NCBI RefSeq assembly: GCF_035610345.1
Contig: NZ_CP141214.1
Span: forward strand, 1 to 64,000
Length of the DNA stretch: 64,000 nucleotides
DNA from: Sinorhizobium meliloti
GTDB taxonomy: Bacteria; Pseudomonadota; Alphaproteobacteria; Rhizobiales; Rhizobiaceae
Direction of reading: 5' to 3'
Shown here: positions 1 through 64,000 of the stretch, in pieces
Layout: the number at the start of each line of letters is the position of its first letter
How positions within the stretch are numbered: position 1 is the stretch's first letter
Program-made: the position numbers and the translations under genes
Notes under the pieces: generated by a model
What the model saw: the letters and a program-made list of their open reading frames with translations, nothing else
Database searches by the model: none
Told to the model about the DNA's origin: nothing

Positions 1-600
1 GATCTGCACATGATCGGCCAAGTCCGCTGCCGTGATCGGATCACCTGCCGCAGCCCGAAGCCCAAGCGGGTGGTTCGGCGAGACGACTGCCGCGCGCGTG
101 ACAAATGCGAGTGCCCGTCGCTGGATACGTGGATCAGGAATGTCGATGCCACTGATCGCCAACACGCAACGACGTTCCCTGAGCGCATGCACCGCTTCTC
201 CGAGCGATGCAGTAAGCACCTGCACCGCAACGGAGGGATAGGCCTCATGCAGTTCCCTCAGCGCCGCTCCAGCGAGCCAGAGCGGGAACTGTGGATCGAG
301 CGCGATTGTCAAGCCAAGTTCCACTCCTTCACCAAGGCCCCGCGCCCGCGCACGCATCGTATCAGCCTTGAGGAGGATCGCGCGTGCATCACTGAGCAAC
401 GAACGGCCCTCTGGCGTCAGCACCGGGCGGTGTCCGGAGCGGTCGAAGAGACTGAGCCCGAGCTCCGCCTCCAGATTCGCTATCGCGTGGCTTACCGCCG
501 ACTGGACGCGGGAAAGCCGCGCAGCGGCCGCGCGGAAACTGCCCGTCTCCGCGATGGCGACGAAGATACGCATTTGGTCGAGCGTAAGAGCATCCAGCAT
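1..600 (-). CDS. LysR-family regulator, second copy, partial (5' part)
   Basis: On the minus strand from 600 this encodes the first 200 residues of a LysR-type regulator that is essentially identical to the gene starting at 6940. The N-terminal winged helix-turn-helix (roughly residues 6-64) and the first half of the effector-binding domain are present. The frame is open to the window edge, so it cannot be told whether the gene is complete. The sequence upstream, in the shared repeat, is the same as that of the other copy, so both should respond to the same promoter signals. The gene next to it (739-996) is a transporter remnant instead of wrbA. Confidence 0.8.
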   Translation of the reverse strand, partial: MLDALTLDQMRIFVAIAETGSFRAAAARLSRVQSAVSHAIANLEAELGLSLFDRSGHRPVLTPEGRSLLSDARAILLKADTMRARARGLGEGVELGLTIALDPQFPLWLAGAALRELHEAYPSVAVQVLTASLGEAVHALRERRCVLAISGIDIPDPRIQRRALAFVTRAAVVSPNHPLGLRAAAGDPITAADLADHVQI

Positions 601-699
601 GATCTATTCCATCGATCGACTTGAACGATCCTTTCTCAATTATCCTGATCGATTTCCCATGTCATCTGTTGGTTGAGAAAACAACCAGCGCTGACCGGC
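1..699. repeat. Left arm of a 699-bp (or longer) inverted repeat
   Basis: The reverse complement of this segment matches 6841-7539 almost base for base. Positions pair as i and 7540-i, and base 700 no longer pairs with 6840. I saw one difference, near 667 (Val/Ile codon in an antisense reading). The arm holds the 5' 600 bases of a lysR gene and its upstream region. It reaches the window edge, so the true left limit is unknown. Confidence 0.95.
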
Positions 700-738
700 C
701 GCCAGTGACCCTGTCATCCGCCACAGCTCCGTTCAACA

Positions 739-996
739 TTAGCGATGAAAGTTGAAGGGTCTTTCCGACCACCTGAAGGCAATAGCGAGGCCCAATCCGA
801 ACGCGGCGACGGATGCGCATAGGCCCCAGATCATTGCCGGCACGCGGACTTCCAACACCATCCAGCTGCCGACGTAACTACCGAATGCCGCACCTATCCC
901 CCATGCGAGACGAATCGCCCCGGAATAGGTTGCTTGTTTACCATCAGGTGCCAGTTCGGATGTAACGGTCTCAAGAGTATTTGTTTGTTCACCCAA
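739..996 (-). pseudogene. C-terminal remnant of an MFS transporter
   Basis: About 85 residues read on the minus strand contain the phrase A-T-Y-S-G-A-I-R-L-A-W-G-I-G-A-A-F-G-S-Y-V-G and a final hydrophobic helix. This is typical of the last two or three membrane segments of a major facilitator transporter. No upstream part exists: the frame starts abruptly near 996 and the preceding bases are not coding. It lies just outside the inverted repeat, where wrbA sits at the other end. I treat it as a decayed fragment. Confidence 0.6.
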
Positions 997-1135
997 AGGT
1001 TGCTTTTTTCTTCATTTCAGACGCGTTGATTGCAAACATGCGCCAAACCGTGCGCTGAACTCCGTCGACTTTACCTAGGCTCACGACCCTCCCAGCCCCC
1101 GATCGGTCCGGGGCCAGATCTCAGGTGTATTCGAG

Positions 1136-1843
1136 GTGCATGCTTCCTTCCTGGCTGCATATCTTGGCTCGGATTCAGTAGTGGCTCGTACTCTGTCGCG
1201 ATTAGCACGCCCCCTGCGCCACGTCGAAGTTATCGATCACCAACGGTTGCGACTGGGACGCGCGGCACAGATTCTTATCGTCGACTGCCGACTGCGACAG
1301 CGAGACGAGTACAAGCCCACAGAACTCTCTTCCGCGCTGCTGCAATTGGCACTCGTTTCTGAAAACAGCCTGCACCGTGAAGCGATTTTCGCCAGCGGAT
1401 ATTCGGACTACCTGCTGTGGCCGCTGATCGACCAGGAGGTTCTCAGGCGGCTCGCCGGCTGCGTCGCTGAGATCGAGCGCCGCTCTTCCGGGTTATTCTT
1501 CTCCGCGGATCCGCTCGTGCAAAAGTCGTGCGATCTGTTGGCGCAGCGAGTCGATCGGCAGACCACACTGAGCGATCTGGCCCGGCTCGTCGGGACCAAC
1601 CGGACAACCCTGGTCAATCGCTTTGAAGCTTCCTTCGGCTGCGGGCCTATTACCTGGCTGCGCCACTTCCGGATGGCCGAGGCGGCCCGGCGCCTGCGCA
1701 GTGGGAACGAAAGCGTTGCCAAGATCGCGGAAACGCTGGGTTACGAGAACAGCAATAACTTCTCGACGGCGTTCAAGGCCATTCATGGCCTGCCGCCGCT
1801 CAGCTACCGCAAAATTGCATTCCGCAGAGAAAAGCCTGTCTAA
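1136..1843 (+). CDS. AraC-type regulator with degenerate receiver-like N-terminus
   Basis: The C-terminal third (about residues 130-228) is an AraC-type double helix-turn-helix, with the second-helix signature V-A-K-I-A-E-T-L-G-Y-E-N-S-N-N-F-S-T-A-F. The first ~115 residues follow the strand/helix pattern of a response-regulator receiver. I-L-I-V-D-C aligns with the phospho-acceptor strand, and A-S-G-Y-S-D-Y-L-L-W-P-L-I-D with the G-A-x-D-Y-L-x-K-P end, where the usual Lys is Trp. The N-terminal acidic pair is not visible, so phosphorylation is doubtful. It lies 133 bp upstream of the four-gene operon at 1977-4443, on the same strand, and is the obvious candidate regulator. The start is uncertain; an earlier one is possible. 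Confidence 0.75.
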   Translation: MHASFLAAYLGSDSVVARTLSRLARPLRHVEVIDHQRLRLGRAAQILIVDCRLRQRDEYKPTELSSALLQLALVSENSLHREAIFASGYSDYLLWPLIDQEVLRRLAGCVAEIERRSSGLFFSADPLVQKSCDLLAQRVDRQTTLSDLARLVGTNRTTLVNRFEASFGCGPITWLRHFRMAEAARRLRSGNESVAKIAETLGYENSNNFSTAFKAIHGLPPLSYRKIAFRREKPV

Positions 1844-1976
1844 GACAAAGGTAGAGGCGGAAACGACCTGCTATACAGCTAATGAGAGCATAAGCGGGAA
1901 GCATTGCACCCATTAGTTTTATGGGGAAACCCACGACTCTCGGAGCAACGTTCAAATCTGACAGTAGGAGGCAGGC

Positions 1977-2852
1977 ATGTCGAGTGTATCCGCAGTGAAT
2001 GTCCAGGAACATGAACAGAGCTATTCCAACAAGAGCTACAACGCAGCACGCTCCTTCTTTTATGCAAAACCCTTGATGCTGGCTCAGACCGATGCTGAGG
2101 CCCCCAGTGACGACCAGATCGCCAACGACCAGGGTACAGTGCAGTTCCACCTCATCGGCCAGAAAACCGATGATCCGAAATGGGGCGGGATCATGAACGA
2201 AAACCAGGACAATCTGCTGGCGATGGGCGGGCTCATCCACGATTACATGCATACTCACTATCCCGATATCGACTCAAAAAAACTCGACATAAACACTTGG
2301 ACGAACGTCGTCGGTAACATTCCCGATCTCTCGATCGGAGGGCAGAAGCAGAAAAGCTACTCAAACAAGTTTGCCGGCACATCCGTCTCCGGCACTTTCC
2401 TGTCGTTGATCGCCAAGGCGATCGTCACCGACGGGGCATCTTTGCTGACGGACTTCCAGTCTTTCCTGACCCAAATGGGCGACCTGACGTTCAGTGCCAG
2501 CAGCAAGGCGCAGCAGTACAAAGCGCTGACCTGCACCTATCAGAGCTACCTTCTCGATAACGGTGCCGGCAGCTATTTCGACTACGGCGCCATCGTCTTG
2601 CGGCAGATCGAGTTCAAGGAATACTTCCTTGAGCTGAAGTCGTCCTGCTCGTCGACGCAATACGTCAACGTCGACATGGACTATACGGAGGTCACAAACC
2701 TCATCCAGACCCGACGCATCCGGAAAGGCGGCGCCGATTACAAAAACTTCCAGGAGCTGGTGAACAAGAATTCCACCGAGCAGTTCAAGAAGGCCAAAAA
2801 CTTCTTCAACGGCGGCTCCACACCTCAAAACGACATCAAGCCACAGGTCTGA
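1977..2852 (+). CDS. Uncharacterised 291-aa protein, first gene of a four-gene operon
   Basis: A strong Shine-Dalgarno site (AGGAGG) precedes the ATG. The protein has no signal peptide or membrane segment and looks soluble. A central block, L-D-I-N-T-W-T-N-V-V-G-N-I-P, recurs in the next gene as L-D-P-R-T-W-Q-N-A-V-Q-M-V-P, so the two are probably paralogous. The C-terminal third is rich in Lys, Asn and Gln and may be disordered. I do not recognise a named family. The operon sits downstream of an AraC-type regulator and inside the invertible segment, which suggests an accessory, conditionally expressed trait. Confidence 0.7.
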   Translation: MSSVSAVNVQEHEQSYSNKSYNAARSFFYAKPLMLAQTDAEAPSDDQIANDQGTVQFHLIGQKTDDPKWGGIMNENQDNLLAMGGLIHDYMHTHYPDIDSKKLDINTWTNVVGNIPDLSIGGQKQKSYSNKFAGTSVSGTFLSLIAKAIVTDGASLLTDFQSFLTQMGDLTFSASSKAQQYKALTCTYQSYLLDNGAGSYFDYGAIVLRQIEFKEYFLELKSSCSSTQYVNVDMDYTEVTNLIQTRRIRKGGADYKNFQELVNKNSTEQFKKAKNFFNGGSTPQNDIKPQV

Positions 2853-2934
2853 GCTTTTAAATCTCGACCGCGGACAACGCAGCACCAGAAACGAACGGTG
2901 CGGCTCGGGGTGAAACGCGCCCGCTAAAGCCAGG

Positions 2935-2976
2935 GCGACAGAGCAAGCCGGCAACCTCTAGCCGAAGCTCTGTCGC
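2935..2976 (+). promoter_or_regulatory. Intercistronic stem-loop (10-bp perfect arms)
   Basis: GCGACAGAGC at 2935-2944 pairs perfectly with GCTCTGTCGC at 2967-2976 around a 22-base loop. It lies in the 170-bp spacer between the first two genes of the operon. There is no T-run after it, so an RNA processing or stability element is more likely than a terminator. Confidence 0.5.
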
Positions 2977-3022
2977 ACGGCGGTGCCGCCAATTCCCACT
3001 GCCGCTTCCGGAAGGAACCGAC

Positions 3023-3592
3023 ATGAACCCATTTGCTAAAACAGTTGCGGGTCTATTCTTGGTGGTCGGACCCCAAAGCACCACCCCCCTCGAAGCAGAA
3101 AGGATTTGCTCTGCGTTGATCCAGAAACTGTCGGACGATCCGTCCCGCAACCTGGACCCGCGCACCTGGCAAAATGCCGTGCAGATGGTTCCAAGCCAGG
3201 TAGAAGGCGCGATAACATCGCAAGCGCTGAACCGCACGATGCCGATCGGGGATTTGCCGGGCGCCCTTGCTTCAGTTTGCGCCAATGTCGTCGGCGGAAG
3301 TCACGCATCAGCCCTGGCGAAACCCATCGGCTCATACCTGAACAAGTACGGAGAACCGACAGCATTCAATTGCCTCATCCTGGATCAAACCCGCACTGAT
3401 CAGATCCACCTGTACCTGACGTGCCTGAATGTGACTGACGCCGGCAGTTCAGAGAGCTTCAGCATCGCTTCGACTCTACTCTCGGCGACGCTTAACCTTT
3501 CGAACAAGCAAACGCAGACCACCATCACAAAGGTCTTCGGCTCCTTCGGGCCGCCGAGCGACCAACCCTTCTATCTGCGCATCTTCAACTGA
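3023..3592 (+). CDS. Uncharacterised 189-aa protein, probable paralogue of the preceding gene
   Basis: The ATG has an AAGGA site seven bases upstream. Residues around 45-56 repeat the W-x-N-x-V-x-x-x-P block of the 291-aa neighbour, and the later order of helices also looks parallel: an Ala-rich helix, a G-Y/F-L-N-K-Y-G-E turn, then Cys-containing strands. Four Cys are present (two adjacent strands each contain one). There is no export signal. It is likely translated from the same message as the 291-aa, 153-aa and 79-aa proteins. Function unknown; it could be a partner or regulatory subunit for its larger paralogue. Confidence 0.65.
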   Translation: MNPFAKTVAGLFLVVGPQSTTPLEAERICSALIQKLSDDPSRNLDPRTWQNAVQMVPSQVEGAITSQALNRTMPIGDLPGALASVCANVVGGSHASALAKPIGSYLNKYGEPTAFNCLILDQTRTDQIHLYLTCLNVTDAGSSESFSIASTLLSATLNLSNKQTQTTITKVFGSFGPPSDQPFYLRIFN

Positions 3593-3639
3593 TCTGAATG
3601 CAGTTCCCACACCAACGTCCAACTCAATGGAGGATTCCG

Positions 3640-4101
3640 ATGATCATTGCAGCCTGCACTGACGATCTAATGGTCGAAGACATTGCCCGAGACGCAGCTA
3701 AAGGTAACCACCATGTCTTCGGAGAATGGTACAAAGTTTTCGACAGGGACATCCCCAATCTTCGTCCGACGGAAAATCTGTTCATTGTTGCACACGGCGC
3801 AGCATTCGGCGACGAAGGCCAGCCAGTCATCGGCAGCAAGGGGGACGACTTCTACCTGACGGCACGCGACCTGAACAAGAATCTGACAATCTTCCCAGAG
3901 GGATACTCCGGCGGCGTCTATGTATATGCCTGCCTCTCGGCGGCTCCGGGCGCCGGCGGACTGAGCTTCGTCGAAGCCTACAAGGCGCTGATCGGCCCAA
4001 GCTTCCCAAAAATGTCCGCCTGGGGTCAGACCGGGAAGCCCTCCGGCCCCTTGCCGCCACCGACTGACAAGTCCTGGGTGGAGGCGCGCGGCGGAAAATA
4101 G
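3640..4101 (+). CDS. Small caspase-fold-like protein (putative clan CD cysteine peptidase)
   Basis: The start at 3640 is chosen for the GGAGG site at 3629-3633; a 14-codon longer frame lacks one. The 153-aa product has a hydrophobic strand ending in A-H52-G53 and, 46 residues later, a second hydrophobic strand ending in A-C98-L-S. His-Gly and Ala-Cys after hydrophobic blocks, at this spacing, are the hallmark of clan CD peptidases (caspases, gingipains, C80 self-processing domains). The protein is much shorter than most of these and has no fused effector domain. A catalytic role is inferred from the dyad only; no family is claimed. It is the third gene of the operon. Confidence 0.6.
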   Translation: MIIAACTDDLMVEDIARDAAKGNHHVFGEWYKVFDRDIPNLRPTENLFIVAHGAAFGDEGQPVIGSKGDDFYLTARDLNKNLTIFPEGYSGGVYVYACLSAAPGAGGLSFVEAYKALIGPSFPKMSAWGQTGKPSGPLPPPTDKSWVEARGGK

Positions 4102-4203
4102 CCTTCGCCGCGCCGGCCCACTAGGGCTTCCCGCGGCGTCGTCCGCCAGAGAAAATTTATCGCAAACTCACATCACAGTCGACACCAGATGGAGGTACGA
4201 ACC

Positions 4204-4443
4204 ATGTCTGCTTGGGAGAATGTCTCTGTTAAGCATTCTGACGGAGGAGATCATTTGCTCGAAGATGGAACCGGAAGCGGCGGCGAGAAGGAATTCGCCT
4301 GCGGCAAATTCGCTTCCAATAAGCACCCGAAGAAGGGCGACAAGTACCATATTACTGCAACGCCGGAGGGCGAAGTTTTCGCAATGGATTGGACTGCTAC
4401 CTGCACATTTGCGGGAGAGACGTCCGAGTTCAAGGTCGAATAG
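4204..4443 (+). CDS. Uncharacterised 79-aa protein, last gene of the four-gene operon
   Basis: GGAGG at 4190-4194 supports the ATG at 4204. The product is small, soluble and beta-rich, with two Cys (E-F-A-C-G-K and T-A-T-C-T-F) that could form a bridge or bind a metal. Alternating polar/hydrophobic residues in the second half suggest a small beta sandwich. It is 102 bp downstream of the caspase-like gene on the same strand. No family recognised; it might be a substrate, inhibitor or immunity partner of that protein. Confidence 0.6.
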   Translation: MSAWENVSVKHSDGGDHLLEDGTGSGGEKEFACGKFASNKHPKKGDKYHITATPEGEVFAMDWTATCTFAGETSEFKVE

Positions 4444-4930
4444 GATTATTCAACCGCGAAGCCAACCGCCCTTCCCAGAGGCGCTTCCCGGCGCTCCCCC
4501 GCACCCGCGTGACTCCAAGCCACGCGGGCGCTTCAATTGTCAAAGCACTCTATGGAAGTTCTGCATCAAGACGACTGATCTTTCTTACGTCATGAACGAC
4601 GGCCCCCGAAAGACCACGCTGGCGTTCGGTGCGGACGACAATGCCGCCGATGAAGAGGGCGCGGCCGCGCCGTGTCCGGGAGCCTCAATATGTAGCCGCT
4701 AATGTCGTGCCTCAACCGCTACCTTTCGTAACACTCCCGATTTCGGCATCAAGTGCGCCACCTGTGCCGCTGACGGCGACACCTGAGGGGACCGGGTTGG
4801 GCTCCAAGTCGACCTTCGCCCAGGTACTGGGCGACTGTCACCACCTCAGCCAGCGGCCTAGAAGCAGTCGGCGGATTGGGAGCAAGCTGAGGCGGTCCAG
4901 CGGTGGTAGCGTCAAGGACCTGCGGCTGTT
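4444..4930. other. 487 bp without a recognised gene
   Basis: Apart from the stem-loop at 4504-4528 nothing is recognised here. Short open frames exist on the plus strand, but none has a good ribosome site or a familiar composition. The stretch separates the rightward operon from the leftward MFS gene, so the two are convergent. Confidence 0.5.
4504..4528 (+). terminator. Stem-loop downstream of the four-gene operon
   Basis: CCCGCGTG (4504-4511) pairs perfectly with CACGCGGG (4521-4528) across a 9-base loop, 60 bp after the last stop codon. The following sequence (CGCTTCAATT) has no strong T-run, so this may be a weak or Rho-assisted terminator. Confidence 0.45.
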
Positions 4931-6148
4931 TTAGTGAGGCGCATCATCGCGGCCGATTCTAGTTGATTGTCTGCCGTTGAAGGTGAGCGCCAGCAGCGCT
5001 GCCGCGATGGCGATCGCTGTGACAAGGGCGGAAACCATTGGCCAGCCGAATGCGCCGGCAATGCCGGCGGCGGTGGCTGGGCCGATGATCAGACCAAGGT
5101 TATTGCCCTGCATGGCGAAGCCAATAGTCACCCCGACGAGTTCTGGGCGCGGAGCTTTGCGCGGCGCGCTATCAAAGATCACGACGGGAATCAGCCCGCC
5201 GACCAAGGAGAAGACGACGCAGAGCGCATAGGCAGCAACGGCCCAGAGGACTTGGCTGAAGACACCGACCCCGCAAAGGGCCATGGTGCAGAAGCTGAAG
5301 AGCAGCAGTTGTACCGCCGGGAAGCCGCGGGCGAGCAACTGCCCGCACACGAGATTACCAACTCCGCCCGCCGCTATTGCCAGCGCGCTCAGCATGCTCG
5401 CCGCCTCGTTGCTGATCCCAAGGCGCTGAGAAAGGAGCGACGGCAGAAAGCCGAATACGGCGAAGTAGGCGGCTGAGAACGCCGCAAACAACCCTCCCAG
5501 TACCCAAGGGCCCTTCGAAACAAGTGCCTCGCCGATATCCTGACGAATATTCCGGTGTGGTCGAGAAAGGGTGTCCGGTAGGCGCAGGCTCCACCCGAGA
5601 AGCAACGCAAACCCGACGAGGATTGCAGCGTTCAAGAGCCAGAAACCACGCCAGGTTAGGAGGCTCAGCAGAGGCGCGGCCAGCATGATCACCGTAATGC
5701 CGATCGGCATGAAGGTTGCCCAGAGAGCCATGGCCCTGTCGCGGATATGAGTTGGTGCTGCTGCGGTGATCAGGGCGGGTGCCGCAACGACTACGCAGAG
5801 GAAGCCCAGGCCTTCGACAACCCTTGTCGCGAGCAGCGTGACGGCGCTCACCGATACTGCTCCGAGCGCCGAACCCGCCGCCTGCAGAAGGAGGCCGGCG
5901 ACGGCCATTCGTTTGGCGCCGATGCGGTCGACAGCCAGTCCGATCGGTGCACCGACCAAAGCGCCAGTAACGGCGAAGATCGAGATGAGCCACGATGCCG
6001 TGGCGAGGCTGAGTGCCAGGTCCGCCTGCACAGCCGCAAACGCCATCGGTGCCTTGCCGACCTGGAAGGCGGACACCACGCCCGCGCCTACGACAAGGAC
6101 GATCCTGGGCCAGGCTGATCCGACCGCTGCGAACGGGGGGATGTTCAA
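4931..6148 (-). CDS. MFS transporter
   Basis: The 405-aa product has about twelve hydrophobic segments and the loop 2-3 motif [11 protein letters not shown] (roughly residues 72-82), which marks the major facilitator superfamily; the overall look is of a drug/metabolite exporter of the 12-TM type. Translation appears to start at a TTG that overlaps the wrbA stop codon (TTGA), so the two genes are translationally coupled. With the divergent LysR gene this forms a compact regulator-quinone reductase-exporter unit, plausibly for toxic quinones or related aromatics. The substrate cannot be read from the sequence. Confidence 0.85.
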
Positions 6149-6783
6149 CGGACCAGCTCCGGCAGGCGCTGTCTGTAACCCAGCGTGATGGCAGCCGCGA
6201 TCTCGGCCACATGTCTGCCCTGAAACTGGGCGCCGTCCAGTTCGTTGGCGCTGGGGCCTCTGTCGCCGTGGTTTTCGTCCTCTGCCAGTGTGGAAGCGCC
6301 GTAGGGGGAACCGCCGGTGATCTCGTCCATGCGCATCTGGCCTTTGAAGCTGTACGGCAAACCCACAATAACCATGCCGAGATGCAGCATGACGATGTGC
6401 GTCGACAGGATCGTCGTCTCCTGCCCGCCGTGCTGGCTACCGGTCGAGGTGAAGACGCTGCCCACTTTACCGACGAGCTTGTCCTCGCCCCAAAGGCCGC
6501 CGGTCTGGTCGAGAAAGTTCTTCATCTGGCTTGCCATGTTGCCGTAGCGGGTTGGCGTGCCGATGATGATCGCATCGTAATCGGCAAGCTCGGCGACGGT
6601 CGCAACAGGGGCGTCCTGGTCGAGCCGGTACCCTGACCTCCTGGCAACCGCCTCCGGCACGAGCTCCGGCACGCGCTTGAGCGCCACGGTGGCGCCCGCC
6701 TGTCCGGCGCCTTCCGCGACAGCCTTCGCCATCGCTTCGACGTGGCCGTAGGAGGAATAGTAGAGCACGAGCACCTTGGTCAT
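6145..6783 (-). CDS. wrbA: NAD(P)H:quinone oxidoreductase, WrbA family
   Basis: WrbA proteins are FMN-binding flavodoxin-fold enzymes that reduce quinones by two electrons in the cytoplasm. The start at 6783 gives the usual N-terminus [14 protein letters not shown], the FMN phosphate loop. T-P-T-R-Y-G-N-M (about residue 78) and the family signature G-G-S-P-Y-G-A-S-T (about 170) follow. The length, 212 aa, is close to the usual 198-210. A longer frame from 6867 adds residues that do not resemble the family. It is divergent from lysR (157 bp apart) and coupled to the MFS gene. Confidence 0.92.
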
Positions 6784-6840
6784 CTGTCCTGATCCTTGCT
6801 TTGCACTGGGTAACCCGGAACGCGGGGGCGTTGCCGCGGT

Positions 6841-7539
6841 GCCGGTCAGCGCTGGTTGTTTTCTCAACCAATAGATGACATGGGAAATCGATCAGGATAA
6901 TTGAGAAAGGATCGTTCAAGTCGATCGATGGAATAGATCATGCTGGATGCTCTTACGCTCGACCAAATGCGTATCTTCGTCGCCATCGCGGAGACGGGCA
7001 GTTTCCGCGCGGCCGCTGCGCGGCTTTCCCGCGTCCAGTCGGCGGTAAGCCACGCGATAGCGAATCTGGAGGCGGAGCTCGGGCTCAGTCTCTTCGACCG
7101 CTCCGGACACCGCCCGGTGCTGACGCCAGAGGGCCGTTCGTTGCTCAGTGATGCACGCGCGATCCTCCTCAAGGCTGATACGATGCGTGCGCGGGCGCGG
7201 GGCCTTGGTGAAGGAGTGGAACTTGGCTTGACAATCGCGCTCGATCCACAGTTCCCGCTCTGGCTCGCTGGAGCGGCGCTGAGGGAACTGCATGAGGCCT
7301 ATCCCTCCGTTGCGGTGCAGGTGCTTACTGCATCGCTCGGAGAAGCGGTGCATGCGCTCAGGGAACGTCGTTGCGTGTTGGCGATCAGTGGCATCGACAT
7401 TCCTGATCCACGTATCCAGCGACGGGCACTCGCATTTGTCACGCGCGCGGCAGTCGTCTCGCCGAACCACCCGCTTGGGCTTCGGGCTGCGGCAGGTGAT
7501 CCGATCACGGCAGCGGACTTGGCCGATCATGTGCAGATC
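6841..7539. repeat. Right arm of the 699-bp inverted repeat
   Basis: This is the partner of 1-699 in opposite orientation. It starts in the wrbA-lysR intergenic region and ends inside lysR only because the window cuts the other copy. Near-identity over about 700 bp implies a recent duplication or active gene conversion. Recombination between the arms would invert the 6.1 kb between them. Confidence 0.95.
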
Positions 7540-7929
7540 GTCGCAGAAGACCCCTCTCCACTTACGCAGGGCCGTGACTTCAATGTCCTCTCCCCGGGAA
7601 CCTGGCGGGTCGGTGACAACATGACGAAGCATGCGCTGATCCGCGCCGGCATCGGCTGGGGAAACCTGCCGCTCTGGCTGGCGGAGCGAGACCTGGCGGA
7701 AGGTCGGCTCGTGCGGGTACCCGCCGCTGAATTCAGCCCGCAAGGCGAAACGCTGACACCCGCCTTCCTGATGCACAGCACCGATGAGCATCTCGGTCCC
7801 GCGGCACGTGCATTTTGCGACGCGCTGTTGCGGATGTCCGACCTGCCACAGGGTGATGTTGCAGGTCTTGGCGATCAGGCTGGCTGCTGCGGGACAAGCG
7901 CGGCCTGGCGTTTCTCGTCGGGCGAGTGA
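6940..7929 (+). CDS. LysR-family transcriptional regulator
   Basis: The protein opens with M-L-D-A-L-T-L-D-Q-M-R-I-F-V-A-I-A-E-T-G-S-F, a classic LysR winged-helix start, followed by a periplasmic-binding-like effector domain to about residue 300. It is divergent from wrbA and probably controls wrbA-MFS and itself through the shared intergenic region. The first 200 codons and the promoter region are duplicated in opposite orientation at 1-699. The last ~25 residues (Gly/Cys-rich, ending S-S-G-E) do not look like a LysR C-terminus and read into the IS66 remnant, so the gene end may have been replaced by mobile DNA. Confidence 0.88.
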   Translation: MLDALTLDQMRIFVAIAETGSFRAAAARLSRVQSAVSHAIANLEAELGLSLFDRSGHRPVLTPEGRSLLSDARAILLKADTMRARARGLGEGVELGLTIALDPQFPLWLAGAALRELHEAYPSVAVQVLTASLGEAVHALRERRCVLAISGIDIPDPRIQRRALAFVTRAAVVSPNHPLGLRAAAGDPITAADLADHVQIVAEDPSPLTQGRDFNVLSPGTWRVGDNMTKHALIRAGIGWGNLPLWLAERDLAEGRLVRVPAAEFSPQGETLTPAFLMHSTDEHLGPAARAFCDALLRMSDLPQGDVAGLGDQAGCCGTSAAWRFSSGE

Positions 7930-8033
7930 TCGCAGCAAGCATTGGCATCGAGCCACTAGCCTGGCTGCGCTACGCCCTGACAGTGCTACCCCAGCGGGCT
8001 GTCGATACAGGCCTTGACGATCTGTTGCCGTAG
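7929..8033 (+). pseudogene. IS66-type transposase C-terminal remnant
   Basis: A 34-codon stretch reads I-G-I-E-P-L-A-W-L-R-Y-A-L-T, then L-P-Q-R and D-D-L-L-P before a stop. This matches the conserved end of IS66 TnpC proteins (G-x-D-P-x-A-W/Y-L ... L-L-P). No other part of the transposase is present. It abuts the end of lysR. Confidence 0.55.
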
Positions 8034-8116
8034 ACGTCCAACACGTAAGCAAAGCCGCATATCGCGGCGACCTTGCGTATCGCAGCGTCAACGTGAAGCG
8101 AAAATCGCGCTTACAG

Positions 8117-8276
8117 CGACCTTATTCTGGGAAGATGATGTTTCGTGTCGCTCCCGAAGTCCATCGCCGAGCAGCTCCTTGCTGCTGAGCTTTCGGGAAA
8201 GAGTCTCAACCAGTGGGCAGAAGAGGTGCTGGAAGAAGCCGCCGACCGTTTTGCCGAGGCGCGCCTGTCGGCGTAG
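8117..8276 (+). pseudogene. hicB-type antitoxin remnant, frameshifted
   Basis: The frame starting near 8117 reads Y-S-G-K-M-M-F-R-V-A-P-E-V-H-R-R-A-A, and after one extra C near 8177 the next frame continues L-A-A-E-L-S-G-K-S-L-N-Q-W-A-E-E-V-L-E-E-A to a TAG. Joined, this is the DNA-binding ribbon-helix-helix half of a HicB antitoxin. The N-terminal RNase-like half and the hicA toxin are absent. Confidence 0.65.
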
Positions 8277-8939
8277 TGCCGTTGCGGCCATCGTAGTTCC
8301 CGGCTTGGGGCGAGTCTCAGACCTCCACACCGCGCCTCAGATGTTTGCTTCTCTCATAACCGCCCTAGTAGCATGAGGTCCTCCTTCGGCCCACTCAAGA
8401 CGTTCGACGTGGTGTCGCCAACCGTCCGCGAATCAGCCGTTCGAGATTTCTGTCAAGCGACATCCTTAATGCGATCCGGCGGCATTGAGTCAAAGTGAAA
8501 CAACCGTAAAGAAAGCACACGTTTGCAGGAACTCGCCGGAGTTATAATTTTTTCGCAAAAACATTATAACAGAGCGCAGTTTTGAGCGACGCTGTGGGTA
8601 AATCGCCGGGGAGCTTGCGTTTCCAATGATCCGCCATATCCCACGCTCGCGCAATGGGCGCATAAAGCGGTCGCCTGGCGTCATGGAACACAGGCCGCGT
8701 AGCTAGAGCCAGTATCGGTCGGCGAACCGAAAATGCTGATGACAAGTTCTCGCCAAGTCCTCGAAGGATATTCGACATGGACTCCCATGCCGTCATCGAA
8801 ACGCTGCCCGCAACCGCAGACGAACGAGCCGCACTCATGAGATAGCCAACCGCGCGTTCGAAAAGGTCGTCGATCGGATCGAACCTGAGAATGAAGCCTG
8901 ACCCGCAAGCTGTGGGACCCTGTCGACTACATCGCGCGA
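8277..8939. other. Non-coding or decayed DNA left of the IS3 element
   Basis: No gene is recognised in this stretch apart from the palindrome at 8541-8570. Minus-strand frames here are open only by chance as far as I can see; one of them fuses with the truncated end of the IS transposase. Confidence 0.45.
8541..8570. repeat. Palindrome copy A (GTTATAAT...ATTATAAC)
   Basis: GTTATAAT and ATTATAAC form 8-bp perfect arms in a 30-base element. Read on the minus strand its left half is identical to copy B at 10184-10213 over the first 16 or so bases. The two copies are in opposite orientation, 1.6 kb apart, on either side of the truncated IS3 element. Confidence 0.8.
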
Positions 8940-9570
8940 CATGCTCTGGGCGATGCCGCGCGCCTGCAGCCGGCGCCGATAGGCCGGCATCTGATAGTGC
9001 CATCCCTGATCGGAATGCAGGATCGGTCTGTCTTTGCCGTTGAGCCTCTCCATTGCCTTGTTGAGCATGCCCTCGACCAGCTTGAAGACCGGACGTCTGG
9101 CGGTTCCATAAGCGATGATCTCACCGTTGAACAGGTCCATGACCGGTGAGAGATAGAGCTTCTCGCCGGCCACATTGAACTCGGTGATGTCCGTCACCCA
9201 TTTCTGATTCGGCCCCTCGGCTTGGAACTGGCGTTTGAGGAGGTCGGGCGCCACCCGCCCGGCGTCGCCCCTGTAGGAGCGGTACTTCTTCGGCCGCACC
9301 AGCGATTTCAATCCCATCTCGACCATCAGGCGCTGGACCGTCTTGTGATTGATCTTCTGCCCGGGCTGGCGGATCGCCGCCGTCACCCGACGGTAGCCGT
9401 AGCGGCCCTTGTGCAGGGCGAAGATCGCCTTGATCCGCTCCCTGAGCACGGCATGCCTGTCGGCAAGCGACGCCAGCTTCAGTCGATAATAGAACGTACT
9501 GCGCGAGAGCCCCGCCAGCTTCAGCAGCGCGGCAAGCGGATAAAACGGCCTTAACGCCTGGACGACTTGC
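8940..9570 (-). pseudogene. IS3-family transposase OrfB, truncated
   Basis: The frame carries the HTH_21 region (Y-G-Y-R-R-V) and an rve integrase core with the first two catalytic Asp (W-V-T-D-I-T and L-H-S-D-Q-G). It stops matching after R-G-I-A-Q-S-M-S-R, before the K-G-N-C-x-D-N-A block and the catalytic Glu, so it cannot transpose. The N-terminal part (A-L-R-P-F-Y-P-L-A-A-L-L-K) is in a frame that does not follow from a -1 slip at the OrfA site, so a one-base deletion near 9567 is likely as well. Confidence 0.8.
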
Positions 9571-9597
9571 GCTTTCTCGGCGCCGCCTGGTCCCGCG

Positions 9598-10083
9598 TTA
9601 AGGCCTCCAGTTTTTTAGATAGGCGTTCTCCATGCGCAGATGGTTCAGTTCCGCCAGCAACTCTTCGCGGCTCTTCGTCGCATCGTTCTGCGGCGCTTGC
9701 GGCTGCTTGCGCACCGGCGGCTCGGGCATCGATCGGGGCCCTCCTCTGCGGCGCGGGGCCAGGGCATCAAGCCCGCCAGTCTCGTAGCGCCGCTCCCAAT
9801 CCGGAAGGCAACCCGCATTGCGGATGTTGAACAACGCCGCCGTCTGGCGGTAGGAAAGCCCATCCTCCCACATCCGTTCGAGAACCGATAGCTTGAACGC
9901 TGCATCATAGCGGCCGAACTTCTTGGCAAGCCCCGCAGCTCCATGCGCCTCGTAGCTCGCCACCCATTTGCGGACCGTCGAATGATCAATGCCATAAGGC
10001 CGGCCAGCGCTGCTATAACTCTCCTCGCCGTTCAGGCATCGCTCGACAATCGCTCGCTTCAGACACTCGCTGTACTTGGACAT
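9598..10083 (-). CDS. IS3-family transposase OrfA
   Basis: The 161-aa protein has two helix-turn-helix segments of the InsE/HTH_28 type (around residues 10-55 and 65-115) and a leucine-zipper-like end (E-E-L-L-A-E-L-N-H-L-R-M-E-N-A-Y-L). This protein binds the element ends. Near its stop codon lies the slippery heptamer A-AAA-AAC (9610-9616, minus strand), the usual site for the -1 frameshift that makes the OrfAB fusion transposase. The start at 10083 gives the typical M-S-K-Y-S-E N-terminus. Confidence 0.85.
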   Translation of the reverse strand: MSKYSECLKRAIVERCLNGEESYSSAGRPYGIDHSTVRKWVASYEAHGAAGLAKKFGRYDAAFKLSVLERMWEDGLSYRQTAALFNIRNAGCLPDWERRYETGGLDALAPRRRGGPRSMPEPPVRKQPQAPQNDATKSREELLAELNHLRMENAYLKNWRP

Positions 10084-10183
10084 GCAAAACCCCCGAAAGT
10101 GGATGTCCAACTTTCGGGGGTCAGTTCAGAAACCGGAGTTTTATTTCCCCCGCCCAAGCCCCGGCTTGACAATGAAAAACGAG

Positions 10184-10213
10184 GTTATAATGTTTTTGCA
10201 GGAACATTATAAC
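10184..10213. promoter_or_regulatory. Palindrome copy B upstream of the nucleotidyltransferase (candidate operator)
   Basis: GTTATAATGTT and AACATTATAAC are perfect 11-bp arms with an 8-base spacer. The element ends 13 bp before the ATG of the gene at 10227, so a bound protein would overlap the promoter or the ribosome site. The AT-rich arms contrast with the GC-rich surroundings and include TATAAT in both directions. Confidence 0.7.
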
Positions 10214-10226
10214 GAGGCATTTGAAG

Positions 10227-11300
10227 ATGCGGGAAATGGACCTTGTATTCCGCACAATGTTCGCGGAGTTGGCTCAACAGTCTCTCGACGCGCAGTTCCA
10301 CGCCGACTTTCCGCTCGAGGGCCGCTTCGTCACGGTCCCTGTGAAGGGCAAGGACTACTTCTATTTCGACATCCCTACTCCCGAGGGAAAGGACAAGCGG
10401 AGCTATGTCGGCCCCGCTGCCGATCCCGAGATCGCGGCCCGTGTCCAACGACACCGGGACATCAAGGACAACATGCGGGAGCGGCGGCGACTGGTTTCGA
10501 CGTTGATACGATCGGGTGGCATGTCGGGCCCTGATCGGTTCGCTGGCGATGTGACAAAGGCGCTCGCTGACGCGGGTTTCTTTCGCCTGCGTGGCGTCCT
10601 CGTCGGATCGGTCGCCTATGGTTGTTATTCGGGCGTCCTTGGCGTGCGACTGCCGACGACGGCGATGCAGACTGGTGATGCCGACCTGGCAATGGATTTC
10701 GCGATTTCGCAGGAGGTCGATGACAGCCTGCCGCCAATCTTGGACATCCTGCACGGGGTTGATCCGTCCTTTCGGGCGGTCCCCCATCAGGCCGACAAGG
10801 CGCGGGCGACTGCGTTCGTCAACCGGAACAACTACCGGGTGGAATTCCTGACGAGCAACCGGGGATCGGATGAATACACGCGCAGGCCCTCGCCCATGCC
10901 GGCCCTCGGTGGCGCATCGGCGGAAAACCTCCGGTTCCTCGACTACCTGATCTACGAGCCTGTCAGGACCGTGCTGCTGCACAGGGAAGGCGTGAGCGTG
11001 AATGTCCCGGCTCCCGAGAGGTATGCGGTCCACAAGGTTATCGTGGCCTCTAGGCGGCTCACAGACGCACTCGGAAGGGCGAAGCGGGCAAAGGACCTCT
11101 TGCAGGCTGCAACGCTTTTCGAGGCCATGCTGCAGACTCGGCAGGGCGTCGCTCTGGCGGACGCATACCAGGAGGCATGGGATCGCGGGCCGTCGTGGCA
11201 GGAAGGGCTTGCGGCTGGCCTCGCCCTGATGCCTGATTATGGGAAGGAAGCTCTTGCGGACGCCCTTGGGGTGAAACCGGAAGAACTCGGCAAGGACTAG
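10227..11300 (+). CDS. GSU2403-type nucleotidyltransferase-fold protein
   Basis: The 357-aa product has the polymerase-beta-like nucleotidyltransferase signature: L-V-G-S-V-A-Y-G-C-Y (about residue 126) followed by G-D-A-D-L-A-M-D-F (about 150), which supplies the two metal-binding Asp. The overall sequence resembles the NTP_transf_8 (GSU2403) family. Related nucleotidyltransferases often act as toxins or as tRNA/protein AMP-transferases, but the substrate of this family is unknown to me. The ATG at 10227 has GAGG ten bases upstream. It is preceded by a strong palindrome and a transposase, and followed by a decayed small gene; a lone toxin-like module is an inference. Confidence 0.8.
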   Translation: MREMDLVFRTMFAELAQQSLDAQFHADFPLEGRFVTVPVKGKDYFYFDIPTPEGKDKRSYVGPAADPEIAARVQRHRDIKDNMRERRRLVSTLIRSGGMSGPDRFAGDVTKALADAGFFRLRGVLVGSVAYGCYSGVLGVRLPTTAMQTGDADLAMDFAISQEVDDSLPPILDILHGVDPSFRAVPHQADKARATAFVNRNNYRVEFLTSNRGSDEYTRRPSPMPALGGASAENLRFLDYLIYEPVRTVLLHREGVSVNVPAPERYAVHKVIVASRRLTDALGRAKRAKDLLQAATLFEAMLQTRQGVALADAYQEAWDRGPSWQEGLAAGLALMPDYGKEALADALGVKPEELGKD

Positions 11301-12009
11301 GGACATGACAGAGGAAATCGTGCCCACGGACTACCCCGGCCTCGCTAGCTTGTGCTGGAACAGGGATTCTGCTCGGCCCATCGATCGGGAGAACCTCAAG
11401 GCTTTCGATCAAAGCCTGCTCGTCATCCGTCAGATCGTCTTGCCAGATGAACGCCAGTTCGCCCGATACAGCGCCCATGCCGTTCGAATTCGGGGATGGA
11501 GAACGACTGCTCTGCACGGACGGCCCGCCGCCTGCGTTCGCTCGTCGGGAACCCGGGGGCAAAAGTTCTGGGTGTAGCGCTCACAGATGGTTGGGTTGTC
11601 TCCGCTGCCGGACCCGCGTTCGGCACCTGCCCTGATTGCGGGCGGACACGAAATCGGCATGTCTGGTCCAATCGAAGCCTTCAAGATCTGCCGGCCGCTG
11701 GCGGTGCGCGCATCAGACCGGTGAACGACCAACATCACCGACCGACTGCCGACGATTGCTTCCGCTTATGCGCGCTGGAGAAGATCACGGATCGTTGTCC
11801 CCACAGCGATTCCCGGGGCCCAAAAGGCTGCGTGAAGCGAGGCGCGGGGACACAATAGCGCTTGGCATTCAGGTACGCTTAGTGGCGTTCCGCAGCCCCG
11901 GACACGAGGGCGAAGAGCAGATTACTTGCCAGCGGGAGCGGTTGGCTCTTCAATCCACACGGGGTGGGATGTCTAACGGCCCTCCATCTGGAACCGCCGC
12001 GCAAACTAT
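11301..12009. other. Decayed region after the nucleotidyltransferase
   Basis: A plus-strand frame from 11305 reads D-Y-P-G-L-A-S-L-C-W-N-R-D before losing sense. On the minus strand, 11485-11395 reads A-L-Y-R-A-N-W-R, then after a one-base shift F-I-W-Q-D-D-L-T-D-D-E-Q-A-L-I-E-S-L. These look like two halves of one small protein in opposite orientations. Nothing else is recognised up to the L,D-transpeptidase. Confidence 0.4.
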
Positions 12010-12678
12010 CTAGAGGACGACCACTTTCGCCCCGATCTTCACCCTTTCGTAGAGGTCGATGACGTCCTCGTTGGTCATGCGGAAGCAGCCTGACGATGAG
12101 GAGCGCCCGACACTTTCCGGCTCGTTCGAACCATGAATGCGGTAGAGAGTGTTGCCCAGGTAGAGGGCCCGCGCGCCGAGCGGATTGTCCGGCCCGCCGA
12201 CCATATGTGTCGGCAGGTCCGGCCTTCGGGCGCGCATGTCCGCCGGCGGGCGCCAATCCGGCCAGGGGCGTTTGGCGGTCACCCTCTCGGATCCGCGCCA
12301 GCCATAGCCTTCTCGACCGACGCCCACGCTGTAGCGAGTGGCTGTTCCACCAGGCTCGACGTAGTAAAGAGCATATTCGCTTGTGTCGATGATCACCGTG
12401 CCGGGAGCCTCCCCGGTCCTGTAAGCCACCCGATGCCTCGGCACGAGGGCGCCTGTCTCTTCGTAGCGACCATTGTGGCGGTATTGCCGCGGCGGGTAGG
12501 CGGACGGCGACATCAGGAACTGGATGTAACCGTCTTCGATCCAGACCCGATTGTTTTTCTTGTCCAACAACGGTGGCGAAGGCTGCTCCGCATATGCTTT
12601 GCTGGCTGTCGCGACTGAAAGTGCCGTCAAGAACAGCGGCACAACGACGCGCCTCGCCAGTGTTCTCAAATCGGACAT
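12010..12678 (-). CDS. L,D-transpeptidase (YkuD domain), exported
   Basis: L,D-transpeptidases cross-link peptidoglycan or attach proteins to it in the periplasm. A signal peptide (about residues 1-30, cleaved after A-Y-A) precedes a YkuD domain with the catalytic motif H182-G-S-N-E ... S-S-G-C198-F-R-M. At 222 aa it is a single-domain form. GGAG eight bases upstream supports the start. It follows sctU by 28 bp on the same strand, so it is probably the last gene of the leftward T3SS operon. A role in remodelling the cell wall for the secretion apparatus is inferred from position. Confidence 0.85.
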   Translation of the reverse strand: MSDLRTLARRVVVPLFLTALSVATASKAYAEQPSPPLLDKKNNRVWIEDGYIQFLMSPSAYPPRQYRHNGRYEETGALVPRHRVAYRTGEAPGTVIIDTSEYALYYVEPGGTATRYSVGVGREGYGWRGSERVTAKRPWPDWRPPADMRARRPDLPTHMVGGPDNPLGARALYLGNTLYRIHGSNEPESVGRSSSSGCFRMTNEDVIDLYERVKIGAKVVVL

Positions 12679-12706
12679 GTGACGCTCTCCATCGACGTTG
12701 AGACGT

Positions 12707-13744
12707 TCAAATCAAACCGTTAGCGACCAGCGCATTCGCCACCTGCTGAAAGAGCCGGTCTGGAACCGGCGCCCCGATAGGGGTCCTTTCGAGATCTGCG
12801 GCGAGTGGCACATCGATCGTCAACGGAATTCCTTTCTTCCTCGCCTGATCCCGCATCGCTGCCCCGGCCGCGCCGGTGGCACGGCAGGCGATGAGCGGAA
12901 CGGGCGTTTCGCCGCGGACATATCGGATCCCGACCGCTCCCGACCCGCCGTCCCCGATCAGCAGTGCGGCATTGGAAAGTCCGGTTTTGGTCGCGCCGAC
13001 TAGGCCCGCGAGTTTGCGGCGCTCCTGCCTTATGAGCGGATCGCCTTCGGTATCCTTGTGCTCACGTTTGCTCTCGGACTTCGTCATGCGCATCTCGCGC
13101 ATAAATAGCCAGCGTTGCAGAAAGACGTCGAAGGTGCCCATGACGATGAAGGCGGCAATCGCGATGAAGGCGGTGGTCTTGAGCATGGAGAGGGACAGCG
13201 CGTGCAGGCACATGAAACCGCATGTCGGCGCTTGGAACAATGCCTTCAGGCCCGCATGGAAGACAACGGAAAATGCAACGGAAAGCGCCAGGATTTTGAA
13301 CAGCGCCTTGCCGAACTCGATGATGCTTTTCAGCGACGTCAGGCGCTTCAAACCGCTCGCCGGACTGACGCGGCTGAAATCCGGTTCGACCGGTTTCACC
13401 GAGAACACGAATCCCCTGGTGATCGCCACATTGGTGGCCAGGATCGCGACGATCGTTATTCCGAGGATCGGCAGCACTGTTGTCCAAAGGGCGTAGACGG
13501 CGACGGTGCTCAGTCGGTACCAGACATCTGCGAACGGACGCTCGTAGATATGTGACGCCTCATCCAGCAGGACGTCGATCTTCACCTGCAGACGCGGAGC
13601 GACATAGAAGAGGTAGAGGGTGCAAAAGAGAATGACGATGCCAGAGACCATGTCGGGGCTATGGAGCACTTGGCCTTTCTTGCGGGCATCCCGGATCTTC
13701 TTTTCGGATGCCGGAAGGGCTTTTTCTTCGCTTGTCTCGCTCAT
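12707..13744 (-). CDS. sctU: T3SS export-gate switch protein SctU, without the NPTH motif
   Basis: SctU (RhcU/YscU/FlhB family) is an inner-membrane export-apparatus protein with four membrane segments and a cytoplasmic domain that normally cleaves itself at N-P-T-H to switch substrates. This 345-aa protein starts typically (S-E-K-K-I-R-D-A-R-K-K-G-Q-V) and keeps the flanking block G-I-R-Y-V-R-G-E-T-P-V-P-L. At the cleavage site it has D-G-G-S (codons 12952-12941), so autocleavage by the known mechanism is not possible. Its ATG overlaps the stop of the TPR gene (ATGA). The C-terminal domain is otherwise of full length. Confidence 0.9.
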   Translation of the reverse strand: MSETSEEKALPASEKKIRDARKKGQVLHSPDMVSGIVILFCTLYLFYVAPRLQVKIDVLLDEASHIYERPFADVWYRLSTVAVYALWTTVLPILGITIVAILATNVAITRGFVFSVKPVEPDFSRVSPASGLKRLTSLKSIIEFGKALFKILALSVAFSVVFHAGLKALFQAPTCGFMCLHALSLSMLKTTAFIAIAAFIVMGTFDVFLQRWLFMREMRMTKSESKREHKDTEGDPLIRQERRKLAGLVGATKTGLSNAALLIGDGGSGAVGIRYVRGETPVPLIACRATGAAGAAMRDQARKKGIPLTIDVPLAADLERTPIGAPVPDRLFQQVANALVANGLI

Positions 13745-14592
13745 GTTACGCCGTCCTTGGCCGATGTCAGGAGGCCTACCTCCTGAGCGCGTCTCGCAGG
13801 ATCCGAAATGGACGGCAATTTCGCAGCTTTCGCCAGGATCTGGTTCTTCTGCCTAGCCGACATGTCGGGCACGTCGAAGGCGCGCGCCTTCTCGGTCTCT
13901 CCGGCCATCGCCAGCACAATCAGATAATTGACGAAGTGCCTTCTTTGGGCGAGCGGTGATCCGATTACGTTGCCCATATGCATAACGGCCTGTGGCAGGT
14001 CGTTCGAGAGTGCTTGGGCGAGTGCGAGATTGGTTGTGGTGTCCAGATTGGCGGGTTGCAGCGACAGGGCTTTGGAAAAGGCCTCTTCTGCTGCCGCGCC
14101 ATTACCGCTGAAGACGAGGGCGGTACCCAGCCGATTATAGGCGACGACTGAGTTCAGCGCCTGCGCAGCCGGAATTAGAGTGCGCGCGGCCAACTCGGTT
14201 TCGCCTTTGCGCAACTGCGCGGTACCCAATCCCAGCAGCGCCTCCGCGTCCTGGGGATTGACCTGCAGGGCCGCGCGGAAAGCCTCTTCCGCACCCTCGA
14301 CATCGCCAGCCTTCAGGCGTGCATTGCCGACGCGGACGCGCAGCGACACGTCGCCCGGCGCGTTTTCAGCAGCGCGCTCGTAAAGCGCCAACGCCGTCGC
14401 ACTTTCTCCTTTGGCCTCGATGCTCTCCGCAATGCTGAGCAGCTTCTTCTGCCCGCTCGACGGTTCGTCCTTCTCGTTCTCGGCAGACGTCGTCGTGCAT
14501 GAGGAAAGTGCGAGCAGTGCAAGGAGAGCGGCAACGCTCCTCTTATTGCCCGCCCCATGCCGACCGAATTGCAGGAAGGAATTTAGGGTCAT
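13741..14592 (-). CDS. TPR lipoprotein, TadD-like
   Basis: A lipoprotein signal peptide ending in L-A-L-S-S-C (Cys about residue 32) is followed by four or five tetratricopeptide repeats (about residues 50-220), for example A-L-A-L-Y-E-R-A-A-E-N-A-P and A-F-S-K-A-L-S-L-Q-P. This is the architecture of TadD, the pilotin-like partner of Tad-pilus secretins, and of other secretin pilotins. Because the secretin three genes upstream is of the Tad type, a role in secretin targeting or assembly is likely. Start and stop overlap both neighbours (ATGA on each side), so it is in the core of the operon. Confidence 0.75.
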   Translation of the reverse strand: MTLNSFLQFGRHGAGNKRSVAALLALLALSSCTTTSAENEKDEPSSGQKKLLSIAESIEAKGESATALALYERAAENAPGDVSLRVRVGNARLKAGDVEGAEEAFRAALQVNPQDAEALLGLGTAQLRKGETELAARTLIPAAQALNSVVAYNRLGTALVFSGNGAAAEEAFSKALSLQPANLDTTTNLALAQALSNDLPQAVMHMGNVIGSPLAQRRHFVNYLIVLAMAGETEKARAFDVPDMSARQKNQILAKAAKLPSISDPARRAQEVGLLTSAKDGVT

Positions 14593-14999
14593 TCTTCACC
14601 TGTAATGTTCGTCTCCGCGCGGCGCCTGCGGCCCTCGTCGCTGTGTCCGTCAAGATAGTTCTTCGCGGCGCGCGCTACCGGAGCAGCCATCGCCGGACCC
14701 ATCTCGCGGCCCTGGATGAGATCCCCCTGGTTTTGTGCCATGAACTGCAGATTGAGATTGTTGGCGCAGCCGGGTGGCAGATAGAGCGGCTGATCGGCGG
14801 TGTCGGGGGTGATACAGGCGTCGGGTACCAGAACCTGGCGCTCCGCCACGTCATAGCCCTTGTGCACGATGCCCGCCTTTGCCGGTGCCCCCCGCATCGA
14901 AATAGAGCTGTAATTGGGAGAGTAGGGCTGTGGGTGTGAACCACTGCAGGCGCCTGCGCTGAGCGATAGGACCACCACTAGCACCAGCCGGACCTTCAC
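14589..14999 (-). CDS. Small lipoprotein, CpaD-like
   Basis: From a GTG at 14999 (good AGGGGATG site) the protein starts with a lipoprotein signal ending L-S-A-G-A-C. An ATG at 15032 would add 11 residues that spoil the signal. The C-terminal half contains P-P-G-C-A-N-N-L-N-L-Q-F-M-A-Q-N-Q-G-D-L-I-Q-G-R, similar to the end of CpaD proteins of Tad pili (G-C-A-x-x-x-N-L-x-x-M-x-x-x-P-x-D-L). CpaD is an outer-membrane lipoprotein that works with the CpaC secretin. Homology is judged by eye and is short. It lies between the secretin and the TadD-like gene. Confidence 0.65.
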   Translation of the reverse strand: MKVRLVLVVVLSLSAGACSGSHPQPYSPNYSSISMRGAPAKAGIVHKGYDVAERQVLVPDACITPDTADQPLYLPPGCANNLNLQFMAQNQGDLIQGREMGPAMAAPVARAAKNYLDGHSDEGRRRRAETNITGEE

Positions 15000-15021
15000 C
15001 GCACCATCCCCTGCCGGGCGA

Positions 15022-16362
15022 TCATTCCACATAGAAGCCGTATCCTTTGTTGACGACGGGCTTGGTCTTGCTGCGCGGGGACGTGATCGCCCCGGAGGGG
15101 CTGTCCAGCGGCGTTTTCATCTTTCGTTCGGAGGTGGGCGAGACCAGATACGGCGTAATCAGGATGACAAGTTCAGTCTCATTGCGCTGGAACCGCTTGG
15201 ACTTGAACAGCTCTCCGAGGATCGGGACGTCGCCGACGACAGGGGTTTTGTTCAGCGTCTGCGATTCCTGTCGCTGGAATAGACCCGCAATTGCAAAGGT
15301 CTGGCCGGTTCCGACCTCGACTGTCGTGTCGGCCCGGCGTATCCTGAGAGACGGCACCACAAGTCCGCCGATTGAAACTACACTGTCCTGAGAAACGCTG
15401 CTGACCTCCGGGCGCACCTGCAGCGCGATTCGGTTGTTCGGGAGGAGCGTCGGCGTGAACTGGAGCGAGACGCCGAACTGCTTGTATTCTATACCGATCT
15501 GATCGTCGCCGACCGGCACCGGTACCGGAATTTCACCGCCGGCGAGGAAGCTGGCGGTCTGACCAGTGACGGCGGTGATGTTCGGCTCCGCCAGAATCGT
15601 CAATATGCCGTTCGCCTGCAGCGCGTCCAGCAGCACGTTAACGTTCACATGATCGCCCCTGGCGCCGATCGCGATGCCGGTGTCGTCCTCGTTGCTGGCG
15701 CCGCCGGTCCGGATGATGCCGAAGGAGAAGGACCCGCTGTTGACGAAGGCACTCCAATCGATGCCGAAGCGCGTTAGTTCGTTTCGGGCGACTTCCGCAA
15801 AGCGTACGCGAATATTGACCTGATTGGTTCCGGCAATCGTAGTGTTGTTGAGCGCCTGCTTGTCCGGAGTGGAGTAGCTCTGGAGGACATTTTCCATGTC
15901 CATCGCTTCGCCGACGTTGCGGGTCTGCCCGGTGCCGACATACTGACCGCCGAACAGACTTATGTCGACCTTAGTTGTCGGCTGCAGCGCCAGCGCCGAT
16001 TGCTCCGCAGCGCGCGGATTGCCGCTGACGCGCACCTGCACGGTGCCGCGTGTGCTCTGGTCGGCGCTTAGGGCAATCAGATTAGTGTCACCGATTTTCG
16101 TTGCATAGATATAGACTACGCCCGGCGAGACGACGCGCACGTCGGCGATTGCCGTATCCGCGAGAAAAACCGACTCAACCGGTTCGTCGAAACGCAGGAT
16201 CTGACCTGCCCCAACAGTGAGCTCAAGCACCTGACCGTTAATGGCATCGACCTTTACCTGCGCATTGGCCGTCCCTACGAGAAGGGAGGAAAGCATCAAC
16301 ATCAGGATGAACGAGATTATTTTCCCTGCGGCAATCGCGCGAAAACATCGCAAGCTCAGCAT
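15022..16362 (-). CDS. T3SS outer-membrane secretin of the Tad/CpaC type (RhcC2 position)
   Basis: The 446-aa protein has a signal peptide (cleaved after A-N-A-Q), a pilus-secretin N-terminal BON-like domain (L-R-F-D-E-P-V-E-S-V-F-L-A-D ... D-T-N-L-I-A-L), and a C-terminal secretin domain with V-P-I-L-G-E-L-F and the final beta-lip E-L-V-I-L-I-T-P-Y-L-V. The N-terminal domain is that of Tad-pilus CpaC/RcpA secretins, not the N0-N1 domains of SctC. The N0-N1 part is encoded separately at 20882. The start at 16362 has AGGAAAT upstream; the longer frame is not needed. It is embedded between sctV and the TadD/CpaD-like genes. Confidence 0.88.
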   Translation of the reverse strand: MLSLRCFRAIAAGKIISFILMLMLSSLLVGTANAQVKVDAINGQVLELTVGAGQILRFDEPVESVFLADTAIADVRVVSPGVVYIYATKIGDTNLIALSADQSTRGTVQVRVSGNPRAAEQSALALQPTTKVDISLFGGQYVGTGQTRNVGEAMDMENVLQSYSTPDKQALNNTTIAGTNQVNIRVRFAEVARNELTRFGIDWSAFVNSGSFSFGIIRTGGASNEDDTGIAIGARGDHVNVNVLLDALQANGILTILAEPNITAVTGQTASFLAGGEIPVPVPVGDDQIGIEYKQFGVSLQFTPTLLPNNRIALQVRPEVSSVSQDSVVSIGGLVVPSLRIRRADTTVEVGTGQTFAIAGLFQRQESQTLNKTPVVGDVPILGELFKSKRFQRNETELVILITPYLVSPTSERKMKTPLDSPSGAITSPRSKTKPVVNKGYGFYVE

Positions 16363-16441
16363 TCCATTTCCTATTGTTCCCCTCACCGGCGACCCCGCGC
16401 CGGCAAAACTCAACTAAGTTTCGTGAGCGTCCCCACCGATG

Positions 16442-18589
16442 TCATTGGCGCGTGCCTGGGAGCTCCGCCACCCCGGTCACCGGGAGCGCGATATAGCCAA
16501 GGCACTGGACGCTGAATTCCGCGGAGATCTCCTGGTAACAAAGAACCGCCACGTTCAAATCGTGGCGCGCCAGAAGATTTCGGACGTGGCGCCGGATATC
16601 GATCGATGTAAGGATCGCGGTGCGGAGCTGAGAATCAGATTTCTCCTGTCGCATTTTCAGTTCTTCCAGGATCGGGGCCGCCAACCGCTCCGGAATGCCA
16701 CCTATCGGCCCGTTATTCTTCTCGACCGCAGTTCTTATCTCGTCCTCGAGAGGCCGCGTGAAAAGATAGGCGCAAATGATCCTGTTGCTGTCGGCGAGAC
16801 GGAAGCAGATTTGTCGGCTGAGGCTCACCCGCACGCTGTCAGTCAGCGCCTGTACGCCCTGTATCTGCGCGCCGCGCTCGGCAACGGCCTGGAGAATGAT
16901 ACGCATGTTGGTGATCGGAACGTCTTCCTCGAGTAATCTGCGCAGCACGTCAGCAAGCTTCTGCGCTGAAACAGCCTCCAGAACCTCTCGGATCAGATCG
17001 CCATAGGCCTCGTTTAATCGGCTGAGCATGGCACGCACCTCCTGTGCGTCGATGAACTCCGGCGCATAGCGGCGCAGCACGCGTTCCAGAAGCGTGATGA
17101 TGACGTCGTCCGCCTCGCAGTAGCCGACCCCCGCAGCGTCCAAAGCCGCCGAACGGGTTTTCTCGACCCAAACGAGCCTCAGTCCCAGGAGGTCCGGTTG
17201 GGTAACATAGGGCACCGACATGATGTCGAGGTCGACCGTTTCGTCCCAAACCATGACATGATAGAGCGGCAGCCCGGTCTCGAGGACTGGAACGCCTTCG
17301 AAAGCGACACGAAGCCCGGTCCGTTCCTGCCGAGGATCCATAAGGAAGCCGATCGCCGGAACACGGATGCCGAGGTCCTCGAGGATAGCTGCAGCGGACG
17401 CTTCGGTTCGTTCGGCGAACAAGTCGGGCGGAATCGCCTGGGCAAGTTCCTCCCCTAGCGACACGGTGATCCTGTGTGCGACTCCACCGAGCTCGCCGGA
17501 ATTAGTGGGTAAGGTCCCTGCAATATGGTCGACGACGGTCCCGCCGGACGACATCGGCCGGGGCGGCTCACGCGGCATCGATGCTGACCCTAATGCATCC
17601 TCGTCAGCGCTTCGGCGATGTGCGGCATAGGCGAGGAGGCCGGCCGCGGCGGCGAGAAACCAAAAGACGAGCAACGGAAAACCCGGAACAAGGCCAAATC
17701 CGAAGAGGATGGCCGCCGCGAGCGCCAGTGCGCGATCGCTCGCGCCGAGTTGGCCGAGGATTTCCGAGCTCAAGTCCTGTGGGCTGCGGCCGGACGGTAC
17801 GCGCGTGACCACCGCGCCGGCGGCCACCGCCATCATCAAGGCCGGGATCTGTGCTATCAAGCCATCGCCGACGGTCAGCAGTGAATAGGTATGTGCCGCT
17901 TCGCCGACCGTCAGGCCTCGTTGTAAAGATCCGATGGTGAGGCCTCCGATGAGATTGATCGCGATGATGATGAGGCCTGCGACCGCATCTCCCTTGACGA
18001 ATTTCATGGCGCCGTCCATGGCGCCGTAGAATTGGCTCTCCCGCTCGAGCTCATCGCGCTTCTGGCGGGCTTCCTGCTGGTCGATTTCGCCGCTGCGCGC
18101 TTCATTGTCGATGCTCATCTGCTTGCCCGGCATGGCGTCGAGGGCAAAGCGCGCTCCGACCTCGGCAACGCGCTCGGCGCCCTTGGTGATCACCACGAAC
18201 TGGGCGACGGTGATGATCAGGAAGACGATGAGCCCGACGAGCACGTCGCCGCCGACAACGAAGTCTCCAAAGGCCGAGACGATCTGCCCTGCATCGGCCT
18301 CGGTCAGGATGAGACGCGTCGTGGTGATCGAAAGAGAGAGGCGAAAGAGCGTCCCGAGCAGAATGATCGATGGCAGAGACGAGAACTGCACGGGGCGAGA
18401 CACATAGAACGCGCCGATGAGGATCAGCAGGCTGTAGAAGAAGTTGAATCCGATCAGCGCATCTACCAAATAGGTCGGCATCGGGATGATCATCATCGTG
18501 ATCGCGAGCATCACCAGTGCCGCAACAACGATGTCCGACCGTCGAGCGGCGGCTCTGGCGAACTGGTTGACGGTGGCGATCGCGCTCAT
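16442..18589 (-). CDS. sctV: T3SS major export-gate protein SctV
   Basis: SctV (RhcV/YscV/FlhA family) forms the nonameric export gate in the inner membrane. The 715-aa product has seven or eight membrane segments in the first ~320 residues, the conserved block L-L-G-T-L-F-R-L-S-L-S-I-T-T-T-R-L-I-L near residue 80, and a cytoplasmic domain from about 340. The start at 18589 overlaps the stop of the SctY-like gene (ATGA) and has a GGGTGG site. Stop is 80 bp before the secretin start. SctX-, SctY- and SctV-type genes are consecutive, as in Yersinia. Confidence 0.95.
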   Translation of the reverse strand: MSAIATVNQFARAAARRSDIVVAALVMLAITMMIIPMPTYLVDALIGFNFFYSLLILIGAFYVSRPVQFSSLPSIILLGTLFRLSLSITTTRLILTEADAGQIVSAFGDFVVGGDVLVGLIVFLIITVAQFVVITKGAERVAEVGARFALDAMPGKQMSIDNEARSGEIDQQEARQKRDELERESQFYGAMDGAMKFVKGDAVAGLIIIAINLIGGLTIGSLQRGLTVGEAAHTYSLLTVGDGLIAQIPALMMAVAAGAVVTRVPSGRSPQDLSSEILGQLGASDRALALAAAILFGFGLVPGFPLLVFWFLAAAAGLLAYAAHRRSADEDALGSASMPREPPRPMSSGGTVVDHIAGTLPTNSGELGGVAHRITVSLGEELAQAIPPDLFAERTEASAAAILEDLGIRVPAIGFLMDPRQERTGLRVAFEGVPVLETGLPLYHVMVWDETVDLDIMSVPYVTQPDLLGLRLVWVEKTRSAALDAAGVGYCEADDVIITLLERVLRRYAPEFIDAQEVRAMLSRLNEAYGDLIREVLEAVSAQKLADVLRRLLEEDVPITNMRIILQAVAERGAQIQGVQALTDSVRVSLSRQICFRLADSNRIICAYLFTRPLEDEIRTAVEKNNGPIGGIPERLAAPILEELKMRQEKSDSQLRTAILTSIDIRRHVRNLLARHDLNVAVLCYQEISAEFSVQCLGYIALPVTGVAELPGTRQ

Positions 18590-18921
18590 GTCGCCACCCT
18601 GGCCTGAAGGTAGTCTTTGAACGCAGCGCGCGCCTCGTCTTCCCGCCCACGCAGCCAATGTGCCTTGCTTCTCAAGCGTGAAAGATCCGGATCGGCCTTG
18701 CCGGAAATGTCATCGATGCGATCGATAGCGGCGATTGCGCGCGTCGCCGCATCCGTAGCGATGAAAGCTTCGGCCAGGGCATGCAGTATCGAGGCATCTT
18801 CCGGAGCCATTCTTGCGGCAAGCAACAGGAAGACAAGGCCGCGCTCATGGTGTCCGCCGCGACAATACAGCGAACCCAGCGCATGGAGAAATTCGACACT
18901 GTCGGCGCGTTGCTGCGTCAA
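18586..18921 (-). CDS. sctY: SctY-like TPR protein
   Basis: A 111-aa, all-helical, TPR-like cytoplasmic protein without signal or membrane segment (F-L-H-A-L-G-S-L-Y ... A-A-R-M-A-P-E-D-A ... A-L-A-E-A-F). It is placed directly upstream of sctV and overlaps it by four bases. YscY is a 114-aa TPR-type chaperone that binds YscX and YscV, and the size, fold and gene order match. Translation seems to start at a TTG that overlaps the stop of the previous gene (TTGA). The assignment rests on position and fold rather than on clear sequence motifs. Confidence 0.65.
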   Translation of the reverse strand: MTQQRADSVEFLHALGSLYCRGGHHERGLVFLLLAARMAPEDASILHALAEAFIATDAATRAIAAIDRIDDISGKADPDLSRLRSKAHWLRGREDEARAAFKDYLQARVAT

Positions 18922-19298
18922 CTGTTTTGCGCCTGCATGAGCCGGCGCTGAAGATCGCGCCTGCTTTCGATTTCTTCGTTCAGCATCGAGGCCGTGAGCT
19001 TCGCGATATCCTCATCGAGGTTCAGACCCGGCAAGACTTCCTCGACGACATAGTTCAGTATCTCCTGAGAGCGCAATAGATCGAAAAGGCTGGCACTCGA
19101 GAGCCTTGCCCGTCCCCCTGCCGCGCTCGCACGGGAGCCACTTGCCTGCGCCGTCTTCTGCCTCGCCTGGCGGACTGATTGCAGGAGCCTGGCGTCGAAC
19201 GCCTGCGACTGCGCCTCGACAGCCGCATCAGGCCGCACTGAAACCACGCTCGGCTGAGCGCGGTTGCGATTGTCGTGTCGGCGAACCTCCAAGCTCAT
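18918..19298 (-). CDS. sctX: SctX-like early-substrate candidate
   Basis: The 126-aa protein has a polar, Ala/Arg/Gln-rich and probably disordered N-terminal half with no cleavable signal, and a helical C-terminal half (L-F-D-L-L-R-S-Q-E-I-L ... L-T-A-S-M-L-N-E-E-I-E-S-R-R-D-L-Q-R-R). YscX (122 aa) has the same design, is itself secreted, and needs YscY. The gene is immediately upstream of the SctY-like gene and overlaps it. Position, length and layout support SctX; the sequence match is weak by eye. Confidence 0.55.
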   Translation of the reverse strand: MSLEVRRHDNRNRAQPSVVSVRPDAAVEAQSQAFDARLLQSVRQARQKTAQASGSRASAAGGRARLSSASLFDLLRSQEILNYVVEEVLPGLNLDEDIAKLTASMLNEEIESRRDLQRRLMQAQNS

Positions 19299-19322
19299 TG
19301 CGTCGTCCTCGTCCTCATGTTG

Positions 19323-20234
19323 TCAGAAGCGAACCGTGAATTCTTCCCCCTGCCGCCCTGCCGTCAGGCTGCCGTCGCGGATATCCTTGATGTACCAGCC
19401 ATCCTCGAGTGCGGCGCCCTTGTAGAGGCGTGTACCATCGGCGCTGATCGCATAGGGTGTTTCGCCGAACCAAACGGCTTGCAGATTGAATTTCGGGGAG
19501 GTTTTCGGAACGGCCTCGCCGACCTCGCTCGTGAGAACGTAGCGGTCGCCATAGGTCCGATCGAACCAGCTCTGGACGCCGTTCCACGACTCGCGGCTTT
19601 CGTCGTCGACCGCGCCGGAAACGGAGAGCCGGGCTCCGTCCGTCTGCACCCGAAGACCACGCAGGCCAGCCTCCAGGAGCTTTACCGAAAGGGCTGACGA
19701 CACATCCTCCGCGGAGAGCGGTTGGGGAGGTACGCCGGCGGTCGTCACAGTTTCTGGGCTGAGGTTCGTGATGGAAGGGGATCTGTCGACGTCAGCCACT
19801 CCGGCCTGGACGGCGGCGATGGTGAGGAGCGAGAAGGCCGCCGCCGTACCACCCGCAATCCACTTTAAGCGCATGGGCCGCTGCGTCCTACTGCCCGATT
19901 GAGTCCGCCCCGGTTCCGAAAGGCTCAGGCGCGCGCTGCCAAGCGAAACCATCACAGGCGTTTTGACCTGGAGACCATGGCCGACGGGAACAGTCGTTTC
20001 ATCGACGACGACATCGGCTCCGATTGCCTCGATCATTAGCTCGGACCCGGCAAACTGCAGTCGCATATGGCGATCACTGACGTCGTGGTCGCTCAACATG
20101 AGATCACAATCCGCAGCTGAGCCGATCAAATAAGAGCCCTGTGCCAAGGGCAAGGAAACGCCGCTGTGGACACCTTTGAGAATATCCAGCGTCAAATCCG
20201 TAGCAGCATTCTTCAAGACCAAACTGGATGCCAT
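19323..20234 (-). CDS. sctD: T3SS inner-membrane ring protein SctD
   Basis: SctD forms the outer ring of the inner-membrane basal body. The 303-aa product has an N-terminal cytoplasmic FHA domain (G-S-Y-L-I-G-S-A-A-D-C-D-L and S-D-R-H-M-R-L), one membrane segment at about 125-146, and a periplasmic BON-like domain (A-V-D-D-E-S-R-E-S-W). It is shorter than YscD (about 419 aa) and seems to have a reduced periplasmic part. GAGGTGA precedes the ATG. It is separated from the small gene upstream by a terminator-like hairpin at 20320-20340. Confidence 0.88.
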   Translation of the reverse strand: MASSLVLKNAATDLTLDILKGVHSGVSLPLAQGSYLIGSAADCDLMLSDHDVSDRHMRLQFAGSELMIEAIGADVVVDETTVPVGHGLQVKTPVMVSLGSARLSLSEPGRTQSGSRTQRPMRLKWIAGGTAAAFSLLTIAAVQAGVADVDRSPSITNLSPETVTTAGVPPQPLSAEDVSSALSVKLLEAGLRGLRVQTDGARLSVSGAVDDESRESWNGVQSWFDRTYGDRYVLTSEVGEAVPKTSPKFNLQAVWFGETPYAISADGTRLYKGAALEDGWYIKDIRDGSLTAGRQGEEFTVRF

Positions 20235-20319
20235 CGAACGCTCACCTCGCCAATCAAGACAACGACCTCACCCTTGGGGGGTCCCGACAATTCCAAGTCT
20301 AATGCAACGGAGATGAAAA

Positions 20320-20340
20320 GGGGCGGCGGCGAGCCGCCCC
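20320..20340 (-). terminator. Terminator between the 53-aa gene and sctD
   Basis: On the minus strand GGGGCGGC and GCCGCCCC (8-bp perfect GC stem, 5-base loop) are followed directly by TTTT. It is 13 bp after the stop of the 53-aa gene and 86 bp before sctD. It would stop most transcripts after the small gene and let a fraction run into the structural genes. Confidence 0.8.
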
Positions 20341-20352
20341 TTAGCTTAGCGC

Positions 20353-20514
20353 TTAGCCGTTCGGACGCTGCTTCGCTGCGTCGAGGGCCACCTTCTTTTC
20401 GGTCGTGATCTTGGTGATCTCAGCAGACTTTTCGATAGCCTTGTCAAAGGCTTCCGTCATTGTCTTGATTGAATTGTCCGAAGTTTGCGTACCGCCTACA
20501 CCGGAAACTGCCAT
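20353..20514 (-). CDS. 53-aa helical protein heading the leftward T3SS operon
   Basis: This gene is too short for usual ORF cut-offs. It encodes M-A-V-S-G-V-G-G-T-Q-T ending in K-Q-R-P-N-G, with a single amphipathic helix in between. A very strong site (AAGGAG, seven bases from ATG), a 5' hairpin and a following terminator all suggest high expression. Next to sctD it could be the needle/pilus subunit (NopA-like), a needle chaperone (SctE-like) or an early secreted protein. Typical needle subunits are about 60-85 aa, so at 53 aa it is short for that role. The gene is real on composition and context; its identity is open. Confidence 0.7.
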   Translation of the reverse strand: MAVSGVGGTQTSDNSIKTMTEAFDKAIEKSAEITKITTEKKVALDAAKQRPNG

Positions 20515-20535
20515 TGTCTTCTCCTTGATAAATCG

Positions 20536-20567
20536 GCCGGCTCCCGGAGCAATGCCCGGAAGCCGGC
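20536..20567 (-). promoter_or_regulatory. 5'-leader hairpin of the 53-aa gene
   Basis: GCCGGCT and AGCCGGC close a long GC-rich stem with a second block (CCGGG/CCCGG) inside, interrupted by one wobble and a bulge. It ends 22 bases upstream of the ATG, just before the ribosome site. It could stabilise the message or act in leader-level control. Confidence 0.55.
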
Positions 20568-20712
20568 TGAAAGGTCTTATCGAGTCGACTACCCCTGCAT
20601 CGGGGCCAGCAATGGTTAAAGTTGAAGCCGGAAAATGACAATTTGCAAGGGCATCACATAATATTTCACTGTGTAATTCTTCGTGAATTCAGTGATTAGG
20701 CGCTCACAGAAA

Positions 20713-20752
20713 ATGTCATGCAATTGTCATGAAATCAAAATACCAGTATAAA
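20713..20752 (+). promoter_or_regulatory. Promoter of the rightward T3SS operon with a Pho-box-like repeat
   Basis: TTGTCA (20724-20729) and TATAAA (20747-20752) are spaced by exactly 17 bases, a good sigma-70-type promoter. The -35 region overlaps the direct repeat TGTCATG-N4-TGTCATG (20714-20731). This repeat has an 11-base period and fits the PhoB consensus CTGTCAT-N4-CTGTCAT at six of seven positions in each half. The expected start of transcription is about 120 bases before the ATG at 20882. Binding by PhoB or another OmpR-type regulator is inferred. Confidence 0.55.
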
Positions 20753-20881
20753 TTCACGGTTTTTTACTCTCTTCTTGGTTAGCGCTCGTAGCTGCTTGTT
20801 TTTATCCCAACTGCGAGTTGCGCAACCGAACATACTGTTATAGCTTTCGCCGACTTGAGGCGGACAGTCGGAACGTTTGAC

Positions 20882-21535
20882 ATGAAGAACGTCATGCTTG
20901 CGAGGAGCTTCTGTATGTTTGCTGTCTCTATATTAGCGATCTCGTCCCCGACGTTTGCGGGCGCTCCGCCGTGGTACAACAGTCGCTACAGCTATGTCCT
21001 GATTAACCAGGACGTTCGCGACGCACTCAAGGAGTTCGGTCGCAATCTTTCCATTCCAGTCGTTGTGTCCGAGAGGATCCGCGGTCAGGTTCGAGGTGAG
21101 ATTCGTGCGGAAACGGCCATGGACTTCCTCGACAGGCTGACGCAGGCGAACGGATTGACCTGGTATTTCGATGGGTCGATATTGCACATCAATGCCAGTG
21201 ACGAGTTCTCCACGCAGATCATCGATACTGGTAGGGCAGATGGCCGTTCGGTCATACACGAGATCGAGCGGCTGGACCTCATGGACGACCGGTTCTCAAT
21301 TCGGGCGACAGCCAATGCGCCAGCGCTTCGCGTCTCAGGACCACCTGCATTCATTGCGATGGTGAAGCAAGTCGTTTCATCGGTACAGCCGCCACCGAGA
21401 GCCCAGGTGGACGACCCACGCGTTCGTATATTTCGCGGCGGTCAGCACAAGGAAGTAGAGGCCGACCTCGTCGAGAACGGTCGTCAAGCGACCAATTCCC
21501 AGACCAGCGACACTCAGCAGGAGGGCAAAAGATGA
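20882..21535 (+). CDS. rhcC1: Secretin N-terminal domain protein (RhcC1-like)
   Basis: The 217-aa protein has a signal peptide (cleaved after T-F-A-G-A or nearby) and the N0/N1 domains of T3SS secretins. These include Y-V-L-I-N-Q-D-V-R-D-A-L-K-E-F-G-R-N-L-S-I-P-V-V-V-S (split here only for description), G-L-T-W-Y-F-D-G-S-I-L-H-I and the second domain with L-R-V-S-G-P-P-A-F-I. No channel-forming secretin domain follows. In rhizobia the secretin is split into RhcC1 (this part) and RhcC2, and here the partner is the CpaC-type protein on the opposite operon. It is the first gene after the promoter. Confidence 0.82.
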   Translation: MKNVMLARSFCMFAVSILAISSPTFAGAPPWYNSRYSYVLINQDVRDALKEFGRNLSIPVVVSERIRGQVRGEIRAETAMDFLDRLTQANGLTWYFDGSILHINASDEFSTQIIDTGRADGRSVIHEIERLDLMDDRFSIRATANAPALRVSGPPAFIAMVKQVVSSVQPPPRAQVDDPRVRIFRGGQHKEVEADLVENGRQATNSQTSDTQQEGKR

Positions 21536-21717
21536 CCGGTTCGATATCGGCGACAGCTCAGGCACCCGTTCAGACACAGAATGCGAACCCCTCACAGGCG
21601 CAATTCGAAGAGGCGCTGCAGCAAGCGGTCGCGGCAGGCGGTAGTCAACTGATCGGACAGGAGATGATGAAGATCGCTCAGGAAATCCTCAACGAAGCCT
21701 TGTCTGACGAGGAATAG
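21532..21717 (+). CDS. Needle subunit candidate (SctF)
   Basis: The 61-aa protein has no signal peptide. An unstructured start is followed by helix (N-P-S-Q-A-Q-F-E-E-A-L-Q-Q-A-V), a G-G turn, and a second helix (M-M-K-I-A-Q-E-I-L-N-E-A-L). This helix-turn-helix hairpin, beginning with N-P, and the position just before the inner-rod gene are as expected for a T3SS needle subunit (compare prgI-prgJ-prgK). It is somewhat short. It overlaps rhcC1 by four bases. The 53-aa protein at 20353 is the competing candidate. Confidence 0.55.
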   Translation: MTGSISATAQAPVQTQNANPSQAQFEEALQQAVAAGGSQLIGQEMMKIAQEILNEALSDEE

Positions 21718-21743
21718 TCGCTCTAGCAACAGGAGACGCAACC

Positions 21744-22175
21744 ATGACGGTTGTCCCACCAGTTGAGAATACGACGCTCGCAACAGCCCCTGCCGTTCAG
21801 GACTCCAACTTCGTCACTTCCCAGGACCTGTTCGAGCATGCGGCGATGAACGTCATGACCTTGCCCCATGGGGCGAGCCCGGTGGATCTCGGCCGAACGA
21901 TCGCCGACAACCTGAAGGGTTTCGTGGAGCGTGCCGGGAAATTCGCCAACGGTACGGAGCTTTTTGCAAATCCGGGTCAACAGGCGGCGTCACAGTCGTT
22001 CGCGCCCAACTTGACAGCCGCCGAGGCAAATCTCGCGCGCACATCGGACAGCGAGGCGGGGCGGCTGGTGGAAGCACTGGGCAAAATATTCGATCACGCA
22101 ATCGAAACGCAGATGGTCGTTCGCGGCCCGACGCAATTCACCAGCGCGACGATGACACTCGTCAAAGGTCAATGA
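21744..22175 (+). CDS. sctI: Inner-rod protein candidate SctI (NopB/NolB position)
   Basis: The 143-aa protein lacks a signal peptide and ends in a helix closing with T-M-T-L-V-K-G-Q, the type of C-terminus found in SctI proteins. The N-terminal part is polar and flexible. It lies immediately upstream of sctJ, overlapping it by four bases, as yscI and rhizobial nolB/nopB do. SctI forms the periplasmic inner rod that anchors the needle to the export gate. Assignment is by position plus the C-terminal pattern. Confidence 0.65.
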   Translation: MTVVPPVENTTLATAPAVQDSNFVTSQDLFEHAAMNVMTLPHGASPVDLGRTIADNLKGFVERAGKFANGTELFANPGQQAASQSFAPNLTAAEANLARTSDSEAGRLVEALGKIFDHAIETQMVVRGPTQFTSATMTLVKGQ

Positions 22176-22972
22176 ATATTTTCTGGCGGCCCTCAACGAT
22201 CACGCGCGCGCTGACTCTCGCGCTCATGGTTCTGACGCTGCAGGCCTGCAGCGTCGATCTTTACACCAATCTGGACGAGCGGGAGGCGAACGAGATGGTC
22301 GCCACGCTTCTATCGAAAGGCATAGCCGCCAACCGCGTCCTCCAGAAGGACGGTAAGCTGACGGTCACTGTAGACGAGGATCAATTCTCTCAGGCTGTCG
22401 CCTTGCTCAACGCGGCGGGCTTGCCGAAGGAGAGATTCGCAACGCTCGGCACCGTCTTCAAGCAGGAGGGGCTTGTAGCCTCGCCCGTGCAGGAGCGGGC
22501 GCAGATGATCTATGCGCTGAGCGAGGAGCTCTCCCGGACCGTCTCGGAGATCGATGGCGTGCTAGCGGCGCGCGTTCACGTTGTACTACCGGACAATGAT
22601 CCATTGCAGCGCAACGCGATTCCCGCCTCAGCCTCGGTTTTCATCCGCCACGAAGCCGATCTTGACGTGAACCCGCTTATCCCGCGGATCAAGACTCTCG
22701 TTGCCAACAGCATATCGGGACTGAGCTACGAGAAAGTCTCGGTGGTGCCGGTAGCGAGCCAGCGGACGAGCGAGCCCGCCACGGGCGCGGAACTCACCTC
22801 CTTCCTCGGCATGTGGATGCTGCCCGCGAGCGTCGCCAAGGCCAAACTCATCTTTGGCTGCCTGGCAGGTGCTCTGCTCGCTGCGATGGTAAGCCTCGGC
22901 TATCTGGCGTGGCAAAAGCAAAGCAGGCGACGGAAAGTCTATCCTCTGCAGCCATATGGTCCGGCAAAGTGA
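22172..22972 (+). CDS. sctJ: T3SS inner-membrane ring lipoprotein SctJ
   Basis: SctJ (RhcJ/YscJ) builds the inner ring of the basal body. The 266-aa product has a lipoprotein signal ending L-Q-A-C, then the conserved start D-L-Y-T-N-L-D-E-R-E-A-N-E-M, the linker Q-E-G-L-V-A-S-P-V-Q-E-R-A, and the second ring-building motif with V-A-A-R-V-H-V-V-L-P (here L-A-A-R-V-H). A C-terminal membrane segment lies at about 225-248 and a short basic tail follows. Length is typical. Confidence 0.95.
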   Translation: MNIFWRPSTITRALTLALMVLTLQACSVDLYTNLDEREANEMVATLLSKGIAANRVLQKDGKLTVTVDEDQFSQAVALLNAAGLPKERFATLGTVFKQEGLVASPVQERAQMIYALSEELSRTVSEIDGVLAARVHVVLPDNDPLQRNAIPASASVFIRHEADLDVNPLIPRIKTLVANSISGLSYEKVSVVPVASQRTSEPATGAELTSFLGMWMLPASVAKAKLIFGCLAGALLAAMVSLGYLAWQKQSRRRKVYPLQPYGPAK

Positions 22973-23649
22973 CGGAGCGCTCAGCGGTAAACGGCGCAAC
23001 GGGCGCCGAAGCGAAGAACATATGGGAGGCCTTCCGTGGCGCCCCGGCTCGCCTGATCCATCCGCGCCATATCGTCACCGCCTTTGGTGAGGCGATCACT
23101 TTCGAGGCAGCGGTCAGGCTGCAGCAGTCTGATCGGGTGCAAAGGACGCTTTGCCGCCTGCTAATGGAGAAATTCGACCTTCCGGATGTCGGCTCCTGTC
23201 CCTCCCCAGAAGAAGACGACCTCAAGCTCCTGGCACTGGCGCCGTCAGCTGTGGGACAGCACAGTTATCTCGCCGGAGCGGTTTTCTGGGGCCATGTACT
23301 TGCCGGCGAAATTCGCAGTCGCGAAGTTGCCTTGATGAAGGAGCGCATTGGGGAGCGTGCATTCCGTATCGGCGTAGACAATCGCGACCTCGCCGCCGGA
23401 TTGGAGCCTCCTGGGAACCTTGATGCCTTGGTGCAGGCGATTGAACGAGACGGCCGCAAATGCTGGGCCGGCTGGAAAACGTCCCTCCCTGATGCCTTGG
23501 CGGCGTGGCTGCGCTTGACGGACGAGGTGGACGACCACGGCATTCACCACGCCGAAGCGGCGGATCCGGCCAGGGGCGCGGCGATTATCCGGCGTCTCCA
23601 GCGCCAAGAAGACACCGATACGCACTTCGCCGGCAGGGAGGGTCAATGA
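22969..23649 (+). CDS. sctK: T3SS sorting-platform protein SctK (NolU position)
   Basis: A GTG at 22969 overlaps the sctJ stop (GTGA) and gives a 226-aa protein; the longer open frame upstream lies inside sctJ. SctK links the cytoplasmic sorting platform (SctQ-SctL-SctN) to SctD. The sequence has the helix-rich, Trp-containing look of the family (N-I-W-E-A-F, H-P-R-H, a W-A-G-W pair near 165), which is poorly conserved. The order J-K-L-N is invariant in rhizobial clusters and is the main evidence. Confidence 0.75.
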   Translation: MTERSAVNGATGAEAKNIWEAFRGAPARLIHPRHIVTAFGEAITFEAAVRLQQSDRVQRTLCRLLMEKFDLPDVGSCPSPEEDDLKLLALAPSAVGQHSYLAGAVFWGHVLAGEIRSREVALMKERIGERAFRIGVDNRDLAAGLEPPGNLDALVQAIERDGRKCWAGWKTSLPDALAAWLRLTDEVDDHGIHHAEAADPARGAAIIRRLQRQEDTDTHFAGREGQ

Positions 23650-24251
23650 AAGAACTCCCCAGCAGGCCCACGGCAAAGATCCTCCGCAAGGCGGAAGGCG
23701 ATCATTGGCTCGAAGGGTTCGCATTTCTACAGGCTGCAAAATCCGAAGCGCATCAGCAGCTCGCGCAGGTGCGCCAGATCGTGGAAGCGAGCAGAAAGCA
23801 GGGCTACGAAGAGGGCAGATCTGAGGGAGAGCGCCAGGCCGCCGCCCTCCTGATTAAAACGACTGCCGACGTCAACACCTATGTCGCTGGGCTTGACCGG
23901 CAGATCGCCGAACTCAGTCTCGCGATCGTCGAGAAACTGCTGGGCCATTTCGATCAGGCGGAGCTGGTCGCCAGCCTTGCACAGCAGGCGCTGCAATCCT
24001 TCCAGCATGAGCGCGAGGTGACGATCACCGTCTCCCCCGTTCTTGTCGAGCGGGTCACTGAAATCATCGAGCAGCACAACAAGAATGCCGCCCTCCGGAT
24101 CTCGGTTCTCGCGGACCCCCGAATCGATGGCAGCAAGTGCGTTCTCGCCAATGCCGTGGCTGTCGTCGATGCAGGACTCGACGCGCAACTTTCCGTCATT
24201 CGCGATGCCTTGCTCGGTGCTCAAGCAGATACTTCAGGCTCTGTCGCATGA
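23646..24251 (+). CDS. sctL: T3SS stator protein SctL
   Basis: SctL (NolV/YscL/FliH family) is the peripheral stalk that regulates the ATPase. The 201-aa product has the expected central coiled coil rich in Glu, Gln and Arg (about residues 35-95, including the [11 protein letters not shown] motif) and a C-terminal ATPase-binding domain. Start overlaps sctK (ATGA). Length is close to YscL. Confidence 0.88.
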
Positions 24252-25594
24252 TCGAGCAGGCGCTGTCGGATCCTGGCGAGCTCATTCGGCGCCTGCGCCG
24301 GCGGGCGCTGACGTCCGATACGCGACCGGTTCACGGACGCGTCCGTAGGATCACGGGGATCATCGTCCATGCGACCGCCCCGATGGTCCGCATCGGTGAG
24401 CTTTGCTATCTCCGAGATCCGGTCTCCGGCACAACCGTGCCAGCAGAGGTCGTCGGCTTTGAAGACGAGGAGGCAGTGCTGACGCCGATCGGTGATCTTG
24501 AGGGCATGTCTACGCGAGCGGAAGTCATCGCCACCGGCAAGACGTTGCAGATTCCCGTTGGCGAGGGCCTCCTCGGCCGGGTACTCAACCCTTTGGGAGA
24601 AGTCCTCGACTTGGCCGAGGATCGTACCGTACCGCTTGTTACAGGGACCTACTACCCAACACATCGACCGCCGCCCAACGCGCTGCAGCGCGATCTCATC
24701 ACCCATCCTCTGCAACTCGGCATCCGGGCCATCGACGGATTGCTCACCGTAGCTCGCGGCCAACGCGTCGGTATCTTCGGAGAGCCGGGCGTTGGAAAGT
24801 CCTCGCTCCTGTCTGCCATTGTTCGCGGCACGAAAGCGGACGTCGTGGTAATCGGTCTTGTGGGCGAACGCGGCCGCGAAGTGCGAGAGTTCATCGAGCG
24901 GCAGCTCGGCGAGGAGGGCCGCAAGCGTTCGGTCGTGGTGGTTGCGACTTCCGATCGCCCGGCGATCGAGCGTGTGAAAGCAGCCTACTGCGCGACCGCG
25001 ATAGCCGAGTATTTTCGCGACCAAGGTCAAGACGTCCTGCTTCTGATGGACAGTGTCACCCGATTTGCCCGGGCGCAGCGGGAGATCGGACTTGCGGCAG
25101 GCGAGCCGCCAACCCGCCGAGGCTATCCGCCCTCTCTTTTTGCCGCCTTACCGCGACTGTTGGAGAGGGCAGGGCCGGGGCGAGGCGGTACCATCACGGC
25201 TCTCTACACGGTCCTGACCGAGGGTGACGGGACGCTGGACCCTGTCGCCGAGGAAACGAAAGCCATTCTCGATGGCCATATCATGCTGAGTTCCAGTTTG
25301 GCCGAGCGCAACTTCTTTCCCGCGATCGACGTGCTGAAGAGCCGTAGCCGTTTGATGGAAAGCGTCGCAGGCACGGCGCACCGGGAACATGCCGCTCACA
25401 TTCGTGCGCTGCTTGCCCGCTACGAGGAGATCGAGCTGTTGCTGCGAGTGGGGGAGTACGAGCGCGGTCTCGATGCGCTGTCGGATGAAGCGATCGTAAA
25501 GCGCGAGGCAATTGAAGCCTTTCTCAGACAGGACGACAACGAGTTCTCGTCGTTGGACACGACCGAGGAGCTGCTGAAGAGGATCGCATCGTGA
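24248..25594 (+). CDS. sctN: T3SS ATPase SctN
   Basis: SctN is the hexameric ATPase that unfolds substrates and removes chaperones at the cytoplasmic gate. The 448-aa protein has a beta-barrel N-terminus, Walker A G-E-P-G-V-G-K-S (about residue 178), catalytic-Glu region V-G-E-R-G-R-E-V, Walker B V-L-L-L-M-D-S (about 260) and the [12 protein letters not shown] block. The start at 24248 overlaps sctL (ATGA), and a longer frame lies inside sctL. All catalytic residues I could check are present. Confidence 0.97.
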
Positions 25595-26079
25595 CCCGGA
25601 AAGTCGATTTGCGCCGACTCGTCGAATTACGCGCATTAAGGATGCGGCGTGCGGAAGCCGCGGCGGAGCTCCAGCATGGGCGCCACCGGCAGGCTACCCG
25701 TACCGTCGAGGCAGCGAAATACGAGAGCTTTACGCATCAGGCGGAGCGCAGACGGCAGGAGGAGGCTCTGTATTCCCAACTCGCCGACGGCCCGCTCGAT
25801 CAGCGCGATCTCGAGAATTACCGCGGTGCGCTGAGCGCCTTGGATCACCGCGCCCGACAGTTGGAAGGGGAAATTCACGCGGCCCGAGAGAGTGAATTGC
25901 GCGAGGCAAGACGGAAGCAAGAACTTGCCGCCGAGTATCGGCGCAAACAGAAGCTGCATGGCCGCATTTCGTTGATAGCGGAGGAAAAGCGCCGCCTGGA
26001 CGCCAAGCGAGCAGACGTCTTTAGCGAGGTCGATGACGAAGATGCAGTTCGCCCAAACAGCCGCAAGCGCTCCAGGTGA
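25591..26079 (+). CDS. sctO: T3SS stalk protein SctO
   Basis: SctO (YscO/FliJ family) inserts as a coiled coil into the ATPase ring and reaches the SctV gate. The 162-aa product is almost entirely charged coiled coil (Arg/Glu/Gln/Ala-rich from about residue 5 to 140), as in the family. It begins with a GTG that overlaps the sctN stop (GTGA). The position between sctN and sctQ is standard for rhizobial clusters. Confidence 0.88.
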
Positions 26080-26083
26080 CCGG

Positions 26084-27133
26084 ATGAGGATGACTGCAGA
26101 AAGCCACGCCCGGGGCGCGGAGGTTCGCTCCCTTGCGGAGGATCCTTCCTGGGTGCCGGAGATTGCCGCAGCGCATGTCGAGGCGTTCAACATGTTGACA
26201 AGGATCCGTGTAGCCTTTCGGCTCTCGGTATCGACCATGAACGTTTCCGTCCAGCCAGCGGAGGACAGGCGACCTTTGACGGAGCCGGTAGAGGTCGCCT
26301 TTTTCATCGGTGGGTCCGCCGGCCGCCTTATGATCCCCGCGGTTGCTCTCGACGAGCTCGCAGCAGCGCTCGGGCTTCGTGCGAAAATCGCGACCCTGAC
26401 GCCTGCCCAGCGTAATATTCTCCTTGAAGAAACCCTCTCCCATCACCTGGAAACGTTGGAGAACCTTGTCGGTGAACCGGTGAGGCTCGGTTCGCTTGAA
26501 TTGCCGACGGACAATCCGATTAAGCTTTCATGGATGATCGAGTCCGGCGGCTTGCCTCATTACGCCGAGCTGCAGCTTAGCACCGGGGCGGCGCTCAAGA
26601 TCGGTAGGGCGTTTGATCGCCCCACAAACGCTCTAAACAGGTTTACAGAGGAACTGGTTCAACCAATCCGGCTCTGCGCCGGGACGCAGCAGCTAAGCGC
26701 CGGCGAATTCAAAAGTCTGCAGGTCGGCGACGTCGTCATGTGTGAGCAGCCTCACACGGAACCCTTTGCCCTCGTTGCAAATCACATGATCGCCTCGCTG
26801 GCCCGCAGCGATGCAGGTTACATACTGATGTCTGGCTGGCGAAATCTAAAAACAAGCTGGGAACATTCCTTCATGGCAAAACAGGACGCGTCGTTTGAAG
26901 AGCCCGAACCGCTCACGGACCTGCCGGTACAACTGGTATTCGAGATCGGACGGGCCGAGTTTCCCCTCAAGGAAATCGTCAAGATGGGGGAGGGGACGGT
27001 GCTTCATGCAAGTCCGAGCCTTTCCAGCCCAGTCAATATCATTGCGAACGGCCGGTTGGTCGGGAAGGGCGAACTAATCAGGGTCGGCGAAGGTCTCGGT
27101 GTGCGCATCGTGCGGCTCTCGAACGATGGGTGA
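26084..27133 (+). CDS. sctQ: T3SS C-ring protein SctQ
   Basis: SctQ is the main component of the cytoplasmic sorting platform. The 349-aa protein ends with a SPOA domain (residues about 275-345: L-P-V-Q-L-V-F-E-I-G-R-A-E-F-P-L then V-G-K-G-E-L-I-R-V-G-E-G-L-G-V-R-I) and has a second, less conserved SPOA-like region before it. I prefer the ATG at 26084 because AGGTG stands just upstream; a start at 26033 would overlap sctO by 47 bases. An internal start that makes a short C-terminal product, as in YscQ, cannot be excluded. Confidence 0.88.
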   Translation: MRMTAESHARGAEVRSLAEDPSWVPEIAAAHVEAFNMLTRIRVAFRLSVSTMNVSVQPAEDRRPLTEPVEVAFFIGGSAGRLMIPAVALDELAAALGLRAKIATLTPAQRNILLEETLSHHLETLENLVGEPVRLGSLELPTDNPIKLSWMIESGGLPHYAELQLSTGAALKIGRAFDRPTNALNRFTEELVQPIRLCAGTQQLSAGEFKSLQVGDVVMCEQPHTEPFALVANHMIASLARSDAGYILMSGWRNLKTSWEHSFMAKQDASFEEPEPLTDLPVQLVFEIGRAEFPLKEIVKMGEGTVLHASPSLSSPVNIIANGRLVGKGELIRVGEGLGVRIVRLSNDG

Positions 27134-27776
27134 GACGACCAATCTCATACCGATCATCATCATTGTATCGACGATCGGCCTCATTCCGCTCGCCGTGGTG
27201 ACGATGACGGGATTCCTGAAAATCTCGATCGTCCTCTTCCTGATCCGCAACGCGCTTGGCATCCAGCAGTCGCCTCCCAATCTCGTGCTCTATGGCGTCG
27301 CGTTGATCCTTACGGTGTATGTGACGACGCCGCTGGTCGGCGAGATGTACCGTACGCTCTCCAGCGAGCCGGTCGACGTGCAATCGATGGATAGCATGAT
27401 GCGGGCAGCGGACTCGCTGCGCGCGCCGCTACAGGCGCATCTCAAACGCTATACCGACGAAAACGAGCGCCAGTTTTTCATGCAGGCGACCGAGCGAATC
27501 TGGTCGGAGGAGGCCCGGGCCCAGGTGAAGACCGACAGCCTCTTAATCCTTGTGCCGGCGTTCGTCAGTTCGGAGCTGACACGCGCCTTTGAAATCGGTT
27601 TCCTGCTCTATCTGCCGTTCTTGGTCATCGATCTCATCGTCTCGACCGTGCTGATGGCGATGGGCATGATGATGGTGTCTCCGACACTCATTTCAATTCC
27701 GTTGAAGATATTCCTCTTCGTCGCCGTCAACGGCTGGTCGCGGCTGATGCACGGCTTGATACTGAGCTACGGATAG
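27126..27776 (+). CDS. sctR: T3SS export-apparatus protein SctR
   Basis: SctR (FliP family) forms the core of the export gate with SctS and SctT. The 216-aa protein has four hydrophobic segments and the family blocks M-T-G-F-L-K-I-S-I-V-L-F-L-I-R-N-A-L-G (residues ~30-48) and F-E-I-G-F-L-L-Y-L-P-F-L-V-I-D-L-I-V (near 155). The ATG at 27126 overlaps sctQ by eight bases. No signal peptide is expected for T3SS members. Confidence 0.96.
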   Translation: MGETTNLIPIIIIVSTIGLIPLAVVTMTGFLKISIVLFLIRNALGIQQSPPNLVLYGVALILTVYVTTPLVGEMYRTLSSEPVDVQSMDSMMRAADSLRAPLQAHLKRYTDENERQFFMQATERIWSEEARAQVKTDSLLILVPAFVSSELTRAFEIGFLLYLPFLVIDLIVSTVLMAMGMMMVSPTLISIPLKIFLFVAVNGWSRLMHGLILSYG

Positions 27777-27781
27777 AGACA

Positions 27782-28051
27782 ATGGATCAAACCGCCTTCC
27801 TCGCTCAAATGCAGAAAGCGCTCTTGATGGTGCTGCTCGCCTCCGCGCCCGCACTTGCGATCGCCATTGTCATCGGGGTCACAGTGGGCCTGTTGCAGGC
27901 TTTGACGCAGATTCAGGACCAGACGCTGCCCCAGGCCGTCAAACTCGTCGCCGTCATGTTGGCCTTGATCGTACTCGGACCGGCGCTCGCGGTTCAGGTG
28001 GCAAACTTCGCGAGCAACACGCTCGATATCTTTCCCGCCCTGACGCGGTAG
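27782..28051 (+). CDS. sctS: T3SS export-apparatus protein SctS
   Basis: SctS (FliQ family) is an 89-aa protein with two membrane helices. The conserved T-V-G-L-L-Q-A-L-T-Q-I-Q-D-Q-T-L-P-Q block lies between them, followed by K-L-V-A-V-M-L-A-L. It begins five bases after sctR. Confidence 0.95.
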   Translation: MDQTAFLAQMQKALLMVLLASAPALAIAIVIGVTVGLLQALTQIQDQTLPQAVKLVAVMLALIVLGPALAVQVANFASNTLDIFPALTR

Positions 28052-28058
28052 GTGGCGC

Positions 28059-28877
28059 GTGGATTCTCTCGTCGCCACATCAACGATGTTCGACGCCATC
28101 TATCCGGTGCTCGCAGGGGCAGCCATTGCTATGGCCCGAGCACTGGGAATGATCGTGATCACGCCAGCATTTGTGCGGCTTGGCCTGACAGGACTTATTC
28201 GCTCGGGGGTAGCCATCGCAATAGCTCTGCCGCTGGTGCCGAGCTTGACGACGACGCTGATCGACATGCCAGGCCTCACGACCATCACGGTAGCCGGCCT
28301 TTTGATGAAGGAGATTATCATCGGGATCGTCCTCGGCGTCGTCCTCGGCATTCCGTTCTGGGCTGCCGAGGTCGCTGGCGATCTCGTCGATTTGCAGCGA
28401 GGCTCGACATCGGCGCAACTCGTGGACCCGCTGCAGGCGACGGAGACCAGCATTGCTGGTACGTTTTTCGTGCTGGCGCTGGTCGCCGTCTTCTTCAAGT
28501 CGGGGGGCTTTTCCCTGCTCGCCGATACCTTCTATAAAAGCTACGAAATTTGGCCTGTGACCAGTTTTCGGCCGACGCTCGGTTCCGAATCCGCAATGGC
28601 TGTTCTCGCCATTGTTGACCGCATCATGCAAATCGGCGTTCTGCTGATCGCACCAATTGTGCTGGCGCTGCTGATCGCCGATCTGATGCTTGCCTACCTG
28701 TCGCGAATGTCGCCGCAACTGCACGTATTCGATTTGTCGCTCGCGGTCAAAAACCTGATCTTCGCGACCCTGATCGTCCTCTACCTGACCTACCTCCTGC
28801 GATATATGGAGAAGGAGCTCGCGATCCTTAAGGTCGCTCCGCAGCTGCTGCGCGGCCTTGCCGGGGCGCCGAATTAG
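28059..28877 (+). CDS. sctT: T3SS export-apparatus protein SctT
   Basis: SctT (FliR family) completes the core export gate. The 272-aa protein has six hydrophobic segments and the conserved W-A-A-E-V-A-G-D-L-V-D-L-Q-R-G block (residues ~107-121). A GTG at 28059, with TAGGTGG upstream, is the likely start; an ATG at 28086 is an alternative. In classical rhizobial clusters sctU follows directly, but here it is on the divergent operon instead. Confidence 0.95.
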   Translation: MDSLVATSTMFDAIYPVLAGAAIAMARALGMIVITPAFVRLGLTGLIRSGVAIAIALPLVPSLTTTLIDMPGLTTITVAGLLMKEIIIGIVLGVVLGIPFWAAEVAGDLVDLQRGSTSAQLVDPLQATETSIAGTFFVLALVAVFFKSGGFSLLADTFYKSYEIWPVTSFRPTLGSESAMAVLAIVDRIMQIGVLLIAPIVLALLIADLMLAYLSRMSPQLHVFDLSLAVKNLIFATLIVLYLTYLLRYMEKELAILKVAPQLLRGLAGAPN

Positions 28878-29063
28878 ACCTGTCGAAAGAGCGACGGCCT
28901 CGAAAAAACACGACTCCTGTCATCAATCCATTAAGCAAGCGCAGCATAGTGCCTGCGCACCGCGCTTACGCGCAACTGACATATTCGCGTCTTGAGGAGC
29001 TTACCCGTCCGCCGGCTCTCCCGGAAACGGCATCTTCGACGCACCTCACCTCAAGGAGGACTC

Positions 29064-32000
29064 ATGTCCTATCGGATCGATATCGATGGCCGGAACCGTT
29101 ACAACGCGGCGGGCGGCCGGGCGACTGCGATGTCGGAGGAACAGCGACGCTTCTTCATAGAGCAGATCAATGCCGCGGTACGCGAGCGGGCCCAGGCGGG
29201 TGGCCCGAACGCGATCGATCCGCTCAAGGAAAGAGCCATCGTCGCCGAGAAGGGGGATAGTCTTTGGGAGATTGCCAAGGAAAACCATGTGAGCCTTGAC
29301 GATCTGCTCGCAACCAACCGGATCAAGCTCACGGGACAGGCGGCGAGTATCGACCCGAATGAAGTGATGATCGTGCCGCTGAGCTCACCGGAGATCGTCG
29401 CGCGAGGCCCCGTGAATGGCCAAGGCGTTCCGGAAGGTGAAGTCGCCTTCATGAGCGATCTCTACGAGCGGGGAAACAAACTCGCCTATGCTGACGATCC
29501 GTCGAAGATAGACTACAGCGCCGAAGGCAAGAGCATGCAGCGCGATATCGGCAGCTATCTAGACAGCTTGCCCGCGTCAAACCGGCAATCGGCCGCCTTG
29601 CGGCTGGCCGGCAGCGACTGGGCAGATGCGGGACCCGCCGGCACTACCGTCAAGGCGGCGATCGAGGAGCGCGGTCTGAAGACGGATGAGGAATCCGTCT
29701 TGGCTGACGAAATTTACGAACGCGGCAATCAGGTCCAATACTCCGACGACCCGCAGGTCGATTACCAAGCGCAAACCGGCGAGATCGCCAAGGACGTGAA
29801 ACGCTTTGTAGAACGGCTGCCGGAGGCGCAACGGGTAGAGGCGCTGCAACGCCTGTACGATCGTGACTGGCAGGATGCCGCCCCTGCTCAGAGCGCAATC
29901 GAGAATACCGCGAAAGCGCTCAACATCACGTTGCGTCACTCGACGCATGCCGGTGTCGAGGTCGAAGGCAGGGCGCGCAGCATTATCGATGGCGCGAACG
30001 ACGCCAGTGCGCCCGGCGAAGCATTCCGTGCCGTGTCTTCCGCCTATGGCTCGGCAACGCCGGAGGTCCGGCGCGTTCTGCTTCGATCCGAAGATGCGAA
30101 ATCGCTGATCGACAAGGCCGCAAACTGGGCATCGAAGCCGTTGGCCGACTACCAGCCGGACCGAAGCCTCAGCGACCAGGGCGATGCTGCCACCACGATG
30201 ATGAATCTCGAGCGGCTGACCGCAGGAACCGCCCCGGAACTGGCGGTCGAGCTCGTATCCGCCGCCATGCCGACAATCGAAGCGGCGAATGCCAGGAGGC
30301 AGGAGAAGATCGGTGGCGATCTGATTGGCATGAACGGCCAGGCAAACTTGATGGCGATCATCGACCGCATTGCGGGCAGTCCGGGCGCCGATCAGCTCGT
30401 CCAGCGCTTCGCCGCCCTCGGCGGATATCATCCGAACGTCATGCCCATGGCCATCAGCAGGGGTTCGCGTCTCGACTATCCGATTGCCGTCGCCGCTGAG
30501 AGCGCCGGCGTCGCTCCCAATTTCGTCGTCCAGAACATTGCTCCCAATGTGCAGCAATACGCGTCGGGCATGGTCAACCAGGACGTGATCGCCTATTCGG
30601 CGCATATGCAAGAACTGCAGTGGCTGGTCTCAAACCACGGCAAGACCATGACCGCCGAGCAACTCACCAAGGCCATCGAAGACTACAAGACAGAAAAGGG
30701 CGCCCAATGGGCAGCCACCGAGCAGCGCCTTGAGGGCAACATCGCGGCGAGTGCCGAAAAGCTGTTGTTGCAACTGACAGCGCTCGGCAACCTTCCACCG
30801 GAACTCGACTCGCAGCAGCAGGCCGTCAATGACGAAATCGGCAAGATCCTATCAGACGAAAAGACCGCGATGGCCGTCGAGATCGCGATGAAAAAAAATC
30901 CGGCGCTGCTCGACAGTCCGGCCGTACTCAATCTGATGGGCTACCAGGCTCGCTTGACCGATCGCGGCCGCAAGCTCGCGGAGGAGGCGACGACCCAGAT
31001 CATCCGACACAAGGTTCTGCCGTCCTTCACAGAGTTGCAATCGGGCGATCCTACTGCGATCGGTAAGGCGAGGGCGAGCTTGGAAGCGCTCAAAGATAGC
31101 AAGCTTGAACACATGCTCGGCATTCCCAAAGCCGACATGGACCGGGCGATCGACGCCGTGGGCAAATCCTTGCCGGAACCGGGCGAGGCGGTCGAGCAAT
31201 CCCGGGCGAAGATGGCCAGGCTTAACGAAGACCTCAATAATCTCAAGAGCTCAAGCGGGGTTCGGTCCTTCGCGAACACGAGCGGTTCCGGCCAGATGCT
31301 GCGTATGATCGGCCTGGCGGCTACGGGAGCGAGCCTCGCCAATTCGGCGACCGCAGCGCAGAACAACCCCACGCTCCGTAACAATCTGAAAGTCGTCATC
31401 GATGCCGCTGGACTCGGCCAGCGCGCGGTCGAGATCCTGGGCGGGATGGATCAACTCGACGCCGAGTCCGCTGCCGTCAAGCACTTCGGAAGCAGCAGCA
31501 GGCCGGCAGTCAAGTTCCTCGGCGCAATTAGCGGCGGCTTCGATGCGTGGATGGCGGTCGACTATTTCAAAGCGGGGGACCCTTTAATGGGCGGCCTCTC
31601 GGCGGCCGCGGCCGGCGGAACGATCATGGCCGCACTAGGGACCGGCACGATGTTCGGCCCGGCCGGTCTTATCATCGTCGGCGGCGCGGTAATGGGCCAG
31701 ATGATCGTCGCCGATACACGAGATTCGAACAAATATATGAACGACACCTCTATGCGCTTCCTCACGCGTTCCGGCGTTGACGAGGGGACCGCTCGCGTCC
31801 TCGTGGATCAGAGCGGGGACGGCCACAGCCCGGTCCCGATTCTCACCAGATATGCGGAACTGAAGGGCTACCAGTTGGACCAGCCATCTGACCGCCAACG
31901 CTTCGTGGATTGGTTGAAGGCCATTCCGGATGACAAGCTCGAGGCGTTGCGGGACAATCTTCACCACACGCTCGATGCGTTTGGGGGCAATGCAATGAAA

Positions 32001-32189
32001 CTGGCTGCAACCGCAGTCTCGGACGAAGCCTATACCGACCCGGAACGCCTGAACGCAGGATATGTGAGCGGAGAAGTCTATCTCCCGAGCACCGCGCAGA
32101 AGATCAAAGACGGCAATGCTGCTCCCTCGTCGGCGGCGCAAATCGACATTGTCCTGGTGGAACTCGGAATTGCCGTTCCGACGGCGTAA
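29064..32189 (+). CDS. 1041-aa LysM-domain protein, candidate T3SS substrate or translocator
   Basis: AAGGAGG at 29053-29059 fixes the start. There is no signal peptide. A LysM peptidoglycan-binding domain lies at about residues 58-108 (E-K-G-D-S-L-W-E-I-A-K ... L-L-A-T-N). Two tandem ~78-residue repeats follow (about 130-286), each with L/I-Y-E-R-G-N-x-x-x-Y-x-D-D-P, x-D-Y and D-W-x-D-A. The middle is long and helical, and a Gly/Ala-rich hydrophobic stretch at about 815-885 could insert into a membrane. It is downstream of sctT on the same strand and faces a second LysM protein. Secretion by this T3SS is inferred from position and the missing export signal. Confidence 0.7.
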   Translation: MSYRIDIDGRNRYNAAGGRATAMSEEQRRFFIEQINAAVRERAQAGGPNAIDPLKERAIVAEKGDSLWEIAKENHVSLDDLLATNRIKLTGQAASIDPNEVMIVPLSSPEIVARGPVNGQGVPEGEVAFMSDLYERGNKLAYADDPSKIDYSAEGKSMQRDIGSYLDSLPASNRQSAALRLAGSDWADAGPAGTTVKAAIEERGLKTDEESVLADEIYERGNQVQYSDDPQVDYQAQTGEIAKDVKRFVERLPEAQRVEALQRLYDRDWQDAAPAQSAIENTAKALNITLRHSTHAGVEVEGRARSIIDGANDASAPGEAFRAVSSAYGSATPEVRRVLLRSEDAKSLIDKAANWASKPLADYQPDRSLSDQGDAATTMMNLERLTAGTAPELAVELVSAAMPTIEAANARRQEKIGGDLIGMNGQANLMAIIDRIAGSPGADQLVQRFAALGGYHPNVMPMAISRGSRLDYPIAVAAESAGVAPNFVVQNIAPNVQQYASGMVNQDVIAYSAHMQELQWLVSNHGKTMTAEQLTKAIEDYKTEKGAQWAATEQRLEGNIAASAEKLLLQLTALGNLPPELDSQQQAVNDEIGKILSDEKTAMAVEIAMKKNPALLDSPAVLNLMGYQARLTDRGRKLAEEATTQIIRHKVLPSFTELQSGDPTAIGKARASLEALKDSKLEHMLGIPKADMDRAIDAVGKSLPEPGEAVEQSRAKMARLNEDLNNLKSSSGVRSFANTSGSGQMLRMIGLAATGASLANSATAAQNNPTLRNNLKVVIDAAGLGQRAVEILGGMDQLDAESAAVKHFGSSSRPAVKFLGAISGGFDAWMAVDYFKAGDPLMGGLSAAAAGGTIMAALGTGTMFGPAGLIIVGGAVMGQMIVADTRDSNKYMNDTSMRFLTRSGVDEGTARVLVDQSGDGHSPVPILTRYAELKGYQLDQPSDRQRFVDWLKAIPDDKLEALRDNLHHTLDAFGGNAMKLAATAVSDEAYTDPERLNAGYVSGEVYLPSTAQKIKDGNAAPSSAAQIDIVLVELGIAVPTA

Positions 32190-32211
32190 TGCGCTGGCTA
32201 GGGTACGCCCC

Positions 32212-32233
32212 GCGCCGATGAGATTATCGGCGC
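32212..32233. terminator. Stem-loop between the convergent LysM genes
   Basis: GCGCCGAT (32212-32219) and ATCGGCGC (32226-32233) form a perfect 8-bp stem with a 6-base loop, 23 bp after one stop codon and 107 bp from the other. Without a T-run it may act as a bidirectional, Rho-assisted or message-end-stabilising hairpin. Confidence 0.5.
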
Positions 32234-32339
32234 AGGCGTAGACGGCTGGGCCCATGCGGCGGTCCGCCTGCTGCCGTGGGCTGGCAACAGGTGCGGGTCT
32301 TCGGGCAGCAGCGGGGCTGATGCCAAGCCAATCGGCCAA

Positions 32340-35300
32340 TCAACCGGTGGGCAGCGTGTAGTCGTACTCGCGGGCCCAGCGTTGAAAATCTTCGACCGAA
32401 GCGATCTGATGACGTTGGATGCGGGTATCGCGCGCTGCCGGGTACTGGCTGCCAGGTGGAATATAAACGCCGCGTCCCTGAGGCATCCATGGAGTTTGCC
32501 CTGCGGCTTTTTCGTCCGGATCGTTCTTCAGTGGAAACTCTCCATCATCGTTCGGCTTCACCTGCAGGGCGTAATCAATCATTTTGTCGCGTTCATCGAC
32601 ATCGAGCTCATAGAGATAGTCGATCATCTGGCTCGGAGAGACACCCTGCGCTTTGGCGAGCGTTGGGTTTAGCGCCAGATAAGGAACGCCATTTTCATCG
32701 CAATTGGCGAGACTTTCTGGCTTTTCAACACCTGGCGCGGCACCCTTGAGATAGGCGCCGAGCGGGCCTTCGAGGCGATTTGCATCCTGGACGTGACGAT
32801 ACTGGCTGATGCCGGTGACCAGCCCGGCCGTCAGTAGGAAGCCGATGGTCACGACAGGTCCGGCTGCAACGGCACCAGGCATTGCCGCATAGATGCTGGC
32901 CGCCGTGCCGGGAAGCCAGGCGGCCGCCATCGGCAGGTCGCCCTTGCTCAGTTCATGGCCGACCTGCAGCACCGAGAGAGCAACGCCCGCGCCATTATAG
33001 ATGCGGGGCAACCATTCCCAGCCGCGCAATCCCGCAATCTGCGAGAAACCGGCCCGGCCGGTTATCAGCCCGCGTGTGCCATCGACGGCAAGGGCCAGAT
33101 CCTTTGCGGCGCCGCCGGCGAAATACCATCCCCAGGCCTGATCCATTGGCACGTCGGACCGAGTGAGAGTTGCCGTTCCCCATAGGTTGAGCAAGGCAGA
33201 GCCGGTGTTGACGAAGGGTATGGAGGGAGTATGGGCATTGAGCCCGGTGCGGGCCTCGATCGTCTGTATTGGATAGGTCTTGAGCCATAGGTTCCGGGCA
33301 ACGCCAGTCAGTCCCGATAGGCGCCCAGCGGTGCCACTCTGCGCGCTCAGGCGGTTTTGCAGGGCATCGAGACGCCGATCCATGGCGTCAAAACGCGTAT
33401 CGGCCGAGGGCTGTATGGGAGAAATGCCCGGGATGAGTCCGCCGCCACCCTGGGTCTGGAATTTGAAAACCTCCAGCAAAACGTCGCGTCCGGTACGTGA
33501 GAGGAAGCCGGCGTTCGGAGCGGGACGCACTTCCGGCTGGGCTTGATCCCCAGTGCTGAAACGGTCGAGCAGCGCAAGAGTAAGAGCCGGATTCTCATAG
33601 AGAACGGCCTTCGGATCCTCCAGTGACTGGAGCTGTGTCGCCATTTCCGCATAGGGATCATCCGTCGGCAATTTTCCGAGTTCCTCGACCAACTGGTCGA
33701 GATCTTCCGCGGGCACATCCTTCATCCTGTCCAGGGCGGCGTCCTGCGCAACACGCTGAGATGCCAGGGCCGCACTCGGGCTCGATTGGGTCAATAGCGG
33801 GATGGAATTAATTGCGGCATCTTTTCCTTTGCCGGCCACGATCTCCTGATCTACCTCATTCTTCAGAGAGTTGCGCGCATCCTGTAGATGGCGGGCACCC
33901 TCCAGTCCCTGTAATTCGGGAGGCAACTCCTGCGTCGACGCCAGGGTCAGGACGATCGCCTCGCCATAGTGGTCGGTCTTTTCGACCAGGGATTTTTCCG
34001 ACTCCAGCAGCGAGTTGACGCCATCGGCATGGGAAAACGTGCTGGATGCCCCGATATTCTGCCGCCCGAGCTCGGAGACATAGACGATCTTTTCGTAAAA
34101 CTCCTTCCCTGTGGACTCCGCCGTCTCCTGCAGCTTTTCGACACCCATACTTGCCTGCCGGAGGATACTGGAGGCTTCCTTTTCGTATTTATTGCCCGTA
34201 CCAACGACGCTTGGATCCATCAGCTGGCGCGCGACCTCCTGCGCAAGAGCCGGACTGTGGCCATCGGCGATCGCTTGTTTCAGGCCGCTCCCGATTTGGA
34301 TCGCCAGGCTTTCGGATGACTGGCGGGATTTTTCCCCGGTTGAATGGATTACTCGCGCGATTGATGAGGCGAGTTCCTGGACCGCTTCTTCGCCCTTCGA
34401 CGTGTGCATCCGGTCTGCAAGGATCGTCAGCTTGGTCACGGCATCCTGAACCCGGCGGTCATCGGCCATAATCGCGCCCATGCCGTGGTCGACCTGGCTG
34501 CGGAAAAGATCGAACATCGCGGAATTAACGGCGGACTGCGATCCCTCGATACGCTGGACAGCAAGATCGGTATCAATGCCCTCGGTCTGTTCAACGAGCT
34601 CTGCCAGCTCGGGGATGGAATCCAGCGAATCGAGAGCGGCATCCAGGTCATTTGCGGCATCGTTGACGGCTTCGACGGAGCGCATGACAAGGATCTCGTC
34701 CGCTGCTACGTTGACAGTCGATATATAAGGATCGTTTTCCAGGGGCGTTTCCCGGTTCGGTGTTGCCGCGGCTAGGATTTGGGCGACATTCTGCACCGCC
34801 TGGGTCTCGATCAGTTTTTTATTTGCTCCCGCGCCGCCGTTCGTTTTGACAGCTTCTTGGGAAAGGCCGTCCATCAGCGCCACCATGCCATGCTGAACGT
34901 TCTGCCACTGCGCAGAGGCGTCCCGCTGCCTCGATGCGGCCGGAGTGCCTTCCGCTTCGGCCATCAGCTCACGCAGATTTGCGGTTCTCTTGCTCCCGGT
35001 GGTCTGATCGGTGAACTCGACCTTCCGTCCAAAGATGTCATTGATCTGGTCACGCGCACCGGATTTTGCCTCCTTGATGATCGCTTCGAACCCCGGGTGC
35101 CCATCTCCGACCGGCGCAATCGCGGCCGCGTGGGCGTCGAGTGCTTCGTTCATGGCACGCTCGTCAAGCGCGTTTGTGAGCCCTTCTTCCAGCAGGCCGG
35201 GTGTAAGCAATTCCGCAGCCTCGCGCCGTTTTTCCGCGGCGGTCTCCCGGACTGAAGGCGCCTCCATCGCCATTAGCTTTCGCACATGGGGAGGGACATC

Positions 35301-35708
35301 GCCCAGGTTTGTGGTCATGTCTTCATAGGAAGCCTGCGCCGAGACGGCTTCGTCCGTCGTTTTGACGGCAGCTTTCACATTGTTGAAGAGCCTCTGGTCG
35401 AGCACTGTAAGCGTGCCGCCTTCCACGATCACGTTTGGGTTGTCCCGCAGATCAGGATTCATGAGTTGAAGCTGATCGAGACTGTAGCCGCGCCCTTCGC
35501 CGATTTCGATGGCCGTATCACCGCACTTGATCTTGTGGATGATAATGCCGCCCGGCGTCTGCGTGTCCCTCGGTCCGTTGTTGTTCTGGGTTGCTTGAGG
35601 ATCTCGTGCCCTGCCGAGCGCAGCCTGGAAGTTGCTTTCCGCGGAATGGATTGACGAGCGCAAAAACTGCTGGCGAGCAAGACGCTGAAGGTTGATCGGC
35701 TGAGTCAA
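32340..35708 (-). CDS. 1122-aa LysM-domain protein, second candidate T3SS substrate
   Basis: Translation seems to start at a TTG with a perfect AGGAGG five bases upstream. No signal peptide is present. A LysM-like domain lies at about residues 57-105 (K-C-G-D-T-A-I-E-I-G ... L-Q-L-M-N-P-D-L), then some 750 residues of charged helix, and a Gly/Ala/Pro-rich hydrophobic region at about 900-965 before a polar C-terminus. The layout (LysM, long helical middle, late hydrophobic patch) is the same as in the 1041-aa neighbour, although sequence identity by eye is low. The two genes are convergent, 150 bp apart. Role as secreted or needle-tip protein is inferred. Confidence 0.68.
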   Translation of the reverse strand: MTQPINLQRLARQQFLRSSIHSAESNFQAALGRARDPQATQNNNGPRDTQTPGGIIIHKIKCGDTAIEIGEGRGYSLDQLQLMNPDLRDNPNVIVEGGTLTVLDQRLFNNVKAAVKTTDEAVSAQASYEDMTTNLGDVPPHVRKLMAMEAPSVRETAAEKRREAAELLTPGLLEEGLTNALDERAMNEALDAHAAAIAPVGDGHPGFEAIIKEAKSGARDQINDIFGRKVEFTDQTTGSKRTANLRELMAEAEGTPAASRQRDASAQWQNVQHGMVALMDGLSQEAVKTNGGAGANKKLIETQAVQNVAQILAAATPNRETPLENDPYISTVNVAADEILVMRSVEAVNDAANDLDAALDSLDSIPELAELVEQTEGIDTDLAVQRIEGSQSAVNSAMFDLFRSQVDHGMGAIMADDRRVQDAVTKLTILADRMHTSKGEEAVQELASSIARVIHSTGEKSRQSSESLAIQIGSGLKQAIADGHSPALAQEVARQLMDPSVVGTGNKYEKEASSILRQASMGVEKLQETAESTGKEFYEKIVYVSELGRQNIGASSTFSHADGVNSLLESEKSLVEKTDHYGEAIVLTLASTQELPPELQGLEGARHLQDARNSLKNEVDQEIVAGKGKDAAINSIPLLTQSSPSAALASQRVAQDAALDRMKDVPAEDLDQLVEELGKLPTDDPYAEMATQLQSLEDPKAVLYENPALTLALLDRFSTGDQAQPEVRPAPNAGFLSRTGRDVLLEVFKFQTQGGGGLIPGISPIQPSADTRFDAMDRRLDALQNRLSAQSGTAGRLSGLTGVARNLWLKTYPIQTIEARTGLNAHTPSIPFVNTGSALLNLWGTATLTRSDVPMDQAWGWYFAGGAAKDLALAVDGTRGLITGRAGFSQIAGLRGWEWLPRIYNGAGVALSVLQVGHELSKGDLPMAAAWLPGTAASIYAAMPGAVAAGPVVTIGFLLTAGLVTGISQYRHVQDANRLEGPLGAYLKGAAPGVEKPESLANCDENGVPYLALNPTLAKAQGVSPSQMIDYLYELDVDERDKMIDYALQVKPNDDGEFPLKNDPDEKAAGQTPWMPQGRGVYIPPGSQYPAARDTRIQRHQIASVEDFQRWAREYDYTLPTG

Positions 35709-36366
35709 GGGGGCCTCCTGTCCTTGGCGGTCGGGAATTCCATGCTGTCCTGATTGGGATTCGGCAAGCTTTGTGACACCGAGATGACGACCCTAGGACA
35801 CAACCAACAGTATCAGCAACCCTCATATCTTGGGGGGCTGTTGAACGAAACGGTCCAGTTTGCAGGATGTTGGGCACATCTACGGCGCAAGTTTTATAAC
35901 GTGCGCATCAGTGAGTCTCGCACTGACGGTGGCCGCATCTCTTTGGTTTGAAGAAACGGAATTTCTACCCACTGCTCGTGGGCCGTTTCCAATGTACGCG
36001 AAACCGAAGCCGCGAGGAAAGAACTCGGAACTGTGCGATGCGATATTGCCTCGATAAAGCGCTAGTCGCGCCCGGAGCTAGCGCGTACGTCGAGGGCGAG
36101 GCTGAGTGCGCTCGGGCTCGCGAAGACGAGAATAGCGTGCCAGCACCGCCGCGGTGCGCGCCGCCCCCGCGGCCTGATCGATGATCACATCCATGACCGA
36201 GAATAGGCAGCCCGACATCGCGCCCGAGGGATGGGTAGATCTCTGCCTGAAGTCGTCAACGCGGTATTGTCGACGGAAGGCTCGTTATCGCGTCGATCGT
36301 CCTGACCGATGGTGCAGTGCAGGACTGGTGGATGCCCAGATATGACCCCCGCGAATTGGCAGCCAT
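35709..36366. other. Intergenic stretch with IS66 debris, right border of the T3SS region
   Basis: Apart from the IS66 remnant at 35841-36060, no gene is recognised. It separates the LysM gene from the transporter cluster and probably marks an insertion border. Confidence 0.45.
35841..36060 (+). pseudogene. IS66 TnpC transposase remnant
   Basis: The plus strand reads V-Q-F-A-G-C-W-A-H-L-R-R-K-F-Y, the highly conserved block of IS66 TnpC (C-W-A-H-x-R-R-K-F). A further bit, G-K-N-S-E-L-C-D-A-I then R-Y-C-L-D-K in another frame, matches the G-K-S-x-L-A-x-A-I-R-Y segment. Frameshifts and a large internal deletion separate the parts. Confidence 0.6.
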
Positions 36367-37776
36367 CTAGACGGTGCCTGGCTGTAGCACCTTTCCGGGG
36401 TTGAGGAGCGCCGGTGCGTCGAGCGTGTCTTTTATCCGGTGCATCAGGGTGAGTTTCGCCGGGTTGGATAGGGCCGATAGCGGCGCCACCCGCTTAGCGC
36501 CGATCCCATGTTCGGCAGAAAAGGACCCGCCCAGCGCTCCGATATCCCGGTAGATCACCTTCTCGACAGCGCTCGCCTTTTCGGCCGAAATGTCGCTGCC
36601 GGTGCTGTTGAGAACGATGTGGAGGTTTCCGTCGGCAAGATGGCCGAAGACATAGGGATCGAAAGCGGCATCGATCGCCTTCAGATCGGCGAGGCACCGT
36701 TCGAGATAGGACGCTATCTGTGAGAGGGGAATGGAAACGTCATAAGATGGCGCGCCCGGATGCCGCCGATAGATGAGGTCCGTGTCCTCGCGAAGCCGCC
36801 AGAGATCTGCCTCCTGCGCGCCCGAAAACGCGATCACGGCCGAGGTGTCGGGCTGAACGGCAATCATGTCCTCATAGATGCGCGCGAGCTCCGACTGCAA
36901 GGCGGCGTCGTCCGCGCCGCCGAGCGTCATCAGGAGGTTGACTGGGTGGTTTGTGGCGTAGTCCGGGGCCGACCAACGATGGTGACTGGAGGTCAAGCGG
37001 AAATAGCTGCGCCAGGTTGCTTCGGCGGCGCGCAGATGGCCGTATTCGGCTTCGAGCCCTCGGCGAACCGTTTGGAGCGCTGTATCCACCGACGCTAGGC
37101 CGAATAGGACTGTCGCGGTGGTCAAAGGCTGGGGTTCGAGTTTGACAGCAATCCGCGTTATCACGCCGAGGGTGCCTTCCGCACCGACAAACAGGTGCTT
37201 CAGATCATAGCCGGCGGCATTTTTCACGACCCGGGTCAGGTCTGTATAGACTGAACCATCCGCGAGCACCGCCTCCAGTCCCAGAATGCGATGCCGCATG
37301 ACGCCGGATCGGAAGGCTGAAATCCCCCCGGCATTGGTCGAAGCCATGCCGCCAATGGTGGCCGAGCCGCGAGACGGCAGATCGATCCCCGGTTCAAGGC
37401 GATGGTTCGCGGCCGCCACTTGCAGCGCCTGCAGCGTCACGCCGGCTTCCACCACTGCAACACGCTCGACCGGGCACAGGTGCAGGATGCGATTGAGACG
37501 GGCGGTGGAGAGCACCAGTTCGCCCGGTTTCGATAGGCCGCCGCCTACGAGCCCGGTTCGCCCGCCATGCGTGACGAGGGGCACACTGTTGGCGCGGCAG
37601 CATTTGATAATGGCGGAAACCTCCTCGGTCGTGCTTGGAAGGACGACGGCGCCGGCGCCAAGATTTTCCGGCGCCACGCCGTAATCGATCATGGCGACGG
37701 CCTCGCCCTCCCTGAAATTTCCGTCACCGACGATGGTCCGGATTTCGGCGGTGAATTCTGGTTTCAGGCGGTGCAT
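36367..37776 (-). CDS. FAD-linked oxidase, GlcD/D-2-hydroxyacid dehydrogenase type
   Basis: The 469-aa protein has the two domains of the VAO/PCMH flavoprotein family: an FAD-binding domain (T-H-G-G-R-T-G-L-V-G-G-G near residue 70, G-G-M-A-S-T-N-A-G-G near 140) and a C-terminal cap with G-H-L-A-D-G-N-L-H and A-E-H-G-I-G-A-K-R. These enzymes oxidise D-2-hydroxyacids such as D-lactate, glycolate or D-2-hydroxyglutarate. It is the last gene of a leftward operon behind an amino-acid ABC transporter. A hydroxyacid released from the imported compound is a plausible substrate, but which one is unknown. Confidence 0.88.
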   Translation of the reverse strand: MHRLKPEFTAEIRTIVGDGNFREGEAVAMIDYGVAPENLGAGAVVLPSTTEEVSAIIKCCRANSVPLVTHGGRTGLVGGGLSKPGELVLSTARLNRILHLCPVERVAVVEAGVTLQALQVAAANHRLEPGIDLPSRGSATIGGMASTNAGGISAFRSGVMRHRILGLEAVLADGSVYTDLTRVVKNAAGYDLKHLFVGAEGTLGVITRIAVKLEPQPLTTATVLFGLASVDTALQTVRRGLEAEYGHLRAAEATWRSYFRLTSSHHRWSAPDYATNHPVNLLMTLGGADDAALQSELARIYEDMIAVQPDTSAVIAFSGAQEADLWRLREDTDLIYRRHPGAPSYDVSIPLSQIASYLERCLADLKAIDAAFDPYVFGHLADGNLHIVLNSTGSDISAEKASAVEKVIYRDIGALGGSFSAEHGIGAKRVAPLSALSNPAKLTLMHRIKDTLDAPALLNPGKVLQPGTV

Positions 37777-37884
37777 TGGACAATTCCTGTCGATGACATC
37801 GGGAAATAGGGAGAGGCTGATTGCAGGACGCTCAGGGCGTTTCGGCGTAAAGGGTGCCGTTTTTCTTCGCTGTCCAGGATTTCG

Positions 37885-38571
37885 CTACCGCGGCAGGTAG
37901 CGCGTAAGACGGACTTCCAGCAGCCGGACGAGTGTAATCAGCACCAGATTGATCAGGAGGTAGAGCACGCCGGCGATGGCGAAGACCTCCAGGATCGCAT
38001 AGGTCTGGCTCATCAGGCGTTTTGCATGGCCGGTGATTTCCAGGACGGTGATGGTCGACGCAAGGCTCGTTCCCTTGACGACGAGCACGAGTTCGTTGCC
38101 ATAGGCCGGCAAGGCCTGCCTGATGGCGAGCGGAAAGGTGATCCGACGAAAACACAGGAGCCGCGACATGCCGCAAGCCTGCGCGGCCTCGACCAGGCCG
38201 CCCGGAATCGACATGAGGCCGCCGCGCAGGATTTCCGAGGTGTAGGCAGCGGTGTTGAGCGCCAGCGCCATCACGGCGCAATGGACGCCGTCGCCGATGA
38301 TCCACCAGAGGGCAGGATTGTCGCGCACGAAGGAAATCTGGCCGAGGCCGTAGTAGAAGAGGAAGAGCTGGACGAGCAGCGGCGTTCCCCGGAACACGGT
38401 GCTGTAGCCCTTGGCGAAACCACTGACGAACCGATTTTTCGAAAGTCGCATGACCGCGAGCGCGAGCCCGAGGTTGAAACCGACGGCAACTGAGGTGAGT
38501 GTCAGGAGAGCGGTCAGCCACAATCCCTTGGCAAGGGTCGGAACGGCGAGCCGGATGAGGTCGAGATCCAT
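37885..38571 (-). CDS. Amino-acid ABC transporter permease (HisM type)
   Basis: A 228-aa inner-membrane protein of the polar amino-acid permease family (HisMQ). It has five hydrophobic segments and the EAA loop E-A-A-Q-A-C-G-M-S-R-L-L-C-F-R-R-I (near 130-147), which contacts the ATPase. The gene starts three bases after the stop of the other permease, so the two are co-translated as the usual heterodimer. Confidence 0.92.
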   Translation of the reverse strand: MDLDLIRLAVPTLAKGLWLTALLTLTSVAVGFNLGLALAVMRLSKNRFVSGFAKGYSTVFRGTPLLVQLFLFYYGLGQISFVRDNPALWWIIGDGVHCAVMALALNTAAYTSEILRGGLMSIPGGLVEAAQACGMSRLLCFRRITFPLAIRQALPAYGNELVLVVKGTSLASTITVLEITGHAKRLMSQTYAILEVFAIAGVLYLLINLVLITLVRLLEVRLTRYLPR

Positions 38572-38574
38572 GGC

Positions 38575-39282
38575 CTATTTCCTCGTACGCGGACGTAGAA
38601 GGCGCTCGATCCGGTCGAAGCCACCCTGGCTTACCAGCGTGGTGACGAGATAGACGACAGCCGCAATGAAGTAGAAAATGAAGGGATGGCGGGTGGAGCC
38701 GGCTCCGACGAAGGCGGCACGCATCAATTCCTGCAGGCCGACGACGGAGACGAGGGCGGTGTCCTTGATCGTCGTCTGCCAGACATTGCTCATGCCGGGC
38801 ACCGCGATCCGCAGCATCTGCGGCGCGATGATCCGGCGGAATATGCGCCTGCCGGGAATGCCGAGCGCCCGCGCTGCCTCGATATGGCCGCCGGGAATGG
38901 CGGCAAGCGCGCCGCGAACGACTTCCGTGGAGTAGGCGCCCGATATGGCTGCAATCGCGATGACGGCAATGATGAAGGCATAGCCGTTGCCGGCCAGCCC
39001 CTCATAGCCGAAGGCGGCGGCGATCTGCCCCACGAATTCGACGGAGGAAAAGAAGAGAAGATAGATGATCAGGAGTTCCGGCACGCCGCGCACGATCGAC
39101 GTGTAGAAATCCACCGCCAGCGTCAGCGGAAAAAGCCGCGCCCATTTGATCAGGCCGCAGGCAATGCCGATGACAATGCCGACGGCCATGCTCGCGACGC
39201 CGACGGCGATGGTGATCGCCGCACCGCGCAGGATCGCGGCGATCCAGCCGCCCTCCCATACCTGCCAAATTCCCAGTTCCAT
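38575..39282 (-). CDS. Amino-acid ABC transporter permease (HisQ type)
   Basis: A 235-aa permease with five membrane segments and the EAA loop E-A-A-R-A-L-G-I-P-G-R-R-I-F-R-R-I (about 136-152). It pairs with the next gene to form the membrane channel. It lies 71 bp after the binding-protein gene in the same operon. Confidence 0.92.
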   Translation of the reverse strand: MELGIWQVWEGGWIAAILRGAAITIAVGVASMAVGIVIGIACGLIKWARLFPLTLAVDFYTSIVRGVPELLIIYLLFFSSVEFVGQIAAAFGYEGLAGNGYAFIIAVIAIAAISGAYSTEVVRGALAAIPGGHIEAARALGIPGRRIFRRIIAPQMLRIAVPGMSNVWQTTIKDTALVSVVGLQELMRAAFVGAGSTRHPFIFYFIAAVVYLVTTLVSQGGFDRIERLLRPRTRK

Positions 39283-39353
39283 CGGTCCTGCCCAAACTCT
39301 TCATGCCTGTCGGATGCGGCGTTCCCGGCAGCATTGCCGGGAACGCCCGTTGG

Positions 39354-40154
39354 TTATTGCTGGCAGGGCCGAGAAATGTCCGACTTGAACCAGGTCTGGC
39401 TTGCCTTGCCGATGGAGCCATCGGCGACGAGTTCACAGAGCGCCCTGTCGATGCGAGCCTTCAGCTCGGTGTTTTCCTGGGCGATTCCAACGCCAATCCC
39501 TTCACCCAACGTCGGATCGGACGAACTGGGAACGTTGAGGTCGATCAACTGAAATTCTTTGCCTTCGGGCTTGTTCAGGAAATCGTCGAGCGCCGATCGA
39601 TCTGCGAAGGCGGCGTCAATACGGCCGCTGGCAATATCGATCTGCATCTGGTCGAGCGTGTCGTAGGTTTTTAGATCGGCGTCTGGCACTTTCTTTTCGA
39701 GATAGTGCGCATGGGTCGTGCCAGCCTGCACACCGACCTTCTTTCCGTCCAGCGCTTTGATAAGGTCGTTAAGGTCGGTAATTCCGACGAGGGACGAGGT
39801 TTTTGGGACGACGAACATGTTGGCCAGTTCGGCATAGCCGATGGAGAAGTTGATCTCCTTCTTGCGGTCCTCGGTGATCGACATGCCCGAAATGATGATG
39901 TCGAAACGCTTGGCCTTCAGCGCCGGAATGAGGCCGTCAAAGGCCTGCACGACGAACTGGCACTTCATCTCCAGCTTGGCGCAGAGCAGGTTGCCGACAT
40001 CGGCATCGAAGCCAGTGACGTTGCCGACGGCATCGGCCATGCTCCACGGCGGATAGGCGCCTTCCGTTCCAATCGATAATTCGCCCTCCGCGGCCTGCGC
40101 CGTCGTGAGGCCGGTGGCAAAGAGCGTTGCGAGCAACTGACTTTTCAGCTTCAT
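39354..40154 (-). CDS. Periplasmic amino-acid-binding protein (HisJ/ArgT type)
   Basis: A 266-aa exported receptor: signal peptide to about A-Q-A-A, then the family start L-S-I-G-T-E-G-A-Y-P-P-W and signature G-F-D-A-D-V-G-N-L-L (residues ~48-57). C-terminal Cys residues are present. The ATG at 40154 has GGGGAA eight bases upstream; an ATG five codons earlier is less likely. The sequence best fits a cationic or polar amino-acid (Arg/Lys/His/opine) receptor. It is encoded between the fused ATPase and the permeases. Confidence 0.9.
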   Translation of the reverse strand: MKLKSQLLATLFATGLTTAQAAEGELSIGTEGAYPPWSMADAVGNVTGFDADVGNLLCAKLEMKCQFVVQAFDGLIPALKAKRFDIIISGMSITEDRKKEINFSIGYAELANMFVVPKTSSLVGITDLNDLIKALDGKKVGVQAGTTHAHYLEKKVPDADLKTYDTLDQMQIDIASGRIDAAFADRSALDDFLNKPEGKEFQLIDLNVPSSSDPTLGEGIGVGIAQENTELKARIDRALCELVADGSIGKASQTWFKSDISRPCQQ

Positions 40155-40205
40155 GTTTTGGTTCCCCATGTTGAGCTTCGTTGTTGAGCGGGTAGGGCGG
40201 GGCTG

Positions 40206-42170
40206 TCAGAACGTCCGGGCCAGGAACTGGCGCATGCGTTCGGAGCGAGGATTGGTGAAAACCTCCGCCGGGGCACCCTCTTCCTCCACCTTTCCCTGAT
40301 GGAGGAAGAGGATCTTGTGCGAGACCTCGCGCGCGAACTGCATTTCGTGCGTCACGAGGATCATCGTGTTTCCTTCTTCGGCCAGGTGCCGGATCACCCG
40401 CAGCACCTCGCCGACCAGCTCGGGATCGAGCGCGGAGGTCGGTTCGTCGAGCAGGATGAGCTTGGGGCGCATGGCAAGCGTGCGGGCGATCGCGGCACGC
40501 TGCTGCTGGCCGCCTGAAAGCTGTCCGGGATATTGGGCGTGCTTGTCTGAGAGGCCGACTTTCTTCAGCAGCGCATGAGCGTGGTCGATGGCTGCCGCCC
40601 GCTCTTCTTTCAATACGTGCAGCGGCGCCTCGACGATGTTTTCGAGCACGGTCATGTGCGGCCAGAGATTGAAGTTCTGGAATACCATGCCGACCCGCGA
40701 GCGGATGCGTTCGACCTGCCGCATGTCCGCTGGAACGGCGCTGCCGTCCGCCGCCCTTCTCAATCGGATTTCCTCACCGTCGATGACTATGCGGCCGTCG
40801 TTCGGCTGTTCCAGCAGGTTGAGGCAGCGCAGGAAGGTGCTCTTGCCGGAGCCGGAAGAGCCGATCATCGACACGACCTCGCCGGGCTGGGCCGTCAGGC
40901 TGACACCGTTGAGCACAGTGAGCGGGCCGAAACGCTTGCGGATGTCCTGCACTTCCAGCGCCGGCCGTTCGCTGGCACGCGGGGTTGAAGCTTCCGCGTC
41001 CCGCACGACGGAGACGGCGGAAGCAGCGGACAGGGATTTTTCCTCGCCGGCGCCGCCGACCGCCTTCAGGTCGGTAAAGGCGCGGTCGAAATGACGCAGC
41101 GCCGTCGCGAGGCAGGTGCCCTGCCAGTCGGCATCCTCGGGGATGAAGGCGCCGACCAAGGCCTGCTTGATCTTTGCCCCCAGCGGCGAGTCGACCTTGC
41201 CGAACAGGTGAAGCCAGTTGTCCGCCTGCACCGCGTCTGAAACGGTGGCGCCGTCCAACGTACCGCATTCGACGACCAGCGGCAGGACGCGCGCCTTCGG
41301 CACGGCGGTTCTCACGGCGGCCGAAACATAGCCGGTCGCCGTCGCGGCGATTCCGGTATCCGTCTTGGCATTCGTGCCGGTCACAACGACGGAGAGCGCC
41401 GGACCAAAAATCTGCCGTCCCCAGTCGAGCCCGTCATGCTCGCTTTCGGCGACCGACAGCAGGGCAGGAAAGCCATAGGGGCCGGCGCCGGTATGCAGGT
41501 CGAAGACGACGATCTGTTCGGCCTGCTGCGCGAAGGTCGAGAGGATCTCGTTGAGCGTGCGGTTAGACCAGACGGGGCCGTCGCCGCCATAGAAGAGGCC
41601 GTCCGGGAAATCGTACTGGCCGGCCTCGATGATCGGGGCGAGGCCGGCATACCCGCCATGCTGCTGCTTGGCGGCCTTGAAGGCTTCTTGCGCCCGCTCT
41701 CGCTCCGGCCCTTCACAGGCGCGGCAGACCAGCGCATCGTGAAGGGCGGCATAACGCTCGTTTTTCGGCGTGCCTTTCTGCCAGTCGATAAAATTGCGGT
41801 TGAGATCGACATTGTCCTCGTTGACCCGGCGCTGCCAGGCCGTTCCCCAGGGATTGATGAGATGGATCGCAAGGACGGCGGTGTCGTCGGGAAGTTGCCA
41901 CGGCGAATTTTGCGTCAGCCAGGCGGTTTGGCAGGCCGAGCCGAAGGCGCCTTCCACCCCATGCGTGCCCGAGATTAGGATAAGCAGCTTTTCCGCGTCG
42001 TTGCGCCCGAGATAGGCGACGTCGGTTGCCAGGCGCTCGCCACTCGGTCCGTGCAGTGGGTGCAGATATTCGACGAGATCGGCGCCTGCCTGCCGCGCGG
42101 CGGCCAGAAAGCGGGCGCGGAGCGCGGAAAAGTCACCGGCGAACAGGCTGGTTGGCGTCGAAGGGGACAT
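40206..42170 (-). CDS. DUF2817 metallopeptidase fused to an amino-acid ABC ATPase
   Basis: Residues about 1-365 are a DUF2817/M14-type zinc carboxypeptidase-like domain: S-G-T-H-G-V-E-G gives His and Glu ligands (near 62-69), N-V-D-L-N-R-N-F follows, and F-D-L-H-T-G gives the second His (near 225). After a linker, residues about 405-654 are a complete ABC ATPase with Walker A G-S-S-G-S-G-K-S, L-S-G-G-Q-Q-Q-R and Walker B L-I-L-L-D-E-P. The ATPase energises the HisMQJ-type transporter encoded next. I prefer the start at 42170 (GGGAG upstream); 42218 is possible. The fusion suggests that hydrolysis of a peptide-like compound is tied to its uptake system. Confidence 0.85.
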   Translation of the reverse strand: MSPSTPTSLFAGDFSALRARFLAAARQAGADLVEYLHPLHGPSGERLATDVAYLGRNDAEKLLILISGTHGVEGAFGSACQTAWLTQNSPWQLPDDTAVLAIHLINPWGTAWQRRVNEDNVDLNRNFIDWQKGTPKNERYAALHDALVCRACEGPERERAQEAFKAAKQQHGGYAGLAPIIEAGQYDFPDGLFYGGDGPVWSNRTLNEILSTFAQQAEQIVVFDLHTGAGPYGFPALLSVAESEHDGLDWGRQIFGPALSVVVTGTNAKTDTGIAATATGYVSAAVRTAVPKARVLPLVVECGTLDGATVSDAVQADNWLHLFGKVDSPLGAKIKQALVGAFIPEDADWQGTCLATALRHFDRAFTDLKAVGGAGEEKSLSAASAVSVVRDAEASTPRASERPALEVQDIRKRFGPLTVLNGVSLTAQPGEVVSMIGSSGSGKSTFLRCLNLLEQPNDGRIVIDGEEIRLRRAADGSAVPADMRQVERIRSRVGMVFQNFNLWPHMTVLENIVEAPLHVLKEERAAAIDHAHALLKKVGLSDKHAQYPGQLSGGQQQRAAIARTLAMRPKLILLDEPTSALDPELVGEVLRVIRHLAEEGNTMILVTHEMQFAREVSHKILFLHQGKVEEEGAPAEVFTNPRSERMRQFLARTF

Positions 42171-42281
42171 GCGACAGTGCTCCCGGTTTGTCGTGTGCAG
42201 AATTGCGTTTCCGCTCATTGTTCGTTCCCGTGGGCCCGTTTCCTTCGGAGGTGGTCGCCGGATTCAGGGCCGCAGCTGAGC

Positions 42282-42298
42282 GTTACGAGAAGCGTAAC
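42282..42298. promoter_or_regulatory. Candidate operator between divergent operons
   Basis: GTTACG and CGTAAC flank a 5-base spacer in the 250-bp gap between the fused ATPase gene and the dppA-like gene. It lies 17 bp upstream of the putative -35 box, where a regulator could control both directions. No regulator gene is nearby. Confidence 0.4.
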
Positions 42299-42314
42299 AC
42301 GCTCGTTTTCCGTT

Positions 42315-42343
42315 TGACAATGGGCGTCCGGGAAACTTACGCT
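42315..42343 (+). promoter_or_regulatory. Candidate promoter of the dpp-like operon
   Basis: TTGACA (42315-42320) is followed after 17 bases by TTACGC (42338-42343). The -35 box is perfect and the -10 box is weak, as is common in rhizobia. The start codon is about 78 bases further on. Confidence 0.4.
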
Positions 42344-42420
42344 TTTTCCAAGAGAGGCTCAGAACCGCTCGTCAGGCTGGCATCAGACCGGCAGGAAACC
42401 TCCAACTGGGACCTAGCAAC

Positions 42421-43998
42421 ATGACCGCAAACATATTGACGCGAGCAGCCGTCGCTCTGCTCGGCACGATCGCCATCCCTGCACTCGCCGCCGCGCAGGA
42501 GAAGACTCCCCTGACGATCGGCATGTCGACGACGCCCACCACCCTCGATCCGCATGAGGACAGCTCGGCGCCCAACAACGCGACGTCCCGGCATATCTGG
42601 GACAGTCTCGTCAACCTGACGGGCACGTCGGCCAACGCTCCGGAACTTGCCACCGAATGGAAGGCCCTCGATGACACGCACTGGGAATTCAAGCTGCGTG
42701 AGGGCGTGAAGTTTCATGACGGAAGTGAGTTCGACGCCAACGACGTCGTCACCTCGCTGCTGCGGGCCCGCGACAAGCCGAGCCAGGGTTTTGCGTCCTA
42801 CACCCGCAACATCGCGAACGTGACCGCGAAGGACCCGCTCACCGTCATCGTCGAGACCAAGGTTCCCGATCCGCTGATCCTCAATTCGGTCAGCCGCATC
42901 CGCATCATCAGCGCCGACTGCAAGGACGCGCCGGTTCAGGATTTCGACAGCGGCAAGTGCGCGATCGGGACGGGGGCCTATTCCTTCGTCTCCTATACGC
43001 CGGGCGGCGACCTGACGATGAAGCGGAACGAGGATTATTTCGGCGGCGTGTCGCACTGGTCGAACGTCACCCTGCGCTTCCTGCCCGACGATGGCGCCCG
43101 GCTGGCGTCGCTCCTGTCGAATGAGATCGACATTGTCGAAGCCCTTCCGGCAGACGGCATGGCGCGTGTCGAGGCGAGCGAAAACCTCCAGGTCATCAAC
43201 GGCCAGTCCTCGCGCCTCGTCTATCTCGGCATGGATGTGAGCCGCGATGCCTCGCCCTTCATCAAGGCGACGGACGGTTCGGACCTCGGCAAGAACCCGC
43301 TCAAGGACATCCGCGTCCGCCGAGCCATGCTGATGTCGATCAATCGCCCTGCCATCGTTGACCGCGTCATGCAGAAGAACGGCACCGTCGCCGACCAGTT
43401 CGTCGCCGAAGGCTATGCCGGCTATAGCGACAAGGTCGAGAGCATTGCCTATGATCCGGCCGCCGCGAAGGCGCTCCTGGCAGAGGCGGGTTATCCGGAC
43501 GGCTTCACCCTGACGCTGCACGGCCCCTCCGGCCGCTACGTCAAGGATGCCGAGGTGCTCCAGGCCGTCGGCCAGATGTTCACGCGCATCGGCATCCAGT
43601 CAAAGGTCGAGGTGATGCCCTGGGCCATGTATTCGGAGGCCTATGCGGAAGGCCAGTACAGCACTTATCTCGGCTCGTGGGGCGTCAACACCGGCGAGAC
43701 GAGCAACCCGACGGTCGCGCTGGTCGCCACTCGCGACGAGGCGAAGGGAACCGGGCGCTACAATGGCGGCGGTGTGTCGGACCCGAAGATCGATGAGGTA
43801 CTCGCCCGAGCGAGCTCGACGCTTGACGAGGCGAAGCGCGTTCCGCTGCTGCAGGAGCTGTCGAAACAGAGCTTCGACAATCTCTGGATCCTTCCCATGC
43901 ACCACGAAAACGTCGTGCTCGGCGCCCGCAAAACGATCGCCTACACGCCGCGCGGCGACAAGTACACGCTCGCCTATGAAGTGAAGCCCGCAAATTGA
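42421..43998 (+). CDS. Peptide/nickel-type ABC transporter substrate-binding protein
   Basis: The 525-aa exported protein has a signal peptide (cleaved after A-L-A-A-A-Q) and the SBP_bac_5 fold: T-T-P-T-T-L-D-P-H-E near the start, F-K-L-R-E-G-V-K-F-H-D-G near residue 90, and the usual end L-W-I-L-P-M-H-H-E. This family (DppA/OppA) delivers oligopeptides, glutathione and similar compounds. It is the first gene of the rightward operon with its own permeases and ATPases further downstream. Confidence 0.92.
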   Translation: MTANILTRAAVALLGTIAIPALAAAQEKTPLTIGMSTTPTTLDPHEDSSAPNNATSRHIWDSLVNLTGTSANAPELATEWKALDDTHWEFKLREGVKFHDGSEFDANDVVTSLLRARDKPSQGFASYTRNIANVTAKDPLTVIVETKVPDPLILNSVSRIRIISADCKDAPVQDFDSGKCAIGTGAYSFVSYTPGGDLTMKRNEDYFGGVSHWSNVTLRFLPDDGARLASLLSNEIDIVEALPADGMARVEASENLQVINGQSSRLVYLGMDVSRDASPFIKATDGSDLGKNPLKDIRVRRAMLMSINRPAIVDRVMQKNGTVADQFVAEGYAGYSDKVESIAYDPAAAKALLAEAGYPDGFTLTLHGPSGRYVKDAEVLQAVGQMFTRIGIQSKVEVMPWAMYSEAYAEGQYSTYLGSWGVNTGETSNPTVALVATRDEAKGTGRYNGGGVSDPKIDEVLARASSTLDEAKRVPLLQELSKQSFDNLWILPMHHENVVLGARKTIAYTPRGDKYTLAYEVKPAN

Positions 43999-44060
43999 AG
44001 GCGGGCCCTCGGGAGCCGTGTGAGGCGGCTCCCCCATTCTTGACTTTTCAGGAGACAATC

Positions 44061-44915
44061 ATGCAGGAACTCGGAACGGGCGATGCCAACGCCCGGGCGA
44101 AGGCGATCTATGACTACGGCCAGACGGCGATTTTCGCGTCGCAGGTCGACCCGCGCCTTCATATGCTGCTCTACGTTCCGCCGACGGCCGCCGATGGCCG
44201 CAAACTCGACCTTCTGGTCGCCGTGCACGGCACGGGCCGCACCTCGGCCATCGACTTCCGCGACGGTTTCGCCGAATTCGGCCTCTACAACGATTGCGCC
44301 ATCCTGTGTCCGATCTTCCCCGTCGGCGTGCTCGGCGACGGCGCGCGCTCCGGTTACAAGTTCATCGAGGAAGGCGAAATCCGCTATGACCGCGTCGTTC
44401 TCGCCATGGTCGAGGAAGTCGCTACTAAATACGGACAGGACTGGTCGACCTTCGCCATGTTCGGCTTTTCCGGCGGCGGACATTTCACCCATCGCTTCGC
44501 CATCCTTCATCCGGAAAAGCTCTGGGCCGCGTCGATTGGCGCTCCCGGCTCGGTTACGCTTCTCGATCCGACGCGCGACTGGTGGGTCGGCATTCGTGAC
44601 CTAGAGGCCCGTTTCGGCCGTCCGTTCCAGCAACAGGAACTTGCGAAAATCCCGGTGCAAATGGTCGTCGGCGACGCCGATCTGGAGACTTGGGAAATCA
44701 CGCACCAGCCCGGCGGGCGGTATTACATGGAGGGCGCGAACGATGCCGGCGCGACGCGCCCCGAGCGTCTGGCGGCGCTTGCGAAATCGTTCCGCGATGC
44801 CGGCGTGAATGTGAGCTTCGAGCGCGTGCCGGGCGTCTCCCACGATCGGATCAAGGTGCTGGGCCACGTCAAGGCCTTCCTCGCAAAGGTATTGAAGGAC
44901 CGTCGCGCAAGATGA
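44061..44915 (+). CDS. Alpha/beta hydrolase of the esterase/PHB-depolymerase type
   Basis: The 284-aa protein has no signal peptide. The oxyanion region V-A-V-H-G-T-G-R and the nucleophile elbow G-F-S-G-G-G (Ser near 138) are clear; a C-terminal G-V-S-H supplies the catalytic His. It resembles LpqC/Dlh-like serine hydrolases. It lies between the binding protein and the gamma-glutamyltransferase-like gene and overlaps the latter by four bases (ATGA). It probably hydrolyses an ester or amide in the imported compound. Substrate unknown. Confidence 0.85.
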   Translation: MQELGTGDANARAKAIYDYGQTAIFASQVDPRLHMLLYVPPTAADGRKLDLLVAVHGTGRTSAIDFRDGFAEFGLYNDCAILCPIFPVGVLGDGARSGYKFIEEGEIRYDRVVLAMVEEVATKYGQDWSTFAMFGFSGGGHFTHRFAILHPEKLWAASIGAPGSVTLLDPTRDWWVGIRDLEARFGRPFQQQELAKIPVQMVVGDADLETWEITHQPGGRYYMEGANDAGATRPERLAALAKSFRDAGVNVSFERVPGVSHDRIKVLGHVKAFLAKVLKDRRAR

Positions 44916-46522
44916 GAAATGCAACCATTGTCGCGCCGCAGCCCGAGGCGGTGGAAGCGGGTGCTCATGTGCTCGAGCGCGGCGGCAACGCCATCGACGC
45001 CGCGCTCGCCTGCGCCTTCGTCCAGGGCGTTGTCGATCCGCAAATGGCAGGCATCGGCGGTTTCGGCTCCATGCATGTACACATGCCGAAGAAGGGTGTG
45101 CACGAGATCCTCGAATTCTACGCCCGCGCCCCCTTGAAGGCGACGCCGGACATGTGGCTGGGCGCGATCAAGCATCAGAGCCGGGATGGCTTCGGTTTCG
45201 TGCTGGAAGGCAATGTCTCTGACATCGGCTACCTTGCGGTCTGTACGCCCGGTTCCCTCAAGGGTTATGAGACGGCGCTCAGGGACTACGGCACGTTCGA
45301 CTGGGCGGATCTCATCGCGCCGGCGATCCGCTATGCCCGCGACGGCTTCATGATCCGCAGCCACATGCACTGGTACTGGACCAAGGACCAGTCGAACGAC
45401 GGCTTCGCCAACACGTTTGAAAAGCTGCGCTATTCCGCCACTGGCCGGCACGTCTATTTCCATGAGGACGGAAATATCCGCAATGTCGGGGAAATGCTCG
45501 TCAACACGGATATGGCGCAGACGCTCGAACGCATCGCGCGCAGCGGCGGATCCGACATCTTCTACCATGGCGAGATCGCCGAGCAGATCGCTGAGGATTT
45601 CAAGACCAATGGCGGCTTGATCGACCGACAGGATCTCGCCCGTTATGACCTGTCGCGGGTGAAGCCCGTCTGGGGCGAATATCGCGGACACCGCATCGCC
45701 ACATCGCCTCCGCCGGGTTCCGGCTTCCCGATGCTCGAACTCCTGCACATCATGGAACAGTTCGACGTCGGCGCGATGCGGCACGGCAGCGCCGAGCACA
45801 TCCGCGTTCTGTTCGAGGCCATGAAGCGGATGACGATCGACAAGGACGCCCATATGGGCGATCCCGCCTATGTCGAGGTGCCATACGAGAAGCTGTTGTC
45901 GCGCGATCATGCAGCCGCCCTGGCCGCATCGATCAAGGCCGGTGAAAGAGCCAATGTCTCGCGCCTCGACCGTTCGCAACGCGATACGACCCATATCTCG
46001 GTTATCGACAAGGACGGCAATGCCGTCGCCATGACCCACACGCTGGGCAGCCCGTCCGGCGCGATCACGGACGGCCTCGGCTTCATGTATAACGGCACCA
46101 TGAGCCGCTTCAACCCGGTTCCGGGGAAGCCCGGTTCAATCGCTCCCGGAAAGCGCCGGCCGAGTTCCGCCGCGCCGACCATCGTCTTCAAGGACGAAGA
46201 ACCCAGCATCGTGATCGGTGCGCCGGGTGGCAGCTATATCGCTCCGGCCGTCGCGCAATGCCTGATGAACATGATCGACTTCGGCATGCCGGTGCTCGAG
46301 GCGGTCGTCGCGCCCCGAATCGTTGGCGTGTCGAACACTATCGACATCTGCAACCGCATCCGCCACTCGGTCGAGGACGAACTGCGCGCGGAGGGGTATC
46401 AAGTGGCCCGCTCGCCCCAGACCTACGCCTTCGCGGCGGTCCACGCGATCAGGATCGAAAACGGCGTCTCCAAGGGAGCCGCCGATCCGCAACGCGACGG
46501 GATGGCGATCTCTGTCCCCTAG
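44912..46522 (+). CDS. Gamma-glutamyltransferase-family enzyme
   Basis: GGT-family enzymes cleave gamma-glutamyl or related N-acyl bonds and mature by self-cleavage before a Thr nucleophile. The 536-aa protein has the N-terminal block E-R-G-G-N-A-I-D-A-A-L-A (residues ~20-31) and the cleavage site R-D-T-T-H-I-S-V-I-D-K-D-G-N-A-V (Thr near 356), plus the oxyanion-type L-G-S-P-S-G-A. There is no signal peptide, so it acts in the cytoplasm after uptake, unlike classical periplasmic GGT. The start at 44912 overlaps the hydrolase gene; the longer frame lies inside it. Confidence 0.9.
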   Translation: MRNATIVAPQPEAVEAGAHVLERGGNAIDAALACAFVQGVVDPQMAGIGGFGSMHVHMPKKGVHEILEFYARAPLKATPDMWLGAIKHQSRDGFGFVLEGNVSDIGYLAVCTPGSLKGYETALRDYGTFDWADLIAPAIRYARDGFMIRSHMHWYWTKDQSNDGFANTFEKLRYSATGRHVYFHEDGNIRNVGEMLVNTDMAQTLERIARSGGSDIFYHGEIAEQIAEDFKTNGGLIDRQDLARYDLSRVKPVWGEYRGHRIATSPPPGSGFPMLELLHIMEQFDVGAMRHGSAEHIRVLFEAMKRMTIDKDAHMGDPAYVEVPYEKLLSRDHAAALAASIKAGERANVSRLDRSQRDTTHISVIDKDGNAVAMTHTLGSPSGAITDGLGFMYNGTMSRFNPVPGKPGSIAPGKRRPSSAAPTIVFKDEEPSIVIGAPGGSYIAPAVAQCLMNMIDFGMPVLEAVVAPRIVGVSNTIDICNRIRHSVEDELRAEGYQVARSPQTYAFAAVHAIRIENGVSKGAADPQRDGMAISVP

Positions 46523-46585
46523 ATCACGACGATTTTAGCTCGGATCGACCTAAAATTATGAGGGTGATGGATTCTATTGGGTTAG

Positions 46586-46613
46586 AGCGGCTTGCGGGCG
46601 GAAAGCCGCTTTT
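46586..46613 (+). terminator. Terminator-like hairpin after the GGT gene
   Basis: AGCGGCTT (46586-46593) pairs with AAGCCGCT (46603-46610), with a 9-base loop and TTT after it. It lies between the GGT stop and the permease gene at 46670 and would lower expression of the downstream transporter genes or split the operon in two. Confidence 0.65.
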
Positions 46614-46669
46614 AGCCAAACCGCTTCGGCATTGGACAATGCGGTAAAAACAGGGTCCTGGAGAAGGCA

Positions 46670-47644
46670 ATGGTCACATCGATAATCAGGCGGTTGATCC
46701 AGGCGGTGTTCGTCGTCGTCGCGATGACGGTGATCGTGTTCATCGGCGTGAACGTGATCGGCAATCCGGTGGATATCCTGATCAACCCCGATGCCAATCA
46801 GGCCGAGCGCGCCCGTGTGATTGCTCATTATGGCCTCGATCAGCCGCTCTGGCGGCAATATGTCCTGTTCCTGCAAGGTCTGCTGCACGGTGATTTCGGC
46901 GACAGCTTCGTCTATGGCCGCCCGGCCATGGGGCTCATCCTGGAACGGCTGCCGGCAACGCTCGAGCTGGCGATCTCGGCTTTGGCGATCGCGCTCGTCT
47001 TCGGCCTGCCGCTCGGTCTTTACGCCGGTCTCTACCCGAACCGGGTCTCGTCGAAGCTGATCATGAGTGGCTCGATTCTCGGATTTTCACTGCCGACATT
47101 CTGGGTCGGCCTGATGCTGATCATGGTGTTCTCGGTCGAGCTGGGCTGGCTGCCGACCAACGGGCGCGGCCCGACGCTGGAGCTGTTTGGCGTGCAATGG
47201 TCGTTTCTGACCGGCGAGGGGATCAGGCATCTCCTCCTGCCCGCCTTCAACCTGGCTCTGTTCAAGACGTCCCTCATCCTGCGGCTGACGCGCGCCGGGG
47301 TGCAGGAGGTCCTGCCCCAGGATTATGTCAAGTTCGCCCGGGCGAAGGGTCTGCGCGAGCGCCGGGTGATCGCCGTACACGTGCTCAAGAACCTGATGAT
47401 CCCCGTCGTGACGATCATCGGCCTCGAATTCGGCTCGCTCATCGCCTTTTCGGTGGTTACCGAAAGCATCTTCGCCTGGCCGGGCATGGGCAAGCTGATC
47501 ATCGACTCGATCAACCTTCTCGATCGGCCCGTCATCGTCGCCTACCTGATGATGATGGTTCTCCTCTTCGTCGTCCTGAACTTCATCATCGACGTCTGTT
47601 ACACCATCCTGGATCCGCGGGTCCGGCTGGATTCAAAGGCTTAG
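46670..47644 (+). CDS. Dipeptide-type ABC transporter permease (DppB)
   Basis: A 324-aa inner-membrane permease with six hydrophobic segments. The N-terminal block R-R-L-I-Q-A-V-F-V-V-V-A-M-T-V-I-V-F and the EAA loop (A-R-A-K-G-L-R-E-R-R-V) are those of the DppB/OppB family. It follows an internal terminator and is five bases before dppC. Confidence 0.93.
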   Translation: MVTSIIRRLIQAVFVVVAMTVIVFIGVNVIGNPVDILINPDANQAERARVIAHYGLDQPLWRQYVLFLQGLLHGDFGDSFVYGRPAMGLILERLPATLELAISALAIALVFGLPLGLYAGLYPNRVSSKLIMSGSILGFSLPTFWVGLMLIMVFSVELGWLPTNGRGPTLELFGVQWSFLTGEGIRHLLLPAFNLALFKTSLILRLTRAGVQEVLPQDYVKFARAKGLRERRVIAVHVLKNLMIPVVTIIGLEFGSLIAFSVVTESIFAWPGMGKLIIDSINLLDRPVIVAYLMMMVLLFVVLNFIIDVCYTILDPRVRLDSKA

Positions 47645-47648
47645 ACGC

Positions 47649-48563
47649 ATGGCCGAACACAATATGCAAGAGACGGACAAAGCGCTTCCGGAACCCGGCC
47701 GCCTTTCCAAGAACCTAGCCGATTTCTTCGCCTCGCCGGCGGCGGCGATCGGCTTCGTCACCCTCCTCGTCATCTGTTGCCTGGCGCTCCTTGCGCCCTG
47801 GATATCGCCGCAGAACCCCTACGACCTGATGCAGTTGGACATTATGGACGGGCGCCTGGCGCCGGGTTCGGAGTCCATGACCGGCTTGGTCTATCACCTC
47901 GGTACCGACAGTCAGGGCCGCGACATCCTGTCCGGCATCCTCTATGGCCTTCGCACGTCGCTGCTGGTCGGCGTGCTCTCTGCCTTCGCGGCCGCCATCA
48001 TCGGAACGACGGCGGGGCTGTTTGCCGCCTATATGGGACGGCGGACGGAAATCGTGATCATGCGTCTGGTCGACTTGCAGCTGTCGTTCCCGACTATCCT
48101 GATGGCTCTGATGATGTTGGCGGTCCTCGGCAAGGGCGTGCTCAATGTCGTCATCGCGCTGATCATCGCCGAATGGGCAACCTATGCCCGCACCGTCCGC
48201 GCCACCGCCCTCGTCGAGCGGGAGAAGGAATATATCGAGGCCGCGCGCATGCTCCGCTTGCCGGGCTGGCGCATTCTCTTTCGGCATCTGCTGCCGAACT
48301 GTCTCGCCCCCGTGATCGTGATCGCGACGATGCAGGTGGCGCGCGCCATCGGCCTGGAGGCGACGCTGTCCTTCCTCGGTCTCGGCGCCTCCGTCACCGA
48401 ACCCTCGCTGGGCATGCTGATCTCGACCGGGTACCAGTATCTGCTGACGGGCCTCTACTGGATCAGCTTCTTCCCCGGAATTGCGCTCCTGGTCACCATC
48501 GTCGCCATCAATCTGGTCGGCGATCGCCTCCGCGACGTGCTCAACCCGAGGAACGCATCATGA
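47649..48563 (+). CDS. Dipeptide-type ABC transporter permease (DppC)
   Basis: A 304-aa permease with an N-terminal extension typical of DppC/OppC and the conserved G-T-D-S-Q-G-R-D-I-L-S-G-I-L-Y-G-L-R-T-S-L block (split residues ~85-105), then the EAA loop E-A-A-R-M-L-R-L-P-G-W-R-I. It pairs with DppB. Its stop overlaps the start of the first ATPase gene (ATGA). Confidence 0.93.
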   Translation: MAEHNMQETDKALPEPGRLSKNLADFFASPAAAIGFVTLLVICCLALLAPWISPQNPYDLMQLDIMDGRLAPGSESMTGLVYHLGTDSQGRDILSGILYGLRTSLLVGVLSAFAAAIIGTTAGLFAAYMGRRTEIVIMRLVDLQLSFPTILMALMMLAVLGKGVLNVVIALIIAEWATYARTVRATALVEREKEYIEAARMLRLPGWRILFRHLLPNCLAPVIVIATMQVARAIGLEATLSFLGLGASVTEPSLGMLISTGYQYLLTGLYWISFFPGIALLVTIVAINLVGDRLRDVLNPRNAS

Positions 48564-49540
48564 CCGCGCTCTTGCAGGTACGCAATCTGGTCACCGAGTT
48601 CGGCGGCGGCAAGGGGCGGTCCGGCATCCGGGCTGTCAACAATGTGTCCTTTTCCGTTGAACGCGGCCGCGTGCTCGGCCTCGTGGGCGAGTCCGGCTCC
48701 GGAAAATCCGTTACCGGTTTTTCGATCATCCGGCTTCTGGAGCGGCCCGGCCGTATTGCCTCGGGAGAGATCCTCTTCGACGGCGTGGATATCAGCCGGC
48801 ACTCGGAAGAGGAGATGCGTCGTCTCCGCGGCAAAAGGATCGCGATGGTGTTCCAGGACCCCACGATGACGCTCAACCCCGTTCTGTCGGTCGGCACGCA
48901 GATGATCGAGGCCGTGCTCGCCCATGAGAGCGTGTCGAAGGGTATCGCCCGGCAGCGCGCCCGGGACGCCTTGGGCCTTGTCGGCATCCCGAGCCCCGAG
49001 GAGCGGCTCGCGGCCTATCCCCACCAGTTTTCCGGCGGCATGCGCCAGCGGGTGGCCATTGCCATCGCCCTCCTGCACAGGCCGGACCTCATCATCGCTG
49101 ACGAACCGACGACGGCGCTTGACGTGACGATCCAGAGTCAGATCATCGCAGAGTTCCAGAAGCTCACCGAGGGGGCAGGGACTGCGGTGATCTGGATCAC
49201 CCACGACCTCGCCATCGTTTCGCGGCTGGCCGACGACATTGCCGTCATGTATGCCGGCCGGCTGGTGGAGACCGGCCCCGTCGCCGAGGTTCTGAACGAT
49301 CCCCGCCATCCCTACACCGCAGGCCTGATCGCCTCCGTTCCGTCGCAGAACGAACGCGGGGAGCGCTTGCGCCAGATCAACGGCATGACGCCAGCCCTCA
49401 ACCGCCTTCCGCAGGGCTGCAGCTTCCGCACGCGCTGCGGGCGGGCGGAGAGGGGCTGTCTCGTCATGCCGGAGCTGGCACCTGCGGGCGACCGATCCTT
49501 CCGCTGCATCCATCCCGTGACGAAAGTATCAGCATCATGA
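48560..49540 (+). CDS. Dipeptide-type ABC transporter ATPase (DppD)
   Basis: The 326-aa cytoplasmic ATPase has Walker A G-E-S-G-S-G-K-S, signature F-S-G-G-M-R-Q-R and Walker B L-I-I-A-D-E-P-T, and the oligopeptide/C-terminal domain with three or four Cys ([11 protein letters not shown] ... G-C) that can bind an iron-sulfur cluster in this subfamily. It starts on the ATG that overlaps dppC and ends overlapping dppF. Confidence 0.93.
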
Positions 49541-50538
49541 AGGCTGCCGAGACCCCCTTGATCGAGGCCAGGACCATAACGCAGCGTTTCGGCGCTAGGC
49601 CGGACCTTGCCGCGAGGATCGCCCTTAGCCTGAAGCTGGCAAAGCCCGCCCCGGTCGTTCATGCGCTGGATGGCGTCAGCCTGAGCATCCGCAGCGGCGA
49701 GGTCGTCGGCCTCGTCGGAGAGAGCGGCTGCGGAAAATCGACCCTCGGCCGCGTCATCGCCGGGGTCGCAGCGCCAACCGACGGCAAAGTCTTCTGGCAG
49801 GGGGTGGACCGCGAGGCAATGTCCGCCGCCGAGCAAAAGGAGGCCGGCCTCGCCACGCAGATGATCTTCCAGAACCCGATGGCCGCCCTCAATCCGCGCA
49901 TGAGGATCGAGGAGCTCATCTGGGAAGCGCCGAAGACGCACGGCCTGGCAACCGCGGCGGAACGCGCCTCCTACGTGGACAACTACCTGACGCTGGCAGG
50001 CTTCGACCCGTCCATGAAGACGCGCTATCCGCACCAGTTCTCGGGCGGTCAGCGCCAGCGGGTCAACATCGCGCGGGCGCTGGCCGTGCAGCCGAAGTTC
50101 CTCGTCTGCGACGAGAGCGTCGCCGCCCTCGACGTCTCCATACAGGCTCAGGTGATCAACCTGTTCATGGACCTGCGCGACCGGCTGGACCTGACCTACC
50201 TCTTCGTCAGCCATGATCTCGGCGTGGTAGAGCACATTTCCGACCGCGTCGCGATCATGTATCTTGGCCGGATCGTCGAGGAAGCGCCCGTCGAGGATGT
50301 CTTCAGACGTCCAAACCATCCTTATACGAAGGCCCTCCTAACGGAAGTTCCCCGCATCGAAACGGGCAAGCGGCGTTTCGAGGCCGTGAAAGGCGAACTT
50401 CCCAGCCCGCTCGATCCGCCCAAGGGCTGTCATTTCCATCCCCGTTGTCCGTTCGCCATGGAGCGCTGTCGCGTGGAAGTCCCGGTCCGCAAAGAAGTGG
50501 CGCCGAAACACCTGTCGGCCTGTCATCTGAACGGTTGA
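49537..50538 (+). CDS. Dipeptide-type ABC transporter ATPase (DppF)
   Basis: The 333-aa second ATPase has Walker A G-E-S-G-C-G-K-S, signature F-S-G-G-Q-R-Q-R and Walker B F-L-V-C-D-E-S (Ser where Pro usually follows Glu), and the C-terminal oligopeptide domain (G-C-H-F-H-P-R-C-P-F-A). DppD and DppF form a heterodimer. An N-terminal insertion of about 15 residues (A-R-P-D-L-A-A-R-I-A-L-S-L-K-L) before the first strand is slightly unusual. Confidence 0.92.
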   Translation: MKAAETPLIEARTITQRFGARPDLAARIALSLKLAKPAPVVHALDGVSLSIRSGEVVGLVGESGCGKSTLGRVIAGVAAPTDGKVFWQGVDREAMSAAEQKEAGLATQMIFQNPMAALNPRMRIEELIWEAPKTHGLATAAERASYVDNYLTLAGFDPSMKTRYPHQFSGGQRQRVNIARALAVQPKFLVCDESVAALDVSIQAQVINLFMDLRDRLDLTYLFVSHDLGVVEHISDRVAIMYLGRIVEEAPVEDVFRRPNHPYTKALLTEVPRIETGKRRFEAVKGELPSPLDPPKGCHFHPRCPFAMERCRVEVPVRKEVAPKHLSACHLNG

Positions 50539-50610
50539 CCGGCGCCGGAAGCGCTCGACTAGAACGCGGTCGCATCCACAAAATTCAACCCGAGAGGCAG
50601 GAGTCCAGCC

Positions 50611-51807
50611 GTGGCCGAGAAGCTTTCCCACTCCGGCATCAATGACGTGGCGTCGCTGATTGCGGCGATCGTCGATGAAAACGAGGCGCGTTTCATCGGT
50701 ATCCGCAGGCGCATCCACGAATATCCCGAAATGGCCTTCGAGGAGGTACGGACGGCTGCCCTCGTCGCGGAGACCCTGGCAAGCCTCGGGATCGAGCACC
50801 AGACCGGTGTCGGTCGCACTGGCGTCGTCGGGCACATCCGCGGCAAGAGGTCCGGTCCCACCCTGCTGATCCGCGCGGACATGGACGCCCTGCCGATGCA
50901 GGAGGAGACGGGGCTTGCCTTTGCGAGCAAGATCCCGAACCGCATGCATGCCTGTGGCCACGATCTCCACACCGCGACGGTCCTCGCCGTCGGCGCCGTG
51001 CTGAAGCGCCTGGAGGCCCGGCTGGCGGGCAACGTCCGCCTTATCTTTCAGCCGGCGGAGGAGGCCGTCGGCGGCGCCAAGGAAATGATCGCCGACGGAG
51101 TGATGGACGGCGTCGACATGGCGCTGAGCCTGCATAACCGGCCCGAAATACCCGTCGGCCAGTTCGGCATCGTGCACGGCTATGCGAATGCCGCGGTCGA
51201 TTCATTCGACATCACTGTGCATGGCAAGGGCGGTCATGCGGCCCGTCCCTATGCCGCCGTCGATCCGATCGTCGTCGCGGCCCAGCTGATCGGCCAGTTG
51301 CAGACCATTGTGTCGCGGGATGTGCGGGCGCTCGACGCCTGTGTGGTGACAGTCGGCTCAATCCATGCCGGCGAGGCCCGCAACATCATCCCCGAGCGGT
51401 GCGAACTGAAGGGAACCGTACGCAGCCGGCAGCCGGAGGCGCGCGATGCGGCGGAGGCCGGTCTGCGCCGGCTCTGCGAGGGCGTCGGGTTGAGCTTCAG
51501 GGCGGGCTGCGAGCTTGCCTATAGGCGCGGCACACCGCCCATCTTCAACGATGCGGGCATGCTCCAGCGCACCATGAGCGCGATCAATGCGCAGCTCGGC
51601 GATGTGGCCTTCGACTTTGAACCGAGCATGGGAGGTGAGGATTTTGCGCTGATTGCGCAAATGGTCCCGTCGTTCCGGCTGCTCGTCGGCTCCTCCCAGC
51701 CGGGCCGGTCGGACAAGGTGCATAATCCGGACTATCAGCCCGATGAGCGATCGATCGCCTTCGGAACGCTGGCTCTGGCGCGAACCGCGGTCGATTTCCT
51801 GAGCTGA
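50611..51807 (+). CDS. M20-family amidohydrolase (hippurate/N-acyl-amino-acid hydrolase type)
   Basis: The 398-aa cytoplasmic enzyme has the M20D metal-site blocks: R-R-x-I-H-E-Y-P-E-M-A-F-E-E (residues ~31-44), L-I-R-A-D-M-D-A-L-P (near 90), M-H-A-C-G-H-D-L-H (near 113), P-A-E-E (near 150) and G-G-E-D-F-A. These hydrolases release an amino acid from an N-acyl, N-aryl or similar conjugate. A GTG start with GGCAGGAG upstream is likely. It is the last gene of the rightward uptake operon, where it would process the imported conjugate. Confidence 0.92.
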   Translation: MAEKLSHSGINDVASLIAAIVDENEARFIGIRRRIHEYPEMAFEEVRTAALVAETLASLGIEHQTGVGRTGVVGHIRGKRSGPTLLIRADMDALPMQEETGLAFASKIPNRMHACGHDLHTATVLAVGAVLKRLEARLAGNVRLIFQPAEEAVGGAKEMIADGVMDGVDMALSLHNRPEIPVGQFGIVHGYANAAVDSFDITVHGKGGHAARPYAAVDPIVVAAQLIGQLQTIVSRDVRALDACVVTVGSIHAGEARNIIPERCELKGTVRSRQPEARDAAEAGLRRLCEGVGLSFRAGCELAYRRGTPPIFNDAGMLQRTMSAINAQLGDVAFDFEPSMGGEDFALIAQMVPSFRLLVGSSQPGRSDKVHNPDYQPDERSIAFGTLALARTAVDFLS

Positions 51808-52375
51808 CTAGCCATTCCAGATTGCTGCGAGATGTTCACGTTCAGTGCCCAAGGATAATGTATGAACGGGAATTGCTCGTCGAATCTGGCACTGGGAGAG
51901 GCGCCGCCCGGTCGGACGGGAGAACGAGCGTCCACATTTGGTGGGTCAGTCCTCCGATCTCTGAGCTGCGGTGACCCACCCGCGATGAACTCTCGGCAAC
52001 CGCAAGCTGTTGGCGCAGATGCTTGCAGTCGAGCAACAGTGTGGCGACCGTTGCCCGGGGAACTTCATCGTGCGAGGCGAGCAAGTAATCCTCGGAATTT
52101 AAGGCGGAGTGATTTCGGACTGAGATGGCGGCTTGAGTCCGCACGGGTCGAAATCACGCTGCTGAAAAGCGGTTTCGTTTCCGACGTCGCCAATTTTCAC
52201 TCCTTGCTGCGATAACGTCCTGCCGGCAAGAATTTTCCACCTAGCTGGATAGTTTTCACACAGCCTCGGTCGAAGGAAGAGACTAGACCGCGCCGAGAGC
52301 GCTGATTAGCTCGTTAACCATCCCGCTGAGTTCGTCCATCGTCCCCGCTGAGTCGCCGCAAAAATAAGTGTGCTA
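51808..52375. other. 568 bp without a recognised gene
   Basis: Short frames on both strands have no convincing ribosome sites or family resemblance. This gap ends the transporter cluster and begins a patchy region of small genes and remnants. Confidence 0.45.
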
Positions 52376-52735
52376 TCACTCCTTCGTCGGCTCCCAGAGC
52401 TCGACCGGATTGCCTTCGGGATCGTGAATGCGCGCAAAGCGTCCGACTTCTGAGTTCCACTCGGCCCGAGTTTCCACCGCAATCTCGCTTGCTTTCAGTT
52501 CTGCGATGAGGCCTTCGAGATCATCGACGCGGAAGTTGATCATCCACTGCTGTTCTGCTCGTCCAAAATAGTCGGTATTCTCAGAGAACGGCCCAAAAAT
52601 TGTTGTCCCTGCCTCTTGCAGCCATACGGACTTGTGCAGGTCGTCAATCCCAAGATGCTTCTCGTACCACTCGGCGAGCCCAACCGGGTCCGTCGCCCTG
52701 AAGAACACACCACCAATTCCAACGACCTTCGGCAT
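52376..52735 (-). CDS. VOC-family (glyoxalase/bleomycin-resistance fold) protein
   Basis: A 119-aa single-module VOC protein. It begins V-V-G-I-G-G-V-F-F-R-A-T-D-P-V-G-L-A-E-W-Y and ends with the metal-ligand strand I-H-D-P-E-G-N-P-V-E-L-W-E, which supplies a conserved Glu. These proteins act as dimers in lyase, dioxygenase or resistance roles. No partner gene is adjacent, so the substrate cannot be guessed. Confidence 0.85.
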   Translation of the reverse strand: MPKVVGIGGVFFRATDPVGLAEWYEKHLGIDDLHKSVWLQEAGTTIFGPFSENTDYFGRAEQQWMINFRVDDLEGLIAELKASEIAVETRAEWNSEVGRFARIHDPEGNPVELWEPTKE

Positions 52736-52996
52736 GGGATTCTCCTTAATCCTAGTCTAGGACGGGACAATGCTGATGCAGGTACTCACATGCAACTCGA
52801 AGATCAAGCTCGACGCGACGTTCGCTTTGTCGGGTACCAATGACTGCAAGGGGTCGAAGGGAGGCGTTCTTCACGAGCCCAGACAACGGCACGTTGCGAG
52901 GGGCATCACGTTCTGGGCCAGAATGATCGCATAAATTGTCGATCGGAACGGCGCTGCTGTTCGTGCCACGGGGGATTTTGTCGGGTTAAGCGTTGC

Positions 52997-53314
52997 TCAG
53001 TTGTTCTTGATTTGCTCGACTGCAGCAGCGAGCAGTTCATCCATGATGCTGCGGATCTGAGTATCTGAGAGGACCACGCCGGCCACATCGAAATCGGTGC
53101 GCACCTTGCGGAACACATCATTGTCTCCTACCTCTTCGAAGTCTGCCTGCACCACCTCCTTGGCATAGGTGTCGGCATCCGTGCCCGTTTTACCGAGCTT
53201 TTCGGCGGCCCACAGGCCGAACAATTTGTTGCGCCGGGCCATGGCCTTGAACTTGGTTTCCTCGTCCATCGCGAACTTTTTTTCGAAGCCTTCCTGGCGA
53301 TCTCTTATGCTCAC
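52997..53314 (-). CDS. F1-ATPase inhibitor subunit zeta (DUF1476)
   Basis: The 105-aa protein is of the DUF1476 family, identified in Paracoccus as the zeta subunit, which blocks ATP hydrolysis by the F1-ATPase of alphaproteobacteria. It has the typical N-terminal inhibitory helix F-E-K-K-F-A-M-D-E-E-T-K-F-K-A-M-A-R-R-N-K-L (residues ~9-30) and G-L-W-A-A-E-K-L-G. This is normally a chromosomal single-copy gene. Its presence here among remnants suggests a second copy. Confidence 0.85.
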   Translation of the reverse strand: MSIRDRQEGFEKKFAMDEETKFKAMARRNKLFGLWAAEKLGKTGTDADTYAKEVVQADFEEVGDNDVFRKVRTDFDVAGVVLSDTQIRSIMDELLAAAVEQIKNN

Positions 53315-54036
53315 GGCTTAACCTCCCGGTTCCGGTACGATTTCCGACGTGCCCGATATCCACCGGATCACGGAGCTCGTCGGAACCGAGGATGGCGCGG
53401 TTGGACGACACTCGCAAGTCCTGATCGTGTCAGCCGGTGGACGCAAGCTCGCGGAAATCCTTGCGGGGCGACTGCGAAGTGGGCGCGACCCAGAGCACGT
53501 CAGGTTTACCGAGTGCTTGAAGACCGACCGATATTGGCGCTGCCGGCAGGGCGGCGGATGGTTCAAATGTTATTGCACATGTCCCACCGCGGCAGAGGGT
53601 ATGCGTCGGCTTCGTAAAACGTCCACACCTGCTGACCGTTGTAACGGGCGTCTTCGACCTCGAGGACGAAGCCGCGGAGCAGGGACGCCCCGGCATTCAA
53701 GTCTCACGGGCGGCCGATTGGCTAATCGATCACCTAGCGTCGTCTATCCTTGACCACTCTTTCCGTCGCGTTGAGCCGAACATCGCGTGCCATGCCCGGC
53801 GACAAGACGAAGGGGACGATAGTTTGACTTACATCAAGGCGACAGGGATCGAGGATCGACGTGCTATTTTGACGGACAGTGCTCAAGAGAACCGAGCCGG
53901 CGTGCCAGCTGCCGATTTGGTGTCTCAACGACGTCACTACTTTTGGGCTGCCGAGCAGGGATTTCCCGCAATACCGATTTCCTCCTGCCGCGGATCCGCA
54001 ATTCGGAAGTGATGTTGTGCCTGCTCGCCAGGCAAC
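53315..54036. other. Unassigned open stretch, probably gene remnants
   Basis: The plus-strand frame open from about 53523 to 54012 reads for example V-P-P-R-Q-R-V-C-V-G-F-V-K-R-P-H and V-S-R-A-A-D-W-L-I-D-H-L, which looks protein-like. It has no ATG or GTG before a TTG at 53824, so it may be the 3' part of a broken gene. A second plus-strand frame (53349-53753, 134 aa) overlaps it. I do not recognise either. Confidence 0.3.
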
Positions 54037-54062
54037 AAAAAAGGCCGGGCAAACCCGACCTT
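54037..54062 (-). terminator. Rho-independent terminator downstream of the esterase gene
   Basis: On the minus strand AAGGTCGGG and CCCGGCCTT (9 bp with one G-T wobble, TTTG loop) are followed by TTTTTT. It lies 170 bp after the stop of the leftward esterase gene. Confidence 0.75.
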
Positions 54063-54231
54063 CCTCACGTCGCTTCAATTCCAGTGCCAGTACATCCGTG
54101 GTCAAAAGTTTCAAGCGACTTGCGGCCCCGGGAACATCCTCAGACGCTCACCAGCAAGGCCGATGTGCAAACGTATAGAGGCAGATTGTGTTCGCAACGA
54201 GGTGATCATATCCGCTGACGCGAAGATCTTG

Positions 54232-55422
54232 TTACCGCATCAGACCCGCCGCTCGAAGCGCGTCGTTTATGACCTTGGCGATCCTGCCGTCCGAAGCAGT
54301 GCCGACGGTGGTCGCCCGCGATCTGGCGTAGCGCAATGCCCTTTCTATCGTGGATGCCGCGACCTCGGGTTCTTCCCGCTGGACAAAATTGCCGGCTGTC
54401 TCAGCCTCTTCGACGTCTGCCTCCGTAGCCAGACCCCATGAACGTGCGATACGCACGGTCGAGGAAATTCCCGCCTCAAGCATATGCGGACCGGCTCTCC
54501 CAATCGCGACATCGCTGCTCGTCGCCAGAGGAACACCGTGGCCCATCCCTTTGACGAAATAGGTCTCCACGACCTGCCTACCATCCGCGTCGAGCCAGAC
54601 TCTGCGGCTATGGCCATGTATCAACTCGCTCCGCGTTGGCTCCGTGGCGAGGCCATGAACGCCGGACCATTGCTTGACGATCTGGTCCGCGTTCCTGGGT
54701 CGGACCGTCTGGTCATGCGTCCCGTGCCAGATCGAAATCGAAGGCCAGAGCCCCTTGTGGTTCGATGCGCTCTTGAGTACGGACTGAAGCCCGGAGACAG
54801 TCGGCGGATTGCGGCCTTGCATACGCTCGAACGCCTCAGCGACCGTGCCTGCCACACCATAAGGCAGCCCGCTGATGATTGCGCCGCCCGCAAATATGTC
54901 GGGATAGGTCGACAGCATGACGTTCGCCATTGCGCCGCCTGCTGACAGGCCTGTGACAAAGATGCGCTTGGGATCGATACCTTGCGACTGGACGAGATGG
55001 CCGATCATCTGCCGGATGGACAACGCCTCTCCCGCATCCCGCCTGATGTCGCCTGGCTCGAACCAGTTGAAGCAGAGGTTGGCGTTGTTCGACCGCTGCT
55101 GCTCGGGATAGAGCACCGCAAATCCGCGTCGCTCTGCGAGTTGAGACCAGCCGGATCCAGTTGCATAGCCCTCTGCTGTCTGTGTGCAGCCATGCAGCGC
55201 AACCACAAGCGGGGCGTCGTGGGCCATGATCGACGGCAGAAACAGCCACGCCTTCAATGTTCCAGGATTTGAGCCAAACCCGGCGATTTCGACCAAGCGG
55301 TGATTTTGTGGGGGCTTGTTCAGCAATGCCGTCTCCTCGGCCGCCAATTGGGCCTGAACTGTTGATGTGGGGACGATTGCTGCGTCGCACAATGGGATTC
55401 TCAGGTTAATTCGCGTGCCCAT
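54232..55422 (-). CDS. PHB-depolymerase-family (LpqC-type) esterase
   Basis: The 396-aa protein is a serine hydrolase with oxyanion region V-A-L-H-G-C-T-Q-T (residues ~76-84), nucleophile elbow G-L-S-A-G-G-A-M (Ser near 160), catalytic Asp in H-G-T-H-D-Q-T-V and His in G-M-G-H-G-V. This is the esterase PHB family, related to LpqC and feruloyl/acetylxylan esterases; true PHB-granule activity is not implied. The first ~40 residues are not a clear signal peptide and the real start may be inside. The last ~80 residues go beyond the catalytic domain. Confidence 0.85.
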   Translation of the reverse strand: MGTRINLRIPLCDAAIVPTSTVQAQLAAEETALLNKPPQNHRLVEIAGFGSNPGTLKAWLFLPSIMAHDAPLVVALHGCTQTAEGYATGSGWSQLAERRGFAVLYPEQQRSNNANLCFNWFEPGDIRRDAGEALSIRQMIGHLVQSQGIDPKRIFVTGLSAGGAMANVMLSTYPDIFAGGAIISGLPYGVAGTVAEAFERMQGRNPPTVSGLQSVLKSASNHKGLWPSISIWHGTHDQTVRPRNADQIVKQWSGVHGLATEPTRSELIHGHSRRVWLDADGRQVVETYFVKGMGHGVPLATSSDVAIGRAGPHMLEAGISSTVRIARSWGLATEADVEEAETAGNFVQREEPEVAASTIERALRYARSRATTVGTASDGRIAKVINDALRAAGLMR

Positions 55423-55822
55423 TTTTCTGAGGCCTTACAGGCGGTGCAAATTCCAATGGACAGCAGAACCGCCGACAAAATCAGGGGCAGGGATGCCACG
55501 CACCCCGCGGATTATCTCACGACGGACAAGCCTCCATGGCCACAAGGCATGGAGGCCGCGCAGCGACGAAGGGCAGGTCGCGCCGCCGTTTCCTCCGAAA
55601 GATGACCGGAGCGCCTGACATCATCTGCGAGTTTGGCTCACGATCCTGACCTACCGCGATGGCGACTGCAACATGCAAGATTAACCCCTGCAGCGTTGCC
55701 AAGCACCTTGGAGAGGCGGTGGTTGCCTCGATCTGGCGTGAGGCAAGGCGGCCGTACCTCCGACTAGGAGCTATGCCCACTCGCATGTAAGGCCAGTCGA
55801 CCGACGCCCATCTCCGGCTTCT
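55423..55822. other. 400 bp without a recognised gene
   Basis: Only the hairpin at 55530-55556 stands out. The stretch lies upstream of the esterase gene and should hold its promoter, which I could not place. Confidence 0.4.
55530..55556. terminator. Stem-loop upstream of the esterase gene
   Basis: GCCTCCATG (55530-55538) and CATGGAGGC (55548-55556) are perfect 9-bp arms with a 9-base loop. On the minus strand TTGTCC follows, so it could end transcription coming from the CorA remnant side. Confidence 0.4.
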
Positions 55823-56052
55823 TCAGAGCCAGCCGCGCCTCTTGAAATACAGGAACGGCATAACGGCCGAAAGAATCATCAAGCCGATCGCGAACGGATA
55901 GCCGATCTGCCATTGGAGTTCCGGCATCACATCAAAGTTCATGCCGTAAATCGGGGCGACGAGCGTCGGCGGGAGAAATACGACCGCCGCCACGGAGAAG
56001 ATCTTGATGATCATGTCGGCATTGCCGACGGAGCAGATGGTCCGTACGCATT
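55823..56052 (-). pseudogene. CorA-type magnesium channel, C-terminal remnant
   Basis: About 75 residues contain both final membrane helices of CorA and the signature loop Y-G-M-N-F ([13 protein letters not shown]). The last helix and a basic tail (F-K-R-R-G-W-L) end at a stop. The large cytoplasmic funnel domain is missing and unrelated DNA begins near 56052. Confidence 0.8.
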
Positions 56053-56182
56053 ACTAAGTCAGCAACCGCTCAGACGCTGGCATTCAATTCTGACAGCTCA
56101 CACACGCTATCGCCGCCGCCCACGCACCCGGTGAACCCCGATTGCGTCAACGACAGTTCCGGCGTGGTGGCCCGGTATTCCC

Positions 56183-56440
56183 TACGGCAGAACTGCCGCG
56201 ATCGCCCGGCCCAGACGGTCGACATTCTCGATCCGACAAGTCTCACCCATAAGTCCGATTCGCCAGATGCGCCCCGCGAGCGGCCCGAGTCCTCCGCCGA
56301 TCTCTATCCCGAACTCGTCGAGCAGGCGTCTGCGCGCGGGCGCGTCCTCCACGCCTTCTGGGAGCTAAACCGTATTCGGCTGCGGCAGCCGGTGCTCCTT
56401 GTCGAAAACGAAGCCGACGCCCAGCCCGCCGGCCCGGCAG
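56183..56440 (-). pseudogene. Class V aminotransferase (alanine/serine-glyoxylate type), C-terminal remnant
   Basis: The minus strand reads [24 protein letters not shown], then [13 protein letters not shown] and a proper end A-V-L-P-stop. This is the C-terminal domain of AGXT/PucG-type enzymes. An in-frame TAG breaks it just before L-P-E-G, where related proteins continue, and no pyridoxal-phosphate lysine region is present. Confidence 0.75.
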
Positions 56441-56692
56441 CTCATCTTGGGCGAAGATGCACGATTCGCTTTAAGTGCGAAGGCACATATTCCAGCACTT
56501 CGCGCTCACTCGTCTTGGTGGTCACCTATGGCGGCAGTTACACCCGCAGGAGTGCGCTCATTTCGTATGCGTTGTTTAGAATATTCACATATCCTAAATA
56601 CATGCATCCTAGGATTCTCCCATCAGGAAGTTGCGTGCTGTGATCCATGGCATGGACCTTTCGTCCGTAGATGCACCGATTTGGAGGAGCAC
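56441..56692. other. Leader region of the chemotaxis receptor gene
   Basis: No gene is recognised. A relatively AT-rich patch at about 56570-56610 (TATGCGTTGTTTAGAATATT...) may contain the promoter of the gene at 56693, but no clear -35/-10 pair is convincing. Confidence 0.35.
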
Positions 56693-58429
56693 ATGTTTGC
56701 ATTTGGTGCCGGCGCTGACGCGAAGGCAATTCTCGACGCAATGAGCAAGTCTCAGGCAATCATCGAGTTCAAGCTCGACGGCACGATTATAACCGCGAAC
56801 GAGAACTTCTGCCGTGCGCTCGGCTACCAGTTGGGGGAAATCGTCGACAAGCATCATCGAATGTTCGTCGATCCGACCGAGGCTGCGACGGCTGACTACA
56901 GAAAATTCTGGGCGAGGCTCGCATGTGGTGAGTACGATCGGCGCCAATATAGACGCATTTCAAAGGACGGCACTGAGATTTGGATTGAAGCATCCTACAA
57001 TCCAATCTTTAGGGGCGGTAAGCCCTACAAGGTTGTTAAGTTCGCCACCGACATCACGACCCAGAAGCGGAGGGCTGCCGAAGACAGTGGCAAGCTCAAC
57101 GCAATTTCCCGTGCTCAGGCTGTCATAGAATTCACACCTAAAGGCGACATCCTAACCGCGAACGAAAACTTCCTGACGACCATGGGATATCAGCTATCTG
57201 AAATTCAGGGCAAGCACCATTCCATTTTCTGCGAGCCGAGCTACACCAACACCAAAACGTATAGCCAGTTCTGGGACAAGCTGGCCGGTGGTGAGTTCGT
57301 TTCGGATGAGTTCATGCGGCTTGGGAAGGGCGCCAAGAGGGTGTTCATCCAAGCAACCTATAATCCAATCTTCGACATGAACGGCAACATTTTCAAAGTC
57401 GTGAAATTTGCGACCGACATCACGGCCCGGGTGGGCAATGTCGACCAACTGGCTGGCGCACTGAACGCCCTGGCCGAGGGGGATCTGACTCAGTCAATCG
57501 CAGTGCCATTCCTGCCAGCTCTCGACAAGTTGCGGGTAGACTTCAACGGGGCTTCCTCTAAGCTCCGCTCGACTTTGCAGACAGTTTCCGAGAACGCCGG
57601 CGCAATCGCTTCCGCCTCCCAACAGATCCAGTCTGCCTCGAATGATCTGTCGAAGCGCACCGAGCAACAGGCCGCATCGGTAGAAGAGACGGCGGCCGCT
57701 CTCGAAGAAATCACTACAACCGTCAGCGACTCAAGCCACCGTGCTCAGGAGGCCGGAAAACTGGTCCGCAGGACGAAAGAGAATGCAGAGCACTCGGGCA
57801 ATGTCGTCGGCCAGGCGGTTGAAGCCATGGGCAAGATCGAAAAGTCCGCCAGTGAGATTGCCAACATCATCGGCGTGATTGACGAGATCGCTTTCCAGAC
57901 CAACCTTTTGGCGCTCAACGCCGGTGTCGAAGCAGCGCGTGCGGGAGAAGCCGGCAAGGGCTTTGCAGTTGTCGCACAGGAAGTTCGGGAACTGGCCCAG
58001 CGTTCAGCCAAGGCTGCAAAAGAGATCAAGGAGTTGATCAACGCATCCAATGAGCACGTGAAGAGTGGGGTCGCGTTGGTGGGCAATACTGGAAAGGCTC
58101 TGCAGGAGATGGTGACCCAGGTTTTGCAGGTTGACGGCAATGTAGAGGCTATCGTCGTAGCTTCCAAGGAGCAGGCAACTGGTCTCAAGGAAATCAATAC
58201 CGCCGTCAACACGATAGATCAGGGCACACAGCAAAATGCCGCTATGGTCGAGGAGACTTCGGCGGCAGCTTGCAGCCTCGCGCGAGAAGCAGAGAAACTA
58301 TTCGAACTTTTAGGGCAGTTCGACGTCGGTACAGGGGCCGGTGCCCACCGTACCGCGCCGACAGCAGTCAACGAGCAATCCCGACCCGTGGCGTCCGCGG
58401 CTGGTCGCATGACAGCCATGGTGGCGTAG
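56693..58429 (+). CDS. Soluble PAS-PAS methyl-accepting chemotaxis protein
   Basis: GGAGGAGC precedes the ATG. The 578-aa receptor has two PAS domains (about 10-125 and 135-250; both contain I-x-T-A-N-E-N-F and the end [13 protein letters not shown]), a short HAMP-like linker (L-A-E-G-D-L-T), and an MCP signalling domain with the hairpin tip [14 protein letters not shown] (near 395). There is no membrane segment, so it senses cytoplasmic cues, possibly redox or a heme/flavin ligand as in Aer-type receptors. The C-terminal tail lacks an obvious CheR-docking pentapeptide. The PAS pair looks like an internal duplication. Confidence 0.92.
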
Positions 58430-58837
58430 GCCTTTAACGGCAACGCTGCAGTTAAGGCTGGTGAAACGAGTACTGATTTCTCGCAGCTACCGCATCGTTA
58501 TGCAAAACGGCTCGTTTGACAACATTGTCAAACGAGCCGACATAGTGGCCTTCGCGGACACCGCTTACGGATGCTGCTCTTCGTTCGCGTAATCGGTCTC
58601 TTAGCTCCTCTGACGCATGCACGGCTTCATGACCGCACTTTCGTAATGCACCAACGCCCAGCAGTCGGAGCACTCGGCGAAAACGCTTCGTTGCACACTC
58701 CTATCAGACGGCGATTCCCGGCCGAGGAGCACGAATGATTGAGGGTCCATATGTGCAGGGCGCCTTTGCAGCCCGGCAGACAATCACGCTGCGACCCCCG
58801 CCAAAGGCGCATACCAACCGGGATTGAACGTAACAGG
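58430..58837. other. Convergent gap with a strong palindrome
   Basis: No gene recognised. The palindrome at 58508-58539 lies between the ends of the receptor gene and the leftward cyclic-di-GMP gene. Confidence 0.45.
58508..58539 (-). terminator. Perfect 15-bp-arm palindrome, likely terminator
   Basis: CGGCTCGTTTGACAA and TTGTCAAACGAGCCG flank two bases. Read on the minus strand the stem is followed by TTTTGC, which suits a terminator for the leftward gene that ends at 58838, although it is 300 bp away. A regulator-binding site is the alternative. Confidence 0.55.
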
Positions 58838-61024
58838 TCAGCGACTGTTGTGACTCGCGCTGCAGCTCGCCGCGGCTGCGCAATAGATTGCCGTAACTTC
58901 ATCGGCACTCACCGGCCTACTGAAGAGGTATCCCTGAAGTTGGTCGCAACCCGACAGGCGCACGGCCGTTGCCTGCTGTTCCGTCTCGATACCCTCGGCC
59001 GTGACAGGGATCTGCAGCGCATTGGCGAGGGCCACAGTTGCCTGAAGGACGGCTCCGGCATTTTGATCGACCTTCAGCGCCGCCACCAGCGAGCGATCCA
59101 CTTTCATACGGTCGAACCCAAAACGCCGAAGCGATCCGATGCTGGCATATCCAGCACCGAAATCATCCAATGCAACTTTGATGCCGATCTTCTTCAACCC
59201 GTCGATTGCGCGACGGGCCTGTTCTGGATTGGAAATTAGCACACCCTCCGTCACCTCGATCGTCAGCCGGTGGGGGTCAAAACCCGCATCTCTAATTGCG
59301 GCTGTGACCTGCTCGACGAATCGCGGGTTTTTGAGCTGCAGCGGAGAAATGTTAACTCCGAGATTCAACGCCGGCCACGCCGCGGCGGCGTTCAGCGCCG
59401 TCGTCAGTACCTGCAGGCCGAGCAAATCAATCATGCCGGCGCGCTCAGCAATCTGGATGAACACGTTGGGACCGATGGCGGTCCCGTCCTCCCTACTCCA
59501 GCGCGCTAGCGCCTCCACGCCGGTCACCGCGCCGGAGCGAGCATCGATTAGTGGTTGGAATAGAACCGATATACCACCCTTCAACAGTGTGGTGCGCAAC
59601 TGGCTTTCTAGTTCCGCCTGTTGGAGGGCGTCATCGTCAAAGCTGTTGTCGAAGTCGATAGTCATGCCGCGGCCGAGGTCTTTCGCACGGTAAAGTGCGA
59701 TGTCGGCGCGGCGCATGAGTTCGGCGATCTGCACCGAGCCGAGCGCAGATACCGCGACGCCAATGCTACAGCCAATCTCGATCGACCGTCCGTCAATCTC
59801 GAATACGCTCGCCAAGGCTTCTTGAAGCCGCCCGCCGAAGCTTGGGGCGAGCTCAGCACCAAGTTCGTTAATTGTCACCACCGCGAATTCGTCGCCGCCC
59901 AGGCGAGCAGCAAATGCGTCCTTCGGCAAGGTGTCGCGCAGCCGGTGGGCAACAGCGACAATGAGGGCGTCTCCAACCGCGTGCCCCCAGACGTCGTTGA
60001 CCGCCTTGAATCCGTCCAGATCGATGAAATGGAGCTTCACCTGCTTCCCGTTCAGTCTTAGGGGGTCGGAAACAGCAGCAAACTTCTCGAGTAGACCTGC
60101 GCGGTTCAAGAGGCCCGTCAGAGGATCATGCAGGGCGCGTCGGCGCGAAGCGAGTTCACTTTTGCGCAGATTGCGAATCGTTATGCCACCCGCGAATCCG
60201 ATGGAACAGAGAAACAGGACTAAAATCGCGCCTGCGGTTCTTAGGTCTCCGTCGACTTTCTCGTAGCTTTTTGTGCCTGGGGCCATCGAAGGCCAGGTGA
60301 AATAGGCGACATCGTCGGACGACACACCTTTCAGGGCAACGGCCAATCGTCCCGCAGAAGGCTTCAACTCAAGACGCAGGTCCGCAATTGCGAAACTGTT
60401 GGACACCTCGGCCACGACGGCCGGGGTAATCAGCTTTGCGAACACGAGCACATAGAAATCTCCCGGAACGAGCGACTCATCGCGTTCGAACGGTTGGATC
60501 GCGGCCGCGCCGATTAGTTCGGTTCCGGCGGAGGAGCGTGCGAAATGCACAGGAACTTCGTCGGACATTCTCACCCGTCTCGCCGCGTCGAGCAATGTCT
60601 GGAAATCGTCGATAAATTCGCCCGGCATGACGCCCATAGGAACGCCTTTACGGTACGCGACAACCGGCAGATTTTCGCTATCGACAACGATAACGGTGTC
60701 ATAAAGAGGGTAGTCGGCGGAGGTCGACGCCCAATTCTCGATAATCCAGTCGGCGCGCGTGTCGGCGTTCACCTCGGCATAGGCATCGTCCCAGTACGCG
60801 TTGTCGCGCAAGGTCGCCGCCATCTGCTTGCGAAGCGCCTGCACCGCTCCCGAAGTTGCTTGCAGGGCTCTTTGGTCATCGATGTCATCGGCCGTCGTCG
60901 TGAGGGTAGCGATGGAGCCCGCAATTAATCCGGCGAGTGCGGCTGCGACCAAGATAAATACAGCAGCGACGAGCAGCACCAATAGCTGTGTCTGGCGGCT
61001 TTCCGAGAGTGTATTCCTGTGCAT
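58838..61024 (-). CDS. CHASE4-GGDEF-EAL cyclic-di-GMP protein
   Basis: The 728-aa membrane protein has an N-terminal helix (residues ~12-36), a periplasmic CHASE4 sensor (about 45-250, with A-Y-W-D-D-A-Y and D-T-V-I-V-V-D), a second membrane helix (about 255-275), a GGDEF domain with intact R-L-G-G-D-E-F and an EAL domain with G-V-E-A-L-A-R-W, D-D-F-G-A-G and A-E-G-I-E-T. Both catalytic motifs look complete, so it may make or break cyclic di-GMP depending on the signal. It is next to a chemotaxis receptor, which suggests a motility/adhesion module. Confidence 0.94.
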   Translation of the reverse strand: MHRNTLSESRQTQLLVLLVAAVFILVAAALAGLIAGSIATLTTTADDIDDQRALQATSGAVQALRKQMAATLRDNAYWDDAYAEVNADTRADWIIENWASTSADYPLYDTVIVVDSENLPVVAYRKGVPMGVMPGEFIDDFQTLLDAARRVRMSDEVPVHFARSSAGTELIGAAAIQPFERDESLVPGDFYVLVFAKLITPAVVAEVSNSFAIADLRLELKPSAGRLAVALKGVSSDDVAYFTWPSMAPGTKSYEKVDGDLRTAGAILVLFLCSIGFAGGITIRNLRKSELASRRRALHDPLTGLLNRAGLLEKFAAVSDPLRLNGKQVKLHFIDLDGFKAVNDVWGHAVGDALIVAVAHRLRDTLPKDAFAARLGGDEFAVVTINELGAELAPSFGGRLQEALASVFEIDGRSIEIGCSIGVAVSALGSVQIAELMRRADIALYRAKDLGRGMTIDFDNSFDDDALQQAELESQLRTTLLKGGISVLFQPLIDARSGAVTGVEALARWSREDGTAIGPNVFIQIAERAGMIDLLGLQVLTTALNAAAAWPALNLGVNISPLQLKNPRFVEQVTAAIRDAGFDPHRLTIEVTEGVLISNPEQARRAIDGLKKIGIKVALDDFGAGYASIGSLRRFGFDRMKVDRSLVAALKVDQNAGAVLQATVALANALQIPVTAEGIETEQQATAVRLSGCDQLQGYLFSRPVSADEVTAIYCAAAASCSASHNSR

Positions 61025-61681
61025 GGGATGATACCTGCGGGGATTGTCAAAAAATTCCTCGGTCCGTCGGCCGGGAAGCAGGAGGCATCATGCCCGCGCT
61101 GCGCGCTGCGTCGTGAACGTACATGCTGCTACGCTAATGGAGACTTAACGTGCTTCCTCGAGGGAGGTTCTGCCTCAACCGGAGGCGCCTCTGCGGTGAT
61201 CAGCGCACCGATTTAGGGAAGGGGTTGATGGCGAGCCTAAGACGGCCATATTTCTCTTGCCGACCGAGCCAAGCTAACCAGGTGTTTCCGGACGTGCCCG
61301 ATTTGCTGCCTGATGAAGAATCCGAACTGCTCTGAGAGATAGCGGCAGATGGCATCGCGCGGGAAATATCGGCGACTACCAGCTGTCTGTGTGCCATCTG
61401 CGTTGCCCTTTCTTGGCGCGCGAAAGCGTAGCGCCAAAATCGCAGAGGCTTCGTGTCGTGAGGTTGGTTCGTTTCAACATCACTGCGACTAATCTTGCCG
61501 CCTCTTTGGTTTTTCCTACGGTTCACCGGTTCGCTCAACGGGCAGGTATTTCGGCCGGAAGGAAGGTGATGCTGGGGAGGTTGTTCCCCTTTCGACAGAT
61601 TTCCGGGGAGTTTGGCTTGAATTTCCTGTTTTGCCCCCTCCTTCGCATTGCCAGCGTCTCGCTCGGTTTCTATCCTGACGC
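61025..61681. other. 657 bp without a recognised gene
   Basis: Frames of up to 199 codons exist on the minus strand, but their composition (Ser/Arg/Gln-rich, no motif) and the absence of ribosome sites argue against real genes. Probably decayed DNA between the cyclic-di-GMP gene and the syrB region. Confidence 0.4.
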
Positions 61682-62236
61682 ATGATCCGCACCCGTTGGT
61701 GCGCCAAAGCCGAAGGAAACTGGAGGCCGATGGCATCTCAGCTCGATATGTTTCCCTCGCCGTGTGAGCCAGGCGATGATATTTTTGTGAAGCTGCCACC
61801 GCCCCTGAAACTGCGGCATCAGAGGCGCCTCGATGACGAGAGCATGGCCCAGTTGCTGGAGGAGCGCGGCAGCGATCGCGTGCTGCGCGGCGGCCTGCAG
61901 AAGCCGACTGTCCCGATCCCGCCTGAAATCACCCGCCTCACAGAAATTTCCGATGAGATGGTTGCCGGGCAGATGATTGATGTCGGCTTGCTTGGAGCAT
62001 TGATCGATCCCGCCGACGTCGTAATCGCCCACAATGCCCGCTTCGATCGTCCCTTTTGCGAGGCGTTCTCCAGCATGTCGGAGATCTATCAGTGGGAAGA
62101 GGCCGTCCCACCCCTAAAAAGGCTGACGGCGTTGATCGATACAAGGGGTGATCCGGAGGGCATTGACGAGCATGCCACGGCAAGCAGTTTGCGCAGGCTC
62201 GTTACCGCGATGGCGGTGCAGTCTCGAAAGGTGTGA
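61682..62236 (+). pseudogene. DnaQ-like 3'-5' exonuclease, rearranged remnant
   Basis: The 184-codon frame contains P-I-P-P-E-I-T-R-L-T-E-I-S-D-E-M-V-A-G and, 20 residues on, V-I-A-H-N-A-R-F-D-R-P-F-C-E, the ExoII motif region of DEDD exonucleases (H-N-A-x-F-D). The ExoI block (D-x-E-T-T-G) that should precede it is missing, and the C-terminal ExoIII region is replaced by unrelated sequence. The start (S-Q-L-D-M-F) also seems foreign. It might still be translated, but not as an active nuclease. Confidence 0.6.
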
Positions 62237-62290
62237 GGAAGGGACAGCGGCAGCAGGATCACCGTCCGGCGTGCTCAAGGTTGGATCACT

Positions 62291-62860
62291 ATGAAATCAC
62301 CATGGAAATTCATTGCCCAACTGACGTCGCGTCGAGCGTCGGCGAAAGCGCAGGACAGTTCGACTGGCAATGACACCGATCCCAAGGCCCTCGAGAGCGA
62401 AGTGGAGCATGCGTCCGCACTTCTACCCAGTTCGAAGCTAGTTGATCAAGAGTCGAGTGCATCCGATAAGGCGAAAGGTGGTGACAGTGTTGCGCAGGTA
62501 ATAAGACCACCGGTCGATGATGCACAAGCTCACGCACCGGCGCGTCGTGAACCTGACAACACGGTCGGCGAACAGCCTTCGTTGGTACGAAAAAACGCGG
62601 CAAGCACAAAGTCGCAAACGAAAGCACGGATTAAACGACGAGAACGTGGGGAGAAAGACAACGCGCAGGTGGCTGCACAGACCCCTGTCACCGCAACGGA
62701 TCATTCAAGCGTGCAACTCCCGTCTTCGCGGGATCTGTTCTTTGATGAAGTGGCAACACTCGATGCAGAAATTAAAATGCTGAGGAACCAGCTCGTTCAA
62801 AAGCTTCGTCTGCAGAACGTTCAGCTCAAGAAGATGCTCGAGCGCTTCGATGTTTCGTGA
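62291..62860 (+). CDS. SyrB-related protein (189 aa)
   Basis: The N-terminal two thirds are polar and low-complexity (Lys/Ala/Ser/Gln-rich), as in SyrB. The C-terminus, D-A-E-I-K-M-L-R-N-Q-L-V-Q-K-L-R-L-Q-N-V-Q-L-K-K-M-L-E-R-F, is a leucine-zipper-like coiled coil that resembles the end of SyrB. SyrB-type proteins are small cytoplasmic regulators on Sinorhizobium symbiotic plasmids. The helix-turn-helix present in the next gene is not evident here, so this may be a partner or a diverged paralogue. Confidence 0.65.
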   Translation: MKSPWKFIAQLTSRRASAKAQDSSTGNDTDPKALESEVEHASALLPSSKLVDQESSASDKAKGGDSVAQVIRPPVDDAQAHAPARREPDNTVGEQPSLVRKNAASTKSQTKARIKRRERGEKDNAQVAAQTPVTATDHSSVQLPSSRDLFFDEVATLDAEIKMLRNQLVQKLRLQNVQLKKMLERFDVS

Positions 62861-63042
62861 GCGTAGCGACGCTCCGAGTCACGTCATTGAGACGACAGCT
62901 CGTAGCCTTTACTCCCCGTTGATCGGCACATTGCAGGCATAAGCCTAATATCAACCATCCGTAAAGCAGAACTCTTTTGCTTGAGTTGACTCTGCGGTGC
63001 TCTCGGCAGAAAACAGGCAATGACCACAGGAGGAAATTGTTG

Positions 63043-63513
63043 ATGGCTGACGAAAGTAACACGGGACCGATTGCTGCAACTGAAGCGGCGAACGCAGAAG
63101 TGAAAGCACCGACGACCAAGAAGCAGAGGTCGGTACGGCGTCCAAAGACGGCTGCCGAACCAGTGCAAGCTTCATCAAAGGCGTTGGCCGCGAAACCCAG
63201 GAGGTATAGCGAACAGGAGAAGAGCGAGAAGCTCAAGCTGATTGAGACGCAAGTCCAAAGCAACAGTACCCTCAAAGACGCTATCAAGAGCGCCGGCATA
63301 TCGGAGCAAACCTACTATCATTGGAAAGGCGCTGCGAAGACCGTCAAGCAAAACGACACTAAGGGTATTAAAGGCCCCAGGCCCGTGCCGGCCGGCGATG
63401 AGTTGGCAGACCTTGTCCAACTCGAAGAGGAGAACCAAAGGCTCCGCAAGCTACTGGCGGAGAAGCTGCGGGCGGAAAACGCCGAACTGCGCAAAAGACT
63501 TGAGCTGGATTGA
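63043..63513 (+). CDS. syrB: Transcriptional regulator SyrB
   Basis: The 156-aa protein matches SyrB of Sinorhizobium meliloti in layout. It has the start M-A-D-E-S-N-T-G-P, a Lys/Ala-rich linker, the DNA-binding segment T-L-K-D-A-I-K-S-A-G-I-S-E-Q-T-Y-Y-H-W-K (residues ~78-97), and a C-terminal coiled coil (L-V-Q-L-E-E-E-N-Q-R-L-R-K-L-L-A-E-K-L). S. meliloti SyrB represses syrM and so dampens nod and exopolysaccharide gene activation. GGAGG upstream supports the start at 63043. Several syrB copies are common on such plasmids, so repression of syrM by this one is not certain. Confidence 0.88.
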   Translation: MADESNTGPIAATEAANAEVKAPTTKKQRSVRRPKTAAEPVQASSKALAAKPRRYSEQEKSEKLKLIETQVQSNSTLKDAIKSAGISEQTYYHWKGAAKTVKQNDTKGIKGPRPVPAGDELADLVQLEEENQRLRKLLAEKLRAENAELRKRLELD

Positions 63514-63780
63514 CTTAAAATTGCAGGCGTTGGTTCTTCAGCGGCCATCCGGCCCCGCGGTACGCCGGCAGTAATTTCTCGATAGACCGGGCATAGCCGC
63601 GAATAGGCCCCTAGGACGGCTAGCGGCACGCACGTAAGCTGCGAAGTTGGCGACGCGAAGGACGCGGCGCCGCTTCGGGTGCCGGGCAGTTGAAGTGTGC
63701 CGGGAAGAGCTGTATTTGTCCGCCAACAGTAGCGCCGATCGGCGTTGTTCTTTTTACGGACTCAGGGATCGAGAGAGTAT

Positions 63781-64000
63781 ATGAAAACGCCACAGCGGAG
63801 TTTCGTTGTCGAGTTCAAGTCGGGGCGGCGACAGTCAAAAACTCGGACGAATTCCATCTGGGGGGACACTGACCTTAAGGCAGTGGCCCGCGAAGTAGAA
63901 GACAAGGTCCCGCATCTTTTCAAGTCAGATGAAGCACCGGGGCCTCTTGAAGCAGATGACGCGGCTCCAACTGCTCCCGTGACTGCGAATTTCGCGAACG
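63781..64000 (+). CDS. SyrB-neighbour protein, partial (runs off the window)
   Basis: From an ATG at 63781 (GAGAG upstream) the frame M-K-T-P-Q-R-S-F-V-V-E-F-K-S-G-R-R-Q is open to the last base, 73 codons. The basic start followed by an acidic and Pro/Ala-rich stretch resembles hypothetical proteins that accompany syrB genes in Sinorhizobium, some annotated as SyrB-like. The rest lies outside the window, so no function is assigned. Confidence 0.65.
   Translation, partial: MKTPQRSFVVEFKSGRRQSKTRTNSIWGDTDLKAVAREVEDKVPHLFKSDEAPGPLEADDAAPTAPVTANFAN

What the first reader, a model, noticed from the sequence alone, without database searches (positions are those of the whole stretch)
12707..13744. 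SctU without the NPTH autocleavage motif
At codons 12952-12941 the motif reads D-G-G-S, while flanking residues (G-I-R-Y-V-R-G-E-T-P-V-P-L) and full length are kept. NPTH self-cleavage is needed in studied T3SS and flagella for the switch from needle to later substrates. This system should switch differently or not at all, in line with the absence of SctP and of recognisable translocators here.
Basis: partly seen in the sequence, partly recalled or inferred. Interest (0 to 1): 0.75.

Follow-up and report, generated by a model that had tools for sequence, protein, structure and literature searches.

The report
Rhizobial secretion switch lacking self-cleavage motif
The gate protein that in other bacterial injection machines and flagella cuts itself to change which proteins are exported has no cutting site in this Sinorhizobium machine, and the site is also missing in every relative examined from the rhizobial family of such machines, so these machines probably order their exports in some other way.

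Summary
In detail: the intact SctU gene (12707-13744, minus) reads DGGS at 12952-12941 where NPTH belongs. It is neither an error nor peculiar to this cluster, which is a subgroup II rhizobial (Rhc-II) type III system. Every full-length Rhc-family SctU examined lacks Asn-Pro at the site: Rhc-II, its Pseudomonas relatives, and Rhc-I, including NGR234 pNGR234a, reported to be functional. In Rhc-III the protein ends before the site. On trees built without the site's columns the trait changes once: 95 representatives without against 93 with Asn-Pro. The old site is now variable, while an adjacent Rhc-specific stretch (RYVRGET) is conserved and the gene is under purifying selection. A gatekeeper (SctW) match was found in 0 of 18 Rhc genomes and 10 of 10 genomes with an NPTH SctU; papers report no ruler (SctP) in rhizobia. 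Best reading: a working, non-cleaving export gate in a family without the ruler-switch-gatekeeper chain. Non-cleavage itself is inferred; no blot exists here. Ten searches of the open-access library showed me no paper stating this.

The parts
12707..13744 (-). sctU (RhcU-II), export gate/switch protein without the NPTH autocleavage site
12941..12952 (-). codons 265-268, D-G-G-S in place of N-P-T-H
12905..12931 (-). codons 272-280, G-I-R-Y-V-R-G-E-T: Rhc-specific conserved stretch just after the old cleavage site
   Evidence: G272 76 of 76; R274-T280 conserved in Rhc, not in Asn-Pro proteins
12010..12678 (-). L,D-transpeptidase (YkuD), conserved beside sctU in 11 of 23 Rhc loci compared
13741..14592 (-). 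TPR lipoprotein, TadD-like by position and repeats
14589..15032 (-). CpaD-like lipoprotein (below the Pfam cut-off)
15022..16365 (-). sctC2 (RhcC2), Tad/CpaC-type secretin
16442..18592 (-). sctV
18586..18921 (-). SctY-like chaperone (NF052415, 65.5 bits against a cut-off of 70)
18918..19298 (-). 126-aa protein, SctX candidate by position only
   Evidence: no family
19323..20234 (-). sctD (Y4yQ-like, FHA)
20882..21535 (+). sctC1 (RhcC1), N-terminal secretin domain
21532..21717 (+). 61-aa protein, needle (SctF) candidate by size and position only
21744..22175 (+). 143-aa protein at the position of nolB/nopB
   Evidence: no family
22172..22972 (+). sctJ
22951..23649 (+). sctK-like (below the Pfam cut-off)
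23598..24251 (+). sctL
24248..25594 (+). sctN ATPase
25591..26079 (+). sctO (overlaps sctQ: no gene between them)
26033..27133 (+). sctQ
27099..27776 (+). sctR
27782..28051 (+). sctS
28059..28877 (+). sctT
29064..32189 (+). 1041-aa LysM protein, candidate secreted or translocator protein; 41% identical relatives lie in the Ochrobactrum and Brucella endophytica Rhc-II clusters

Best explanation
This SctU is an intact, selected export-gate subunit that cannot cut itself at the canonical site. It belongs to the Rhc (rhizobial) family of type III systems, whose common ancestor lost the Asn-Pro cleavage site. Shown: the loss, its clade-wide extent, its single position on the tree, the conservation of the C-terminal domain around it, and the absence of a detectable gatekeeper in the Rhc genomes searched. 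Inferred: the protein stays uncleaved, its C-terminal domain is held in one state, and substrate order is set without the ruler (SctP) - SctU cleavage - gatekeeper (SctW) relay, for instance by expression timing, chaperones and SctV, or by an unknown partner that binds the conserved RYVRGET stretch. In Rhc-III the C-terminal half-domain has gone altogether, which suggests that the relay is dispensable in this family.
For: 0 of 121 Rhc-II-type and 0 of 101 Rhc-I-type proteins have Asn-Pro around the site; 34 of 34 Rhc-III proteins (219-279 aa) end before the homologous C-half. In an independent sample of the order (397 genomes), of 30 loci read: the own one and 17 further full-length Rhc SctU lack it, 10 non-Rhc SctU have NPTH, and 2 are unreadable at the site (L104) or end early (L124). 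One change on the tree: 46 against 30 rows, 100/99; 43 against 30 rows, 100% of 200 bootstrap trees; 95 against 93 rows. dN/dS 0.09-0.16 in ten Rhc-II pairs. Mean entropy: site 2.48 bits against a C-domain mean of 1.72 in 76 Rhc representatives, 0.75 against 1.66 in 93 Asn-Pro representatives; G255 and G272 are 76 of 76 in Rhc. SctW (PF07201): 0 of 18 Rhc genomes, 10 of 10 with an NPTH SctU (9 over the cut-off), 8 of the 10 on the same contig as sctU within about 33 kb. Structure model: beta-hairpin 261-264/269-274 with a short loop at the site, C-domain pLDDT about 82-91, matching SctU/FlhB C-domains in the PDB.
Against: No experiment on cleavage exists here. A Shigella Spa40 N257A mutant was cut at an alternative site (passages), so absence of NPTH does not prove absence of any cut. 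Rhc-II itself has no demonstrated function: an NGR234 T3SS-II deletion had no significant nodulation phenotype (section read). SctP sequences diverge so much that its absence is hard to prove (passage); my PF02120 search was uninformative, since it found nothing next to any of the 10 NPTH-bearing sctU genes either.
Confidence: 0.75

Rival explanations
1. RhcU is still cut, but at another place or by another protease, so a switch by cleavage survives in a changed form.
For: The C-terminal domain is kept under selection in Rhc-I and Rhc-II; alternative-site cleavage was seen in a Shigella mutant (passages).
Against: No alternative Asn-Pro is conserved: 10 of 76 representatives have any Asn-Pro after residue 239, at scattered places. 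The former loop is hypervariable, with one residue fewer in Rhc-I. Rhc-III has no C-half to release, and no C-half is visible within 1.2 kb downstream in two loci.
Confidence: 0.15
2. The window's Rhc-II system is decaying or no longer secretes, and the lost motif is a sign of that.
For: No known phenotype of T3SS-II in NGR234; in S. meliloti GR4 the cluster is reported split by a mobile-element region (passage); this cluster is flanked by IS-type genes (8835-10110).
Against: All core genes are open; dN/dS about 0.1-0.16; the same state in Rhc-I, described as functional; T3SS-II genes of NGR234 are reported upregulated in bacteroids.
Confidence: 0.1
3. Sequencing or assembly error at this site.
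For: None found.
Against: Same DGGS in S. meliloti GR4; 0 of 121 relatives have Asn-Pro.
Confidence: 0.01

Closest known systems
Rhc-II type III systems (S. meliloti 'T3SSa', NGR234 pNGR234b T3SS-II, P. syringae T3SS-2)
   Same: Gene content: split secretin with a Tad-type RhcC2, sctO present, no sctP; S. meliloti GR4 pRmeGR4c SctU is 95.7% identical. Papers: PMC4053727, PMC3973906, PMC3574062 (passages and sections).
   Different: Nothing in the window sets it apart from Rhc-II; what is new is the SctU trait, which those papers, in the passages I saw, do not mention.
Autocleaving SctU/FlhB (YscU, EscU, Spa40, SpaS, HrcU, FlhB)
   Same: Same family and C-domain fold.
   Different: No Asn-Pro; variable loop in place of NPTH; Rhc-specific G255, G272 and RYVRGET.
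Cleavage-dead SctU mutants (YscU N263A, EscU N262A, Spa40 N257A, HrcU N264A)
   Same: No canonical cleavage; the best structural matches are such mutants, partly because cleaved chains are deposited in two pieces.
   Different: Laboratory mutants of systems that need cleavage; here the state is natural, ancestral and compatible with secretion in Rhc-I.
Rhc-III systems (R. etli / R. phaseoli)
   Same: Same Rhc clade.
   Different: SctU lacks the whole C-terminal half-domain.

Membership tests
SctU/FlhB family | Full-length similarity to PF01312 over the curated cut-off | tested here: met
   239.1 bits against a cut-off of 24.4, residues 1-332 of 335
SctU/FlhB family | Cytoplasmic C-domain fold | tested here: met
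   AlphaFold2 C-domain pLDDT about 82-91; Foldseek E 4e-7 to YscU C-domain. The membrane part is poorly modelled (pTM 0.45)
Autocleaving SctU/FlhB | Asn-Pro of NPTH at the beta-hairpin loop | tested here: not met
   DGGS
Autocleaving SctU/FlhB | Observed self-cleavage into two fragments | not testable with these tools
   needs a blot
Rhc T3SS family | SctU in the Rhc clade with NGR234 RhcU | tested here: met
   100/99 support
Rhc T3SS family | Split secretin, RhcC1 plus Tad-like RhcC2 | tested here: met
   20882-21535 and 15022-16365
Rhc-II subgroup | sctO, sctD and sctC2 present | tested here: met
   definition from PMC3574062
Rhc T3SS family | No ruler gene sctP/hrpP/yscP | tested here: inconclusive
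   sctO and sctQ overlap, so not at the usual place; PF02120 and PF09483 searches not informative
Rhc T3SS family | No gatekeeper sctW | tested here: met
   PF07201: none in G000; the same search matched 10 of 10 NPTH-SctU genomes
Functional injectisome | Type III-dependent secretion | not testable with these tools
   no data for this cluster

The most novel reading that the evidence does not exclude
An entire, well-studied branch of injectisomes, the Rhc family including symbiotic Rhc-I systems, works without the SctU self-cleavage held to be needed for substrate switching, and without the ruler and gatekeeper: the relay was dismantled once, in its common ancestor, and Rhc-III went on to lose the switch half-domain itself. 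Either ordered switching is not needed for effector delivery, or a new partner reads the Rhc-specific RYVRGET surface.
Probability: 0.6. Interest if true: 0.8.

Novelty: new variant of a known kind. Interest (0 to 1): 0.7.

Why it matters
NPTH is called 'strictly conserved' (PMC2615192 abstract) or 'highly conserved' (PMC10333785 passage), and cleavage is described as required for switching (PMC7064499 passage). A natural family that lost it once, and kept the protein under selection, shows that type III export can be organised otherwise. It bears directly on the question left open in PMC3973906 (section read): rhizobia lack a known SctP, so either an unrelated protein replaces it or no such regulation is needed. 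Loss of the SctP target site in SctU in the same family favours loss or replacement of the whole relay over a hidden ordinary ruler, and it can be tested in NGR234, a nitrogen-fixing laboratory strain.

Tried and rejected
Sequencing error: rejected (same residues in S. meliloti GR4; 0 of 121 relatives with Asn-Pro). Loss peculiar to this cluster: rejected (family-wide). Ruler search with PF02120: gave one hit in the own genome, on C1 about 23 kb from flagellar flhB; among 28 genomes it found nothing beside the 10 NPTH-bearing sctU genes either, so it cannot show absence; PF09483 matched nothing, controls included. PF07201 in the own genome alone was uninformative (no control rang) until one search matched the 10 NPTH genomes. 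HrpK likeness of the 1041-aa protein: profile comparisons gave no support (hhalign probability under 1%), so it stays a candidate. A single loss of the C-half in Rhc-III: not shown; the tree needs two changes because P0268 (full-length) sits inside, and P0267, on a 1041-base contig, may be an incomplete gene. L104 and L124 were not counted as evidence. Foldseek's preference for cleavage-dead mutants is not counted as evidence for non-cleavage. Rows dropped before trees or counts: L068 (frame broken after an Asn-Pro site), P0231, P0260, P0348, P0349 and rows with too few columns. Asn-Pro rows of the 76- and 73-row trees were hand-picked (30 each); the tree of all representatives (188 rows, FastTree) was run to remove that bias and gave the same single change. 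The 93 of 93 figure for Asn and Pro is true by construction, because the group was defined by the motif.

Full report
Observation. The sctU gene at 12707-13744 (-) is intact, 345 codons, and reads D-G-G-S at 12952-12941 where NPTH is expected. It matches SctU/FlhB families over its whole length. The flagellar FlhB of the same genome has NPTH. S. meliloti GR4 pRmeGR4c carries a 95.7% identical SctU with the same DGGS.

What the cluster is. Core genes for a complete apparatus surround it: sctV, sctC2 (Tad/CpaC type), sctD, sctC1, sctJ, sctK-like, sctL, sctN, sctO, sctQ, sctR, sctS, sctT, with an L,D-transpeptidase, a TPR protein and a CpaD-like lipoprotein. The split secretin with a Tad-type second half, and the presence of sctO, sctD and sctC2, are the marks of Rhc-II (PMC3574062 section 20; PMC3459982 passages). 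Papers place S. meliloti clusters of this kind in 'T3SSa' or Rhc-II (PMC4053727 passages; PMC3973906 passages).

How far the trait reaches. Among proteins found from this SctU, 0 of 121 (query plus the 120 listed of 1738) have Asn-Pro around the site: Sinorhizobium, Rhizobium, Ciceribacter, Phyllobacterium and many Pseudomonas. From NGR234 RhcU-I as query, 101 of the 112 hits have no Asn-Pro there, and the other 11, FlhB-like, do. From R. phaseoli RhcU-III as query (123 hits, 120 listed), 34 proteins (P0234-P0267) are 219-279 aa and end before the homologous C-half; of the remaining 86, 82 have Asn-Pro and 4 do not (P0268 and P0269, full length and in the Rhc clade; P0348 partial; P0349 unalignable). 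Of 81 loci, 16 (L003-L018) lack it and 65 have it. A K. pneumoniae plasmid, pAP855, carries an Rhc-II-like cluster whose SctU also lacks it. In two Rhc-III loci no C-half is visible downstream in any frame of that strand within 1.2 kb.

Independent sample. In 397 genomes of the order, 303 have some SctU/FlhB match; 30 loci were read. The own gene and 17 others are full-length Rhc SctU without Asn-Pro, 10 are a different SctU group with NPTH (L113, L115-L123), one (L104) departs from the frame at the site, one (L124) ends early near a contig end.

One change on the tree. Using membrane-domain columns only, so that the site cannot influence the result, the rows without Asn-Pro form one clade: 46 against 30 rows, 100/99; 43 against 30 rows, one change in all 200 bootstrap trees checked; and for all 188 usable representatives, 95 against 93, one change (FastTree). 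The root was set by flagellar outgroups, which are not one clade; polarity (loss rather than gain) rests on the presence of Asn-Pro in both flagellar and other injectisome proteins.

The protein is kept. dN/dS of sctU is 0.09-0.16 in ten Rhc-II pairs (one with saturated dS), 0.25-0.27 in two Rhc-I pairs and 0.21 in one Rhc-III pair with high dS. The C-domain is as conserved in Rhc as in Asn-Pro proteins (mean entropy 1.72 and 1.66 bits), but the pattern is inverted: the site is variable in Rhc (2.48 bits; residues 265, 267 and 269 are among the 25 most variable of the protein), while R274-T280 (RYVRGET) and two glycines (G255, G272, 76 of 76) are conserved. The AlphaFold2 model has the usual hairpin with a short loop at the site and matches SctU/FlhB C-domains; its membrane part is weak (pTM 0.45).

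The rest of the relay. The gatekeeper family PF07201 was matched in 10 of 10 genomes with an NPTH SctU of the other group (9 over the cut-off, the tenth at E 0.006) and in 0 of 18 Rhc genomes, the own one included. Table 1 of PMC3574062 likewise leaves SctW and SctP blank for Rhc-I (passage), and the paper states that no hrpP/yscP-like gene is found in any Rhc subgroup; [quoted passage not shown] My own ruler search was uninformative. In other systems SctP is thought to act on the cleaved C-domain of SctU and this to favour SctW binding to SctV (PMC10333785 passages). All three links are thus missing or undetected in Rhc.

What cleavage-dead mutants do elsewhere. [quoted passage not shown] In Shigella, Spa40 N257A blocks switching, with cutting at an alternative site (PMC3542141 passages). 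By these standards Rhc systems should be stuck in the early mode, yet Rhc-I strains are reported to make NopA/NopB/NopX appendages and to secrete Nops (PMC3973906 passages). So cleavage is not needed there, or is replaced.

Literature search. Ten searches of open-access full texts showed me no paper reporting NPTH loss in Rhc SctU; 'RhcU' with 'NPTH' and 'NPTH' with 'Bradyrhizobium' gave zero papers each. Subscription papers are not covered, and I read passages and sections, not whole papers.

Verdict. Non-cleavage, and how order is then kept, remain inferences to be tested by blot.

Noticed in passing
L087:11992-12789; P0234-P0267: Rhc-III SctU proteins lack the whole C-terminal half-domain, a second and deeper departure from the SctU plan.
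   Followed up: partly
window 29064-32189: 1041-aa LysM protein with a hydrophobic stretch near its C-terminus, 41% identical relatives in two other Rhc-II clusters; other Rhc-II loci hold an unrelated protein of about 1180 aa downstream of the transpeptidase.
   Followed up: partly
window 12010-12678: L,D-transpeptidase beside sctU in 11 of 23 compared loci (the alphaproteobacterial Rhc-II ones), none in the Pseudomonas, Rhc-I or Rhc-III stretches held.
   Followed up: partly
L129 (K. pneumoniae pAP855): An Rhc-II-like type III cluster with a HrpK-domain gene on a conjugative Klebsiella plasmid.
   Followed up: partly
window 10-676 and 6864-8091: The same open frames occur in opposite orientation: a partial inverted copy of a LysR-type gene region.
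   Followed up: no
window 1977-2852: A gene with an Evf domain (PF18270, E 1.5e-22) some 9 kb from the T3SS cluster.
   Followed up: no
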